Source: Tubiluchus corallicola
Lineage: Eukaryota; Priapulida; Priapulimorpha; Priapulimorphida; Tubiluchidae
Direction: 5' to 3'
NCBI GenBank assembly: GCA_030141605.1
Contig: JAQGDQ010000153.1
Location: forward strand, 381,501-445,500
DNA length: 64,000 nucleotides
A program made the position numbers and the translations under genes. Below are positions 1-64,000 of this stretch, one piece after another (the stretch's first letter is position 1; each line of letters begins with the position of its first letter). Under the pieces are notes generated by a model, which saw only the letters and a list, made by a program, of their open reading frames with translations, searched no databases and was not told where the DNA came from.

Positions 1-153
1 TGAAGTAAATGGTCTTATAGTGTCATGTTAATGCCGATCAATTTATACAAACATATAAGTATACATAAAAGGCATACTGATAGGCATAGAAAATAGTTTG
101 AAAAATAGAGACATAATTGTTGATAAACAGCTTATTAGTGTGATAATTTATAG

Positions 154-273
154 GCTTACAGACGTGGCTTTTATGGACCCAAGATACAATGGGTTTTGGT
201 AGGATGGTATGATGATTACTGGTGGAGACAACAGGATGTATCAAATGTGCCCGGAAATTGCACTATAGAAGAG
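154..273 (+). CDS. GABA-B receptor exon (ligand-binding lobe)
   Basis: Forty codons, phase 0 at both ends, from acceptor TTATAG to donor GTAAGA. Encodes GPKIQWVLVGWYDDYWW and ends NCTIEE, matching the family block with KYVWFLIGWY and NCTVEE. The cysteine and the N-glycosylation site are kept. Confidence 0.9.
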
Positions 274-3200
274 GTAAGAAATAAATAAAAACAAAAAATT
301 GTTTGTAAGTAAGTAAGTAACGATTACTACTTACAGTATGCTTTGTACTATTTCAGAATCAATGACGTACAGTTTTAATTTGCTGCACTATTAAAATATT
401 ACAATCTAAGTTAATTTTTTTAGCTTGTAAAATTGATTAAACATATCTTCTGTCCTTAAGTTTTTCGAGTTGTAAATAAAAATCCCAAGCAAAGCAAAAA
501 ACCACTGAAAATAAGGCGCTCACAGAAAAAGACTGAGAACATGATTTCAGATCTAGTAAGTGCCTTTATTAATAATTTGCTAGACACAGAAGATAAATGT
601 TGATGTGTTTGTTGACTCTAGTGAGGCTGCAGTTGGTAATAAAAACAATTTTCTGGCAAAGAAACTTCGCAAGAAAGAGGCTGTAAAATACCTTGATTTA
701 ATCTACGGGAAAATAACTAGTTGTATCAGGAAAATATTATAATTAGGTAAGTAGGCAGGCACCTAGTAACAAATGGTAAGGTAACTAATAAGCACTGTTT
801 TTCAAATAATTTTTGCAGATTTTGACTGCTATGGGTAATTATATAGCTACTGGAGCAGTTTATTGGAATCCTTTTGAAGAAGTTGGGTTCGCCGGACTCA
901 CCAGCAAAGAATTTAAGCAAGAATTTGATAGATTTACAAATTACACATCTCCTTTCGGTTGGAAGTAAGTGATATATATGCATTATAATATAGTCTGCTA
1001 TATTATGCAAGAGCTGTAAAATATAATGTGCAAGATACGTTTTTCTTATAGTGGGGACAAAAGATCAAATATCTTGCACGTGCACGAAAATTAGCAAATC
1101 ATTGACACATAGACATGTCTGTCAACAAAACTTATAGTAAATGTTAGTCATTAAAAACGAAATTCAAACCCAGTTAATTTACTGCACAAAGCAAACTGTG
1201 AAATTTGCGGTAAATGTTAAGACTGACACAAGAAAAACGATGACGATGTACCAGAGAGTAATAGTGTCTATTTGGTAGTTTTATACATAGTGATGTAATT
1301 TTCTAATGTCTTGTGGCACCTACATTTTGAGGTCAATTTCATTTAACGATACAAATGGTATAAAAAACTACCCATCAATATCAATTAATATAATATAAAT
1401 TAAATATCAATTAATTTAAGTTAGTGAATAAAATAAAAGGGGCTGCCAATTTTATTTTATTTTATTTGCTTTTTAGTTAACTTCCGTTGACAAACAATTT
1501 GTAGATTACTGAAATTGCTTTTTAAACAGGTTTGCGGCTTGGGCGTTTGACTGCGCTTGGGCCGTGGCAATTGCATTGAATAAAACCGCAAATGTTCTCA
1601 GATCGCAAGGTAATCAACACTTACTACTTTCCTATTGTTAATTATTAAATTATAATAGTATGTTATACTTATGTATTGTAAGGGCTTAGACACTTATAAG
1701 CAAATTGTCATACCGTGGGACAAACATCTGCTTCGACTTAAATGAATGTTGTAAACTATACGTAACTGAGTATTTAAAATTTAGTTAGCCTATAATTAAA
1801 TAATAACTAACTTGAGATTCGCTTGTTATGTACAGGTAAACGTTTAGAAGATTTTGCTTACGCTAACACCAAAGTCACGCAGCTCATTTTCGACCAAATG
1901 AGTTTGACGAAGTTTCTTGGGGTCAAGGGGCAAGTGCAATTTGATGAAGTCGGTACCGCTTTCAGCGCTACTAGGATAGCGCAGTTTCAGGGTAAATTTA
2001 CAGTATTACATCAAGCTATGACAGATTAACATCCGCTAATTTATATTATAAGTTTTCACACAGACAACATTCTACAGTGCAGTTGCTTCAGAAAAGTGTC
2101 GAAAAAGTAATGCTTAAATATGCCTAATATCTACCCACGACGGAAATGGAAGTTGTAACTATTCATCTACTTTATTAACTTGACCAATAACCAGTTACCT
2201 GTTATTAGCAATACAAGTAGAGTACATACTTGGGACAAAACAATTTATAGTCAATTTTTTTTTGTATTTCACACTTTATTCCCGCGTGATAGAATGGTTC
2301 GCTGCATATAGTTAATTGCCATTTAGAAAAAAGTTGATATACTAGAAAACGTTTCTTTTTTCCTTTTTAGGAGATAGAGTTGTAACAATAACAGTAGTAA
2401 TACCAGGACGCACGCGACTTGATGAAGACAATTTTCTAAATGATTTTGAATGGCTTAGTAAGTAACTATTTCACATCTTACTTGCAAATGGATTATGCAT
2501 ACAGTAATAGTAGCCAAAGTAAGATTTTTGAGTTGTATACGAGTATCATAAAAAGGCCAAAAACAAACAATTCGTAAACCAATGAACTAATTCCAAATCA
2601 TAGAAAAATCATTGAATAACGACAGGATCTGATCCAAAACGCCCTACCTCATTAACCATCTCATTAATTGCATCCTAACGTAACTCTAGCCTAACTCGAA
2701 CCCTGCATAGCGTGAATTGAACTACCAGGTAACTACAAGTAAGCTAAAACTAAAACAATTATACATATTTAGTGACAATGGCATTTTCTGTGGCAAAGAT
2801 AAAAATGCTCTGTTGTTCTCCTCACACTGAATGGCTATTACTAACAACAGACATCATCTATTCAACCTGATCAGATTAGTTGCCATTAAATGTGTAAATA
2901 AAGCCGGTAACATGGTTTTGAATATAAGTGTGAAACGTTTGGTATCGTGCATGATGTTTGTCCACAGTATGAGTAATAACAAGTGTAACATTACACATTT
3001 TACAGCCCCAGATGATGCACCACCGCTGGACGGGCCACAAATAGAAAGCAAAAAACTTTTCGTGCCATTTACTCTCTACATCGTGGCATGCACTTGTTCA
3101 TGCTTGGGAATTCTACTCTGTCTCGCATTTTTGTCATTTAATGTTGTCTACAGAGAAGCCAAGTAAGAGCTGGGAATTCAATTTTTATTACAGTTTCCCT

Positions 3201-6200
3201 TCATTCCTCCAATCTTTGTTTACTTGATCGCTTTTTTCTATTTCTTCTCTATTTCTCGCATTGTCATAGTTTCCTACACTGTTTCTTCTTTGATTTTTTC
3301 TTTCTCATTCATTTTTCTGTTTTCCTCATGTCCTGGCTTATTTCTTTTCTTTTTGTGCATTTCTGTAACCTTTTTTACTCTTTTTTCGGTCTTTGTTTTT
3401 CATTTCTCTTTTATTTTTCTGCCTATCTTCTTTCTGTCCTTCTTTCTTCTCTTTAGTTTCAATTTTTTATTTTCATTTTTTATTACTTGCATTGTTTGTT
3501 TTGTCGCTTTTATAGCTCTTTTGAATACATTCTTTTCTTTCTTTTTCACTTGTATTTCTTTGTTCGCTTTTGAGTTTTATTAACTTTTCTCTTCACTCTT
3601 TGTTTCTGTTCTTTGATTTTTCGTCGCTTTTTCTTGCTTTTGTTTTGTTCGCCTTTATTTTCAAACCTTTTCTTTTCTCTTCTTTTCTATCTCTTTATCT
3701 TTTTCATTTTATCGTGCTTTAATCTGCTTGTTCATTTGCCTGATTTTTTTGGTTACATTTGCCGTTTTCTTTACTTGTATCAATTTTTGTCTTTTCATAT
3801 CCAGAAAACTGAAGTTATTTCTATAAATAATGTGGATTTTTAGGGTGGTAAAGCTATCTTCACCAAATCTCAATAATCTCATATTATGCGGGTGTACCAT
3901 TTGTTATCTCTACGTGTTCTTCGAAGGCACAAAGGAGGGCTATCCAATACTGATTTACTGCAAGGTAAAATGAAGTTGCGCACATTACTGAATATTGTGT
4001 AATGAATATTGGAGTAGTAGCTTACGGAAATAGCCAGATTAAAACTTCAAAAATTGAGCGCACTGAATTTGAACTTTATTATTGTATGACAATAGTAAAA
4101 AGTAACTAGAGAGCCCTCAGTACAGCGGGACATTGTTGTCTTAATGAGATCGACGTAGTTCGTTACTACCGCAAGGATGTATTTGTACTGACTCTAAAAT
4201 GATTCTAACTTGCTGGGAGAGCATTCGGCTAATTTGGGCTAGAGTTCGATACAGACAGAGCTGGAAGTTACTTTTTAATAAAAAACTTTAATCGTGCCCA
4301 AGTTACAATATGCGTGGATTTAAAACTTTAAATAAAAGTCGAAAATCAGATGCAGATATTTGAAGGCTGTGAAATCCTGTGATGGCCTTGCGTAGTTCAG
4401 TTATGGTTTTAATGTGTAGGATGTTTAAACAGGTCATTTTATATCTCTGAAGAATCTTAGAGTGCTTGTTGGTATGTTAGGTACTTCAGTGCTGAGTATT
4501 GGCACCCTCTCCTACAGCTACTATTTTTTTAACTTATATTGTAGTTCGAATGCAAGATAAACGTTTTAACTATGAAATTAATATTTTAATCAATTATTGT
4601 TAATACCATGATAACAATCATCAAACAATACAAACACATTCTTCCCTGTTGCAAAGCAGTTTCTACATTGGGAGCTCCTGGATCTTCGTGTGTTGGCCTT
4701 CTTCTGGCTTAGCAGGAAATCATTGTTCAAGGCAGGGTGGAAGCACAGAGTTAATCTGTTAGTAAAGTGATTACAAAGACTGAAAATAAACCATGAATGT
4801 AATGATGGGCTTGGCTGGACCATCTCAACTACAAAAATGATTTTGATAATCCACTACAAATTAGGGTATGGGCTTACGACCGCTCGATTAATGTTGCCAT
4901 TTACCCATGAAAAGCCGTTCTCGTATAAAACTGGCATTTTAAGCAGAAAAACGATGTTTATTTAAGGATAACAACCACTTTTTCATTAGTAAATTTATTG
5001 CAGACGAGAGACTTTTTTCTTGTTGCTGGGTTTTCACTAGCGTTTGGAGCACTGTTTGCCAAAACTTGGAGAGTACATAAAATCTTTACCAACAAAAGTC
5101 TGAGCAAAAGAAGGGTAAGTAGATACATTATGTCGTGAAAGAATCATGATAGCTCATTGGTTTTTATTACAACAATTGCTAATATTTTATTTATTTCTTT
5201 GTCTGTATTATAACCTGTATATTAATCTCGCTACTAAAACCATGCGAAAGTTTAGTGCTTGACCCTATAAAATAAGATAAGATCTTCATTCAAACTCGAT
5301 TGCTAGAATGAGTCATAGGCTCCTTTACATCCAGGTTGACTGCTAAAATATTACAAAATATAAATACAAATAAACATAGAAATGCAAGATATGAAATACA
5401 AATTAAAACTGTACAAACTACACATGTAGTTACAAAATTATCCAAAAAATAAATGAAATATTTAAAAGTTTTGTGGTTTAAATTCAGTTCACAAGATGAA
5501 CTAGGTTTTTGATTTTAGAAGAATGCACATTGCAATATAATTCTAAGCTTGCAAGTTAAAAACAAAACACACCCTGAACTAAAATAAACGATAAGTTAAT
5601 TTGTAAATTTGGAGTAAAATTTTTCAATGCAATGTTTAAAACACCCTTTATTAAAACTAATGACAGTCTGAGCATCTCGAGCAGTTTGAGGGAGCTGATT
5701 ACATGTATATAGTTTTGGTTCATAAACCTGGATAGAATGTTTGCATAGCTTTTTTTGCAAAAGGTACATGCAGTTCTCCTGCTGTGACACTACGCGTGCT
5801 CCCAGTTCTTTTTGTGAATACGCATAAGTATTCTGGTGTTGATTTGTGCAACGTTTTGTAGACAAGAACAGATGTATTGAATTTAATTCGGCAATCTACA
5901 GAAAACCAATTTAGTTGTCTATATTACTATTACTTCACGGTTACTTCTATAATCAACATCTAAAATCAATCTCATTGCTCTTTTTTGCAAGTGATTTAAA
6001 ATATCAATGTCATCCTTAGAACAAAAATCCCAAACATTAGAACAATACTGGAAATGTGGCAAAATGAAACTAAAATAGAATTGCTTGCGGGCTGAAATTG
6101 ATAAATGTGCTTTAGACGACTTAACAGGAACATTTTATTGCCAATTAATTTCCTGATTTGGTCAACTTGATTAGACCAACTTAGATTACGTTGAACGATA

Positions 6201-9200
6201 ACACCAAATATTTTATATCTAGACCCTGAAAAGTTATAGCCCAATACTGCATATGTTCTTTCGTTATTTGTGTTTATAGATAATCAAAGACAGACGTTTG
6301 ATGGGTATGGTCGGAATATTATTAATAATTAATCTCACAGTATTAACTGCGTGGGTTTCCACTGATCCACCTACGGTAAAGACGCTCTTTCTTGCACCAG
6401 AGGTAAAAAGTTTAATGATTACACCTTTTCTGAAGAATGGAACTTGAATGCCACAGTCTGCCAGTTGATTACTGCCTTGACACGATATGCCCAGTCCAGA
6501 TTATCTGGATCACAATGAAAGCCAGTATACTCCAGCTTCTGTCATTGTCACTTTTGCGTGACACTCACTTAGGTGCACGATGTGTCTTCAGGGACGTCCG
6601 ATAATCTAACCCGGTTTAAGTGGGTTTGAATTTCTCATTCACATCAGATGCTTCGTATAAAATTAACGCATTTATTGTCTCACTGTCTTGTTCACGTTTG
6701 GATGTACAGTTCTCTTCAGCGAGAGAAACTGTCGGAGACGGTATGACAGTTGAAACCACCTAAAAACAATGTTACCGATGTGCGTCCTTCTATTTACTAT
6801 CAGGCTCGGGCTCTGCTTAGCTATTGTTGCAAATCACACGCCCTAGCCACTCAGCTAGTCTCTTCACCCAAATACACAAAAGAGTTTTTAAAAATAAGAA
6901 ATTTCTGTAGCTATCTTACTTTACTGGTTCAACGAAAGGGCAAGTATATTTTTGTCAAAACTCAATTCGCTAGGCTAGTAGTAGGTTTGGATAGAAATTT
7001 GAAAGATCTGATGCGTATAAAACACACACAGAATTAATATATATAATATATACATATAGGCCTATATATTAGTTTAGATTATTTCTTGCTAATAAAGGAA
7101 ACATTAAATAACTGCAAGATTAAACGAATATCTGAAACACATTCTGAAATTTTTAACACATTCGTTTCATAACTCATCCAAGACAGACATTTAAAGTGAT
7201 TAGTCGGTTTATTAATATTAATTAATCTCACAGTATTCGTTCATACTTACTAACTTAAACACAAAAATTTAGTCTAGATGTCAGTGAATATCAGAAATGT
7301 TTTAACGTAACAATCTAAAAGGCGTATAACGTGACGCAAAATAGCCATAAATTTATTTATTTTGTTTGAGCTCGTCAATATTATACATTAACAATGAATA
7401 CAACAAACACAGTATACAGTACTTACTTCATGTACAGGTCCAATCTTGATTATCGAAATTGCTTATATTTCGATCTTCGGAATCTCTTTGTAGTCAATGT
7501 TCTCACAATTTCGCTCTATTTGCTTCTATCAAAATAGCTGATTAATTTCTTATACATGTAGGTTGACGAGTATGATCCAGACCTTATTCATCAGCCTCTG
7601 GTAGATGTATGCAGTTCGGAGAAACAAATGTATTTCGTTGGAGTATTGTACATAATACAGGGTCTCTTGTTGTTTTCTGGAGCTTTTCTGGCTTACGAAA
7701 CTAGAAAGGTGGGCAGTCTTTAGTGTTGAATAACAATAATTCTATAAAAATCATATATTAAGTAAATAAAACCTAGGTTTTATTAATTTCATTGCGAATA
7801 ATTTTAAAACAAAACTCTGTAATAGGTAGACCACGGGTCTGAAACAAATTTTTGTGTACATTTGAAAGCCACACGTGTGCTATGCTATACATAATCGTTT
7901 GCCAGAGGCGGAGGTACAAAAATGAGGGACAACATAGTATTGACACATCAAAATCAAATTGTCTAAAAATGCGTACTCAGTTTTTAGTACAGCGTGGTAC
8001 ACTTTTTAATACAGTGTTTAAGCCGGTATCCAATATTAAATTATACGTAAACTCATTATGTTATTGATTGTGGCAGATCTAATTAATGCTTGTATAATTA
8101 TCAAGAGTAATCCTCTAATATGAAACCAACTAGCAAGGGTGCCTCAGCCACTTGCGGGTAATGCGTTAACGTCCTCTTTCAGCGAGAGAAAGCCACCACT
8201 AATGTATTCTTTAATCAGGTTCAGCATTGTTTAATTTAGCCTTTATGCGCACCGATATTGTCCTAAATATTCAGCGTGCAAGCATTGAATCTCTCGTATG
8301 GCTTCTGAATTTTTATGGAGTAAAGTGAAAAAGGGATTCAAAGAGGCAAATGCGTAGGTCACAGGTTTCAAACTCACCGTTCAGATGTTTCACAAGTTTC
8401 TAATATCAATCGGCGTTTTTCTCTGGCTGTTATTGATAGGTGGCTAGTAGGCAGAAGTATCACCACTCCCGGCTCAATTATTATGTTAGTTGATTATTCT
8501 TGACTGGCCCGCACGTTTTGCGGCGTTTTTGCCATACCGGGTTTTCCAGCCCACATCAGTATATAAATTATAAACGCAATTACAATATTTGAAAATTGTG
8601 AAATGGGTTGAACAAAAACAAAAGTTAAGTTAACACGTACGATCTGATTTGAATACTGGATACTATATATCACACTTTATAAAATGGGTACGTATTGAAT
8701 TCAACCATATATATATATATATGGTTATTACTAGTTTAAAAATTTATATTTTAGATTCATGCATCAACATAATGTATATACGCATCTATATATTTTGAAA
8801 AATCGTTCTGTTTTAGTTTAGACTGAATAGTGTTCTCCTTGTTGTCATCTGGAGTTCCTTGAAGATCAAAGAATAAGCATGTTTAGATAAAACTCACGCC
8901 ATGAAATTGATCACCTCTTTTCCTTGGTTAGTTAGTATTTAGTCAGTTAGTCGACCGTCAAAGCCACTTAATCGGATAGCAGCACATTCACCACCTGGCG
9001 GCAAGGTAGACAACACTTTGTTCAATTACTGTCTCCGTTTATCTGTTCTCATTTGTTTTTAAGGTCAAATTCGAATCTCTAAACGATTCTCAACTCATCG
9101 GGACGTGCATCTACAACGCTACCGTGCTTGCCATCATGGGAGTTGCAGTGTGCTTCGTACTTGGCGAGAGTCCATCAGTTAAATACGGTCTCCTCTCGAG

Positions 9201-11643
9201 TTTCTTAATAGCAGGAACGACAATTACAGCGTGTCTTCTCTTCATTCCCAAGGTCATTTATTCCATTCTGATTCTTTGCCTTCATTTTCTTCTTCATTAC
9301 TCCTTTTTCTTTTTTCTCTATTTAAACTTGTATATGTGGTTAATAACAATTCACATTTATTGTTTCTCTTTATATTTTTAAATGAGAAACAGCCATTTAT
9401 CACGTAAGCGCTAGCCGTCATCGTGCCAAAATTGTTGATGGCGAATTAGCAACATGCCCTATTATCATTATCTCAAACCGTTTGAGGTTTTTCTAAAAGA
9501 ACAAACGATCATGTTCAAATATCATAAAATGGTTGAAGAACGAATGTTACAACGTTTGCAAGTGGCAACAGACAAAACCCTCAATTTACGTAGAAACGTC
9601 AATGACGGGCGTTTGAAGAGTACATATATCTACCTTGTTCTATCTAGAGATATTAAAACCGCATAAACACTAAAAACGCAGCATTTTTTTTACAAAACAC
9701 ACGTTATGACACATTACGGTATATTTGCATACGTTATAACACTTATATAAGTTATAAGTTGGTACCTTTGTCGGTAAGCTTGTAAGACTTAATTTTCGTT
9801 GACATACTGTTTTAAATAGGGTTTCTGAATTCAATAAGTAAACTAGCGACCAACCATTATTTCCTCTTCACTTGTAGTAACATAATCAGTTGAAATTAAT
9901 CTTGAAACTTATAGTGCATGCCTGCTTTATATTAGGATCTGCAAGCCCTAAACATTTTTGCATAGGTCTCGTACATATCTGTTTTTACACTAAGGCATAC
10001 GTATTTTGACAATAGGTAGACAAACAAACAGACAGACAGATAATCTGCAAGTAGAGGTGTAAATAAGAATTTTATGATCAACATCATCAGTTTAGCAGAG
10101 AACTATTATCAGAATGTTTTTTAACAAGCAAAATCACACACCTTCTTCTTTGCAGATTCGTAAGCTGAGAAACATGAATCAGACAGACGCAACTGGAGAT
10201 GAATCCGGCGGAGTGGGTACTGTTAGTAAGATTGATGATGGTACGACACAGAACAAGTCCATAGCTCTTGTGAACGCTGAACTTCAGATAGCAAAAAACA
10301 AAATTGCTGGGGTAAGGCAATGAACATGTTCATTTGATAGAGGGACATTCTGGTTAGGTATTTTCATTGCCAAATTTGCTAACGGACTTTTTGCCAAAAG
10401 ATTATTAATTAGTGATAGAATCGTTGTACTATATTAGCCTTTAAAAAATCTCCGATGGACAAGGCCACATTTTATAAGTATTGAGCGCCGCACGTGCAGG
10501 GTGTTCGCTGTATTTAAACATAAGGCATATTAGCTGTTTGCCAGCGTACCTTACGAATATCAACAAGCATGCAAATGGAAAAAAGCTACTTTGATAAAAC
10601 TAAGAACGTTATAGTTTGCACACAAAGAGAATATAAATGTGAAATTGGTTAGTAGTTTTAAGATATACGAAATTAAGCTCCTGTTTTTCAACAATACTCA
10701 ACAACCATTTATAAGCAAGTTCGTCCTGGGGGATGGTTTTTCGTGGAAAGTCGAGCGAGGAAACAGATCGAGAATGAGATGAGATGGAAATCTCATAAAA
10801 ATGCCAACAGCGACTTTATATCAATTATTATGCTTGCAGTTTTTAAAAAAAATCTTTATTCTTATTTGATTTAAATTTTATTTTCTAACCGAGCTTCATA
10901 GATGGGGTATCAGATGGGTTTTAATTAAACGTTTTTGAAAAGTTAGTTTAATACTTTTGTTATGTAGGCAGAGCCATGATGATAAGGAAATGTTACCTTC
11001 TGTAGTCTTCCCAGACATTTAGGCTTGTGGGCATCCAGACTGACCCAAATTACTTTTAATATAAATGGAAGTCGTCTGAATGTCTACATTCGTGATCAGG
11101 ATGATCTGCTGCACATTTTCCACAACGAATTAAGATTTTTCTCAAACGTCAGTTTAACTTCCACCACGTCTGAAATGGGAACGCTCCAGAAAATTTCGTC
11201 TGAAGCAGCATTTCAGAAATCAGTCTCTCTAAATTGTACAAAATTGTCATTTTGGGCAGTTTGTGCGCAATTTAGATTAAAAATGATTTAGGGGAGATCT
11301 GGGTGTCCCCTATATCCAAACGCCTACTGAGTATTCATTTCTGTATCATCATGAGTACACCTACATTACAAAAGAGTCAAACTAACCTTTCCTGGAAGTT
11401 AGACAAAATCTTATCTGGCCAGAAGCTGTGGAATCCCCACTAGAGTTTTTCCACAGACAGCGGTGAATTGTCAATACATGTAGCTTTATTTCACACCAGC
11501 TGAATTACAAAACAGCATTGTTTTTTATATTTTAGTATGAAAAAGAGCTGGCAAGTAAGGAGAAAGCTATTTTAGAACTGAAAGCGGGGATGAGAAAGAA
11601 TGAACCAGGGTCGGCGTACAAAAAACAAGTCTTCGGTGTTTAA
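154..11643 (+). CDS. GABA-B receptor subunit (class C GPCR), 3' part of gene, 13 exons
   Basis: Metabotropic receptor for GABA (or a related ligand) at the plasma membrane, coupling to G proteins. The 13 exons join in one frame to 566 codons ending in TAA at 11641. They hold the end of the extracellular ligand-binding lobe (WVLVGWYDDYWW, then NCTIEE), a juxtamembrane stretch, seven membrane segments and a short tail with a coiled coil. Family hallmarks are SPNLNNL before TM2, FAKTWRVHKIF after TM3, a cysteine in the loop before TM5 (DVCSSEKQM), GAFLAYETRK after TM5 and LLFIPK after TM7. Known GABA-B subunits show the same order and spacing. The N-terminal exons are outside the window. The sequence resembles GABBR1 and GABBR2 about equally by eye, so no subunit symbol is given. 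Other GABA-B-like class C receptors of invertebrates are an alternative. Confidence 0.93.
819..964 (+). CDS. GABA-B receptor exon (ligand-binding lobe)
   Basis: Starts after TTTTGCAG, ends before GTAAGT in phase 2. Encodes the stretch with GLTSKEFKQEFDRF, the counterpart of the family motif MTSQEFVEKL. It continues directly from the exon ending at 273. Confidence 0.88.
1530..1609 (+). CDS. GABA-B receptor exon (ligand-binding lobe)
   Basis: Enters in phase 2, leaves in phase 1 at GTAATC. Encodes AAWAFDCAWAVAIALNKT, the counterpart of AYDAIWALALALNKT in known subunits. Confidence 0.9.
1836..1991 (+). CDS. GABA-B receptor exon (ligand-binding lobe)
   Basis: Phase 1 at both ends, acceptor TGTACAG and donor GTAAAT. 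Encodes KRLEDFAYANTKV and FLGVKGQVQFDEVG, matching the RLEDFNY and F.GV.G.V.FD blocks of the family. Confidence 0.92.
2371..2457 (+). CDS. GABA-B receptor exon (end of ligand-binding lobe)
   Basis: Twenty-nine codons, phase 1 in and out, acceptor CCTTTTTAG, donor GTAAGT. Encodes the last strand and linker of the extracellular lobe, ending FEWL. Low conservation is expected here; the call rests on frame continuity and splice sites. Confidence 0.8.
3006..3162 (+). CDS. GABA-B receptor exon, juxtamembrane linker and TM1
   Basis: Enters in phase 1, leaves in phase 2. Encodes a linker with DDAPPLDGPQ (the SPPADQT counterpart), then a hydrophobic TM1 ending CLAFLSFNVVYREAK, which matches the family LSFNIYN region. 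Confidence 0.92.
3163..3843 (+). other. Extremely pyrimidine-rich intron
   Basis: Almost all of 3185-3800 is T and C (TTTCTT-type runs) on the coding strand. Purine depletion creates long stop-free frames on both strands, but the translations are Phe/Leu/Ser monotony with no domain. I treat this as intron only. Confidence 0.75.
3844..3964 (+). CDS. GABA-B receptor exon, first cytoplasmic loop and TM2
   Basis: Phase 2 in, phase 0 out. Encodes KLSSPNLNNLILCGC, the invariant loop 1 motif, followed by TM2. It ends YCK, placing the cysteine expected before TM3. Confidence 0.93.
5004..5114 (+). CDS. GABA-B receptor exon, TM3 and second cytoplasmic loop
   Basis: Thirty-seven codons in phase 0. Encodes GFSLAFGALFAKTWRVHKIF and a basic loop ending SLSKRR. 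The F.K.WRVH motif is diagnostic of GABA-B receptors. Confidence 0.94.
5265..6245 (-). mobile_element. LINE 3' fragment (reverse transcriptase C-terminus) in GABA-B intron
   Basis: The minus strand encodes KIFGVIVQRNLSWSNQVDQI, the post-catalytic LG..I...LSW...I block of non-LTR reverse transcriptases. Further on comes a C-terminal stretch with QLPQTARDAQTVISFNKGCF. The reading frame is broken and the 5' end is missing. The 3' end has an AT-rich tail with short TCTTATCTTAT repeats at 5263-5290. Confidence 0.7.
6280..6402 (+). CDS. GABA-B receptor exon, TM4
   Basis: Forty-one codons in phase 0. Encodes KDRRLMGMVGILLI and TM4 ending TAWVSTDPP, matching the W..VDPL region of the family. A decayed copy of this exon lies at 7180-7237. 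Confidence 0.92.
7180..7237 (+). pseudogene. Decayed partial copy of the TM4 exon of the GABA-B gene
   Basis: Compared by eye with 6283-6340, most positions are identical, including AAGACAGAC and the 18-base block TTAATCTCACAGTATT with its flanks. An in-frame TAA follows KTDI, so it cannot encode the TM4 segment. It lies in the intron after the parent exon. Confidence 0.7.
7562..7708 (+). CDS. GABA-B receptor exon, extracellular loop 2 and TM5
   Basis: Forty-nine codons in phase 0. Encodes VDVCSSEKQM (conserved disulfide cysteine) and TM5 YIIQGLLLFSGAFLAYETRK. The last motif is nearly invariant in the family. Confidence 0.95.
8703..8726. repeat. Perfect (AT)n palindrome
   Basis: AACCAT, a run of AT, then ATGGTT: a 24-base perfect palindrome in a GABA-B intron. 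It can form a cruciform but shows nothing else. Confidence 0.7.
9064..9252 (+). CDS. GABA-B receptor exon, TM6 and TM7
   Basis: Sixty-three codons in phase 0. Encodes SLNDSQLIGTCIYNATVL (TM6, counterpart of IND..VGM.IYNV.V) and TM7 ending ACLLFIPK. Confidence 0.95.
10156..10311 (+). CDS. GABA-B receptor exon, cytoplasmic tail
   Basis: Fifty-two codons in phase 0. Encodes the tail: a Ser/Thr/Asp/Gly-rich linker, then the start of a heptad-like stretch ALVNAELQIAKNKIAG. Confidence 0.88.
11536..11643 (+). CDS. GABA-B receptor last coding exon, coiled-coil end
   Basis: Continues the coiled coil with YEKELASKEKAILELKAGM and stops at TAA 11641-11643. In known GABA-B receptors a coiled coil here drives GBR1/GBR2 heterodimer formation and surface trafficking. 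This tail is much shorter than in vertebrate subunits. Confidence 0.88.
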   Translation, partial: YEKELASKEKAILELKAGMRKNEPGSAYKKQVFGV

Positions 11644-11920
11644 CGGAAAAACAAGGATGTAAACAGTCCTGAATTATTATTGTAGTATTTTATTTACTTG
11701 ACTTGATTTTACGTTTCGTCGTTCCTTTGTGTTTGTCTAGCTTTGATTAATTGTTGATTTTTAACCGGTATTTTTCATTGTTTTGATTTTATGAAAACAA
11801 TGCTTCATTTATTGTCTAGAGATTATAATTTTATTTATACTTTGCAATTTTCAGTTCGCTCAGCAATGTGTCAGGCAACATTGAACATTTATGATGTATA
11901 ATTTGTAAATTATGTATTCT

Positions 11921-11926
11921 AATAAA
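11921..11926 (+). terminator. Polyadenylation signal of the GABA-B receptor gene
   Basis: AATAAA 278 bases after the stop codon, followed by a GT-rich stretch. Weaker alternatives (AATAAA) occur near 12167 and 12184. Confidence 0.65.
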
Positions 11927-11929
11927 AGT

Positions 11930-13568
11930 TTAACGTTGTTCATAATGATTGATAGGGACTGTAAAATGTGTAAAATGCCGTATTAGTAGCTTTCTCGTGG
12001 TGCAACCTTGGCGTGTCTGTAAATATTTTATTAATACATTTACTTATGTTTGTTACTCTTGAATAATCTGCATTAAAGCTTTTAGTTAGATGACGTCATC
12101 GGTTCTGTGCCACCATGAGTTATAAAATTTGTAAATGGGGTATAATATAGCTATGTTGCAGTGTACAATAAATCCAAATTATAAAAATAAACTCTGTTGA
12201 AATATCTGATTTAATATACACTGTAATATTAATGTTTGTTAAGAGTAGTTTGAAAGACTAAAAATTAGCAAAGAATATGGTGATTATTAGATTTTCTTAT
12301 TAAGAATTTTTTGTTCGTTAACGTGAACTTTGTCAAATTAAGCTGGTAGCGGTAAATCAAATGGAGTAGTTTCATTAGTTTAGTTCTGGAAATTTGGATT
12401 GTTTTAAGCACAGAGACATGGGCGTTGTTTCAACGTGGTGAACTAGGAAATTACACGGTTGGAAAACGTAAGTAAAGGTAATGGAGGTGTGGAAACTAGT
12501 ACCGGTAAAACGGCCAGCGTGCCTCCCAGAATAAAGCCCGAAGTCGAATGACTGATGCGCACAAAAAGTGACGACTAGTGCCATTGTCTAACAGAACAAA
12601 AGTATGGATAACTCCTAGGCTAGATCTCACCTTGGACCTCACTAGGATAAAAGTTTAAACGTAATTAGTCGAATGGAACAGGATGCTGTAGCATACAGAT
12701 AGGAACGCAGACCGAAATTCTTTTTCGACTACAAGACGTAATTCTTGTCTATGACCAGAAATTGTAATTATATCTAAGTGCACTGAATTACAAGAGAGCT
12801 AAAGTAACATAAAATAAAACTTTGCTTGTAAAACAACAAGATACTGCTACATGTTTTTGTAAATAATTATATTTATAGTTGTGAGTTACTCCTTTGTTGG
12901 ATTGGCAAAAACGTTTGCGGATATTTTACAACATAAAAGGTAAGTATTAATGTGAACTTTGCTAAGTGTGTTTGCACTATAGTCATTCGGCACCTGTTCG
13001 AAATATAAATAGGATAATTTTTGTTGCTAAGTTACATAGAGATGTTCAAGTTTATTGGTGGGGAATAAACTTCGGATTTGGCGTCGAAATGTTTATTAAG
13101 TATTGAGAAAAGAAAACTGCTAAAACACAAAAGAGGTTTAATCCATCCACCAAGGGAAACATGATTTATCTAGATAAACAAAAGTTAGTAACGTTTGCTA
13201 AAATTTATTTTTAGGCAAAACGGAATCATGGCGATTGTGCCAGAGTTAGTAAACAAAATGATGTCGCAAATGCATTAATCATTCATCTGGGTTTATATTC
13301 ACATGAATTACGTGACTTATAAAAAAATAATTGTGAATTATCTGAATGATCATGCAAATGAAACATTCCAGTTCAGCTGTCTTTGAGCTTTTAGAATTAA
13401 CGATTGAAGACTGAAGACAGCACAGCAAATGTTCTCAAAACCGACATGCAAAAATTAGTTTTATCAAAATTTTAAAGTTTGTAAAATAATAATGTAAAAC
13501 CATTTTTAACTCTATGAGGTGTTATCTTCTAAGACGTTTCTTGTATAAGATCAATTTGTGTATTTCAG
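11930..13568. other. Intergenic region, possible 5' untranslated exons of the next gene
   Basis: No coding sequence is supported. Two good donors (GTAAGT at 12470 and at 12940) follow stretches that could be noncoding 5' exons. The piece 12879-12939 also has an acceptor (TTTATAG), but no reading frame carries it into the ATG at 13578, so it would be untranslated. Confidence 0.35.
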
Positions 13569-13577
13569 CAAGAAATC

Positions 13578-13956
13578 ATGGCACCACGTTCGATTTTTCT
13601 CACCGTAAGTGTAATCGTGCTGATTCTTCTCTGTATGTTATTCACCACTAATAGTTCTGAGCTTAGAAGACCCAACAATTCCGTCCATTATGAACACGGA
13701 GTTACCCAAAAGCATGAAGTACCACGTCACACACATAGATCAACTTCAAAACATAATCTAGGAAAACATCATGTTGGTGATGAAAATGAATTCTCAAACA
13801 TTTACCTGAATAATGGTACTTATCATGTTGCAAAGGATCGTATTGGACTTGACCTCAGTTACAAAAGAAAAGGTGAGGAACGCCGGATTTTTATTCGTCA
13901 CGAGAAAGGACAACAAGTTAAGAGAAGACTTCGTAGGACGGCTGCGCTTACTCTAG
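13578..13956 (+). CDS. EGF/sushi/HYR protein exon 1, signal or signal-anchor
   Basis: ATG in a good context (ATCATGG), nine bases after a likely acceptor (TATTTCAG at 13561-13568), so an untranslated exon probably precedes it. Residues 6-25 are hydrophobic ([16 protein letters not shown]) and act as signal peptide or type II anchor. The rest is His/Lys/Arg rich and ends [11 protein letters not shown] in phase 1 at GTAAAT. The basic cluster could be a furin-like site. Confidence 0.75.
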
Positions 13957-15649
13957 GTAAATTAAAATGGATTAGTACTACACATTTATTTTGTGTTTGA
14001 TACACAGTGTGTCATTCGGCATGAGTAAAAGATAATTCACATTCAAAGTGCACGTGACAGCAAGTGTTAATTTTTTTAATTTAATAACACGTTTTGTTAA
14101 ACTTTTTTAAAATTTAAATCTAATTAATACAAGCACCAATGTTAATGTGACCGGGTGGCGTAGCTCAAAGGTAGCGTGTTCGCTTCCCACCCGGGCGGTT
14201 GCGGGTTCAACTTCCGACCGAATCACACCGCAGACTTAAAAATAGTATCGCTAGTTGTTCGACCAAACCCGCGAAGTAATTGGAACTACCATGGAAATAA
14301 GTATTATCCTGGACTATGTCTGAAATAAACGAAATTATTAATTATTATTATTATGTGCTCTCCAAATGTTTATTTATTCTGAAACGAAATAACGAATTTT
14401 ACACTAGTCTGCAATTATATTGAAATTTAGATTGATTAGCAGTAATTTATAAACAGTTGGAGTTCACTGCAAATTTGCAGATGTGAATCTAACTAAAGAA
14501 TTGACATAAATGGACTACATACATAGACGTTATCAAATGGTTGAAAAGAAATTAAGGATTTAAAAGCACTTACCTTGTTCGGGGTTATAAGATACTATAG
14601 ACAAGAATTAGATCTCCAATGTGCCTCATTGCGAACAACAATGTCACTAGCAATATAAAGCCACAACGTCATAATTTTACAAGAAAAACAAGCTATGGCG
14701 GTGACGTGATCTATTCTGAAAGACAGAAAATTTTTTACCAGGATACTACAGTTCTCGAATGGGCAAATACTAATGCATTAACGTTATCCAGGTCACACGA
14801 AGTGCTTCAATTTGAAAAGAGAAACGATATGTAACAACAGTAATAAACTAAACAAATACATGGGTGGTAGCACAGTGCTAATATTTGGAAAATGAAGAAA
14901 AACTAAAAAAGGGAACTGGCACTCGCTATGTTAAGATTGCAGCATTTTGGGCATTAATGTGGTTATCGTTCATTATGGGCCTAATAAACGTTGTAGTTCT
15001 TATAGGTGAAAATATTGCTCTTTTAGGACTGGATAATAAGACAAAAGAGGTAACGCAATCGAAGGATGAAGATGGAAAAAAAGAAAGACTTTCTATTGCA
15101 TTTGAAAGCAGCGAGCCTACTTCAATTTCTCTTAGTAATGCAACGAGCGGTGATGAAAGTGCTGCTGATTTTGAAGGTCACAACACATTGGAGGAAAGGT
15201 TTGAGCTGGACGTAAATGGAAATACAAGATCTACGTTGTCTGATAATAAAGCAGGAGTGAAAAAGTCTGGAGATAAAAATTTGGGTAACACAACTGGTAT
15301 CATCACTACTGGTACAAATATTAAGGACAAAGACGTGTATGAGAATCCAATACATATTGTTGTTATAAAAGACACCGAAGATAAAAGCAAGGTTGAAATA
15401 CCAGACTACCTGCTCTTAAAAAAAATTTTTACTGGCTGAAATTAAGGAAGCAGAAGACAAGAAAAGCGCTCCTCGCATTTTGGGTTGTGATAAAATACCT
15501 TGTCGCAATAGTGCAACTTGCGTGAACGTTGGAAATGAAGGAAGTTATTACTGTTTGTGTGCCAAAGGATACAGAGGAGTACTGTGCGAAGGTATATATT
15601 TGATTTGACGTGTTCAAAATCCAAAATTATTGTAGTTTTTCAGTCATGC

Positions 15650-15695
<46 letters not shown>

Positions 15696-18600
15696 TTACA
15701 ATTTAGAATTTCATAATTGTCGATCTGGATAGAAATACTATAAGTTCTTATTTTAGTATTCCTAAAGCATAATTGAAGATGTTACATCTGCTTTGTTTAA
15801 TTTCCACGTATGATGTTACTAAAATTTTTAGTTCTCGTACTTTCAAACGATTGCTGTCATTCTGTTTTTTTGGTTTGAAAATGTAAACTTGCTGCGCATA
15901 TTATCTTAGAGTAACACAATTGAATTTTTAATGACCTTTGCAGGTTGCCTTTGCAAAAATTAAACAAAGAGAATAAAGGAGAGCAATTGAAATACGCGTG
16001 CAGAATCTTGCATGCAAAATCAAAAATAAGATAGACATGTTTGACAGATATTTTTGTTTTATAGCGGAGGCAACTCCTTGCAATCCATCACCGTGCGCTA
16101 ATGGAGGAATCTGTGATGAATCAGGAGGCAAGTTTTACTGTCAATGTCAACCTGGGTATCAAGGTGTAACATGTGATTTAGGTATGTTTACTATTATCTT
16201 CTGTTTACTATGAAAGTATTTAGCAAAAGTAGATATTGTATCTTATTAACTTATATAGCCTTAAATACGTTATGTTATGTTGTGTAACTCTTGTTCTATG
16301 ACGTTGTGTTGTGTTGTATTATGCTGTGCTGAGCCATGTTATGCTCTATGCTATATTATGTAATATAATGTTACTGTACGTTATGTTGTGCTATGTCATG
16401 TCATGTCATGTTACGTGATGCTACGTAATTAAAAGTCAGTGGGATGAAAAAATACCATTTGCCACAGGGTATTACAAGCGGCATACACAATTTAAATGTC
16501 GAGCGTGCGCCTACCGAAAAATCAATTATTTTAATCAATTTGGTACGGAGCCCCCGAAAGGACACGATGAATTACTAATCCGTGCGCACGAATTGCTGAT
16601 CACGAATTAGCTAGTAAATTTGCGGTTAAAAAATTCAAACAGATTCATGTTTTAGTTCAAGTTGGGGTAATAAATCTTTAAGTTCTGGTTCAACCGATGT
16701 TAATTAATCCTAGGTAGATCTTGACTAAGATCACCTGACCGTTTGCGATGCAGCGTTTTTCATATGCATACTTGCTTGTCTGGCATCTCTGTGCTTTAAT
16801 ATCTGTGTGTTTGTGTGTTTGCGTATTTGCTTTACTGTTTCTTTATTTTGCTTCTGTTTAGTTAAGCCGAGAAAATATGAATTTTTCTATTTATCTAAAA
16901 ATATCGTTACTGCTAACTATCCTTAATGCTCTTTTCATTGTTAGATATAAATGAATGCATGGCACATCCGTGTGAATACGGCTATACCTGCGTCAATACA
17001 TTTGGATCATATCACTGCACATGTGCAGCGGGTTACTTGAAATCTTTTGATGGATATCATTGTATAGGTATGACGTCAGTGTTGTTAGCTCGATTTGTGT
17101 TTTCCTAAAAGCTTGTAAGTTTGCAGCTTGGTTGAACGCGTGCTTGCATTACTGAAGAACTGTGGCTTAAGCAAAAGTTCATAATGGAAAATCACTGCAT
17201 AATTTTGTGCAAATGTGGTCAACTGTACATCGAAGCACATTATCATTGTCATCATTATCATCGTCGTTGTTATCGTCATCGTCGTCATCATCATCATTAT
17301 CAACATTGCCATCATCATTAATACACATAATTCCAAGCTGGTGGCTTATGTTAATCGATTTCAATGTCATTACTGTCTAGATCAATTGTAATTATTTACA
17401 TTTACAGAAAAATATGAAAACGTTAACGAAACACGTCTGAGTGGAATGCAGAAGGCCCGGGTTCAGCCGGATCTTGGGCTGGGAATCTCAGATTTATCTC
17501 TGCTAGTCTAAATGTTATAATTCTCCTCACAGTAGGGGAATTTAAAAATTTAAAATCCATTATCCCCTTAGTAACCTACCTAGTAGAGCGGGGTAATATG
17601 AACACCCCATCTCTTTTTTCCATTTATGAGTAGGATCTGCTGCCACTTTTACGTAATGAACTCTCTTAGGAGACATGTTGGCTGTTAAAAAATAGACGCG
17701 TTTCTGATAACATAGAAGGCAAGAAAGTTGATTTATTGGAAATGTCTTAATTTCTTGCGAGATCACTAATTTTCAAAACCGTGGAAAGCCGTGTTCAAAG
17801 TAGGTAACCGCTGAACGCAAAAAACAAATCTTCACTTTCACGATGCACGTTGTTATTTGGGTATCCTGCTTGAGCTACTTTCAAAGTGATCACATGCCTA
17901 AAAAAGCCTGTTTAGGGTAATATGGGCCTCTTCAGTTTTGGCAATACGGGCATATCGTAGCTTTCTTTTCACCCCAAGGATACCCATAGCAGTAGTCGGG
18001 CATCCATTAGACTAAACCTGGTTGTGAGGTCTAAATTTTTAGTCTGTGTATTTTGTTGCCTGCCTAAACCAGTTTGAATTATAAATTATGAGCATAAAAC
18101 AAAATGGCCGCCAAAAGAATGTCGAAATATGTAAAATATCCTGATTCCCCTTAGAATAAGAAGTAACATAGAGAGTCAAGTAATACATGCATTTCTAGGT
18201 ATTATGACACAGGAAATTCATTTTTTCTATTTTAATGTAAAAAATGGCTGACAAGATGGCTGCCGCTAGTTTATGCCTTAGCTATTAACACAGATGGATA
18301 ATGATTTAGAGTTATTACTATTTCTAGATTTTCCTTTGTTAATTTAACTTCATTTAAATAATAATTATTGGTAAATATTTGTGCTTGGAATTTTATTGTC
18401 CCTTTCAGATGTTGATGAATGTCTAGAAAGAAATGGTGGTTGTAGTCAACTTTGCAGTAACACTGAAGGTTCCTATAAATGTGGATGTTTACCGGGATAC
18501 GTGCTAACATCTGATGGGAAAACATGCCACGGTATAAAAATTAATGGCTTATTAGCTGAAATTAACCACAAAATCAATGATGATAACCAAAATCATCTAA

Positions 18601-21600
18601 TTAGTTAGAATCACTCGTGTGGGCGACCTAACATCGCAAATGCTGAAATTGTCGGCCATCTATAAAGTATGAACTTTTGACTCACAGTATAATCACAGTA
18701 TACAAGGTAGCTTAGTGGTTACGGCTTCGGAACTGTAAGTTGAAGGTCTCTTGTTCCAATGCAAGCTGTGTTCCACTTTTCGCATTTCTTGCCGTTCATG
18801 TTTGGTAGCAAAATTTAATTAATTGTGGGTTTGTGCCGTCGTTTATACCAATTATACAATAATCAGTATCACTGCCATAGATATGTCCATCGTTCTTGGT
18901 GCATCAAGCAGGATAAGATCATTTGGAAACAGTAAAAAAATTTGATAATTTAGTAGAATCCCTCAGTCATTCGATAACCGTCTTGTCCTCATCGTAATCT
19001 ACTGTGTCTTTTTAAGCAACAAGCATAACCCATTTAGTCCAGCAAAATGATTTTCTGTTATTTTAGACGTAAATGAATGTGAATCCGACCAACCAGTTTG
19101 CGCAACAGAAGCAATTTGCTTCAACACACCTGGAAGTTTTACTTGTCTTTGCCCTGTAGGATGGAAGTTATCTAGAAATGGCAGCACTTGTGTAGGTAAA
19201 TGTGATTTTTTTATTTTGAAAGATTGTACTGGTCAGTTTTCTACAGGAAAAGCTGGTTGGTGGAGAAAGGAATTCACATTTTTCTTTTCCACCTATTTGT
19301 CAATCTGTCTTTTTCTTGTTCGTCTCTGTTCTATTTTCTCCAATTTTTGATGCCTTTCATGTTAAATCTATAAATTAATGTAATATTGATTTTGGATACT
19401 GGGTAATATTGATGATTGGTAATGGATGGCATGTTCTTTCAGAGGAAGCGTGTCCTGGACTTGAACAAGTGCCACACGCGGTATTTCGATGCAACAGCGG
19501 TTTCCTAGGACGCGGCACTATCTGCTATTACAGATGCAAGCCAGGTTACAGAATGATAGGATCAGGTTTATTTAGATGTTCCAAATCAAAGCAGTGGTTG
19601 GGTATAAAACCAATATGCGTAGGTTAGTTGACCTAGCTTAGCCTAGTTTATTTGTAATTGCCAAAGCTTGTTCTTATTGAGGCGGTTACTTGAAAATAGT
19701 TTAAAAATACCACTAAAATTATTAAAGTTATTTTCAATCGTTTTGATTAAACTCTTCGCACAAGATTTCTCTGGAAAGAGAAATGTACCTTTAACTTTTT
19801 CTGGAAAAAAGACTATTTTTTGAGCAATACACTAAACAAGTAAAGCGTTTGATAAATCCCGTTCATGGTTAGGGGTTCCAGAATTAAATTTAAGAGGCGG
19901 GAGTATATATATATATACTTTAGCATAATAGATATATATGTTTATACATATAACTTTAACATATATATATATACGTTAAAGTTATATGTATAAACATATA
20001 TATATCTATTATGCTAAAGTTAAGATAGTTACATTATAGCACAGATATGCGCTATACAATATCAAAGTTGCTTTTTTAATATAAATTACATATGACGTAT
20101 CGCAAAAACCACACTCAAGAGTGTGTTAATATAATCACAGTTGATTAATAATACCTCTATAGCAATTCATATTAAATTATGCACTAATATCTGCCTGCAG
20201 GTTCGGAGGCTCAGGTCGAATATTCAAAACCAGTGGACAACTGGAGTTGTTTGATGAATGCAATTTTAATTTCAAATGAAATCAGTAGGCTATCTAAGCT
20301 GTTCTTCCTTCCTAGACTTAGATTATTAATTTTCCACAATGTAATCTGGTGCATACAAGTCGCGCTGAAAGCCTAGCTTGACAGGCCAACCTGTACGTGG
20401 AAATTATATAATTATAATAATAAAAAAGAGAACGAGTAAATAACATGCAAAAATGTGACGTGAATGAAATGATGACATAAATTATAGTGTTGAAATGGTG
20501 TATTGTATTGATGCTAAATATATACTAACAATCTCGTGTACATACACACATATGAGTGTAGGGAAGGAAGATGAGCAGAAGACGAGACTGGTGTGATAAC
20601 TAAAAATGATATTTTCCCGAAACCTGTTTAGAACACTCGTTTGTTGCTAAGAATGTGTAGAAGTTGTTGGTGATCGCCATCATCAAATCTTTTAATTTTT
20701 AAATATCTTTGAAATATACCTTTTTCAAAACGCCTTTTAAAAATCGATAGGGAAAGACTACATTTTATCTCATTATTTATTTTCTTCTATAAAACTGGTC
20801 CCGTACGGGTTTATATTCTGATTCAGTTTTATGAGTCTTGTTTATTAGTGAGGGGTGCATTTAATTTTTTTATTAATGCTTACTAAAGCAGCAGTAGTGA
20901 CCCAGGTTTTTCGCCGTATTTTGTTTGTTAGAGCTCTTTTGTAATTTAATATGTTTAGAATGCAGAGAGATTCGTATAAAATAAGTTATATGCGTCCTCA
21001 ATGTTAGTTGTCAAATATAAAACTATCCAGTCACAATTTTTTCAATCCTGTATAATTTTGTTTTTTGATAATTATAAAGATATCGGCGTGTGTATTCGTT
21101 GCTAAATGTATAATTTTCGAGATTTTTTATAAAAAAAATTGGAAGATGATCTGTTTTATAGGTCAAAAAGATACCGGATTTACATTTATAACGTAGCATT
21201 TTACGTTATATTTATAACGTAGTAAATCATTCTTGTTATAATTAAGAGGAAAATATTTACAATAATTTTAGTGAAGTTTATTAAGCGTCTCAAGCACAGA
21301 GTCATCAACAGCGTCATGGAAACCATGTGTACACACGCTTGAACACGTACTTCTTACACACGCACACACGCACGCACACACGCACACACACACACATTCG
21401 TACATAAATTACCTATTGAGAATATCAAATGTTCATAACGACTAACGTCCCCGTATCCACACAACCATGTCAACAAAAGAAGGAAAAATGAACTGATTAC
21501 TTTCTGATTCGACAAGTTATGATTTAATAATATTGTCGTGTTCTGTATCAGCGTAACGCAGTTACAAAAATAACTATAAATTACGTTGGTTTACTAAGTA

Positions 21601-24600
21601 AAAACGTGAACGTGGGCAACGAAAAACGTACTCAACTTTAGCAAGTAAATTATTAGTTATTAATACATTATCGGAAAACATGAGGTAAAGTAACATAGTT
21701 ACAATTTTTCTGATTCTGCAGGTTATAAATTATATGTAAAGTAGAATTTATAGTATTAGTTAATGTTCTGAAAGGAAAGGTCATTCTTTGCAAACAACTA
21801 ATGCAAATTCGTTCCTATTCAAGAAAAAAGTACGAGCATTTTAACTTCATATTTTCTGGCATCCAAATTTTGTGGCGGGAAGTGGGCCTGGGAAAGTATC
21901 TTTACTTTCCAGAAACTATATTTTTGTCGTGAATAAATTTATTTTAGAAATTTAATTACGACAAACAATACTTTCATGGAAAAGAAGTTGATTTATTTTA
22001 ACATTGTTAAACTACATGATATTTTTCACTGCTTAGATTTAGGATATGGTTTAGCCTTTATGCAGTCATTTTCAGAATTCCCCCATGCACTGTCTACTGT
22101 GTCCGACACCTCTGTTCATGGTATGATAGATTATAGTGATGTTTTCGAATTTCTGTAGATATTGACGAGTGCGCTGAAAGAACTCACAACTGCGCCCATA
22201 CATGTAAAAACGTGAGAGCTGGTTATTTATGTACCTGCAGACGAGGATGGGTTATTGCCAGAGATGGCAGGAGTTGTATAGGTATGATGAGATGTAACCT
22301 AAAGTATTATAGGAAGTAATGTTACAAATGTATTTACAAACGGTCCTGAATTATCGCCAGAAGTGTAAATTTGTGTACTATTCTTATATATTTATCTAGC
22401 TATTCTTAAATCTAAAATTATAGGGCGTTATATTATGATTACATACTCAGTTAATACAAAAGGAGTTGGATGATTACTAGAGCAATAATTAAAAATCGAA
22501 GTACTAAAATTAGTGTACACGATCTTATGTAAGCTTGTGTGCTAGTTTTGACTTCTGAGCTGATACAAAAAAATAAAGTTATTTGCGTATTTGTCTAAGA
22601 AGAACATTGTGCAAGATTACGTAAAATTATTTTGCAAAAAAAGAAGCGGTGTAGATGGGCTAAACCACTGGTCAGTTCAGCTGTAATTACTGTGGAAAAT
22701 GCTCAAGGCAAGAACTGGACTTTTGTTGACATAAAGAACTAATTATGATAGCGATATAAGGATATATATTCCTATCATATATATGATAGCGATATAAGGA
22801 TATATATTCCTATCATATATGTGTGTGTGTGTGTGTGTGCGTGTGCGTGTGCGTGTGCGTGTATGATGGGAAGTGCATATGTCTGTCTTTCAGACAGAAA
22901 CTGTTAAATGTATCTTTTACTTTTATTATTTAAAGATTTATTTTTTGCATGAAACAGACGAAGACCCACCAAAGTTCTCAGACTGTCCAGGATCCAGAAG
23001 GGTGATAACAGATCCTTACAGCCCATTCGCAAGGATTCAATGGACGACGCCCTCTGCGACCGATCTCCAAACCAGTGTGCACAATTTTACACTTTCTCTG
23101 TCGTCATCGTCGTTATCTTCTGACTTGTATTTAATTCCTGTGACGCAGATCTACGATTTTCCAATTGGCATAACTACTGTTCAGTATAAAGCAATAGATG
23201 GGTCGGGGGTCGAAAAAATATGCGTTTTTAACGTAACTGTCATAGGTAAGTATCTAGCTGTATGCAACTTAGTATTAGTTTACGCTTCTAGTACTGACGC
23301 AAAGCATAAAGAAAATTGGAAGATTTTTCACATCCTAGCCCACTTTGAAGTACGGTAAAAAGTATACATTTTAACACCTATATATCAAAGCGCTTCTGAT
23401 AATTACATAATTGGTTAAAAACTTAGTAACGACGGGCAAACCTAGCTAGTGATGACGTCACAAATGAACACAATTTTTAACAGCACAAACATTCCATGAA
23501 CGTGTCGCAGGTGTTTGCGAAAGGTTGTAATTGTGAAGATTGTGAATTAAAGTGCTATTGTCAACATTCAGTGTGATATACAAAACCTCTGCAACTTTTT
23601 TGTTTTCTGTTTCAAGTTTCAAGTTTACCGCTATGCTCACGCGTGAGTTCACGAATGTGCACACAACGTCAAAACTGAACACGCTTGAACTCAGAGGTAT
23701 TTAGCTAGCGCATAGCGAAATGCATGTATCAGCGTAGTACTAGCTCGCGAGCGCGAAATTACATTCTTCTGGTAATAATTCTTTCGTGCAAGTCATTCTT
23801 GAAAAGCCATTATGTTCCATTTTAATATTTTATTAGGCAAAGTATTTTGAGCAGCAGGATCCTGTTTTTCCTTTAAGCCTACTGCCTTCAAATTAACACA
23901 GCATTCTGGCTATGCGTTGTCACTAGAGTTAACATTTCTAGAAATTATTACTGACGCTGGGTTTCTTCACGCAGTACTGCTAATTTTTTGTGCGAGGGGG
24001 AATTTTCCCTTCTACATTATGCCGTTGGCTGTGAAGCTCAGTAAATGGAGGCTTGGCAAGCAAATTGACTGGTGGCTGCAGCTTATTTATCATACTCCTT
24101 CTGGCTATTTCTCTTACTGATGTAAGGATGAATACATGTGGAGGTGGCAAAATCACCTCTGCTGGTTGACTGCCTTATCTCAGAGAATTATTTTTAGTAA
24201 TTCTGGCTTACAATTTTGCCGAAGTGTGTATAAAAGTATCAACAAGTTATTAATAGCCATCATTAGTTTGAGTGATTTCTAGCGCCTTTGGGAATTATCT
24301 ATATAGAACATTACCATTATATTTATCGCCCATGTGTATGATACGCTATTAAGAATAGTAGTGTGCTGAATTGTCAATAAATTATTATATTAAAATTTTC
24401 AACGCTTGGGAAAGCTGCAGCCTAGAGGCAAAGAAGGAAAGACATTAGTTTTCATTTAACTAAACATACTAGATGGGGGACATTTAATGAAAACGTTGTT
24501 AGTATTTGCCAAATATCAAATATTCTTACAGATTTTAATGATTGCTAAATCTCAGCAAACATTTTTAAACATAAAATTTAACCTTAAAAGAAACAAGCCA

Positions 24601-26913
24601 CGCGTGACAAATGAAGAAAAATTTGTTTCTAATCATAAAAATATGTGACAAACAAATTGTTATATTATTAAAACTTTGATGTCATTGTAACCCAAATTCA
24701 TAAAACAATGAATTAGAGAAACAAGTCTTTAAAATATGATAATAACGAATGCGATAGCCAACTATTTTTAACGCATAAAGTGTTTCTTCTTTCACAGATA
24801 GTGAGCCACCAACTGTCAAAAATTGCCCTGATGATATTAAGGTGATTGACAAAGAATTCAGTGACGCCGTTCAAGTGACGTGGCAGGATCCAAAGTTTCA
24901 AGACAACTCTGGCTTTGTGACAGTGAACGAAAGTATCCCGAGCAAGAGAATGTTTGACATTGGTGAACATCAGGTTAGTTATGCTGCTAAAGACGCCAGT
25001 GGAAACGAAGTTGCCTGCACATTCTCTGTGACCGTGCGTAGTAAGTTTATAACAAAATGATAAATTATTGTTGGCATACTCGTATTATTTATTCTTGTAC
25101 TATGACTGAACTTTCTTAATTCCTACAATTTGTTTATCACGAAAATGATATAGCATCGTCACTGTCATTAGCAACTTTATTTCTGTTACCGCTGAGAAAC
25201 TTATAGATAATATCCTCTTCATAAGTATTTTGATCATTATTACAACGAAGGCCAACAGGTTGTGAATAAATTTATAGATGATATATTTTGGACAAAAATG
25301 ATGCTGAAGGACCAGAGATCATATTCGCATGATGACGATGATGATTATCGTTATCGTCATCTTGACCAGTAGAAGCAGCAGCAATATGTGGTCTTATTCT
25401 GAGCTGTGGATTGATGTCACTTGTTGTTTACTTGCAGGACCAGAATGTCCAGAGCCTCCATGCCCAGTGAATGGTTATGTCAAGTGCAGTGGTAGGCAGC
25501 AGGGCGATGTTTGTCATGTGTTTTGCGAAGAAGGATTTTACTTTTTTGATCCCGCCAGTGAGAGATATGTGTGTTCTACTGATTTTATGTGGTCCCCCAA
25601 TTATGCGCCACAGTGCATGCGTAAGTTGAATATTGTTACTATTTTAAGAAACATCGATGCTATAATGAACACGTGCCTGTTGTTAAGCATTATTGTTACG
25701 AAAAATAGTAATTGTATGAATTACTGTTTATTTGAATTATTTTTTCCAGCTACCATTGAACCATTAGCCGCAAGGCTAGGATATAGTGTGAAGATGGACA
25801 GCATCTCAAAAATATGCCCGCTAAACGAAAGCACAGCTTTTCTAATGGCGACCCAGTTGCAAATGAACAAGTTTGAGAACTTGTGTCCGGAAGACCGCAA
25901 GTGCAAAGTTGATGCTCTCGCAGTAACGTGTTCGGAAACCGGTGGAGTTCCATTTAATGTCAACTTTACCATTGCTGGGAACATTCTGAATGCAGGAAAA
26001 GTCTTGGCAGATAAAATGAATACAACATTGGCTCTTAGCACATATAGTGGTCACACATACGTTATGCTGTTATCAGTTAAAAGCCACCTGTACAGTCCAC
26101 TTCCAGATCCTGATGGCCGCAAACTTCTACCGAAACTGCATTTGACATGTCCGAATGGATATGCGCAGCGAAAGGAAACATGTGGTAAGTAAAATCATTA
26201 TTCAAGACAAATGGACACACGTGTAAACTGGACTGAACAAGCATCATTGTCCAAAAAATTTAAAAGCTTTTTTCGTTTGACTGCCATGTGGTTAGTTGAT
26301 ATGGAACTGTGTACTCACAAGTTTCGACATCAATTTTTTGCACTTTCAGAAACCCACTTGTTCACGCCAAGCACTTGTATCTGGCGCTGCTGAACACGAT
26401 ACAACAGAATTGCATTTTTTAAATTCTTTTGTAGTATATCTTTCATGTACTAACTTCAGCAGTTAACTCCTCTAAGCATTTTTGGTGGTTTAAGAGTTTT
26501 ACGTAATGGTATAGGAAGATGAGAGGCCTGAAGCGACCTCAATGAATATCCAATCCAGTGCAGTCTTCCTAATTGGATTTGTTTGTTCCGAGGGTCTTTC
26601 ATCACATCATCCTGATTGTCATTGAATATTTGATCAAAACGTTTGATACCTAATAGCTTTCTATATAGACGCATCTATACTTTGAGAAGCATCTATTTCT
26701 TTTTTCTGTTTAAACTTTTTCGATTCAGTCGTAACTGCTACCAATTGACTGACACAGTTTGCGTGTCAATGTTCTACACTTTCAGTGACCAAAAGCCATG
26801 AAGACGGACTTTGTTACTGATGACTTCTTATTGTGTAGGTGTCTCAACGCTGAACTAAATCTGAATATTTTTGTGTTTCAGTTCTCTGTCCTCTGGGAAG
26901 GGAGTGTGCTTAA
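13578..26913 (+). CDS. Modular EGF / sushi / HYR extracellular protein, 13 exons
   Basis: Probable cell-surface or matrix adhesion protein. Order: hydrophobic N-terminal segment, acidic linker, two EGF domains, three calcium-binding EGF domains (D-x-[ND]-E-C starts), sushi, another calcium-binding EGF, two HYR domains, a second sushi, a roughly 145-residue region with five or more cysteines, and the start of a GCC2/GCC3-type CP.GY...C..CP.G motif. Every internal exon from 16065 to 26184 is phase 1-1, the usual pattern for shuffled extracellular modules. The HYR-HYR-sushi-cysteine motif order recalls polydom/SVEP1, but the von Willebrand A and pentraxin modules are absent here. Predicted length is about 830 residues with the short second exon, or about 1000 with the long one if a one-base frameshift is corrected. 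No orthologue is claimed. Confidence 0.85.
14152..14354 (+). mobile_element. tRNA-derived SINE
   Basis: Box A TAGCTCAAAGG (14161-14171) and box B GGTTCAACTTC (14204-14214) have the spacing of a tRNA head with a CCC-like anticodon loop. An unrelated body follows, then a (TTA)n tail ending near 14354. The stems are too broken for a working tRNA. Confidence 0.65.
14943..15591 (+). CDS. EGF/sushi/HYR protein exon 2 with apparent frameshift; first EGF
   Basis: Open from 14885 to the TGA at 15437, in frame with exon 1 if spliced at GATTGCAG (14942). Encodes a second hydrophobic segment ([19 protein letters not shown]), then an acidic Ser/Thr/Asn linker with glycosylation sites. The EGF that follows ([12 protein letters not shown]...[12 protein letters not shown]) is in the +1 frame. 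Removing one base at the A8T5 run (15418-15430) would join them. Alternatively exon 1 splices to 15454 (acceptor GAAGCAG), giving the EGF in frame without the linker. The open frame and its composition favour a real exon, but either model fits. Confidence 0.55.
15651..15695. repeat. (TTA)n microsatellite
   Basis: About 15 TTA units directly after the second coding exon. Confidence 0.9.
16065..16181 (+). CDS. EGF domain exon 3
   Basis: Phase 1-1, 39 codons. Six cysteines in EGF spacing: [21 protein letters not shown], then [10 protein letters not shown]. It lacks the calcium-binding consensus. Confidence 0.9.
16268..16425. repeat. Degenerate TATGT-type minisatellite
   Basis: Repeated GTTATGTT, GTGTTGTATTATG and CATGTCATGTCATGT steps with a roughly five-base period, in an intron. 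Confidence 0.7.
16945..17067 (+). CDS. Calcium-binding EGF exon 4
   Basis: Phase 1-1, 41 codons, starting [17 protein letters not shown] supplies the aromatic and hydroxylation-site region, and all six cysteines are present. Confidence 0.92.
17225..17325. repeat. (ATC/GTC)n trinucleotide repeat
   Basis: Imperfect TCATCATTATCATCGTCGT array. Stop-free frames here encode only Asp/Asn or Met/Thr runs and are not genes. Confidence 0.85.
18409..18531 (+). CDS. Calcium-binding EGF exon 5
   Basis: Phase 1-1, starting DVDEC, with [16 protein letters not shown] and a final cysteine before the donor GTATAA. Confidence 0.92.
18700..18900 (+). mobile_element. Probable tRNA-derived SINE
   Basis: Box A TAGCTTAGTGG (18708-18718) and a weak box B TGTTCCAATG (18752-18761) at tRNA spacing, in an intron. 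The 3' end is not clear. Confidence 0.45.
19067..19195 (+). CDS. Calcium-binding EGF exon 6
   Basis: Phase 1-1, 43 codons, starting DVNEC, with [16 protein letters not shown] and an Asn-Gly-Ser glycosylation site near the end. Confidence 0.92.
19443..19622 (+). CDS. Sushi (CCP) domain exon 7
   Basis: Phase 1-1, 60 codons. Four cysteines and the sushi pattern CPGL...[18 protein letters not shown], then [12 protein letters not shown] and a W before the last cysteine. Confidence 0.88.
19917..20020. repeat. Hairpin with 44-46 bp arms in an intron
   Basis: Left arm 19917-19960 (starts ACTTTAGCATAATAG, ends CTTTAAC) is the reverse complement of right arm 19975-20020, save one extra TA step. The loop is about 14 bases of AT. 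The transcript of this intron would fold into a long stem. It may be a small MITE or the product of a local inverted duplication. Confidence 0.85.
21351..21396. repeat. (CA)n / (CACG)n microsatellite
   Basis: Runs of ACACGCACAC and ACACACAC within the long intron between the first sushi exon and the next EGF exon. Confidence 0.85.
22159..22281 (+). CDS. Calcium-binding EGF exon 8
   Basis: Phase 1-1, 41 codons, starting [25 protein letters not shown] and a final cysteine complete the domain. Confidence 0.92.
22745..22862. repeat. Two tandem 38-bp palindromic units followed by (GT)n
   Basis: Units at 22745-22780 and 22783-22818 are identical. Each starts ATGATAG and ends CTATCAT, with a GGATATATATTCC core palindrome. 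A GT/GC microsatellite follows at 22821-22862, about 95 bases before the next exon. Confidence 0.85.
22958..23245 (+). CDS. HYR domain exon 9
   Basis: Phase 1-1, 96 codons. HYR (hyalin repeat) signature: [11 protein letters not shown] at the start, the W of [10 protein letters not shown], then [17 protein letters not shown] and CVFNVTV at the end. A Ser-rich insert with LSSSSLSS lies in the middle. Confidence 0.88.
24798..25040 (+). CDS. HYR domain exon 10
   Basis: Phase 1-1, 81 codons. [48 protein letters not shown] and CTFSVTV form a complete HYR domain of normal length. Confidence 0.92.
25438..25620 (+). CDS. Second sushi domain exon 11
   Basis: Phase 1-1, 61 codons. [38 protein letters not shown] and a final cysteine. 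It has extra cysteines compared with a standard four-cysteine sushi. The EC.EPP.P.NG start is like the sushi that follows HYR domains in polydom-type proteins. Confidence 0.85.
25750..26184 (+). CDS. Cysteine-containing spacer exon 12
   Basis: Phase 1-1, 145 codons. Contains [29 protein letters not shown] and two or three Asn glycosylation sites, and ends [15 protein letters not shown]. The last motif is the first half of a GCC2/GCC3 (ephrin-receptor-like) repeat. The fold of the middle part is not recognised. Confidence 0.8.
26456..26674 (-). mobile_element. LINE C-terminal fragment in last intron
   Basis: The minus strand encodes [20 protein letters not shown], the RLRWLGH..R...D..P block after the reverse transcriptase of many non-LTR elements. 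The same block occurs at 43296-43535 on the other strand. Confidence 0.55.
26882..26913 (+). CDS. EGF/sushi/HYR protein last coding exon
   Basis: Acceptor GTGTTTCAG at 26873-26881. Joins in phase to give [13 protein letters not shown] and then stop TAA at 26911. The joined CPNGY...CVLCPLG fits a GCC2/GCC3 repeat that ends abruptly after a few residues. Confidence 0.65.
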
Positions 26914-27002
26914 CGTCGAAATTCTAGCGGAAATTTTTGTATGCATCACAAGTAATGCTGGCCTAATGTTTTTCAAAGCTACTAACAGTAATTGATATGT
27001 CT

Positions 27003-27008
27003 AATAAA
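27003..27008 (+). terminator. Polyadenylation signal of the EGF/sushi/HYR gene
   Basis: AATAAA 90 bases after the stop codon, supporting 26882-26913 as the final coding exon. Confidence 0.6.
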
Positions 27009-28267
27009 TCGAAGCTAAAATGATTTAATTTTTAATTTATTATAAACGTCTAGCAGTCGTAGGAAAGACGTGTAATGTGTCCAGTGTCCACATTTCAAAA
27101 TCGATTGACTGTAATGCACAAAGATTATACTTTAATGTTATTTTACTAAATATTCTATACTCATGCAAATTAAAGTTTCAGTACGTAAGCGCTCCAGGAA
27201 TTTTAATTTACAACTATTTATATAATGTAAAGACTATTCCAAGAATGACGTATGCCTAATGTACTATTGATGATTTTGAAAATGAAAGTATCTAAAGGTG
27301 CTTAAAACCAAATACTTTTTGTATAACTATAGATATTTTATTTTTGTAATTTTATGCAAATTACACGCACTCATCAAAATTATACTTGGCAGTACGTTTG
27401 AAAAGATTTTTAAGCTTTCAAATAATACACATTTTTCTCGTAACTGGTACAGTGCCTCGGTTTTTTATTGAAATAGACTTGATACACAAGCAGTACGTGA
27501 ATAGTACGTAACAACACATGCAAACAGTACTTCTGAGTTTCCGCATAGATATCAACAAATCTCTTGGTCCAAAATGTTGTCAGGAAACCACATATAGATC
27601 CTTTGTTCCCCGATGTAAAGGCGATATAAGATATCATTTTGTATTGAAAGTCTTTGGTGGATGTTAAGGTTTAGAAATGCTGCTGAGTATATCCGTTTAC
27701 AACAACGAGACTGACATAATACAGATTTGTTAGGAATAATTTTGGAAACGAAATGAAGTGTGTCGAAACTGATGTTTAAATCCCTGGTTTTTGATAAAGC
27801 TTAATTTTATACTGCAAAAAAACATTAGACTGAGTTTAGTGATCTGAAAGTTTTCGAATGATCTACTAGCAGCAGGCTGAAATTCGTGTGTTATTAGTGT
27901 TTATTGCATGGATTAGGTTAGGTATGCGACACTGTAAAGAGAAAGAAGTAATGTAAAACAAGAACACGCGATTAAAATACTTATTTACCATGATGACAGC
28001 ATAATATGAATGTGCGTTAAATAGCTCTGATTAAAAATAGGAACAAGTTTTGCGTAAAGGCTATTTTTCCTACCTTGAAGAGCTCATTTGTCTCGTCACA
28101 TAGTACAAATGGTTATATGATTGAACTAGGGATGCTTATACAAACAGAAAAAATACAATGCCTTGCGTTCAATTGAAGAGGCGTTTGGTCAATATGGCAA
28201 GTATAAATGCTAAGCCTGGGAATTTCCTGAAACCAGGTAACTGGACAAGCTTTTACGTTTATGTCCC

Positions 28268-28446
<179 letters not shown>

Positions 28447-29045
28447 GTCTCTGCTCTTCCAAAAAATACTCAGTCGCTATAATTTGTAAAAGCCACAGGT
28501 GAAATACATTTTCGTCATTCATATCGGCCATTTTGAAAACACACGGCGCTGCGTACACCCGTTCATACTTTTTACATCTTGCGTTTGCGTTACGCAGGTC
28601 TTATGTATAGGCCTTATATTTCCACGCGCGTATTTTAAGCATATTGTATCATTTTACTTTAACCTAAAGTTCTCGAACGTTCTGTGCAGTCAACCATTAT
28701 TAATGGCTTCCATTTTGCTTATGAGTAACATGATAGCGCTGGCGTTGTGCGTTGTTTACTTGAAGCATGGCGTTGGTACATAATATATAGAAAATAGAAA
28801 ATATAGAAAATCACTGTAGGAAACATCTTATGAGCATCAGTCTGATGAGACGTTGTTGTCTCAGGTTGTCTTATCCAGTGGCGTAGCTATGACAACATGA
28901 GAGGCGGCATCAAAATGGAGCAATGCAAGACTTTCAGTTTTCATTATCGCTGCCATAAAATAAAGCTAGTCCGGAATGAGAAGCATTGGATTACTTGCTT
29001 GTTGAGTTTTTCCTGCCCTGTCTGGATATGTCATTTGTGTAAAAA

Positions 29046-29354
29046 ATGGGCAATGGTATTTCCTTTATAAAACAAGTAAAAGGGCCATTAACCAGAAGTA
29101 CAAAATTACTCACTTTTACAAATGTGGTACATCCACTATTCATTTATGACTCTCTACTTCTCGCAAATCTATCAAAAACATCACTAGACAGAATCGACTC
29201 AACGCAAAATTGCGCAATAAGATACATTCTTGGCTCTTGGAGCAAAACATACAAGCAAAATTATTCTGCCACTTCAAACAGAAGAAAATTGCAATTAGCC
29301 ATGTCCAGTAGGTCTATTATTTTGGATGTAAATAAAAAAGAAAGGGCACTGTAG
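29046..29354 (+). mobile_element. LINE reverse transcriptase 3' fragment
   Basis: Encodes LLTFTNVVHPLFIYDSLLL and LDRIDSTQNCAIRYILGSWS, the post-catalytic thumb region of non-LTR reverse transcriptases (..V.P...Y......L..IQ..A.R.I.G). The catalytic part is missing. Confidence 0.6.
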
Positions 29355-29639
29355 TACAACTAGTAAAATTCAAATGCAAATAATTTTGGTCAGAGCAAAT
29401 CACGGACAGAGAGACGGGAAGCAATGAAGAGTGAGGAGGGAAACTCATTTTCTTTATTTCGAACAATTAAATTCATACCTTTACAAATACACACAATGTC
29501 ACAAAATACATACATAAATAAAAACACAAGTAAATGTTTAAATAACTTGATGCCACTATAAACTGCATTTAGCTAAAACCTAATTACATTTTAGTTCACA
29601 GCGTTTCCATACAACAGATTATGTACTTTGTTGCATATA

Positions 29640-29912
29640 TAAAAAAGTTCGTCAGCAGTTTCTAATTCTAGAAGTTAAATGGACATCATTGTTAAACATC
29701 GTCAGACGAATCACATTGGAACTGTTGTTCGTACTTGTTAGTAAGCTATACACACACATTCTGCGCATTATACTAAAGTACTTAAAATCTAGTGTAGACA
29801 TAGGTCTAGCACTAAAATCATAGTCATAATTAAACATCTTTCTCACAGGTATATAATAGGCTACTTTTAACTTTTGCAGATTATAATCGCAAAAATTTCT
29901 CCATGTGGCCAT
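29640..29912 (-). mobile_element. LINE C-terminal fragment
   Basis: The minus strand encodes CDYNLQKLKVAYYIPVRKMF, then SARPMSTLDF and MCVYSLLTSTNNSSNVIRL. This matches the KL.VAYN..FR.LF...R..S...F region at the end of CR1-like reverse transcriptase ORFs. Confidence 0.6.
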
Positions 29913-30695
29913 GCAGCAAAAACTGCTACAGAAGGCAGCAAATAATTACTTCTTTACGTCATTAGTACAATCAGCAGATTTTCTAATAACTTTATTTGCT
30001 CTGCAATAAAACAAAGTACTTTGTTGAATAATATCTGGGTCATCTCCATTATCTTGAGAAATCATATGGCCGAGTTATTTTTCTTTATATCTGGGTGTTA
30101 AAACCAAATTATATAATCCAGCTGTAGCAAAAGTTTGATTCAACATTGTCTGATATCTGATAACAACCTGCTTAGTTCTATAGACATATCAAATTATTTG
30201 ACGAAATCGTGCTTAAGTGCAGAGGTCCTGGAACCAACAGACACGGATCACCTACATACACTAGATGGTTTGCAATGAAATGTTTGTAATTTGTGACTGA
30301 CCGTCGCGTTTTGCAACCGAATTAGTGCCAGTTTTAAACTCAGATAGAATCAGAGACATTTTAACATCTTGTTTGACTCTATTGTCAACTTTGAAAACAT
30401 CTGAGTGCTGGTGTCCCAATCTGATAAACAGGCCATGATTCACATACATGTAGTAATAAACCAATAGACGTATAACTATGGTAGGAATATCAGTTTTCAA
30501 CAGTTTGAAATAGTTAAAGGTTTTTGATGCGTTTATGAAAATTACGTGAACACTACTTTGCCTTGTAACATTTTAAAATTAAAAACGTAACCCTGCTTTT
30601 TTAATTAAAAAAAATCTTTATGGGTAAACGCTGTGAAACGAGTTTTCTGGGAAAAAATTTTCTGGCATTTTTTTTCTGGGAAGGTATTTTTTCAC

Positions 30696-30986
30696 TCAAA
30701 CTAGTATCACAGTCTGTGAGTAAGCCCTAATGTTGAATTTTTCTAGTTTTAGTACCATTGCCCCACAGTCAGTCTTCCATTTTTTTAAAATTTCATCCGC
30801 GATTTCTTTTTCTGGCAACTGAATCTGGATGTTGCCCAGGGCTATTCTAAATGGTATTTCGAAGCGCGTTCGTACGAAGATAGCACTCAAATTATTCTTA
30901 ATGCTCGACTGCGCAATGCTTCTGTCCTGAACATTTTCAAGAAAGATCTCTTTTCTGGATAGTGTGTCCCTTGCCTGCGGAATCAC
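30696..30986 (-). mobile_element. Coding-like ORF, possibly LINE ORF1 fragment
   Basis: A 96-codon frame with IPFRIALGNIQIQLPEKEIA and ILKKWKTDCGAMVLKLEKF. The pattern (fR..tGnI.l.f..ke.A...l..W....G..v.kle) resembles the RRM-like ORF1 of some non-LTR elements. This is inference from pattern only. Confidence 0.4.
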
Positions 30987-31094
30987 TGGATTTGTAGTAT
31001 TCTTGCTAGTTTAATTAGACAATCTGCCGACTGCTCCGCTAAAGGAAAGTTTTGGTTGAGAGCAAAGTGAACCGAACCTAATTTAGGACACTCT

Positions 31095-31235
31095 ACATTT
31101 GGGCCTCCGATAATTGGGACCCAGATAATTTGGGCCCCAGACAATTTGAGCCCCAGACATTTGAGTCCCAAATATCACTGAGCTCAAATATTCGGGCTCA
31201 AATGCCACAGGCGCAAAAGTTTGGGGCTCCGTAAA
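31095..31235. repeat. Degenerate tandem array of ATTTGGGCCCCAGA-like units
   Basis: At least six imperfect units of about 17-18 bases (TTGGGACCCAGATAA, TTGGGCCCCAGACAA, TTGAGCCCCAGACAT and variants), many partly self-complementary. Confidence 0.7.
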
Positions 31236-31441
31236 CCAAATGAACGAAAATTATCTGAAATCGATTTTATGTTGTTATGCATCGATTGTCCATAATCATC
31301 ACAGGTATTAAATCGCTCCTGTCAAGGTTAAGTAACCGTATGACTTCTATGAACTTCACTTTGTCATCTTCAACACGAATCAAATTCTCGGCTACTGAAG
31401 TAAGGATACCGATAGGTTGAGTAGTTCAGAGTAGAGATTGG

Positions 31442-31448
<7 letters not shown>

Positions 31449-31504
<56 letters not shown>

Positions 31505-31512
31505 GAAGAGAG
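31449..31512. repeat. (AG)n microsatellite
   Basis: About 23 AG units, then interrupted AG steps. Confidence 0.95.
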
Positions 31513-33059
31513 TGAGAAAGAATACGCATGACTGTTGTCATGTTTACCTACTTTGTCCATCTTCTTTATTAAAAGTTCCTGTCTAGTCTAGCAGATAACA
31601 AGTATAGTTTTACTCAGAGATACTTAATTAATCTAAATGGCTTTTCTGGAATTAACCATAATATCCTGTGCGCATGCGTGCTTATCAAAAAGTTTTGTTT
31701 TCCCGTTTTTAAAACATTTTCAGTTCGCTCAGCACGTGTACAAAACAACAGTTTGTGTAAGTTAAATATTATTGTCTAATATAAATGCACATTTGAGCAC
31801 TTAATGTGTATGGTTTGTATAGTTTGTATGGTTTTTTTGCGAGGCATGTAGGTGTTGTCGCTGGTTGTTGCGATTGTTTTTGTATTGCTGTTGCTGCTAC
31901 TTCTATTATTGGTGATCTAGCCGTTGCAGTTGTTGTCATTGTTGATGCAGTTGCCATAGTGCTGTTGTTATCGCTGCATCTGTTAATGTCGTTGTTTTAC
32001 TGTCGTTTTCGCTCTCTGTCATAATTTAACTCTGTCATATTTTTTTATTTTTCGATATTGCAATGAAATATTGCAATCTGAAATCTGCTTTTCTTGTTCT
32101 ATGTTAGTTAGTTTTAAAAGCCTTAATTTAGTTTTATGCACTATATCTTGGGGATATGATTTATTAATCTTTTTTTAACGTATCAATGCAATTAACTGTA
32201 ACCGCTAATACGCGATAACTACACTCTGGCAATTTGGGTTGTTTAGTTCAACCACCAATACATATTTCAAAAGTGACCAACTATTTTCAACTTTTTCCAT
32301 CATTCCATAGTACGCATATTTCTCCACTTTATACATAACTTTAAGACAACTCACTGCGCGATTAAGATTCAATGTCTGTAATTTGCTTCGGGTATACCAA
32401 ATGTGTTTTACTGGTAAAATGGTGTTATTTAAACATGGTAATTTCTTATAAGGAAGCTTTCCAAAAACTACATTAAAGTTATTAATTTTAATGCATTACT
32501 TGAATTTTGCACCCATCGTTGTTTGAAATGTTCCCGTATGAACTTCACCTAGTTACACTCTCACGGTAGGTCTATTATTAATACGGTTTCAATTTCTGAA
32601 TTACAAAAACTATAAGTAACGGAATCAACCTTATTGATCTTGAATATTTTAACCATTATAACCATACTATTACTGGCGATGGTGCTTTATTTTTATACTT
32701 ATTTTAGGGTTAGGGATTAGCTTCAGTCATAATTAGTTGTTTTTCGTTATTGAAATGAAATATCTTCTATTGCAATCTGAGACGCGTTTTTCTTTTTCTA
32801 TGTTAGCGTTAAAAACTTTAAGTTAGTTTTATCCACTATTCCTTGCTAATATGATTCACTTATCTTTGTTTAAATGGTTTCTATTCTTTCTCAATGTTTA
32901 TCATTTTAGTATCGTTACTCTGTTTCTACAATATTTGTGAGGTAACGTAATGTAAGCGTACTATATCGTTAAGAATCTCAGCACGCTGAACAATGAAATA
33001 CATTTAAAAAAAAACTCATAACATACATAAAATTTAAATAACATTAAAAATGAAAATAA

Positions 33060-33545
33060 TTGATCATAAAAATTACAAATCAAACAAAACGTGTTTCAAG
33101 ATGTTGTTTAAAAGAATCTAATGATTTTGTAGAACGATTAGCAACAGGTAAGTTATTTCAGAGATGCGAAGCACAAAAAGAAAGAGCTTTTTCACCATAA
33201 AATACTGTATTAGAAATTGGCTGACGTAAATTAGCATTAGAACGAAGTGTTCGGCCTATGTTACGGTGCATTAAAAGATCAGTAAGGTACCAAAGCACGT
33301 AGTATTTTGAAGGTGATACAAGAAATTTTAAATTGAATTTGGAACTTTATTGGTAGCCAACGTAAATCTCTTAGAATATGGGTAATGTGATAATATTTTC
33401 CACTTTTGGTAATGTAATGAAACGAACACCAGAGTTCAGAATTAGTTTGAGTTTGCCATTTTCGTATTCAGGAAGTCCGATAGTAAACTATTGCAGTAAT
33501 CAAGTTTGGATGTTATGAAGGTATGTATGAGTTTTTCATTTTTTT
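33060..33545 (-). mobile_element. LINE reverse transcriptase C-terminal fragment
   Basis: The reverse complement reads LIHTFITSKLDYCNSLLSDF, then a frameshifted RFTLATNKVPNSI stretch (the LHWLPV..RI counterpart) and YGEKALSF-like remains. This matches the H.fItSrlDYCNsLL...LHWLPv block of vertebrate and invertebrate LINEs. Several stops and shifts are present. Confidence 0.65.
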
Positions 33546-33687
33546 ATAATCTTTATTAATCCGTATCAGTAGTTTGGGTATTTTTTTTGCAATTTGTTCA
33601 TTAAGAACTAGTTCTGCTAGTCTATTTCTGTCAGATTGCATTAGATTAAAATACCACATTATTTTTTTTTGTTTTGCGACAGAGGCA

Positions 33688-33855
33688 ATGCACGCACCGG
33701 ATCATCTGTTCAACGTCCATAGTCAGCTTTCTAGCCATAGGCCAACTATCTTCCCTCAAAGCCAACTTTCTTGGCAGAGACCAAACATCTTCACCCCAAC
33801 TCAGCTTTCTAGGCACAGACCAACCATTGATTATCTTTTTCAACACAGCAGACAG
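33688..33855 (+). CDS. Homeobox gene exon with start codon, repeat-bearing N-terminus
   Basis: Fifty-six codons from the first Met, ending SRQ in phase 0 at GTAGGT. A strong acceptor (pyrimidine tract then GCGACAG) ends at 33682, so the exon itself begins at 33683 and may continue an upstream coding exon in phase 1. Confidence 0.75.
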
Positions 33856-35448
33856 GTAGGTAGGAAATCCACTTTTCGATACTTATGTATTAAAGCGAAA
33901 TAAGCCAAAAAGAATTTAATTAAAAATCGCATGAACAATTCGGCATAAGCGCATCATTATCCGCGTTAATAAAACACCTGTTTCAAAATTTTAAATTAAG
34001 AGCATAGTATTATTAAGTATTTATGATGTAAGTAATCAACTACAATCATTTGTTTCAAAAAATTACATGTACTGAAACCACAAAAGTATGCGTTAATATG
34101 ATAACATATGTGTTGGGTACACCCAAGTAGTCGAAACACACGAGAGGTTCCTGGTTCCAGTCTAGTCTCAGTCCCTCAGTCCTTTTCGTATCCTTTTTTC
34201 GAGTCAAATGTGATAAAAATTATCAGCTGTAGATTTATCCATGATTAAAATTAATTTCTATTTCAGAGAAGAACTAGAACTGTGTTTACACCTAATCAGC
34301 TGGCTGAGTTGGAGGCTCTTTTTGAACGTACACCTTACCCTGACGTTTTTCTAAGGGAAGAGCTTGCTGAAAAACTTCACTTGCATGAAGCCAGAATACA
34401 GGTATACTTTTAAGAGGAATGCTTTAGTGTCTCGGACTCTATTATATTGACATAATAATATTTGGAGAATAATTAGTGCAGTTAGTTAGATCTATCCATC
34501 GATGACCAATATCAATAGCGCGTAAGTATCCTGCGTAGAGTGTTGTTTATGTGGAAAGTAATTGGCGACTGACCGGCCAATGTCTTGCTTTATACAAAGT
34601 TATATTTTGTATAAAGTTTTTAAAAAGCAGCGTGTCAAAATGTACATCATTAACATAATCACTGCTTAAAACGTTTATATGAAATATGTAGGCCGGCAGA
34701 TCAGAGGATTTCAATCAAACAAATGAGGTACGAATATCTGACTTTAGCCCGGGCAAAACAAGGATAGTAACGCTGCACTTCATTTTTTGCAGTTTTATTA
34801 ATCTGCACCAGAAGTTTTGGGTATTCTTTTTGCGATTTGTTCAAAATAAGAACGGGAAGTCTAGTGGTCCAAAATCAGGATGTTTATTCGCAGTTGCTCG
34901 TTCCTTGTGTCTTCAGTGTTTGGTGTGGTCTAAACCACCTGAAGCGCAAAAAGAGCTTTATTATAGGGTGTCCGACAGACACTTGTCTAGCTCAGCTCTC
35001 TTTAGGCAATAATGTCATGCCCAGTTAAAATTCTCTTTAACTGGTACCTTCAACGTTTGATTCCGCCAAAAAATAAAATAGCTGATTCAATGGTGTCTAA
35101 AAGGTCTAATACAGTGTCTGGGATATCTGTTATCTGCACCTACAGTTCGTATGGCGGCAGGCACAACACGGAGACAGTTTCAGACAATACTTCCAATATT
35201 ACTCTAGTCCATTTTGGATCACCTGAATCATCCATCTGTAGTTCTGTATACCTTGAGTAATTTTGTAAATGACTATTGAAGCTTTGTTCGTTTGACCAGA
35301 ACCCTTTAGGCTGCTGCTCTAATGGATGGTAAGTCTTTATTATCGGTATACATCAGTATGTCAACATGTTGACACTTCAACGTAGGAATATTCAATTTTC
35401 GTTCAGAAAGAGAGAACACAGAGTTGCGAGAGACAGAGAGGCTGAGTG

Positions 35449-35529
<81 letters not shown>

Positions 35530-38500
35530 ACGTTCTTCTACCTAATTTGTCTATTTAATCTGTGAAGGCACTAAATTATGAAGTCGTTCGATTTAATAGC
35601 ATTTACATCGGCGATGACATTGCTTATGTTGTTTCTGAATTGCTCAGGAAGCAAGAATTAAATCTATTGCTATTTTTTGAGCACACTTCGTAAATAAAGC
35701 TTAAAAATCTTAATGAGATTATAAATGATGCCTTATTGCATACAGAGCTTGCGTTAGCAGTAACTCTGAATGAAACTTGTATATATAAATTCCGCCATAG
35801 CTGTTAGGCACAGCCATTTCAACGGTACGTTGGAAACAAGTCCAGACAACGTTGCGTAAAAATAGAAAAAATAATCAAAACATTCATAGCACACTCTATG
35901 TTAACTAAGCAAAGGTATAGACTACTTTATATTGTCAACAATAACAATATTGTGTTATTTGGTGAGCCGGTTGGTTATTTGCGTTTTACAGTTGGCACCA
36001 GCATTTTAAATTTTTAAAAATTTTCTTTTCCATAGTCTTTCGAAGAGATAAGCGTAATGCTAAGTAACATAACTTTGTATTGATATACTTTCAATTATAT
36101 ACTTTAAAATTGCCTTTTCTTCCCCTTTAACGTATAAGAGTGTTTTGCTAATAGTGCAACAGAAAGAATAAAACCATCCTATCCGTGTTCAACTAATAAG
36201 ATGCTCTTTTTAAGACACCCCAACAATTTTTCATATGAAAAGTATGTCTGTTAAAACTGCAGAACGCCTGCTTTTAAAGCAAAACCGAATCCAATGAACT
36301 GTAAGTCAGAACAACCTATTCTTTAAAATATTCAAACGAAACATACAATTTTTTAAAGAATGCCTTAGGTGAAAGAATTATTACTACACAAACACAATTT
36401 CGCTTTCGCACCACTTGTTCTCCGCTGTTACATGCATTTCGCCATTAGCTAGTTAGACGGGCACTAGCGCCTACATTTCAGAAAGCGTTGCACAAAAACA
36501 TCTCAGTTCAAATGTGTTAGCTCATTACAGCTGAGTACAGCGGTAAATTTGAAATCAGAATTTTTATCTTAAAACTTGCCGAGTTTTAGCACAGCACACT
36601 GAATCTCTTACAGTAGCACTGTAAACGCGCAACACGTTCGTGGAATGTTTGTGTTATTGAAAATTATGTTAGTTTGTGATGTCATCACTAGTTGGGCTCG
36701 CCGTCGTTAATTAAGATTTTAATCTATTATTTTATTATCAGAAACGCCTTTGTAGTGTTATTGGTGTTAAAATGTATACTTTTACCGTACTTGAAAATGG
36801 GGTAGCATTTAAAAATCATCCAGTCTTCCTTTAAAGACCCTGTTGCAGCTCTACATAAAGACTTTGAAGATTTAGAGTACAAATAAGAAATAAAGTAAGG
36901 TTTAAATTGATAGCAACGACTTAAAGTACGACAAAGACTCGAGATAATATTGCAAAGTTTCAAGATACAGGAAAGAGTTTACAGATTCAGAGTACAACAA
37001 TAATATAGACCACAGCGAATATTCAAGATGCAGAGAAGACTTTAAATTCTTAAAGTATTGAAAAAAGTTAAAGTGCAGCAAAGATCTAGACTTCAACAAA
37101 GCTTCAAGATACAGGAAATACTTTAAAGACTCAAAATACAGAAAAGATTTATAAAGGACAGCCAAAATCTAGGCTACAGAAGGGGTGTTCAAGGTCCTTG
37201 ACGGGATCGAGGTTCGGATTGGGAGGAGCGCTTTAGTATCGAGGTTTGTGACGTTCATTGAGTTTCGAGGTTGGGATTTTTCGGGATTCGGGATCAAGTG
37301 GTCAGGATCGGGTTACAGGTCGGGATAAAGTGTTCTGCCTAGGAGTTCTCAACCTCGAACCATAAATACAATTATCAGTGAACGGAAGTAAGGAAATTAC
37401 ATCGACCAAAATTTGACAATTTTGGCTCCAACCTATTACTTATGAAGGCTTAAAATCCTAGCTTTTCCCTAAAATGGAATTGGCAATTGTGAGAATCGAA
37501 TTCGGTACACATCCCTGGTACATCGCAACAGTTATTTATCCACTTATATTTTCCGTTGACAAATCATTTCGTAAATGTCTTTTGTTGAAATCTGGGGAGA
37601 ATAGAGAATTGTTGTACATGGGAATATCAAAGAAAAAGCTAAGATACAGATTGAGAGCCATAATTTGAATCATATTATCACACGTGCGTAACTGATGATA
37701 CACGAGTGAGTCAAAATTTTGCATAGATAAATAATTAAGTTGTAAAACATCTAAGCAGAGCCGTAAGATAAAACCAAGGATAAGAGTCGCTTTTGGAGGA
37801 ATAAACATTTTTCTATCTAGACATTTTGATGTTACAATAGATAGTGTGCAGCCTAAAATAATTTGCAAAAGTTCCTCAAATGTAGTCGAACGTATGGAAT
37901 AATAAAATGAGAATTCACTCGGCATTTTTCATCAGTCGCTGGTTTGTTATTGGGTTAGCCGGATACTTTGTATAAATTTCATTTCTTTCTTTCTGAAAAT
38001 AGCAATACCCAAATGCAACCAACTTGTTTGAATTAGGTACTCCATAGTTACCAGTAGGGCGTTTAAAAATTGCATGATGCTTGACCGATTTCCGTACACC
38101 GAAGTAAAATTGTTGCATGTCTGCACGGGTTTAATTCTAGTACTTCATGCGTCAAGATCAATGGTTGGCTGACCGCTCCAAAAAGGAAGGAGCGTTTTTG
38201 TAAGTTTTGGTGAAGTTACTAGCTTTTCTAGAGTTATTACATTTGGGAAAGAAATATCAACGGAAAATTGAATTGCTGGGTAACTTAAAACCTTTTTATG
38301 GAAACAGAAAGCTTCGTAAGAATGAACCAATTGGTTTACATAATGAAGAATTATCCAAGGAACACAATTCAATTTGACCAAAAATGGAGTTACTAGGCTT
38401 TTCGTAAAACGGGTAACCAGTATTGGCTCGAATAGCTGTTAAACGTTATTTGTTTGCGTCATCTGGATGTTTTTGTGTTCGTTGAGAGCTGCTGGTAGTA

Positions 38501-41500
38501 ACTTCGGGTAAGCCTGTTAGCCGTAACCTGTTTCCCAGCGACTGCAAGGATTGTGCGTTGCCTTTTTTCGTTAATAAAAATTGTCTTTTTATTGCAATTA
38601 GTTTGTGCTTTTACCCTTGATCGACAATAAAACGAAGTACAAAGCTGTGGAACTGCGTGATGCTATTGAATTTAATGGTATGAAAGCTAAAGCACTAATT
38701 TGAAATGAGCTTCAATGAAATTACCTTGTTTGTGGACATTTATTCCATCTGCGGACATAGCAACTTGTTTGCAATTAGATAGACACAATTATTTCGATGA
38801 TTGTGCATGTACGTTTATATTTTTGTATACCTCATCACAGTTTGACTTTAAACAGAGCATCAAAATAGTTTGTTTTGAAGACATTAAAAACAGAAAGAAA
38901 ATGTGATTATGAAATGTGACAGCAGAAAAAATATGTTGACCCAATAATAAATGGCCAGGGCGTTGAAGGTAAGATAAGATATTGTTCCGGGGTTCGACCC
39001 GGTAGATAGCCTTACGGCCCGCCATCGGTGATGCGGGTAAGCGCTGCATAACGGACACTCCAGAAATTTAAACAAAAGAAACAACAAAACCAAAACTTAG
39101 AATTCAAAAGGGACGGCTGAGAAGAACACACAATAGAAAAAAACAAAACCTGATGACAATGCTTCAAACCTTACGGAATCCACGACACTCGGCAGGCAGA
39201 CAGGAGAAGTGCATTCCACGACCAGAAGACAACTGACGATGTCAGGTGTTCGTTCTTTCCACAGGAAACCACTGCTCAACCAATCGCAGGTAATGTTATG
39301 GGCTTCCTAGTTTAAAGTGGAGGTCATAACATTACTTGTAGGTTGGCTGGCCTGGTGCCTATGAATAGAACTGTATAATGAACTTTCACCTGTTCAGCTC
39401 AATATCTATTCTGCGGGATCCTATACAAGTGTACTTCTGCAGTTACTTTCTAAATAAATTATTGTCGCAATCCGCGCTGTCAACCTACACCAAATAGTTT
39501 TCAGCATAAGTTTCAATAGCTTAATGATACAAAACGACATACTACAGAATAACCCGCAAACGTAGTTATTATTACTGGTTTCTTCTAGTTTTAAATAATG
39601 TGGCCAGGCTATTCGATTCATAGGTTTATTTAAATCAGATTAATTTGGCATTTTTCTTTTTTGTAGCATAAAAACTTTTTGCTGTATTGTCAGAACATTA
39701 TGAAGGATTTTCGGTGTTTTTATTATGTTTCTGACTCATACTAGGTTAATATGGCTGTCTGTTTCATCTCAATGAGAACCCATGGCAACGCTGACTGCAA
39801 AAGTACTCTACCTCATAATTGTGATTGACAAGTTAAATAATATAAAATACGGACACTTTTCTAGGTTTGGTTCCAAAACAGAAGAGCTAAATTAAGAAAG
39901 CAAGCTCGCTCGAGGCCAAGAAGCGATTTTTGGCGCCACTTTTCATGTCATCCGCCGATCCCGCCATATTGTGCCGCTAGACCAGCAGCTGCGGGAGTTG
40001 AACCGTTCATGTATTTTGGCGGGCTAGGAATGGCACCTCAAAAGTAAGTTAATCTTCGCTATATCTTGGATTTCAATGTCTACTTGGAATTTAGAATTAA
40101 AAATTTAGAATCTGCTAATTTAGAATGTAAATATGAGCATCTATAACCTTTTCGAGTAGGTTATATAAAATATATTTTCGTAGTGCCAATTGCCAAAAGT
40201 TTCTTGTAGTAAACCTTCTCAGTTTCGAATTTTCTTAGTACTAAACTATTCCAATATTAAAACTTTCCTAGTGCCAAACTTGTTCCGTGTCATTTTTATC
40301 TTGCACTGTATTTACCTGTATCAAAAATGCTTTATAGATTAGAGTCTAAATCTTAAAGCACGTACATAATATGATTGGCAATATAACTGTCAATTGACCA
40401 TTATATTGTCAATTATAGTGATGATGTGCAGGCGACAATCAATACAATTGACAACACAATTAGCAGTCCTCAGTGTGATTAACAAAATTAAAATTGACAA
40501 TTACATTGAGCTTGCGTAAGTCCTTTTAGTGAATTAGAATTAGTCGACGAAAAGCAACAGATCATAGATTATTAAAGATAACCAAAAGGATTAGAATAGT
40601 AAATTATAGTTTACACAATAAAATTATAGTGTAATCCATATTTGCCAATGTAATTCATTCCATCTAGAACCTTATTATTATGTAATAACTGGAATAAACT
40701 AAACTAATGCCTAGCCTACACGGTCTTTCAAAAGAGTGATATTAAAAAGACTGACATTTAAAAGGATAACATACAAAACAATGAACTCTGTACACACGAT
40801 CAATTTTCACTGACAGTTACTTTGCGCATAGCTCCTTGTCGAAGCCTCGAAGAGGTGTTTTCTAACTTCCCTTCATTTTGAGAAACAGCGTCTAAACGAG
40901 CCTAAATGACTTTTATGAAAACGAGGTTTGTTTTGGTATGACTGCAAACGGAAAGCAAAATCAAAGAAAGAAGTTCGGACAATGTAATGAAACAAGAAGT
41001 TATTATCAAATATTATCAGAAGAAATGCAAATGAATTTTTAAATTGTATTCGGATAACATCAAGTATGTTCAATTAATGGACAAATTCATCTCAAAATAA
41101 TGCAGAAAGAGTAGGTTGTCAAGGCACAATAGCTTGCTTTTTGCAGGTTAGTCCCTTCGTTTGAGCATACGTTCCTGTACAGATCTATAAAACTTAGGTA
41201 CAATCGCTCACGGAAGTTTTTGCACTCTTGCGCTTAATAAAATATGATTTATGTAGTGACTTTTTGTTAATAATTCGTTGTTTTTAGCCACAACGTGCTG
41301 CTTACGCACCCGCTATAAACGTAGTCTTCTAGCTGAGTCACCAGCGCGCATTTTTATTGGCTGCTGTTCATTCCAAGAATGCCAACCGACACAGACGAAA
41401 TCACCGCTTCATATCATCAAACTCGAATGACATTCAAATTTCACTGTCAGTCTCTGCGTTCATACGGTTCTTCATCACTGACAAACTCGAAACTAACAAT

Positions 41501-42808
41501 AATTTGGAATAACCGTGAGGACGGCCCATAACTTGACGAGCATATTCAAGATTCCTTGACTGTGCAAAACGTAACCATTGCATATGATTTATATAATAAT
41601 AGGGTTAGTCGCTTGCGGATAATTCTATAGAGCTGTTCATTTCGCCGTGCTGTTGTTCTTGTTTACGTAATATAAAAAATTGCCATTTATTCATTGTGAG
41701 GTAAACTGTGTGAACCATATTTTCAAAATATTGTGATCTACGGCAACTGTAAACGCGTATCTATAATCTGCTAAGAGCTAGCTGATTACCATCATTTCAA
41801 CCGGAGTTTTGATATCGTCTTGATGCTGAAGCGTGACCACTGTTTGTCAAAAAATTATTTCCGTCTGAGGTTTGACCAATTTTTGGACAGTTAAGTATTG
41901 CTTCGATGCAAGAAATACTTTGAGTAGATATTGTCGACAATGGCACGATACTGCGTTTCAATTACACGCACATGCTTTCAATAGTTTAATAATGAATTTC
42001 ACAGGCAAAGTTAAATAGGCACAGACTAGAAAGTTACTATAGAACGTTACTAGAATGTTACTACTGAACGAAAGAGACGGAGAAAGCGGAAGAGTCGAGA
42101 GAAAGAGAGAGAAGAAGATAGAAGGAAGCAGAGACATAAATAAAAAAATAGAGAGAAAGAGTACACCCGATGCAACTCGACCTGCTAACCAGTTCACTCG
42201 GCTTACCAGAGTCACCCGAACGACACGTAGAATGAACCATTATTACAAAAATCCAGAACACGTTTAATGTTTTGAACAATAATAAGTTCTTTTAGTATTC
42301 CACAGGAAAATCCGACCCAAGATTGGGTACACCCAGTATTGGTATTTCGGTAAACCAGTCGAGTGTCAGGTTACCCGCACATATTTTCAGTTGATTCAGA
42401 GCGTTGGTTTCTGTTGTATTCTAGTGGACTCTTTTAGGCTGAAAATTGCTGAGCACTAAAATAAGTGTTAACCGCAAAGTATGCCCAAAAATCCTTTGAT
42501 TTTGTAGAACAATGTGTAATTATGCACAGATATACTGATTTTACTGAATTTTATTGTATGTGCATTTTTATCGTAGTATAAACGCCATCAGATTGCCACC
42601 TCAGCCAGGACCCTCTAACCGCTACTGTGGTCAGTGCCTGCCTCCTTCGGAAATATACAGTGCCGTCGAGCGTCCTCAACGAGATGATGACGACAGGCTG
42701 AGAAGTTCCGTCGCCTCACAGAGGGCACCAACGCCACCAATCACGGTCGTCGAAGGTTTAGCAGAAATGACCGGAGAAGCGACGAGCGACGAGGGAGAAA
42801 TGGAGTAA
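33688..42808 (+). CDS. Paired-like (Q50) homeobox transcription factor, 4 exons
   Basis: Nuclear DNA-binding protein of 237 residues from the ATG at 33688. Residues 11-49 are three tandem 13-residue repeats; the homeodomain is residues 56-115 and the tail is Pro-rich then acidic. The homeodomain has the paired-like hallmarks: [18 protein letters not shown] and [13 protein letters not shown]. Position 50 is Gln and position 51 Asn. The intron between Gln46 and Val47 is the classic paired-like site. No paired domain precedes it and no OAR motif is visible after it. The acceptor at 33682 leaves room for an upstream exon, so the true start may lie further 5'. It could belong near Prop, Mix or Phox-type families; I cannot assign it without a tree. 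Confidence 0.9.
33718..33834 (+). repeat. Three tandem 39-bp units encoding a 13-residue repeat
   Basis: Units [26 protein letters not shown] and [13 protein letters not shown], exactly 13 residues each, lie in the homeobox protein just before the homeodomain. Confidence 0.9.
34267..34401 (+). CDS. Homeobox gene exon, homeodomain helices 1-2
   Basis: Forty-five codons in phase 0: [19 protein letters not shown], then [17 protein letters not shown] and LHEARIQ. Covers homeodomain positions 2-46. Confidence 0.95.
35452..35529. repeat. (AG)n then G9
   Basis: About 34 AG units (35452-35520) ending in nine G residues (35521-35529). Confidence 0.95.
36850..37170. repeat. Degenerate A-rich tandem repeat
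   Basis: Imperfect units with CAAGATACAGGAAA and AAAGACTCAAAATACAG steps of roughly 30-40 bases. The stop-free minus-strand frame (Leu/Tyr/Ser/Lys) is a by-product. Confidence 0.55.
37536..38381 (-). other. Cluster of unrecognised minus-strand ORFs
   Basis: Three frames follow each other on the minus strand: 38381-38145 (78 codons, with [20 protein letters not shown]), 38118-37915 (67 codons, with [16 protein letters not shown]) and 37925-37536 (129 codons). They are longer than expected in this AT-rich DNA and lie close together in one orientation. They could be a decayed mobile element; no family is recognised. Confidence 0.3.
38945..39065 (+). mobile_element. tRNA-derived SINE
   Basis: Box A TGGCCAGGGCG (38952-38962) and box B GGTTCGACCC (38991-39000) at tRNA spacing, in the homeobox intron. 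The body ends in an A-rich tail near 39090. Confidence 0.5.
39865..40043 (+). CDS. Homeobox gene exon, recognition helix
   Basis: Begins [20 protein letters not shown] (positions 47 onward), then a Pro/Ala/Cys-rich stretch and [14 protein letters not shown]. Leaves in phase 2 at GTAAGT. Confidence 0.95.
40044..42576 (+). other. Last intron of the homeobox gene
   Basis: 2.5 kb without a recognised gene. ATTGTCAATT-type words recur at 40380-40510. A GC-richer patch near 41300-41420 has an inverted CCAAT word (ATTGGCTG), with no other promoter evidence. Confidence 0.55.
42577..42808 (+). CDS. Homeobox gene last exon
   Basis: Enters in phase 2. Encodes [33 protein letters not shown], then [15 protein letters not shown] and an acidic end SDEGEME before TAA 42806-42808. 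Confidence 0.85.
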
Positions 42809-42862
42809 TAAATTAAAACAAAGTTATATATATAATAAGGTACCATTTGAAAGGAAAATGGT

Positions 42863-42868
42863 AATAAA
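42863..42868 (+). terminator. Polyadenylation signal of the homeobox gene
   Basis: AATAAA 55 bases after the stop. Another AATAAA overlaps the stop codon itself (42807-42812). The foldback element begins only 64 bases further on. Confidence 0.55.
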
Positions 42869-43263
42869 AACATGATATTACTACACTGACTTTTAAAATA
42901 CAATCAGTGTGACTGATAATTAAATCATATGTCATAGTAGGGTCAATATAAAGGAAAAAATAGCCCTACTCCTAAAATGGCAAGAAAACGTTTCTTGATG
43001 TTTTCTTGTAGCACTTGGCCCAGAGAATAACGTATCCAAATTAGGCCGAAATTTGAGCACTGCAAAAGGCCTAATTATGATGTAAAAAAGATGTCCGTCA
43101 TTTGATCAAAATGAATGGGCATTTAGTCTATTATGATTTTGAAAAAATGATCATTTTGATTCAAAAATATGAAACTTTGCACAGTGCTAGAACTCATTAA
43201 GGTGATTAATAAATCGAAATTCGTCCAATATGACCACAATTTTCAAGATGGTTGACAATATAG

Positions 43264-43670
43264 GTTCAGCAGCTGTAGGAAATTGACGCTTTTCAATGAC
43301 TGTAGGAAATTACTGGCAGCTAAACAACCTGACAGGATATCCAATGATGATCTGTATAATGCGGTCGAGAAGAATTGTTGGAGTAAACAAATACAAGCAA
43401 GACGACTGCAATTGGATTGGGCATAAACTAAGATTACCTCAAGAGTCTCCTCTTCCTGTAGCAATATGTAAAGCTCTTGAAACGACAAAAAAGTCAGCTA
43501 ATGACGTATATAAATATACTGCCAAAAATATTTAGCAAATACAATTCTAGATTTGAAGGATGATGCGTCGTTAGCGATGGCAGCGGACAGGAATACATGT
43601 CATCAACAGCAGGGACGTGCCATGTTTTTTTGGAACGTAGCAGCACCGAAACGACCGAAACAACATAGAT
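43264..43670 (+). mobile_element. LINE 3' fragment nested in the left foldback arm
   Basis: This 400-bp block has no partner in the right arm. It encodes DDCNWIGHKLRLPQESPLPV and then, after a shift, SLAMAADRNTCHQ. These are the WLGH..R and A.DR..W blocks at the end of non-LTR ORF2 proteins. It therefore inserted after the foldback structure formed. Confidence 0.65.
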
Positions 43671-44486
43671 GTTACAATCTTATAATACTATATCTTAGCT
43701 ATCTGAGCATGCAGGGTAATGATTTTGGTGTCTAAATATAGGTTTTCAAGGTCAAGGAATTCGTATATGATGTTTAAATGGCCTTATAATATCACCTTAT
43801 TTCAAGATGGCGGCTAAGATGGTTGCAAATGTTGCATAAAATGACAGAATTGCTCATTTTACCTTAAAAATACGAAACTTTGCACAATGCTAAAATTGAT
43901 CAAATATGGTCAAAACATGGCCATATTCAAGATGGTGTCGACAAGATGGCTGTTGCCGGCTTATAAGTATCTTTTAGGAATTGTGAACAAAGTCTACCTG
44001 TTTTGTCAACAAACGTGCACTGTCACAACGTAGCAAGGTTATATTTAAATGCTGGTGTGGTTTCTCGCAAGAATATTACATGTACAGTATTAAAAATGTG
44101 TTAGGTACACTGCTACACTCTGCTTAATGTGTGGAACAGTCGAATGCCTTAAGTGTATAGCAATTCCTGAAATTTCGAATGCTGTAGGCCATGAAAAGGA
44201 TCAGTTCTATCAGCTTTTGCTGGTTGTCAGATCTGTTTTAAAATAAAATGAATAAATAGGTTTTAGTAAATATGTAATTATTATTATAAACAATAATAGA
44301 TAGGTTTTAATGATAACATTACTTCTAAACTCACATTCTAAAACCACTACTTCTAAAATCACATAATATTTACATGGTACAAACAACACTTGTTTGGGCA
44401 CATTTACATCTGCCACAGCACCATTTCGCTTACTGGTTACAACATTTAATAAGTTGTTAACAGTCTTTTGATTTTTAGAATGCAAA

Positions 44487-44690
44487 ATGTACTGTGATTT
44501 CCTTGTCAGCCCAGTAAAGCTTTTCCAGCCTGAGCCAAATGGTGATAGTAAAGTTTATGGCAGGGATCGGTGCCTAGTTCCAACAACTCTCCTTGATGCG
44601 CAACCTGACAGAAATGATTCATTTCAGTTCTGCAATCGCAAGTTCAGTTCAGTACGGCATTCGCAATTTCATGAAAAGCTATATGTCTAA
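44487..44690 (+). CDS. ORF in the centre of the foldback element, unknown
   Basis: Sixty-seven codons after an acceptor-like TTTTGATTTTTAG (44466-44478). Contains LFQPEPNGDSKVYGRDRC and SFQFCNRKFSSVRHSQFHEK, and stops just inside the right arm. A minus-strand frame (44485-44210) abuts it head to head. No known domain; it could be cargo or remains of a transposase. Confidence 0.3.
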   Translation: MYCDFLVSPVKLFQPEPNGDSKVYGRDRCLVPTTLLDAQPDRNDSFQFCNRKFSSVRHSQFHEKLYV

Positions 44691-45509
44691 GGTATATGCC
44701 TGTTCCAGACATTAAGCAGAGTGTGGCAATGTACTTAACGCATTATATAATACTATACATATAATATTCATTCGAGAAATCACACCAGCATTTAAACGTA
44801 ACCTTGCCACGTTGTGACAGTACGTGAACGTTAGTTGACAAAACAAGTAGACTTTGTTCACAATTCCCAAAAGATATGGCACTTATGAGCTGGCAACAGC
44901 CATCTTATGGGCCAACTTGAATGTTGTGGCCATATCGGATAACTTTCAATTGGCTCCATATCCAAAATTCGTCAACCGGATGGATTTTAGCATTGTGCAA
45001 AGTTTCGTATTTTTAAGGCAAAATTAGCAAGTCTCTTAGCCGCCATCATGAAATTTGGTGATATTATGTATTATATGGGCATTATATGATTTCCTTGACC
45101 ATGAGCACCTTGAAAACCTGTATTTAGACACCAAAATCATTACTCTACTAAAATATAGCCCTTATAAGCTTGTAACAGCGATATTGTTAACGATCTTGAA
45201 AATTGTGGTCACATTGAACGAATATCGATTGTCTCCATAATCAAAATTAATCACCTTAATGAGTTCTAGCACTGCGCAAAGTTTCATGCTTTTGAATCAA
45301 AGTGACCATTTTTTCAAAATCCTTGTAGACCAAATACCCATTCATTTTGGTCAAATGGCGGCCATCTTTTTTACCTCATAATTAGGCCCTTTGCAGTGCT
45401 TAATTTTCGGCCTAATTTGGATACGCTATTCTCCGACCAAGTACTACAAGAAAATACCAAAAAATGTTTTCTTGCTATTTTTAGCGGAAAGTCAACCTAC
45501 TATGATGCT

Positions 45510-46460
45510 ATGCTAGTTATAAACAAAAGACATCATCAGTAGATTAGATTTGAATTGTTAATAATAACTGTAACTTACGAGAGGTAATTAGTGATTATTG
45601 ATATCGTCGTTTAAATGTATATTGATTCTTAAGCGAAATAATCAAGTCAGTTACATTTTAGGCGATTTACATGGAAAGCCAATTTACTATACATACTAAA
45701 CATAGAGTATTTTGGTAGCAGTAAAAACAAGTTTCAAAAGACGTTCTGCAGGCCATAAAATAACAAAAAGGGAATAAAAAGAAACTTATTGTTGTACTTT
45801 ACTTAACTTTCGCTTGGTTTTCAATGTGCACAGTTGCGCATATAAACTCGGCGAAATAAGAAATATTTCGCTGTTTTGTTTTAATATAATGCAAGTTAAA
45901 AGTGCAGCACAAAATTTTATGTCTTTGATGCATACGCTGCTTGATGCTTTGCTTTTGAAAAATTTTGCTTTCATTTTGGGCTTTTGTAAAGAGAAAATGC
46001 TTTTGACTGGAAAATAATTAAAAACGGTGTCACACGATAATCTAATAAACTGGTGTAAGGTGAACCAGAGACTTGTCTTTGTTGTAAAACTACAATAATA
46101 ACAATCTGTTTTCGAATTAAATAATAATCAGACGGTGATTTGAGCTTGGTAATTATTAAAGTCATAAATTAATGAGAAATTGTTCTGATGCAGAAATGAT
46201 TGTTTTGTGTCTTTTTAGCTGTGACTTTGATTGAAACCAGCACATTTACAACCATCTTAGTGTATTTGTATAATAATTAGTCTAACCGGTCCTACTTTTT
46301 TAGACAAAATTTGATTGATACTTATTTGGGCCATTTCTTGAGTGCGTGACTATTGCGCTAAACGATTGTTTTTTTTCTCTGACCTAAACTCTAACAATGT
46401 AATTAAAAATTTTGAATTTTATTCTGGAGTTGGATGTTCGGATGTTTTTGTGGTCTGGTT
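45510..46460. other. Unassigned AT-rich region
   Basis: No gene, clear repeat or regulatory motif seen. Confidence 0.5.
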
Positions 46461-46469
46461 TTGAATTAA

Positions 46470-46735
46470 ATCTACAGATTTTTCGTGATAAAAACACAAT
46501 TCACGACAACACCAGTTTTCTCTGTTGGTACCAAAAATTTGAAGTTGCAGTAAAATGACTAAATGGGAAAATTTTCTGAAGACACACGTGGCAAAACCAT
46601 TCATCGGTTTCTGCGGTCAAAGCTTCGTATCATTTACAGTTAAATAAGTGCATTTCAGATGAAGCCACAACACAACACAATCCACGCTGTTTATACCTCA
46701 TGGTTTTATTACACACAGGACAAATGCGGTTAGTT
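46470..46735 (-). mobile_element. LINE fragment with PHD-like zinc finger
   Basis: The minus strand reads RICPVCNKTMRYKQRGLCC, a TGA-interrupted stretch, then TDEWFCHVCLQKIFPF. This is the CxxC...Q.gi.C...W.H..C...WyC..C...FPF module found at the start of CR1-like ORFs. The finger is broken, lacking the middle cysteine and Trp/His ligands. Confidence 0.6.
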
Positions 46736-47625
46736 TGAAATGTGGTCATCGCATAAGAGCAGCAAAAGATAAATCAAGAGGAAAAGAATCAAGCAAAGGA
46801 AAAAATAAAAACAGTAAAAAGAAAAATAGAGTAGTTGTAATGTGTTTATACGAGCACGGCAACAAGACGTCACGCCATTTGTCACCCATTGGCTGGTGGC
46901 CATTTGTCTTTCAGTGTGAATTCTAGTGTGTATCTAGTGTATTTTTAACATGCAAAAACTGTTCTGCCAAAACTTAAAAACCGCTGAAGCTATAAGCGTG
47001 TAACTTTCCCAACCAAAAGTGAATGTATTGTAATATCGCACTGTAGAAATTCAACTTATGAACTTGCTGCTAATATTATTGTAGTCTAAACTTCGGACAA
47101 TAATTCCTCTGACGATCCCGTCTCTAACGATAGAACAAAATCATCATCATAATAATGTAACAACATCAAAAAAGCACCTCACAATTACTTTAATTATAAA
47201 CAACAGTTAATATTAGCCGTCATTAGCACAAAGTCAAAATGCAAGATTCTACTAAGCATAAATGCATAATCCCTACAAAAAATAAAAAAAAATAACGATA
47301 TACTACCACGCTCCACCCATGCAGCATGCAATCATACAAACAACGTAATCAGACAACTGTGTTATATAATAATCATCACATGCACTGACACTCACACTTA
47401 CATATAATCTCTTAACAACAAAATCAATCACCTACAAAAAACATATAAAATTACAGCTTACAAGATAATAAGCATGCACGCACTAATTGGTAATCACCTA
47501 ATTAGCAACAATTAATAGGTTTTACTCCCAAGCTTAACTCAATTGCTGCTTTGCACCTTTACATTCTCTTTTCTACTCTAGATTACTGAAACTTATTACC
47601 TCCAACACACACATATATGCATATG

Positions 47626-47697
47626 TATATATATGCATATATGTGTGTGTATAAGTATGTGTACGTATGTGTGTATGTAAGTATACACACACACGCA

Positions 47698-47752
<55 letters not shown>

Positions 47753-47775
47753 ACACATACTTATACACACACAGA
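47626..47775. repeat. AC/TG microsatellite flanked by a 22-bp inverted repeat
   Basis: A (CACG)n/(CA)n core at 47685-47750. GTGTGTATAAGTATGTGTAC (about 47645-47665) has its reverse complement GTACACATACTTATACACAC at 47751-47770. It abuts the truncated 3' end of the minus-strand LINE. Confidence 0.85.
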
Positions 47776-47779
47776 TATA

Positions 47780-50160
47780 TATAAATTGATTAAGAAAAAT
47801 AGTTTGACTATTTTCGTCTTTGAGATATGAATAGAAAGGTTGAACAGCAGGTGGAAAATTTTTGCACATATTGTTCCCAACAGATTGAAAGAAAGTATTA
47901 AGAGCATTGGCTGTGCTAACATGGTTAGTTTCTGTCTGTCCGTGTTATTAGAGGAGCGATTCTAGTTGTAAGTAAATCATGCAGCTCGGCTAAAAAGTTT
48001 GCTTGTTAAAATTATTGGTGTCCCTTTTGAGTTTTTTAGAATTATTTTTTTGGATGTTGGCAGACTTAGAGATCATAAAAATAGGAAAGTGATCTGCCAC
48101 TTCTGCTATTATCACTCCTGATATTAGTGTGCGTTGCGGGCAATTAGTGTATATGTGATCGATGAGTGTTTGCGAATGGTAATGATTGGGGTAAGTCTAG
48201 AAGAGATAATCATATTTAAGTAGTCAGAAATACAATGTTTTTCATAATGTTGCAGAAAATTTATATTTATGTCTCCGCAGATGTAAGCAGAATGTCCAGT
48301 AGCGTTTAGTTTTGTAAGAATGAGTTCCATTTCTTCATGAAAATGCGTAGCAGTGACTTGGATGTCTATGTATCGTTGTTTTGATGTCTACCTAGAGATC
48401 TTCGCATTGAATTGTACTGGTTATGTTTGGCAAGGCGTCCCTATTAACTTTTTTTTACAATTTATAGAAAAATCTTGAATAACCGTAATCTAAATTTTTT
48501 CTAATATCCATTGCAACACCACCTGCTTTTGTTGGGGAGAATTTTTGGATATCAAGTTGTAATCTTGAATATTGCATAAAAAGGGAGTTTGATCATTATG
48601 CCGTGTTTCTGACACGGCTATTGCATCAGGAGGGTACACAAAGTGATTAATCACTTCTTGCATGTTGTCAAAGTTTTTAGTTAAACTATTTAAATTAAAG
48701 TGAACTAAGAAAAAATCATTGGAATTTGTGACCAGTTTCTTTCATTAGGTATAGAAAAAAGCTTTTAGTACTTACTGGTACAGTGTGCTATGTAGTTGTC
48801 AGGATCTTAAAGGTCGTGTTTGTCAGGCAGAAACAGTGAATTTATATTAGTTAAGGGAGTGCAATCATGCGTGCAGAAAATTCCAAAATCTCTCTGTTCT
48901 CGCATTGCTGAAAAGGGAAAACATTATTTAAGCATGGAGTACAGTAGTATGGAGTATCACCATTGGCTAAGATGTAAAATTGTTGTAATGTAAATGTGGT
49001 GCACTTCAAATGGCACCAATTAAAACAAAGCTCACACAAAATACTATTTTGTCTTTCTTTATAATTGTGTGTACAAACTGAACAAGGAAACATTGCCATA
49101 ATCAATAAAAAGAGTTAACAATACAAATTTAGTTTTAGAAACCTGTTAAGTCCTCTTATTTCTGTATCTCAGTAATTCGACTATTGTCGTTTGCTCTTAG
49201 AAAAACCTTGCCATTCTAGGTCCAACAGTATTTCATTCCATGCTCTTTTGCGTATTCTCGACATCTTAGGTGAAGTTTTCTTCTTCTCACAGTCAACGAT
49301 TCATTTATAAAAATCTGGTGTTCACTGTAAGATGTATAGTCCAGTTCGGTTTCTAGCATTATAGAGTTCATCCCTTTTATCCCTACGAGTGAACTAGACA
49401 ATAATGCCTGGTGGTTGCTTATTTTTCCTCGATACGGCTAATCTGTGTGATGTACTTATATCATGAGGACGTAGATGAACTCTTGCATGTTTTGCCACAC
49501 TCAGAACGATGTCATTTGTGTTCTCTCCATTATTTACAGGAATGCCGGCAATTTCTAAGTTGCCCCTTCGTTCACATTGTTCTTGTTTGTCAAGTAGGTC
49601 CTCTGTATACTCTTATTTTCGTCTTCAATGTGCCAATTGTTTTATTTTCGTCTTTCAAGTTATTCACTTCTCTCTGTTCATTTTCTAATTGTGTTTTAAA
49701 CTGATCAAACTGATCAGAAATGAACTGCTGAGATTTTGCCAAGTGACTCACTTCTGTAACTAAGTCATCTATTTTGGTTACCTTGCCACTGATAAATATC
49801 AATTGACTTTGTAAACCACGAACTACTTTTAGAATTTCCTCTGTGGACAGTCCATTGTAAGTTGGTGGTACATATGTGGTAGACACTGTAGCCTGTAGGG
49901 AAAACATGTGCTGATACAGCAGGGTTTGCGATTACGATCCATGTAGGCAACTGGCGCTAGCCCATGAGTGGAGGTAAGACGTTCTCCATAGTGTTAAAAA
50001 CTCGCTGAGGAGTTGCTTGATGTGTTACTGCTTCGCAGGTTGGTATGTGTACTTGCTTTTCAGTATAAATTTCAGAGTTACTTGGACTTGTCAGCAAAGG
50101 ATCTGGGCTAGTGAAGGCAATCGTGCTAGCAGCCATGTTGTTAGCATAGTTCACAGATGT
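47780..50160 (-). mobile_element. CR1-like LINE: ORF1, PHD finger and endonuclease, truncated before RT
   Basis: Read right to left on the minus strand. ORF1 spans about 50154-49110: a Pro/Thr-rich start, a coiled coil (FISGKVTKIDDLVTEVSHL), CERRGNLEIAGIPVNNGENT, STSHRLA, and IFINESLTVRRRKLHLRC with KYCWT. ORF2 starts with a PHD finger at 49093-48910 (PCSVCTHNYKERQNSILCEL, then WCHLKCTTF and YYCTPC). Next come endonuclease blocks YPPDAIAVSETRHND and YICGDININFL and the linker NNMCKNFPPAV. Sequence stops at the microsatellite, before the reverse transcriptase. Stops and frameshifts show it is dead. Confidence 0.8.
48851..49105 (-). CDS. PHD-type zinc finger at the start of LINE ORF2
   Basis: Open frame with CSVC, CELC, WCHLKC and CTPC zinc ligands and the FPF that follows the finger in this LINE group. 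The ligand set appears intact, unlike the copy at 46470-46735. Confidence 0.65.
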   Translation of the reverse strand: MIMAMFPCSVCTHNYKERQNSILCELCFNWCHLKCTTFTLQQFYILANGDTPYYCTPCLNNVFPFQQCENREILEFSARMIALP

Positions 50161-50199
50161 ACCTGAACAATAGTCAGATGGAATTTACGATTGTGGAAC

Positions 50200-52182
50200 A
50201 GCACTGACGCTTGTAGTGCCAATATATTAATACGTGTATGTTGCATACTGTAACATTATGAACATAATATGCCCATATTAGGCATTAAGTAATCATCGTT
50301 ACCTGAATAAAACAATTAAATCCACATCATTACTGCAACGAATCAGTCTAATTTAGCTGACAAATAACATAGTAACATATGAGCATTGTAACACTTCTCA
50401 CGTGACATGCTGCATACAAGGCGAGGTCTCCTCCAGCACTTGGGTAGGACCGGTCCTTCCTCACGCACGTTGTGGTAATGCAGCAGAATTCGGTTTACAC
50501 AGCTTTCCCTCCAACAGGCCGGACACGTAGTAGAGTCTCTGGAGATCGGATAATGAGAAGATCATCTCCTCAGAGTACCCACGCAGAACGGAAGCGATTT
50601 AGATCGTCGAACGTGAAGTCAAAGGTGACAATATCTTTATCCAACGAGAAGGTGATTAGGCTATCTAATGAATGCCTAATTTAACAAATGTCTCTCAGCG
50701 ATTGTGTAACTGACGAGGTTTCACCAGCAGAAGAAGAACAGCGTTCACCAATGAATAGGAAGAACATAGTAATGAACAAACCATCCATTTCTTGTTCAAT
50801 CATCGTAAAAGAAACCATGATATAGTTATATCTGAGCATTTTTCAACACGGCCATTCTACTCTCTCTGCCACGTAGGCCAATACGTCTAATCCAGGCCTC
50901 GAAAGCTAGCCGACCAATCAGAAACGAGTTCTGGGTGAAGTGACCTCAGTAGTACAGCGACGAAGCTTTCACACTTGTTCAAACACGGGGATAATATTAT
51001 CATGGAAAAGAAATGTTGCTAAACGTACTTTCGCTTAAAAAATACAAGTCATGTTGAAACGAAACGAATTTCATCTTCTTATGCCTAATTACATATTTAA
51101 AGTAGCTTAACAGAAAAATGGCTTCATTTAATGGTAACTTCATCGAAAATAATGCTACTCTTGACTAAAGAAGGCAGCACAAGATTGGAACATAAAAATC
51201 AATACATCAATATTATCAATCATTAAGTAAACAATTCGTGATACCGTTGAGATTAATACTTAAAGTGAAAAATAATTAGTTGCAGTAATCTGCTGGATGG
51301 GGGACCATCACACAAACCATGACTACTGACAGCGGTGTCCGCCATTTCGGAAGTACGTGTTGATAATCAACTTGACTGCCTTTGAAAGACTGGAATTTGA
51401 GTTATTTTGCTTATACTTTCCCCTACGAAGTTCAATAAACCCTTTACGTGAAAGTGTGTCGTATCCACTGTCTCATAAAACGTATTTAGAAACAACTAAA
51501 TATCAATATTTTAAATCTTAGGCAGCTATTCGAAAAACGTGTAACATCGCCACTGCCGTGGCGCCATTTATAGTTCATTACATTTTGAGGCTCATAAATA
51601 TGCCTTGTTTAAACTTAAATATTTTAGCCTATCGGGCTTTCTTTTCCAATTTTCTATGAGGTTCTTTCAAATATCGCTTATTAAAATTTAATTATAAAAT
51701 TAAAAATGGTCTTGTACAGTCGAAATGAAATGATAATGCTACTTGATTGCACAATACAACTATTATACAACAATACAACCATTTTAACTATCATTAGTTT
51801 CTCCTGGACGAAACTTCGAAACTCCAAAGCTGCTTTCGCCAAACATGAATATGGCGGTCTGCAGCGTGTCGAGTGTCCAGTCCCCTTACATTTACAGCAC
51901 CTTGGTCCTTCTTCTAACTCTATGGTTCAAACTTTTATTTTCGATTAGTTGAGTCTGTTGATCAGCCGGTCGTAACAGATGTACGATCGTTGCTAGATAG
52001 AGTAGACATCTGGAGTCGTGTAGAGAAAAGGCATCGGATGTTTATTATTATTTTTTATTTTGAAAAACGGTATAAGTATGCTTTGAAGTTAATGAAGCTG
52101 TGTGTAAAAACGTAAGTGATACCGGTTCCACTTGGCATTTGTTCTACCACAGTTACGGTGACTGTGCATACTAGCATAAATC
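50200..52182. other. Region upstream of the possible WDR61 start; possible promoter
   Basis: No firm gene. It is less AT-rich near 50400-51000 and has a CCAAT box (GACCAATCAG at 50911-50920). A 67-codon frame, 50484-50684, with TGRTRSRVSGDRIMRRSSPQ looks somewhat coding but has no recognised domain; it might be an exon of an unidentified gene. Confidence 0.35.
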
Positions 52183-52185
52183 ATG
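52183..52185 (+). CDS. WDR61: Possible first coding exon of WDR61 (ATG then donor)
   Basis: ATG directly followed by GTAAGTTATC, a strong donor in phase 0. Joined to 56434 it gives [17 protein letters not shown], close to the N-terminus of known WDR61 proteins. It would create a 4.2-kb first intron that holds a LINE and a hairpin. Another start between 55000 and 56400 is not excluded. Confidence 0.35.
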
Positions 52186-52739
52186 GTAAGTTATCCTCCC
52201 AGTACTCAGTAGACGTTATTGCACGCTAAAGGAACATTAGGGGTGGCTGACTCGATAACTTACGTTCATTCGCCACCCCTTCACCTATACATTATAATGG
52301 AAATTAATATTATTATATTATGTTTTGTTTCAATTGTTTGACAGTAATGTACTAATAGTAGCCCCCTAATATTTTTTTACTGACAGGTGAAAAATAAACG
52401 TATTTTAATTTTCTAATCTAAAGGAAAACGGCGAATTTTTAGACCATACCTTTGACATAGTAAATAAATAAGCTCACTATTTATAATTAAGATAAGTAAC
52501 AAAAAAGTTATAATTTTATACAACTTTCAATGGCATTAGAAAAGTCCACAAGTAGTTACTGAATTTAGTAGTGAGTGCACAGATAGTTATTGAATTGGCG
52601 GTGAAAAGGTGGCAAAAGAACTCAGTTATGAAAGCCAGCCATTAGGGACCGAATTTATGTACAGTTTTTTGCCAAACCAAATTTGAACCGAATTTCACAA
52701 AATTTTATTTAACCGAAACCTATTAGCTTCCAAAGTACT

Positions 52740-54612
52740 TCATGACTTTTTTTCTTAATTTACATCAATGATTTGGCACACTGTTCTGATTTCCCCGTCC
52801 GGTTATTTGCAGATGATACGAACCTATTCTTACATGGTACTAATCTTAGCCAGCTTCATCTCAAGACTAACAATGAACTAGACAAGATAGATACATGGAT
52901 GAGGGCTAATAAGTTAACAATAAACTATGAAAAAACAAAATATATGCTTATTTCTAGCCAAGCCTTTGATGCATGTAATACTTTTAAACTGTTTATGGGG
53001 GATCATGAATTAATTGCAGCCGATAATATAAAATACTTAGGTTTGTACATTGATAATACATTGTCATGGAAAACTCAAATTAAATCAGTCACGTATAAAC
53101 TTAATAAGCTCATTGGTCTTTTTGCTAAAGTGCACAATTTCTTAGGCACCTTCATCTTACGAATGCTTTACTACTCACTTGCATATCCTTATCTCCAGTA
53201 TTGTATCCTGTGCTTTGGTACTGCAAAAACATCTGTCCTAAAACCACTCATTACAGCCCAGAATAAGATAGTGAAAATTATTACATTTAGCCCATATCAT
53301 GCTTATGCTACAACCTCTTTGGTAAAACTTAAACTGTTAAAACTTAATGAAATTTGCCAGTTAGAGCTGGCTAAATTCATGTATCAGTTTGTAAATAAGA
53401 ACTTACCTGAACTATTCTCTAACTATTTTACTACCATATCTGAAATCCATAACTACGAACCTAGATCTGCCACTCATGGTCTATATTTTATGCCCAGATT
53501 CTGTACCACTCATAGATTAAGTACTATCAAATATCAAGCTGTTAAATTCTGGAATTGTTTGAACAGTAATAGTAAAGATTCTAACAGTATCTATATTTTG
53601 ATCTCTAAACAATTGCTATTATCTTACGCTGATTAATGTTAAGCTCTTACTCGACTATATTCTATTTTCTTTACCTAACTTAATAATCCTAACTACATTA
53701 ATATTCATAAAACTGAAAATACTACAGCATGGCATGAATCTGCGGCTCAGAAAATGTACTCTAATACTCAATTAAATTTTTTTTCTCAATTATTGAATAA
53801 TGAGCTACTGATTCGTACTTTGAATGCTGTTACTTTACAAATTAGTTAATCCACAGGCCATTACAGATGTTATCCTAAATATCAGGAAATACTCTGTCTT
53901 TCTTCTCTTCTTTACAACAGAGTAATTATTAAAGTCATACCGCAATACTATTTTATGGGTAAAGTTTCAGGTGTTGTTCACAGATTGCACAAGTCATACC
54001 TCTCTCTTGTAAAATTACTAAAAAACCTGTATAGCTAAATGTTTTTCTCATCAGTATATTGAGAATTATATTATTTAGTATTATTGTCCAAGTCAGTAGA
54101 TTTGTTCTTAACCAATAAGCCTAGAAATAATGAAGTTGAACTCAAATCAAAATGTATTTAACTCCTGTTGTTGATTAATTGCTTTATTAACCCAAAGAGT
54201 TTTTACCATTTCATTACACAATTTTGACCTGTATTTCACATAAAATCTAGATGCTTTTTTTAGTTTAATCAAGATTGACCTTATTTTGTTGCCCGCTAAT
54301 TAAAGTACATGTATTTTCTTTACTCTGGATTACTTAATTATATAGCAAATGTCATAATTGTAAAATTATTAATGTTTCCTAAATTAAACTGATAACATTA
54401 ATGCCCACCAGTGTCTAAAAATCATTTTATCTATATTCGCTAAACGATAGCAGACTAGGTGACTTTATAGTCTTTTCGCTATTCTTTCTCTAGTTCTAGA
54501 TCTATCTATGTATTTTAATCATTCTTCAAAACTTATTAGCGATTCTTTTATTAATCATGTTTTATTGTAGTATTATAAAGAGATAAATAAATTAAAATTG
54601 AATTGAATTGTA
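52740..54612 (+). mobile_element. LINE reverse transcriptase 3' half with 3' UTR and tail
   Basis: Begins inside the reverse transcriptase at FFLIYINDLAHCS and runs open to TAA at 53634. The catalytic FADDT box, NKLTINYEKTKYMLI, YLGLYIDNTLSW and the C-terminal AVKFWNCL block are all present. A roughly 970-bp 3' UTR ends in TTAAAATTGAATTGAATTG, a short-unit tail typical of CR1/L2-type elements. The 5' part is missing. Confidence 0.85.
52746..53636 (+). CDS. Non-LTR reverse transcriptase, 5'-truncated ORF
   Basis: An uninterrupted frame of almost 300 codons with RT motifs 5 (FADD), 6 and 7 and the thumb. It copies LINE RNA at the target site in intact elements. Having lost the fingers, most of the palm and the endonuclease, it cannot work alone. 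Its openness suggests a fairly recent insertion. Confidence 0.8.
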   Translation, partial: LFFLIYINDLAHCSDFPVRLFADDTNLFLHGTNLSQLHLKTNNELDKIDTWMRANKLTINYEKTKYMLISSQAFDACNTFKLFMGDHELIAADNIKYLGLYIDNTLSWKTQIKSVTYKLNKLIGLFAKVHNFLGTFILRMLYYSLAYPYLQYCILCFGTAKTSVLKPLITAQNKIVKIITFSPYHAYATTSLVKLKLLKLNEICQLELAKFMYQFVNKNLPELFSNYFTTISEIHNYEPRSATHGLYFMPRFCTTHRLSTIKYQAVKFWNCLNSNSKDSNSIYILISKQLLLSYAD

Positions 54613-54710
54613 TATACTCTACAGTTGTGAGCAGATAAGAATGAATTTAACTTATTTGCAATTGTTGCAAGATTTACACTTTCTTCTGCTAAATTACCAA
54701 GAAAACCCAT

Positions 54711-54830
54711 ATATGTGCATCATAGAAATCAACGACTTCACGGCATTCAGACGCATTACCCCAAATATATGTATATATGGGGTAATGTGCCTGAATGCAG
54801 TGAAGTCGTTCATTTCTATGATGCACATAT
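54711..54830. repeat. Hairpin with about 57-bp imperfect arms
   Basis: Left arm begins ATATGTGCATCATAGAAAT, right arm ends ATTTCTATGATGCACATAT. The inner ends are ATTACCCCA and TGGGGTAAT, with a short TATATGTATATA loop. Only about four mismatches and one small bulge separate the arms. It lies upstream of WDR61 exons on the same strand. Confidence 0.85.
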
Positions 54831-54839
54831 ATATATCAA

Positions 54840-56433
54840 TTTTTTTGCCATTGTTATACATACACAAGTATCATACAAGTACATTATACATATGCAAGTA
54901 AAATAATTATGTATAACCAGTTAAAAAACTGCAATTTTTTAATTTCAATTTTACAAAGCGACAGCTTACTACACACAAACAGTGCATTAAAAATAGTTTA
55001 TCAGACCTAGTTGTATTACTTAATGGCGTGCTTCTTGGACAGCAATGACAAATTGTAAAAACGAATTTTTTACTGGTCGCAACCAAGTTCAATCAAACTG
55101 AATCAAAACAGAAGTTTTAGCATTAAGTTTTTGTTATACTTCACCAAAACCGAATTTCTTAACAAAAAAATCTCTGAAACAGAACTGTACTAAATTTTTT
55201 TTGATTCAGTACCAAAAAAAATCAGTCTGTTTCCAAATTTTGGTGCATCTCTATCAGCCACCCTCAAGATGTACACTCCCTTGTCTGTGTATATCAAAGT
55301 GTACACTTTTCTATTACCTATAATATTAATAAATGGCAAAAACTGTTTTGATAATTAAGTATTGTTTGTACTACCAGGGACAAATTTGTTTGAGCAGTTG
55401 TAAGGTTGATCTGTAGTGTCCAAAGTGGCAATTACTAAATTTGCACTTGGATAATTTGCATTTAACTTTGTGCACAAACAAAACCATTGTGATAAACTCA
55501 AACATTAAGGCAAGTAATAACAAATTAACATTTTTTCTGGTTAGAATGACTATGTGAGGAGAAGTGAAGTAACTTAAAATGCTTTTTCCTTGCCATAGCA
55601 TTGTGCAAGTTCTAGAAAACTTGGCCCATTTAATGTGTAGGGATGCACAGAGATTTATTGTGTAGCCAGTTTCGATTTTCAACTCAGATCGCATATGTAT
55701 TGTACTAAATTTTAGTGGTGGCATCATCCGTAAATGCACTGGAGAAGCATAATTATCTAACTTAACGTGCAGCTTTACTAAGGAATGAAAAAATATTTTT
55801 TTAAAATACAAGTCCTCTGTTAGAAGTTCAGAACAGATATTACATGATTAGTGATATGAGACTGTACAGTTAGACTTAAATTGACTATTGCTGTAAATTT
55901 TGTGGCATGCAGTGCAATCCGCTGTCCGCAGTTATGTGTGTTGTCGTCATGAGCAGTTTGTTAAATGATACCAAAACTAGATGCTTGGGAAGCACTCTGT
56001 TCCATTTGCCTTAGTCTCAAGAAACTCTTGCACATTAAGTTACCAAGTTGGCATAGAGACCAACAAAAAATTTAAGAAATATCTCTATTTGGTTGGAGCT
56101 AGTTATCCAAAGATTATTAAAACTGAATGTGAGACATGTTGTAATCTTATCATTGTAAGAACCTGAAAAACAAAGAGTAGAACTCTAATTAATAAGGGAT
56201 TGTTAGAATTTTGTAAAGAGCATCTCACGTCAAGAGCAAATGTGAGTTATAAATCATCCATTATAAAAACTTCTGTCTAAACTAAAATTTGCAAACATTT
56301 CATTTATATTTTCTAAAATCTTTATCATGCAAAAACCTAATTAAATTTTGTAAAGGCAACATTTTAAATTTTTAATGCATATGCTGCGATGCACAAAAGT
56401 TTTGTTGATAATGTAGTGTTTGTCATCTTCTAG
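54840..56433. other. Unassigned region before the first firm WDR61 exon
   Basis: No gene recognised. The 146-codon minus-strand frame at 55371-55811 has no domain and is not supported by splice sites. A minisatellite-free, AT-rich stretch otherwise. Confidence 0.45.
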
Positions 56434-56567
56434 TATCAAGTTGCATTTAAACAAGAAAACGCTCACGAAGATGCTATCTGGACATGTGCTTGGCAACGGG
56501 ATGCAAAAGAACACATAGATAATATAGTTACTGGCTCTGTGGATAACAATGTCAAAGTGTGGAAATG
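56434..56567 (+). CDS. WDR61: WDR61 exon (blade start)
   Basis: Phase 0 in, phase 2 out; encodes [20 protein letters not shown] to VKVWKW. The donor is GTGGGT; a later GT would break the frame. Confidence 0.93.
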
Positions 56568-59500
56568 GTGGGTATCTAAATATTTCAAAAACATTTACTC
56601 TTTGGTATTAAAAATATATTAAACAATAGAATTATTATTAAAGCTACTCTAACTTTTTACATAGTTTTTGCCAAGTAAAGAGACCTGCAAACATTTAGGA
56701 TATAGTTTATTGTATTGTATTAATCAAAATTTGCAGTATCTGTTAGTAAGCTACATGAAAGATTATAAGATTGTGCATTTTAAAAAATCAAAATTTCTAA
56801 CTGTCATCTAAGAATACCACAATTTTTGGACAAAATGCAAATGGATAACTGAAGAACTGTGACCAAAATTAGAATTCAAGTCCAGGTTAAATATTTTGAT
56901 ATTTTAGTAAGTTGTTTTGTTAATGGAACTGCAAGTTACTGTATTATCATTAGTTTCTAATCATAAGAATTGTACATCATAAAATTTGGTGTGAGTCACA
57001 TTCATGTCAACGTAAAAGCGCTTGTTCCGTTTTTAGTAAGCTTTGTACTGTGCAAATTTATTTCTTTGAAAAGTGTCATCAGAATAAGATGAAAAAACTT
57101 TTTTAATTGATTTTATACATGTAGGTCAAATGATCAGCTAAAGTTGCGGCATTTATTAGAAGGTCATCAACTTGGTGTGATCTCTGCTGATATTGATTAT
57201 ACAGGAAAATTAATAGCATCTAGTTCGCTAGACAGTGTGATTCGACTGTGGGAAGCTGACACTGGTAATCTGCTACGAACAATCGATGCTGGTCCAGGTA
57301 TGTGTGCTGCAGAATTGTTTTTTTTTATTGTCTAATTTTATTAATTTGATCTCATATCAGGTTACATATAAATCAAGCATGTAATTATCAGCTTTAATTT
57401 TCTTAATTTAGTTGATGCTTGGACCGTTTGTTTTTCGTCTGATGCTCAGTTGTTAGCGACTGGAAGTCACACTGGTGCCATAAACCTTTACAGTGTAGAA
57501 TCTGGTGAAAAAGCATCAGATCTGGATACTAGAGGAAAATTCACGCTCAGTACTGCATTTGTAAGCACATAAATCTTAACAGGTTAAGACAGAAATTAGT
57601 AACACTAAAATTAATAGCCATTGAACACATAAAATTTTAACAAAATTAATGTAAATAATTCTCCATGTTCGTTTATCTGCATACCATAGCATCACACTAT
57701 GCCTTGCTTTACAGTCGTTTCAAAATTATCTCACAAATAGGTTTCAAGATGTCAAATATAACAATATAATTTCTGATAGCCGAGAAATGTTATAAGGTGT
57801 TGTGTTCCACCGGGATCTATTTTGGGGCTGTTGATATTTTTATTGAAAGTAAATGACATAAAAAATAACATTAATAAAGCAAAAATTATTTTATTTGCAT
57901 ATAAATTGAATTGAAGTTCCAGTTTATATAAATCAAATTAACAACGAATTATTCACCCTCTCTAACTGGTTTTATGATGATAAATTATCTTTAAATGTCA
58001 GTAAAACAATAATAATTTTCAGGCCCTAAAGTACAATTATTCCACTTAATCTAAATTTGTGATTGATAATATGAACATCGAAATAGTAACAGGAACAAAA
58101 TTACTGGGTGTAATTTTACAAAAACGTTTAGGCTAGACTTCTCATATTAAACACCCTAAGCAAATTGACAACAATTATTTTTCTTACTAGAGTCCCGATG
58201 GCAAGTTTATTGCAAGTGGTGCCATTGATGGTATAATTAATGTATTTGATTTGGAAACAACCAAAGTGCTCCATACCTTAGAAGGTATGTTTCAAGTTAA
58301 TCACTGTAACAATTTGTTAATTTTAGTTATGAACCACTGGTAAAATAAGTAATGTATTTATCATTTGTGTCTACATATTTCTGTACTTTATATCATTATT
58401 AGTTTAGTAAAAAAATTAGCAGAAGTAGTCCGTAGTCCAGCAATTATTCCTGAGCAGCAGTGAGGATAATAAACTGCCATAATTTGCACAGCCATAATGG
58501 CACCTTTAAAATGCATCAAAAAGTTCTTTTAAACATAATAAGCTGGTCTCAAATTTTTGCAGATGTACAATGGATTTTGATGCTAATGTTGTAAATGGAC
58601 ATTTTCAGGTCATGCGATGCCTATCAGGTCTTTGGCTTTTTCACCAGATTCTCAGTTGCTCATCACTGCTTCCGATGATGGCCATATTAAAATATATGAT
58701 ACGTAAGTAATTTTATGAAATCATAAGCGTATGCATAGCAAACCTAGGCATTCAAGTAGCTTGCTTATAGAGCCCTGATAATTATAATTGCAGCATCTTG
58801 ATACACTCTTTCTTTCAAGTCTTATTGGACATTCTTGCAAGTGTTAATTAACACTGAGCATATTGTATTAGTTATTGATGAGTGTCAGAAAGTAGTTTTT
58901 ATACAACTGTAACAGTATCATTTAATAGAGGACAAAAGGCCGGGCATATATGGAATGTTCAGCCGAATATTTGGCATGTGATAGTTTATAAAAAGCCTTG
59001 CCTGGCTTGATTTTATTAAAGAATGTAGAACTGATCATTTCCTATTTAATCAATAAAGTAGCTTTTTGATCGCCATTTTAAAGTGTCACTCATAAATACT
59101 CATTTCATTTCTCTCTTTGCCATTTTTGTAGCTTCGTTTGTCAGCACACACATTGTTCACTGAGTGAAAAAGTCTATTGCATTTCCCCAGCTTGCGAACA
59201 AACACTACTTTATAAAGAAAAGTCAGGCAGCAACACTAATAAACAAACATAATGTTGAAGCTCAACTAAAGTAGAGATCAGTAAATTTTTTGCTTGGCAA
59301 GAATAGTTGAAAATAATAATATGATTTACTGGTTGTATTTCTGCGGCTGCCACTTACTACTATTTCAATTAGAAATGGTGCAGTTAGCAGTAGCAAAAGG
59401 TTCTTTAATATTTATAGACCAGGATGCTGACAGTCTTAAAGAATTTCTGACAGCACCTGCTGTTAAAAACATTATTCTTTACATTAAATCGATGAACATG

Positions 59501-61392
59501 ACAGAAACTGATTGAATTATATTGAGTAGTGTTGCTGCTACCAGGCCCTAATAAATTTATCTGATTTTTTGCAGAATGGATGCACAGTTGATTGGAACAT
59601 TATCAGGTCATGGTTCTTGGGTATTAAGTGTTGCCTTCGCACCAGATCAATCGAAGTTTGTATCAAGGTATGACAATGATCAAAACATTCATTTAGTGAA
59701 ACTTTATCATACTGATTCTGGCAAATAAATGTGCATCACAATATGTGTGCTTGCAAACCATAAGTCGGCAGAGTTAAAACCACGTTATGATGCTTCAAAG
59801 TAGAATGCACCAAAATTTTGGTCTAATGTTAGTTTGTTTTTTTAACAAACACTAAATATATTGGACTTTTATATTCTAGCATCAAATTATCAAGAAAACA
59901 TCCAAAAAATAGTAAAAATTTTATTTTATAATCCTGTGCCCATTTGTCCGCCTAGAAACTTGTACTGCAATTGCAAAAAACTTGTATTTTCGTACTCCGG
60001 TAGTAGCTATTGAAAGCAGTCATTTTGCTTTAGGTTTTTTCTGTTGACAAGCACAAATCTTCGTCAGGATGGGCCATCTACTGGATTTAAACATAACTTC
60101 AATGTGCTCTTACAAAGTCCATAGCATCCACACTTTCGTATGGTTGCTAAGTATTTTTTAGAGACGCGACAAAAAGCAATGGCTGACTTTAACAGAGATT
60201 TTCTCAAGATTATCTTTTTCACTGCATAGCCCTTTTTTCTCAACTTCAATGTGGATTATTTCAGCTTAGAAATAACTTAGAGTGATGAGCTTGGTATCAA
60301 AATGATCCTCATGAAATGGAGACTCAATGTATGTGAATAAGTAGAAAGCATTAATTGTCGACTTATGGATGATTTTGCTATGCAAGCACACATACATTCT
60401 ATGTACAATTTCACACTAACATTTTCTTTTTCTTATCTTTCTTCTGTGTTTTTTCAAGTTAAATAAATAGTACTAAAATAGGTATTGTAACGAAAATGCC
60501 AAATTTGCTGTTGCACGTTCAGGAATAAGTATTCAAGATTTGATTAAACTCGAGTGCCGTCTTATGTATCCATGTTGTTTTTTTAACAGCTCTTCAGATA
60601 AAACTGTCAAAGTTTGGGATACGAATAAGAGACAATGTTTACATACATTCAATGAACATACAGATCAGGTAACAACAATTGTTTTTATGTGTAATGTAAT
60701 CTCACTTAAGCAGTTTCAGTATGTTATGCTATTATTGACAAACAATTGGCTTTTGAGATATATTACTTTTTAAGTAATAAAAAAGAAGTAAAGACCCGTA
60801 TTAGGTGGGTATGGCTGCTCCAGCAGATCAAAACCTACAAAGGTACTTTGGAAGTTGAAATTGTAAACCACAAAAGCATATGATAGTTTGAATACTAGTA
60901 ATAAATAGTAATAGATGAAAACCCACCATGAGTGATAACAGCAGCAGCAAATCATGTAGTATAAACAAGCATAAATTACAGCTCAAATTACATGCACAAC
61001 AAAATGAAATCCTACAGAAGCCATACTACTTGTACAGTGAGAGATGACCAAAAAAGGAAATTGCACCTGTAGAAATTGTTGAAAAACCACAAGTTGGCTA
61101 CAGATACATTGAAGCCAAACCTAAAAAATTATCAAAAAACTAATATTAGGAAAGAAATGCCACCACATTTGAAATTAGAAATACATTGACTGTGTATGAC
61201 CACAAAATTGTATGTTAGATTTGCTACATTAAACATTATGTGTGCTATTTGGCCCCTTAGTCAAATTATCTGGCTAAAATAATGCTCCCTATCTGGTCAC
61301 AGGTGTGGAGTGCAAGGTACAATGCAAATGGGTCGAAGATAGTCTCAGTAGCTGAAGACAGAATCATTTTCATCTACGATTGTCCTGTGTAG
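56434..61392 (+). CDS. WDR61: WDR61 / SKI8 WD40-repeat protein, 8 recognised exons
   Basis: Seven-bladed WD40 scaffold. In animals WDR61 (SKI8) is part of the SKI complex, which feeds mRNA to the cytoplasmic exosome, and of the nuclear PAF1 elongation complex. The eight exons join to 301 residues; known orthologues are about 305, so only the start is missing. Orthologue-specific blocks include [118 protein letters not shown] and the C-terminus IFIYDCPV. All junctions keep frame. A LINE fragment sits in the intron after the third exon. Confidence 0.96.
57125..57297 (+). CDS. WDR61: WDR61 exon
   Basis: Encodes [20 protein letters not shown] through [10 protein letters not shown] and ends IDAGPG/V in phase 1. 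Confidence 0.94.
57412..57560 (+). CDS. WDR61: WDR61 exon
   Basis: Encodes [20 protein letters not shown], then [10 protein letters not shown] and [13 protein letters not shown]; ends in phase 0. Confidence 0.94.
57790..58150 (+). mobile_element. Decayed LINE reverse transcriptase fragment in WDR61 intron
   Basis: Reads [20 protein letters not shown], then LFAYK where FADD is expected, and [20 protein letters not shown]. These are the QGSiLGPLLFL.YINDI, FADD and W...NKLslN..KT blocks of non-LTR reverse transcriptases. The catalytic aspartates are lost. Confidence 0.7.
58191..58284 (+). CDS. WDR61: WDR61 exon
   Basis: Encodes [20 protein letters not shown] and TTKVLHTLE, ending in phase 1. 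Confidence 0.95.
58609..58702 (+). CDS. WDR61: WDR61 exon
   Basis: Encodes [20 protein letters not shown] and [10 protein letters not shown], ending in phase 2. Confidence 0.95.
59575..59667 (+). CDS. WDR61: WDR61 exon
   Basis: Encodes [20 protein letters not shown] and APDQSKFVS, ending in phase 2 before GTATGA. Confidence 0.94.
60590..60668 (+). CDS. WDR61: WDR61 exon
   Basis: Encodes [20 protein letters not shown] and NEHTDQ, ending in phase 0 before GTAACA. Confidence 0.95.
61303..61392 (+). CDS. WDR61: WDR61 last exon
   Basis: Encodes [20 protein letters not shown] and IIFIYDCPV, then TAG at 61390. Confidence 0.95.
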
Positions 61393-61525
61393 GGAGACTA
61401 AATCATTATTGTGTATATTGGCAGTTCTGTTTTGTAGCATCTTACATTAGCGCCTTGTATTATAGTAACAGCAGTATAGATCTGCTGATCTGTTGATATG
61501 ATATTAATTAGTTGAAATGTGCTTA

Positions 61526-61531
61526 AATAAA
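61526..61531 (+). terminator. Polyadenylation signal of WDR61
   Basis: AATAAA 133 bases after the stop codon, followed by a TGTGTTTG downstream element. Confidence 0.7.
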
Positions 61532-61539
61532 CAATGAAA

Positions 61540-62750
61540 CATTTTACTGTGTTTGTAAGTACGTATTGTGCTTTCCAAGATATTCATGATTCCAAAAAAT
61601 TATTTGATTTTCTTAATTTTCTGAAATTAGAACCTTGTATTGTAACAATAATATTGTTACCTAATTGTAAATAATTTTAAATAATAAAATTTTACCTAAT
61701 TTTAAATAACTATTTGGAACTTGTTAAATGTATTTTTTAAAAACGTATTACCTTAACCAAATTGTTCCTTACAAAAAATTGTACGATTTTCTTAATTTTC
61801 TTAAATTAGCTTCTTGCGTTTCACATTATGTATTATAACCAACAATACTGTAAATCTATTGATTATATAATATTGACATAATAATTGTCTAAATGTGTGT
61901 TCAGAAACTATTAAGGGCTTTTTGTTGTACTTTTTGAATACTTTTTATGCTCATGTTCTCGTTCCTCCTCTCCTTTTTCCTTTCCCCTCTCCTCTCTTCT
62001 CCGCTGTTCTCCACTCATCAATGAAAACAATTAGTGATATTATCTCCTAAGCAACTGTGTACTTTAGTAAATTATACTCCACACTGTGCAGGCTTTGGCA
62101 GCGGTGTGTATTCTACTAAGTGTCATTATTGTGTAAATAACTTACTCATCTTTTGTTAAATGCATAAAATTTCATGCTTAGATAAGCTGTTGTTTCTATT
62201 TTTTACTCATTTTATTAGCGCTGCACCTCACTGAATATTTTTGGCCACTTTGAAAACATGATGCAATTGTCACTCAATGTGTTCAGAAGTGTTTTTATCT
62301 ACATTTTTGTCTACTTTTATCTATCGGCATTTTTTTCGGTTATTATAGATACATGCACTTTTAGCTCCCACTTATTACAAACTAATGTTTTATCTACGTT
62401 ATTTTTTTGCAAATGTTATTACCAAGTGTGTAGAAGTTATTATCATTGAATAAGTAGCCTGTGTATGTGTCCTGGGCAACTGTTAAACTGCGGTTTCTTC
62501 TACCACACACATTTTTTAGCAAACTTTTGTCCCATGGAATTTAGGAGACAAATGACGGAGATTTCAACTTCTCAAACTCCTCGACCACAAGGGTTGCATA
62601 GGAGCTAGACTCCGACAATTGAGTTTATATAAGCTGTGTCATTGCATTTTGGACACAGCAGATGTTTGTGTTCGTAGTGTCCAGCCAACATTCCTTCCAC
62701 TCACTAGTGTTACAGCACCCACATATGGGTCATTCTTGTAGAGTGGGGGT
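61540..62750. other. Unassigned region downstream of WDR61
   Basis: AT-rich. Two similar sequences near 61590-61640 and 61760-61815 (AAAAAATT...GATTTTCTTAATTTTCT) look like a partial duplication. No gene seen. Confidence 0.5.
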
Positions 62751-62754
62751 GACT

Positions 62755-63170
62755 AGTTAAACACCTGTAGACGGTACAAGATCATCTTCCATTATGATAC
62801 CATAGTCTCTTGGTTTTTCTGAAGGCCCAAGAACAAGTAAACGATTATAATGAATTCCTCTATTGCGGACTTTAACAAGCACTTCTTTTTTGTGATAAGG
62901 CAACTCCAATGAAATAGCAATCGAAAGAGTCCTTGGAAATGCGCGGATTTCTGTGTATGCAAACCTTTAATCGTACGTCATCACCGACATGGTTTTGCAG
63001 CGGCAGAGAATCTAGCAACTTCGTCAAAATGTATATTTAAAACTTGTCTCTTGTTAGCACCTCCATAAGGAAATTGTACAGTATCTACTCTGTGACTGTA
63101 ACACCAAGACAATTTTCTAATTAGTGATCTCAGTAGAGCTGCCAAAGGTATGACTTCACAACAATGCAAT
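62755..63170 (-). pseudogene. Decayed coding-like segment, unknown family
   Basis: Three overlapping minus-strand frames each look coding for part of the way: RVDTVQFPYGGANKRQVLNI, then (shifted) LQNHVGDDVRLKVCIHRNPR and SKDSFDCYFIGVALSQKRSA, then (shifted) YHKKEVLVKVRNRGIHYNRL with EKPRDYGIIMEDDL. Two frameshifts would be needed to join them. I do not recognise the family. Confidence 0.4.
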
Positions 63171-64000
63171 TGACGTCAAACATATTGGTTTATCGCTCCA
63201 TCTCGGCTGTGACGCTCAGCAGCATTCGGGACAACAGCTCACGCTGGACAGCAACTGTCTAAATTAAACTAAACTAAACAGCATGACAGTCACAACAAAT
63301 GTCTGATCAGCAGATAAAAACCCGCCAGAAAAGAAAACATTTTGAAGAAAACATATTGTTTTGTCCATATTTAAAGTTAATCAAATAGTTGTTTTTATCT
63401 AACTTGCAAAGCCATAAACTAAACTAAACTGTCTTGATTACAAAATGGTTTAATCAGCAACTCATAGACGTAAGCCTTGTGCATTTTTTCCTATAAACGA
63501 AACTAGACTATAGATTTCCGCTGACTCCCTTGCAATTTCAATTGAAATAACAAAATCTAGAACCAGGCCAATATTTCACCCGCTAACTAATGAAAATTGA
63601 GCATTTTCCACAACAGTATTAGACGCAGCTGTAGCTAAATGTCACGAACATACCTGCTACTGGGGTGTGTGAAATAACTTTCACGATGATTGGGCTGTCA
63701 ACGAAAATGATTGACATTATGTTAGACGTCAGTTAGTAGTATGGGTAGCGCTGTAACCATTTCCTTTGTAGATTCAGGAAGCCAATTAAGGCATTAGGAC
63801 AATTATTAACTTATTTTCTGATTTAGCAGTGTTTTAAATGCGATGCTGTAGAGTTCAATTGCACTCACTTTCTTTACTTTTGAAATTATTACTAGTAATT
63901 TTATTGTTCGATCAAAATTGTATCACATCAGCAGAAACTAAATATACGGTTTATCTCCTAGTACAAACGGTGGTTCAATGAGTCTTAGAAAGGGTGGTTA
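63171..64000. other. Unassigned end of window
   Basis: ACTAAACTAAACT repeats near 63266-63278 and 63418-63430. No gene or known repeat recognised. Confidence 0.5.

Follow-up and report, generated by a model that had tools for sequence, protein, structure and literature searches.

The inverted repeat in the window (the whole 64,000 nt stretch of Tubiluchus corallicola DNA analysed here) is a transposon. It is very probably a non-autonomous DNA transposon copy with foldback architecture, from a family that would insert at TA and may have become palindromic by inverted duplication, and this copy has since undergone central deletions and a LINE insertion. The family is a new one of a known kind, the non-autonomous foldback DNA transposons, and apparently undescribed as judged by literature search: we saw no named match to it in the literature on foldback transposons (Repbase and Dfam lay outside the comparison), and among the matches listed for the terminal string GTAGGGTCAATWT none was on transposons by its title. 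It adds a well-delimited foldback family to an animal genome, with two different end types as a usable signature.

Structure of the foldback element in the window

The original prediction placed inverted arms of about 820 bp at 42932..45505. The arms are real, as the best inverted match of the element scored 338 bits against a maximum of 34.6 bits in 50 shuffles, while the best inverted match in 56 other (overlapping) blocks of the window reached 170 bits. The element does lie there, with the exact ends corrected to 42937 and 45500. Its parts are as follows.

42935..42936, TA adjoining the left end
42937..45500, complete foldback element of 2564 bp, or about 2.16 kb once the nested LINE piece is subtracted; the ends match the family termini of other copies
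42937..42969, plus strand, left (L-type) terminus GTAGGGTCAATATAAAGGAAAAAATAGCCCTAC, one mismatch against the family 31-mer
42937..43263, plus strand, left arm, outer part; the LINE target-site duplication has one of its copies in the final 9 bases
43264..43659, plus strand, nested LINE fragment, a reverse-transcriptase C-terminal remnant
43669..44216, plus strand, left arm, inner part
44217..44601, centre, left over from one side of a longer mirror-image arm
44602..45500, minus strand, right arm
45472..45500, minus strand, right (R-type) terminus, degenerate, with an apparent internal deletion of about 10 bp against GTAGGGTCAATTTGCTGACTTACCCC, read by eye
45501..45502, TA adjoining the right end

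With the insert excluded the left arm measures 875 bp (42937-43263 plus 43669-44216), and the right arm 899 bp (44602-45500). The arms are identical in 699 of 803 aligned columns (87%) when aligned pairwise and 84.0% identical over 805 columns in the multiple alignment with other copies; a further pairwise figure, 787/893, takes in about 90 gap-rich columns beyond the element. The left arm also holds a 56-nt direct repeat, 79% alike. A 7-bp hairpin can form in the L-type terminus at 42937..42969 and is not significant, equal folding being found in 15 of 200 shuffles.

Copies and termini of the family

The search of the host genome (343.5 Mb) gave at least 139 aligned places of the element, with 40 of 674 first-look candidates scored and some of the places being LINE copies. 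Many other copies with the same termini were found, whose absence would by the original prediction's own criterion have refuted it, and this multi-copy family with common ends supports the foldback-transposon reading. The order of the parts is common to the family copies, and the gaps vary from copy to copy.

A terminal repeat of 12-13 bp, GTAGGGTCAATWT, is common to the copies with readable ends. It is followed by approximately ATAATGGAAAAAATAGCCC at the L end and approximately TGCTGACTTACCCC at the R end, so that the two end types differ over these 15-25 bp, and inward of the subterminal sequences both enter the same arm sequence. Genome-wide, the L-end pattern of 31 nt had 14 hits and the R-end pattern of 28 nt had 28, against 0 for the reversed-pattern control. 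Shorter patterns gave 79 L hits against 30 in the control and 60 R hits against 5. These 79 L and 60 R hits make up the 139 listed ends used below; part of the listed L ends are chance matches, as the control of 30 against 79 indicates, and ends with more than 3 mismatches lie outside the set.

Fifteen L-R pairs of listed ends lie no more than 5 kb apart and all 15 face each other; the same-type pairs at that distance amount to one L-L and no R-R. Thus 15 of the 16 facing end pairs within 5 kb consist of one L-type and one R-type end, and it is notable that a palindromic body lies between two unlike ends. This asymmetry offers a way to test if elements of this sort require an unlike pair of end sequences. 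It should be noted that the copies on C1967 and C2268 are exact matches of one another and that two copies on C533 have common flanks, hence the facing L-R pairs represent fewer than 15 independent insertions. In the first case (L052/L053) the identity includes 241 bp of flank, and three further places, L066, L067 and L071 on C1309, C1753 and C156, agree without a difference over 658-664 bp, flanks included; both sets may stem from redundant contigs or from recent segmental duplication.

The facing L-R pairs are 76 to 2065 bp long. In the 76-bp copy on C1080 a short filler joins little more than an L end to an R end, with TA on both sides, and a further short derivative of 146 bp is known by its coordinates only. 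Of the listed ends, a single L-L pair faces each other at less than 5 kb; it belongs to a second family member located upstream, about 7 kb from where the window begins (C2308:372360-374099, L065), where two L-type ends enclose arm and centre pieces and about 470 bp of other sequence.

Borders and target site

Twelve elements were read on both sides for TA at their borders. It was present on both sides in five (the window copy, C1080, C1027, C507 and C403), on one side in six (C1967, C533, C1168, the upstream C2308 element, C1024 and C1985) and on neither side in one (C1309). In a wider list, which is partly biased as it includes weak matches and loci found with a TA-containing pattern, TA is found ahead of the L-type context in 20 of 32 cases and ahead of the R-type context in 18 of 26. 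C520, C1955 and C1736 also have TA on both sides and come from a list whose search pattern contained TA. By eye, eight flank pairs showed no duplication longer than TA, including the 7-8 bp of P/Galileo and the 8-11 bp of Mutator. An element-less paralogue (L080) was found for the insertions in C1967, C2268 and C533, with a rearranged junction that is not a clean empty site. With TA at both borders in five of the twelve elements and no clean junction in L080, a TA target-site duplication is our best guess for this foldback family and is not proven.

The centre as remnant of a mirror-image arm

The apparently unique centre of the window copy is an unpaired remnant left by deletions from a longer mirror-image arm. 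In other copies a stretch of about 290 bp lies between the inner arm and the centre (at least 46 matches, with 40 of 57 candidates scored), which the window copy lacks. The inverted partner of the centre is likewise missing from the window copy; C976 has partner and flanking stretch, on both sides, and C968 has them in part. In C976, the fullest copy read, the arm, the inner stretch and the centre occur on both sides in mirror order with a 15-bp gap between the halves, hence we regard the window copy as a deletion derivative. The first half of C976 extends about 1.39 kb from an R-type end; the second half covers about 1.0 kb with gaps, lacks some pieces, and its terminus was not seen. C2205 is also a palindrome about its centre, 66.5% alike over 932 columns. 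The window copy is in this respect a clear example of how an apparent unique centre may be the deletion remnant of a longer palindrome. On the 46.5-kb contig C976 we further observed paired hits of the centre stretch (3142-3520, 6665-7043 and 12807-13869), possibly repeated copies of the element.

The original prediction described a unique centre of 530 bp with two ORFs facing away from each other. A unique centre with two genes is not supported, as the centre is an unpaired arm remnant and looks non-coding from its sequence. The two open reading frames do exist, one of 114 aa on the minus strand (44210-44554) and one of 72 aa on the plus strand (44472-44690). They overlap each other, and the frame tested, that of 114 aa, has not been conserved in other copies: across 10 aligned copies it is broken by frameshifting gaps in all 10 and by in-frame stops in 9. 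The longest frame in the majority sequence of a 19-fragment alignment of the centre is 74 aa, below the 95 that mark the 95th percentile of shuffles. One frame of the centre had a slight excess of differences at third codon positions in the 10-copy alignment (0.204 against 0.148 and 0.155), and neither a codon-phase signal nor a third-position excess was seen in the 19-fragment alignment. A Pfam scan of the centre, covering six C968 frames and three frames from the upstream C2308 copy, gave no match over the cut-off and one sub-threshold match (E 0.055). On the frameshifts in 10 of 10 copies, the short consensus frame and the Pfam scan without a hit over the cut-off, we rejected the reading of genuine genes in the centre.

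The nested LINE fragment

That the left arm is split by a nested LINE piece was predicted correctly. The piece occupies 43264-43659 and is bordered by ACAATATAG at 43255 (43255-43263) and ACAACATAG at 43660 (43660-43668), a target-site duplication matching in 8 of 9 positions. It is present at eight other compared places with 77.6-80.8% identity; ten rows were compared, with L022/L035 being one place and L028/L036 another. A six-frame Pfam scan of 43264-43659 did not recognise the fragment. The less decayed relatives L035, L037 and L039 have open frames across it, and L035, the one compared with L041, encodes a polypeptide that resembles, at 26% over 121 aa (E 1e-9), what follows the RVT_1 domain in a reverse-transcriptase frame of L041. 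Elsewhere in the window, positions 26479-26584 on the minus strand match part of the nested fragment at 73%, and a 296-aa open frame of reverse-transcriptase type at 52746-53636 matches RVT_1 weakly, short of the Pfam cut-off (E 3.4e-5).

Arm divergence and age

The window element is an old fossil. Arm identity between elements of a hand-chosen set averages 77.2% (sd 3.7), a mean in which the pair C2296_1R/C2296_2L is counted, at 88.6%, these being two facing arms of C2296. The seven arm pairs within elements have identities of 84.0, 83.2, 82.1, 81.3, 77.7, 75.8 and 68.1%, of which the two lowest cover about 300 columns. Among the other elements that retain long pieces of both arms, C1776, C268 and C507 give 81-83% and C1024 gives 77.7%. 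No other arm in the set is as close to either window arm as the two are to each other (84.0%). Among the centre copies 13% of bases differ from the majority base. These values fit arms that started out alike when inserted and decayed afterwards; other histories fit them too.

Proposed origin of the element

We propose that a cut-and-paste transposase made elsewhere would bind the GTAGGGTCAATWT ends together with the differing L and R subterminal sequences and insert the element at TA. An inverted duplication between the two ends may have produced the palindromic body, with the outer 30-40 bp staying distinct. Later central deletions would then have given copies with apparent unique centres, the window copy among them, and the LINE fragment would have entered the left arm of the window copy after these deletions.

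We consider it possible, at odds well short of even, that the family is an undescribed lineage outside all tested superfamilies, with functionally different ends and a palindromic body (arms to about 1.4 kb) in which the outer 30-40 bp were spared homogenisation. If so, it suggests an arm conversion or template switching bounded by the putative transposase-binding ends, and suggests that a pair of one L and one R end is needed for transposition.

Candidate mobilising enzymes and alternative explanations

As in the original prediction, no transposase family was recognised for the element, here by searches with DDE_1, DDE_3, DDE_Tnp_4 and MULE profiles. The host genome holds 97 DDE_1, 51 DDE_3, 8 DDE_Tnp_4 and 7 MULE matches, none of them between listed ends. 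We compared 144 of the 156 DDE_1, DDE_3 and DDE_Tnp_4 rows with the 139 listed ends; the 12 rows left out are 11 second pieces of included places and C1189:70238, on a contig without a listed end. Only one of the 144 places lies less than 20 kb from any of the ends, and it is outside the element. For PIF/Harbinger and ISL2EU the nearest of the 8 DDE_Tnp_4 matches is 6.7 kb from an end, again outside, with none between the inverted repeats. Further, an autonomous copy was sought as L-R pairs 2.1-20 kb apart among the 139 ends, with none found, and by pairing of 15-mer ends (141 hits against 80 in the control), where none appeared among the matches listed. An L-L pair 13.8 kb apart on C533 has each of its ends in a shorter element. 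The scans made, which had other aims, gave no viral sign.

The TA borders, where kept, favour Tc1/mariner-like enzymes, and the family could be a derivative of the TA-targeting Tc1/mariner/pogo group with long terminal inverted repeats, like Tc4 of Caenorhabditis elegans, mobilised by a DDE_1 or DDE_3 transposase. We rate this as a tentative option, the strongest of the alternatives and still rather doubtful. It agrees with the elements having TA at both ends, the window copy and C1080, C1027, C507 and C403 as well as the pattern-selected C520, C1955 and C1736, and with the abundance of DDE_1 and DDE_3 matches in the genome. However, 7 of 12 elements lack TA on at least one side, and no compared DDE_1 or DDE_3 place is within 20 kb of the 139 listed ends. 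To our knowledge the terminal sequence GTAGGGTCAATWT is unlike any of the Tc1/mariner/pogo group. Tc4 itself is almost wholly palindromic with a short loop and belongs to a group targeting TA-like sites; it differs in that a transposase-bearing variant is known and in its target and terminal sequence, which are unlike those found here.

An origin in the Mutator superfamily or, as for Galileo, the P superfamily is improbable in our view. Most described foldback elements are assigned to Mutator in PMC4079207, and the long inverted repeats with an internal repeated block (the direct repeat in the left arm) recall Galileo and Tetris. Yet target duplications are 7 bp for Galileo and 8-10 bp for Tetris, no match of that kind was seen by eye in the eight flank pairs, and both groups are disfavoured where no 7-10 bp duplication is visible. 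The few MULE matches also count against Mutator, the nearest by eye (C390) being 15.6 kb from a listed end and outside the element. Finally, mis-assembly of inverted repeats can occur and some contigs look redundant (C1967/C2268; C1309/C156/C1753), which might suggest an assembly artefact or a local inverted segmental duplication. The arms have diverged by 13-16%, however, and many contigs, differing in their flanks, carry this structure. With copies spread over unrelated contigs a local artefact is very unlikely; we rejected an assembly artefact and give this alternative as a whole a very low probability.

Resemblance to known foldback elements

The non-autonomous foldback transposon that we propose has close parallels. 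Tetris, a foldback transposon of Drosophila virilis (PMC4079207), has long inverted repeats (to 1,735 bp), a variable non-coding middle and no autonomous partner found, and its shorter relative DAIBAM has the same ends. It differs in that its target duplications measure 8-10 bp and its inverted repeats contain 220-bp tandem repeats, neither of which was seen in the copies read here. For Galileo of the P superfamily, PMC3573991 describes inverted repeats from 18 bp to 1.25 kb, which inverted duplication of central sequence can lengthen, and longest-repeat copies without a transposase gene. Its P-type transposase is known, and its target duplication of 7 bp has no counterpart in the flanks read here. 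The short derivatives consisting of little but ends (76 bp, and 146 bp by coordinates only) are similar to MITEs, whereas the larger copies have far longer inverted repeats.

The neighbouring homeobox gene and other features of the window

The homeobox gene predicted beside the element is real, with its exons spread out.

34267..34410, plus strand, homeodomain exon of the neighbouring gene, Pfam E 6.2e-17, 48 of 57 Pfam positions

A second exon, with WFQNRRAK, lies at about 39868, and we infer a last exon at 42.6-42.8 kb. By our reading the homeodomain is paired-like. AATAAA occurs at 42807 and 42863, and the element starts 69 bases past the end of the latter signal. Readthrough transcripts with a long duplex, as originally suggested, are possible in principle for this gene; with an arm identity of 84-87% any such duplex would be imperfect.

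The open frames at 22867-26192 resemble extracellular cysteine-rich domains, which from the translation we take to be HYR/sushi-like. Two smaller inverted repeats were also observed in the window, an A+T-rich one at 19910-20027 with 43-nt arms that are 81% complementary, and a compact palindrome at 54709-54832 with 61-nt arms, 92% complementary, and a 2-nt spacer.
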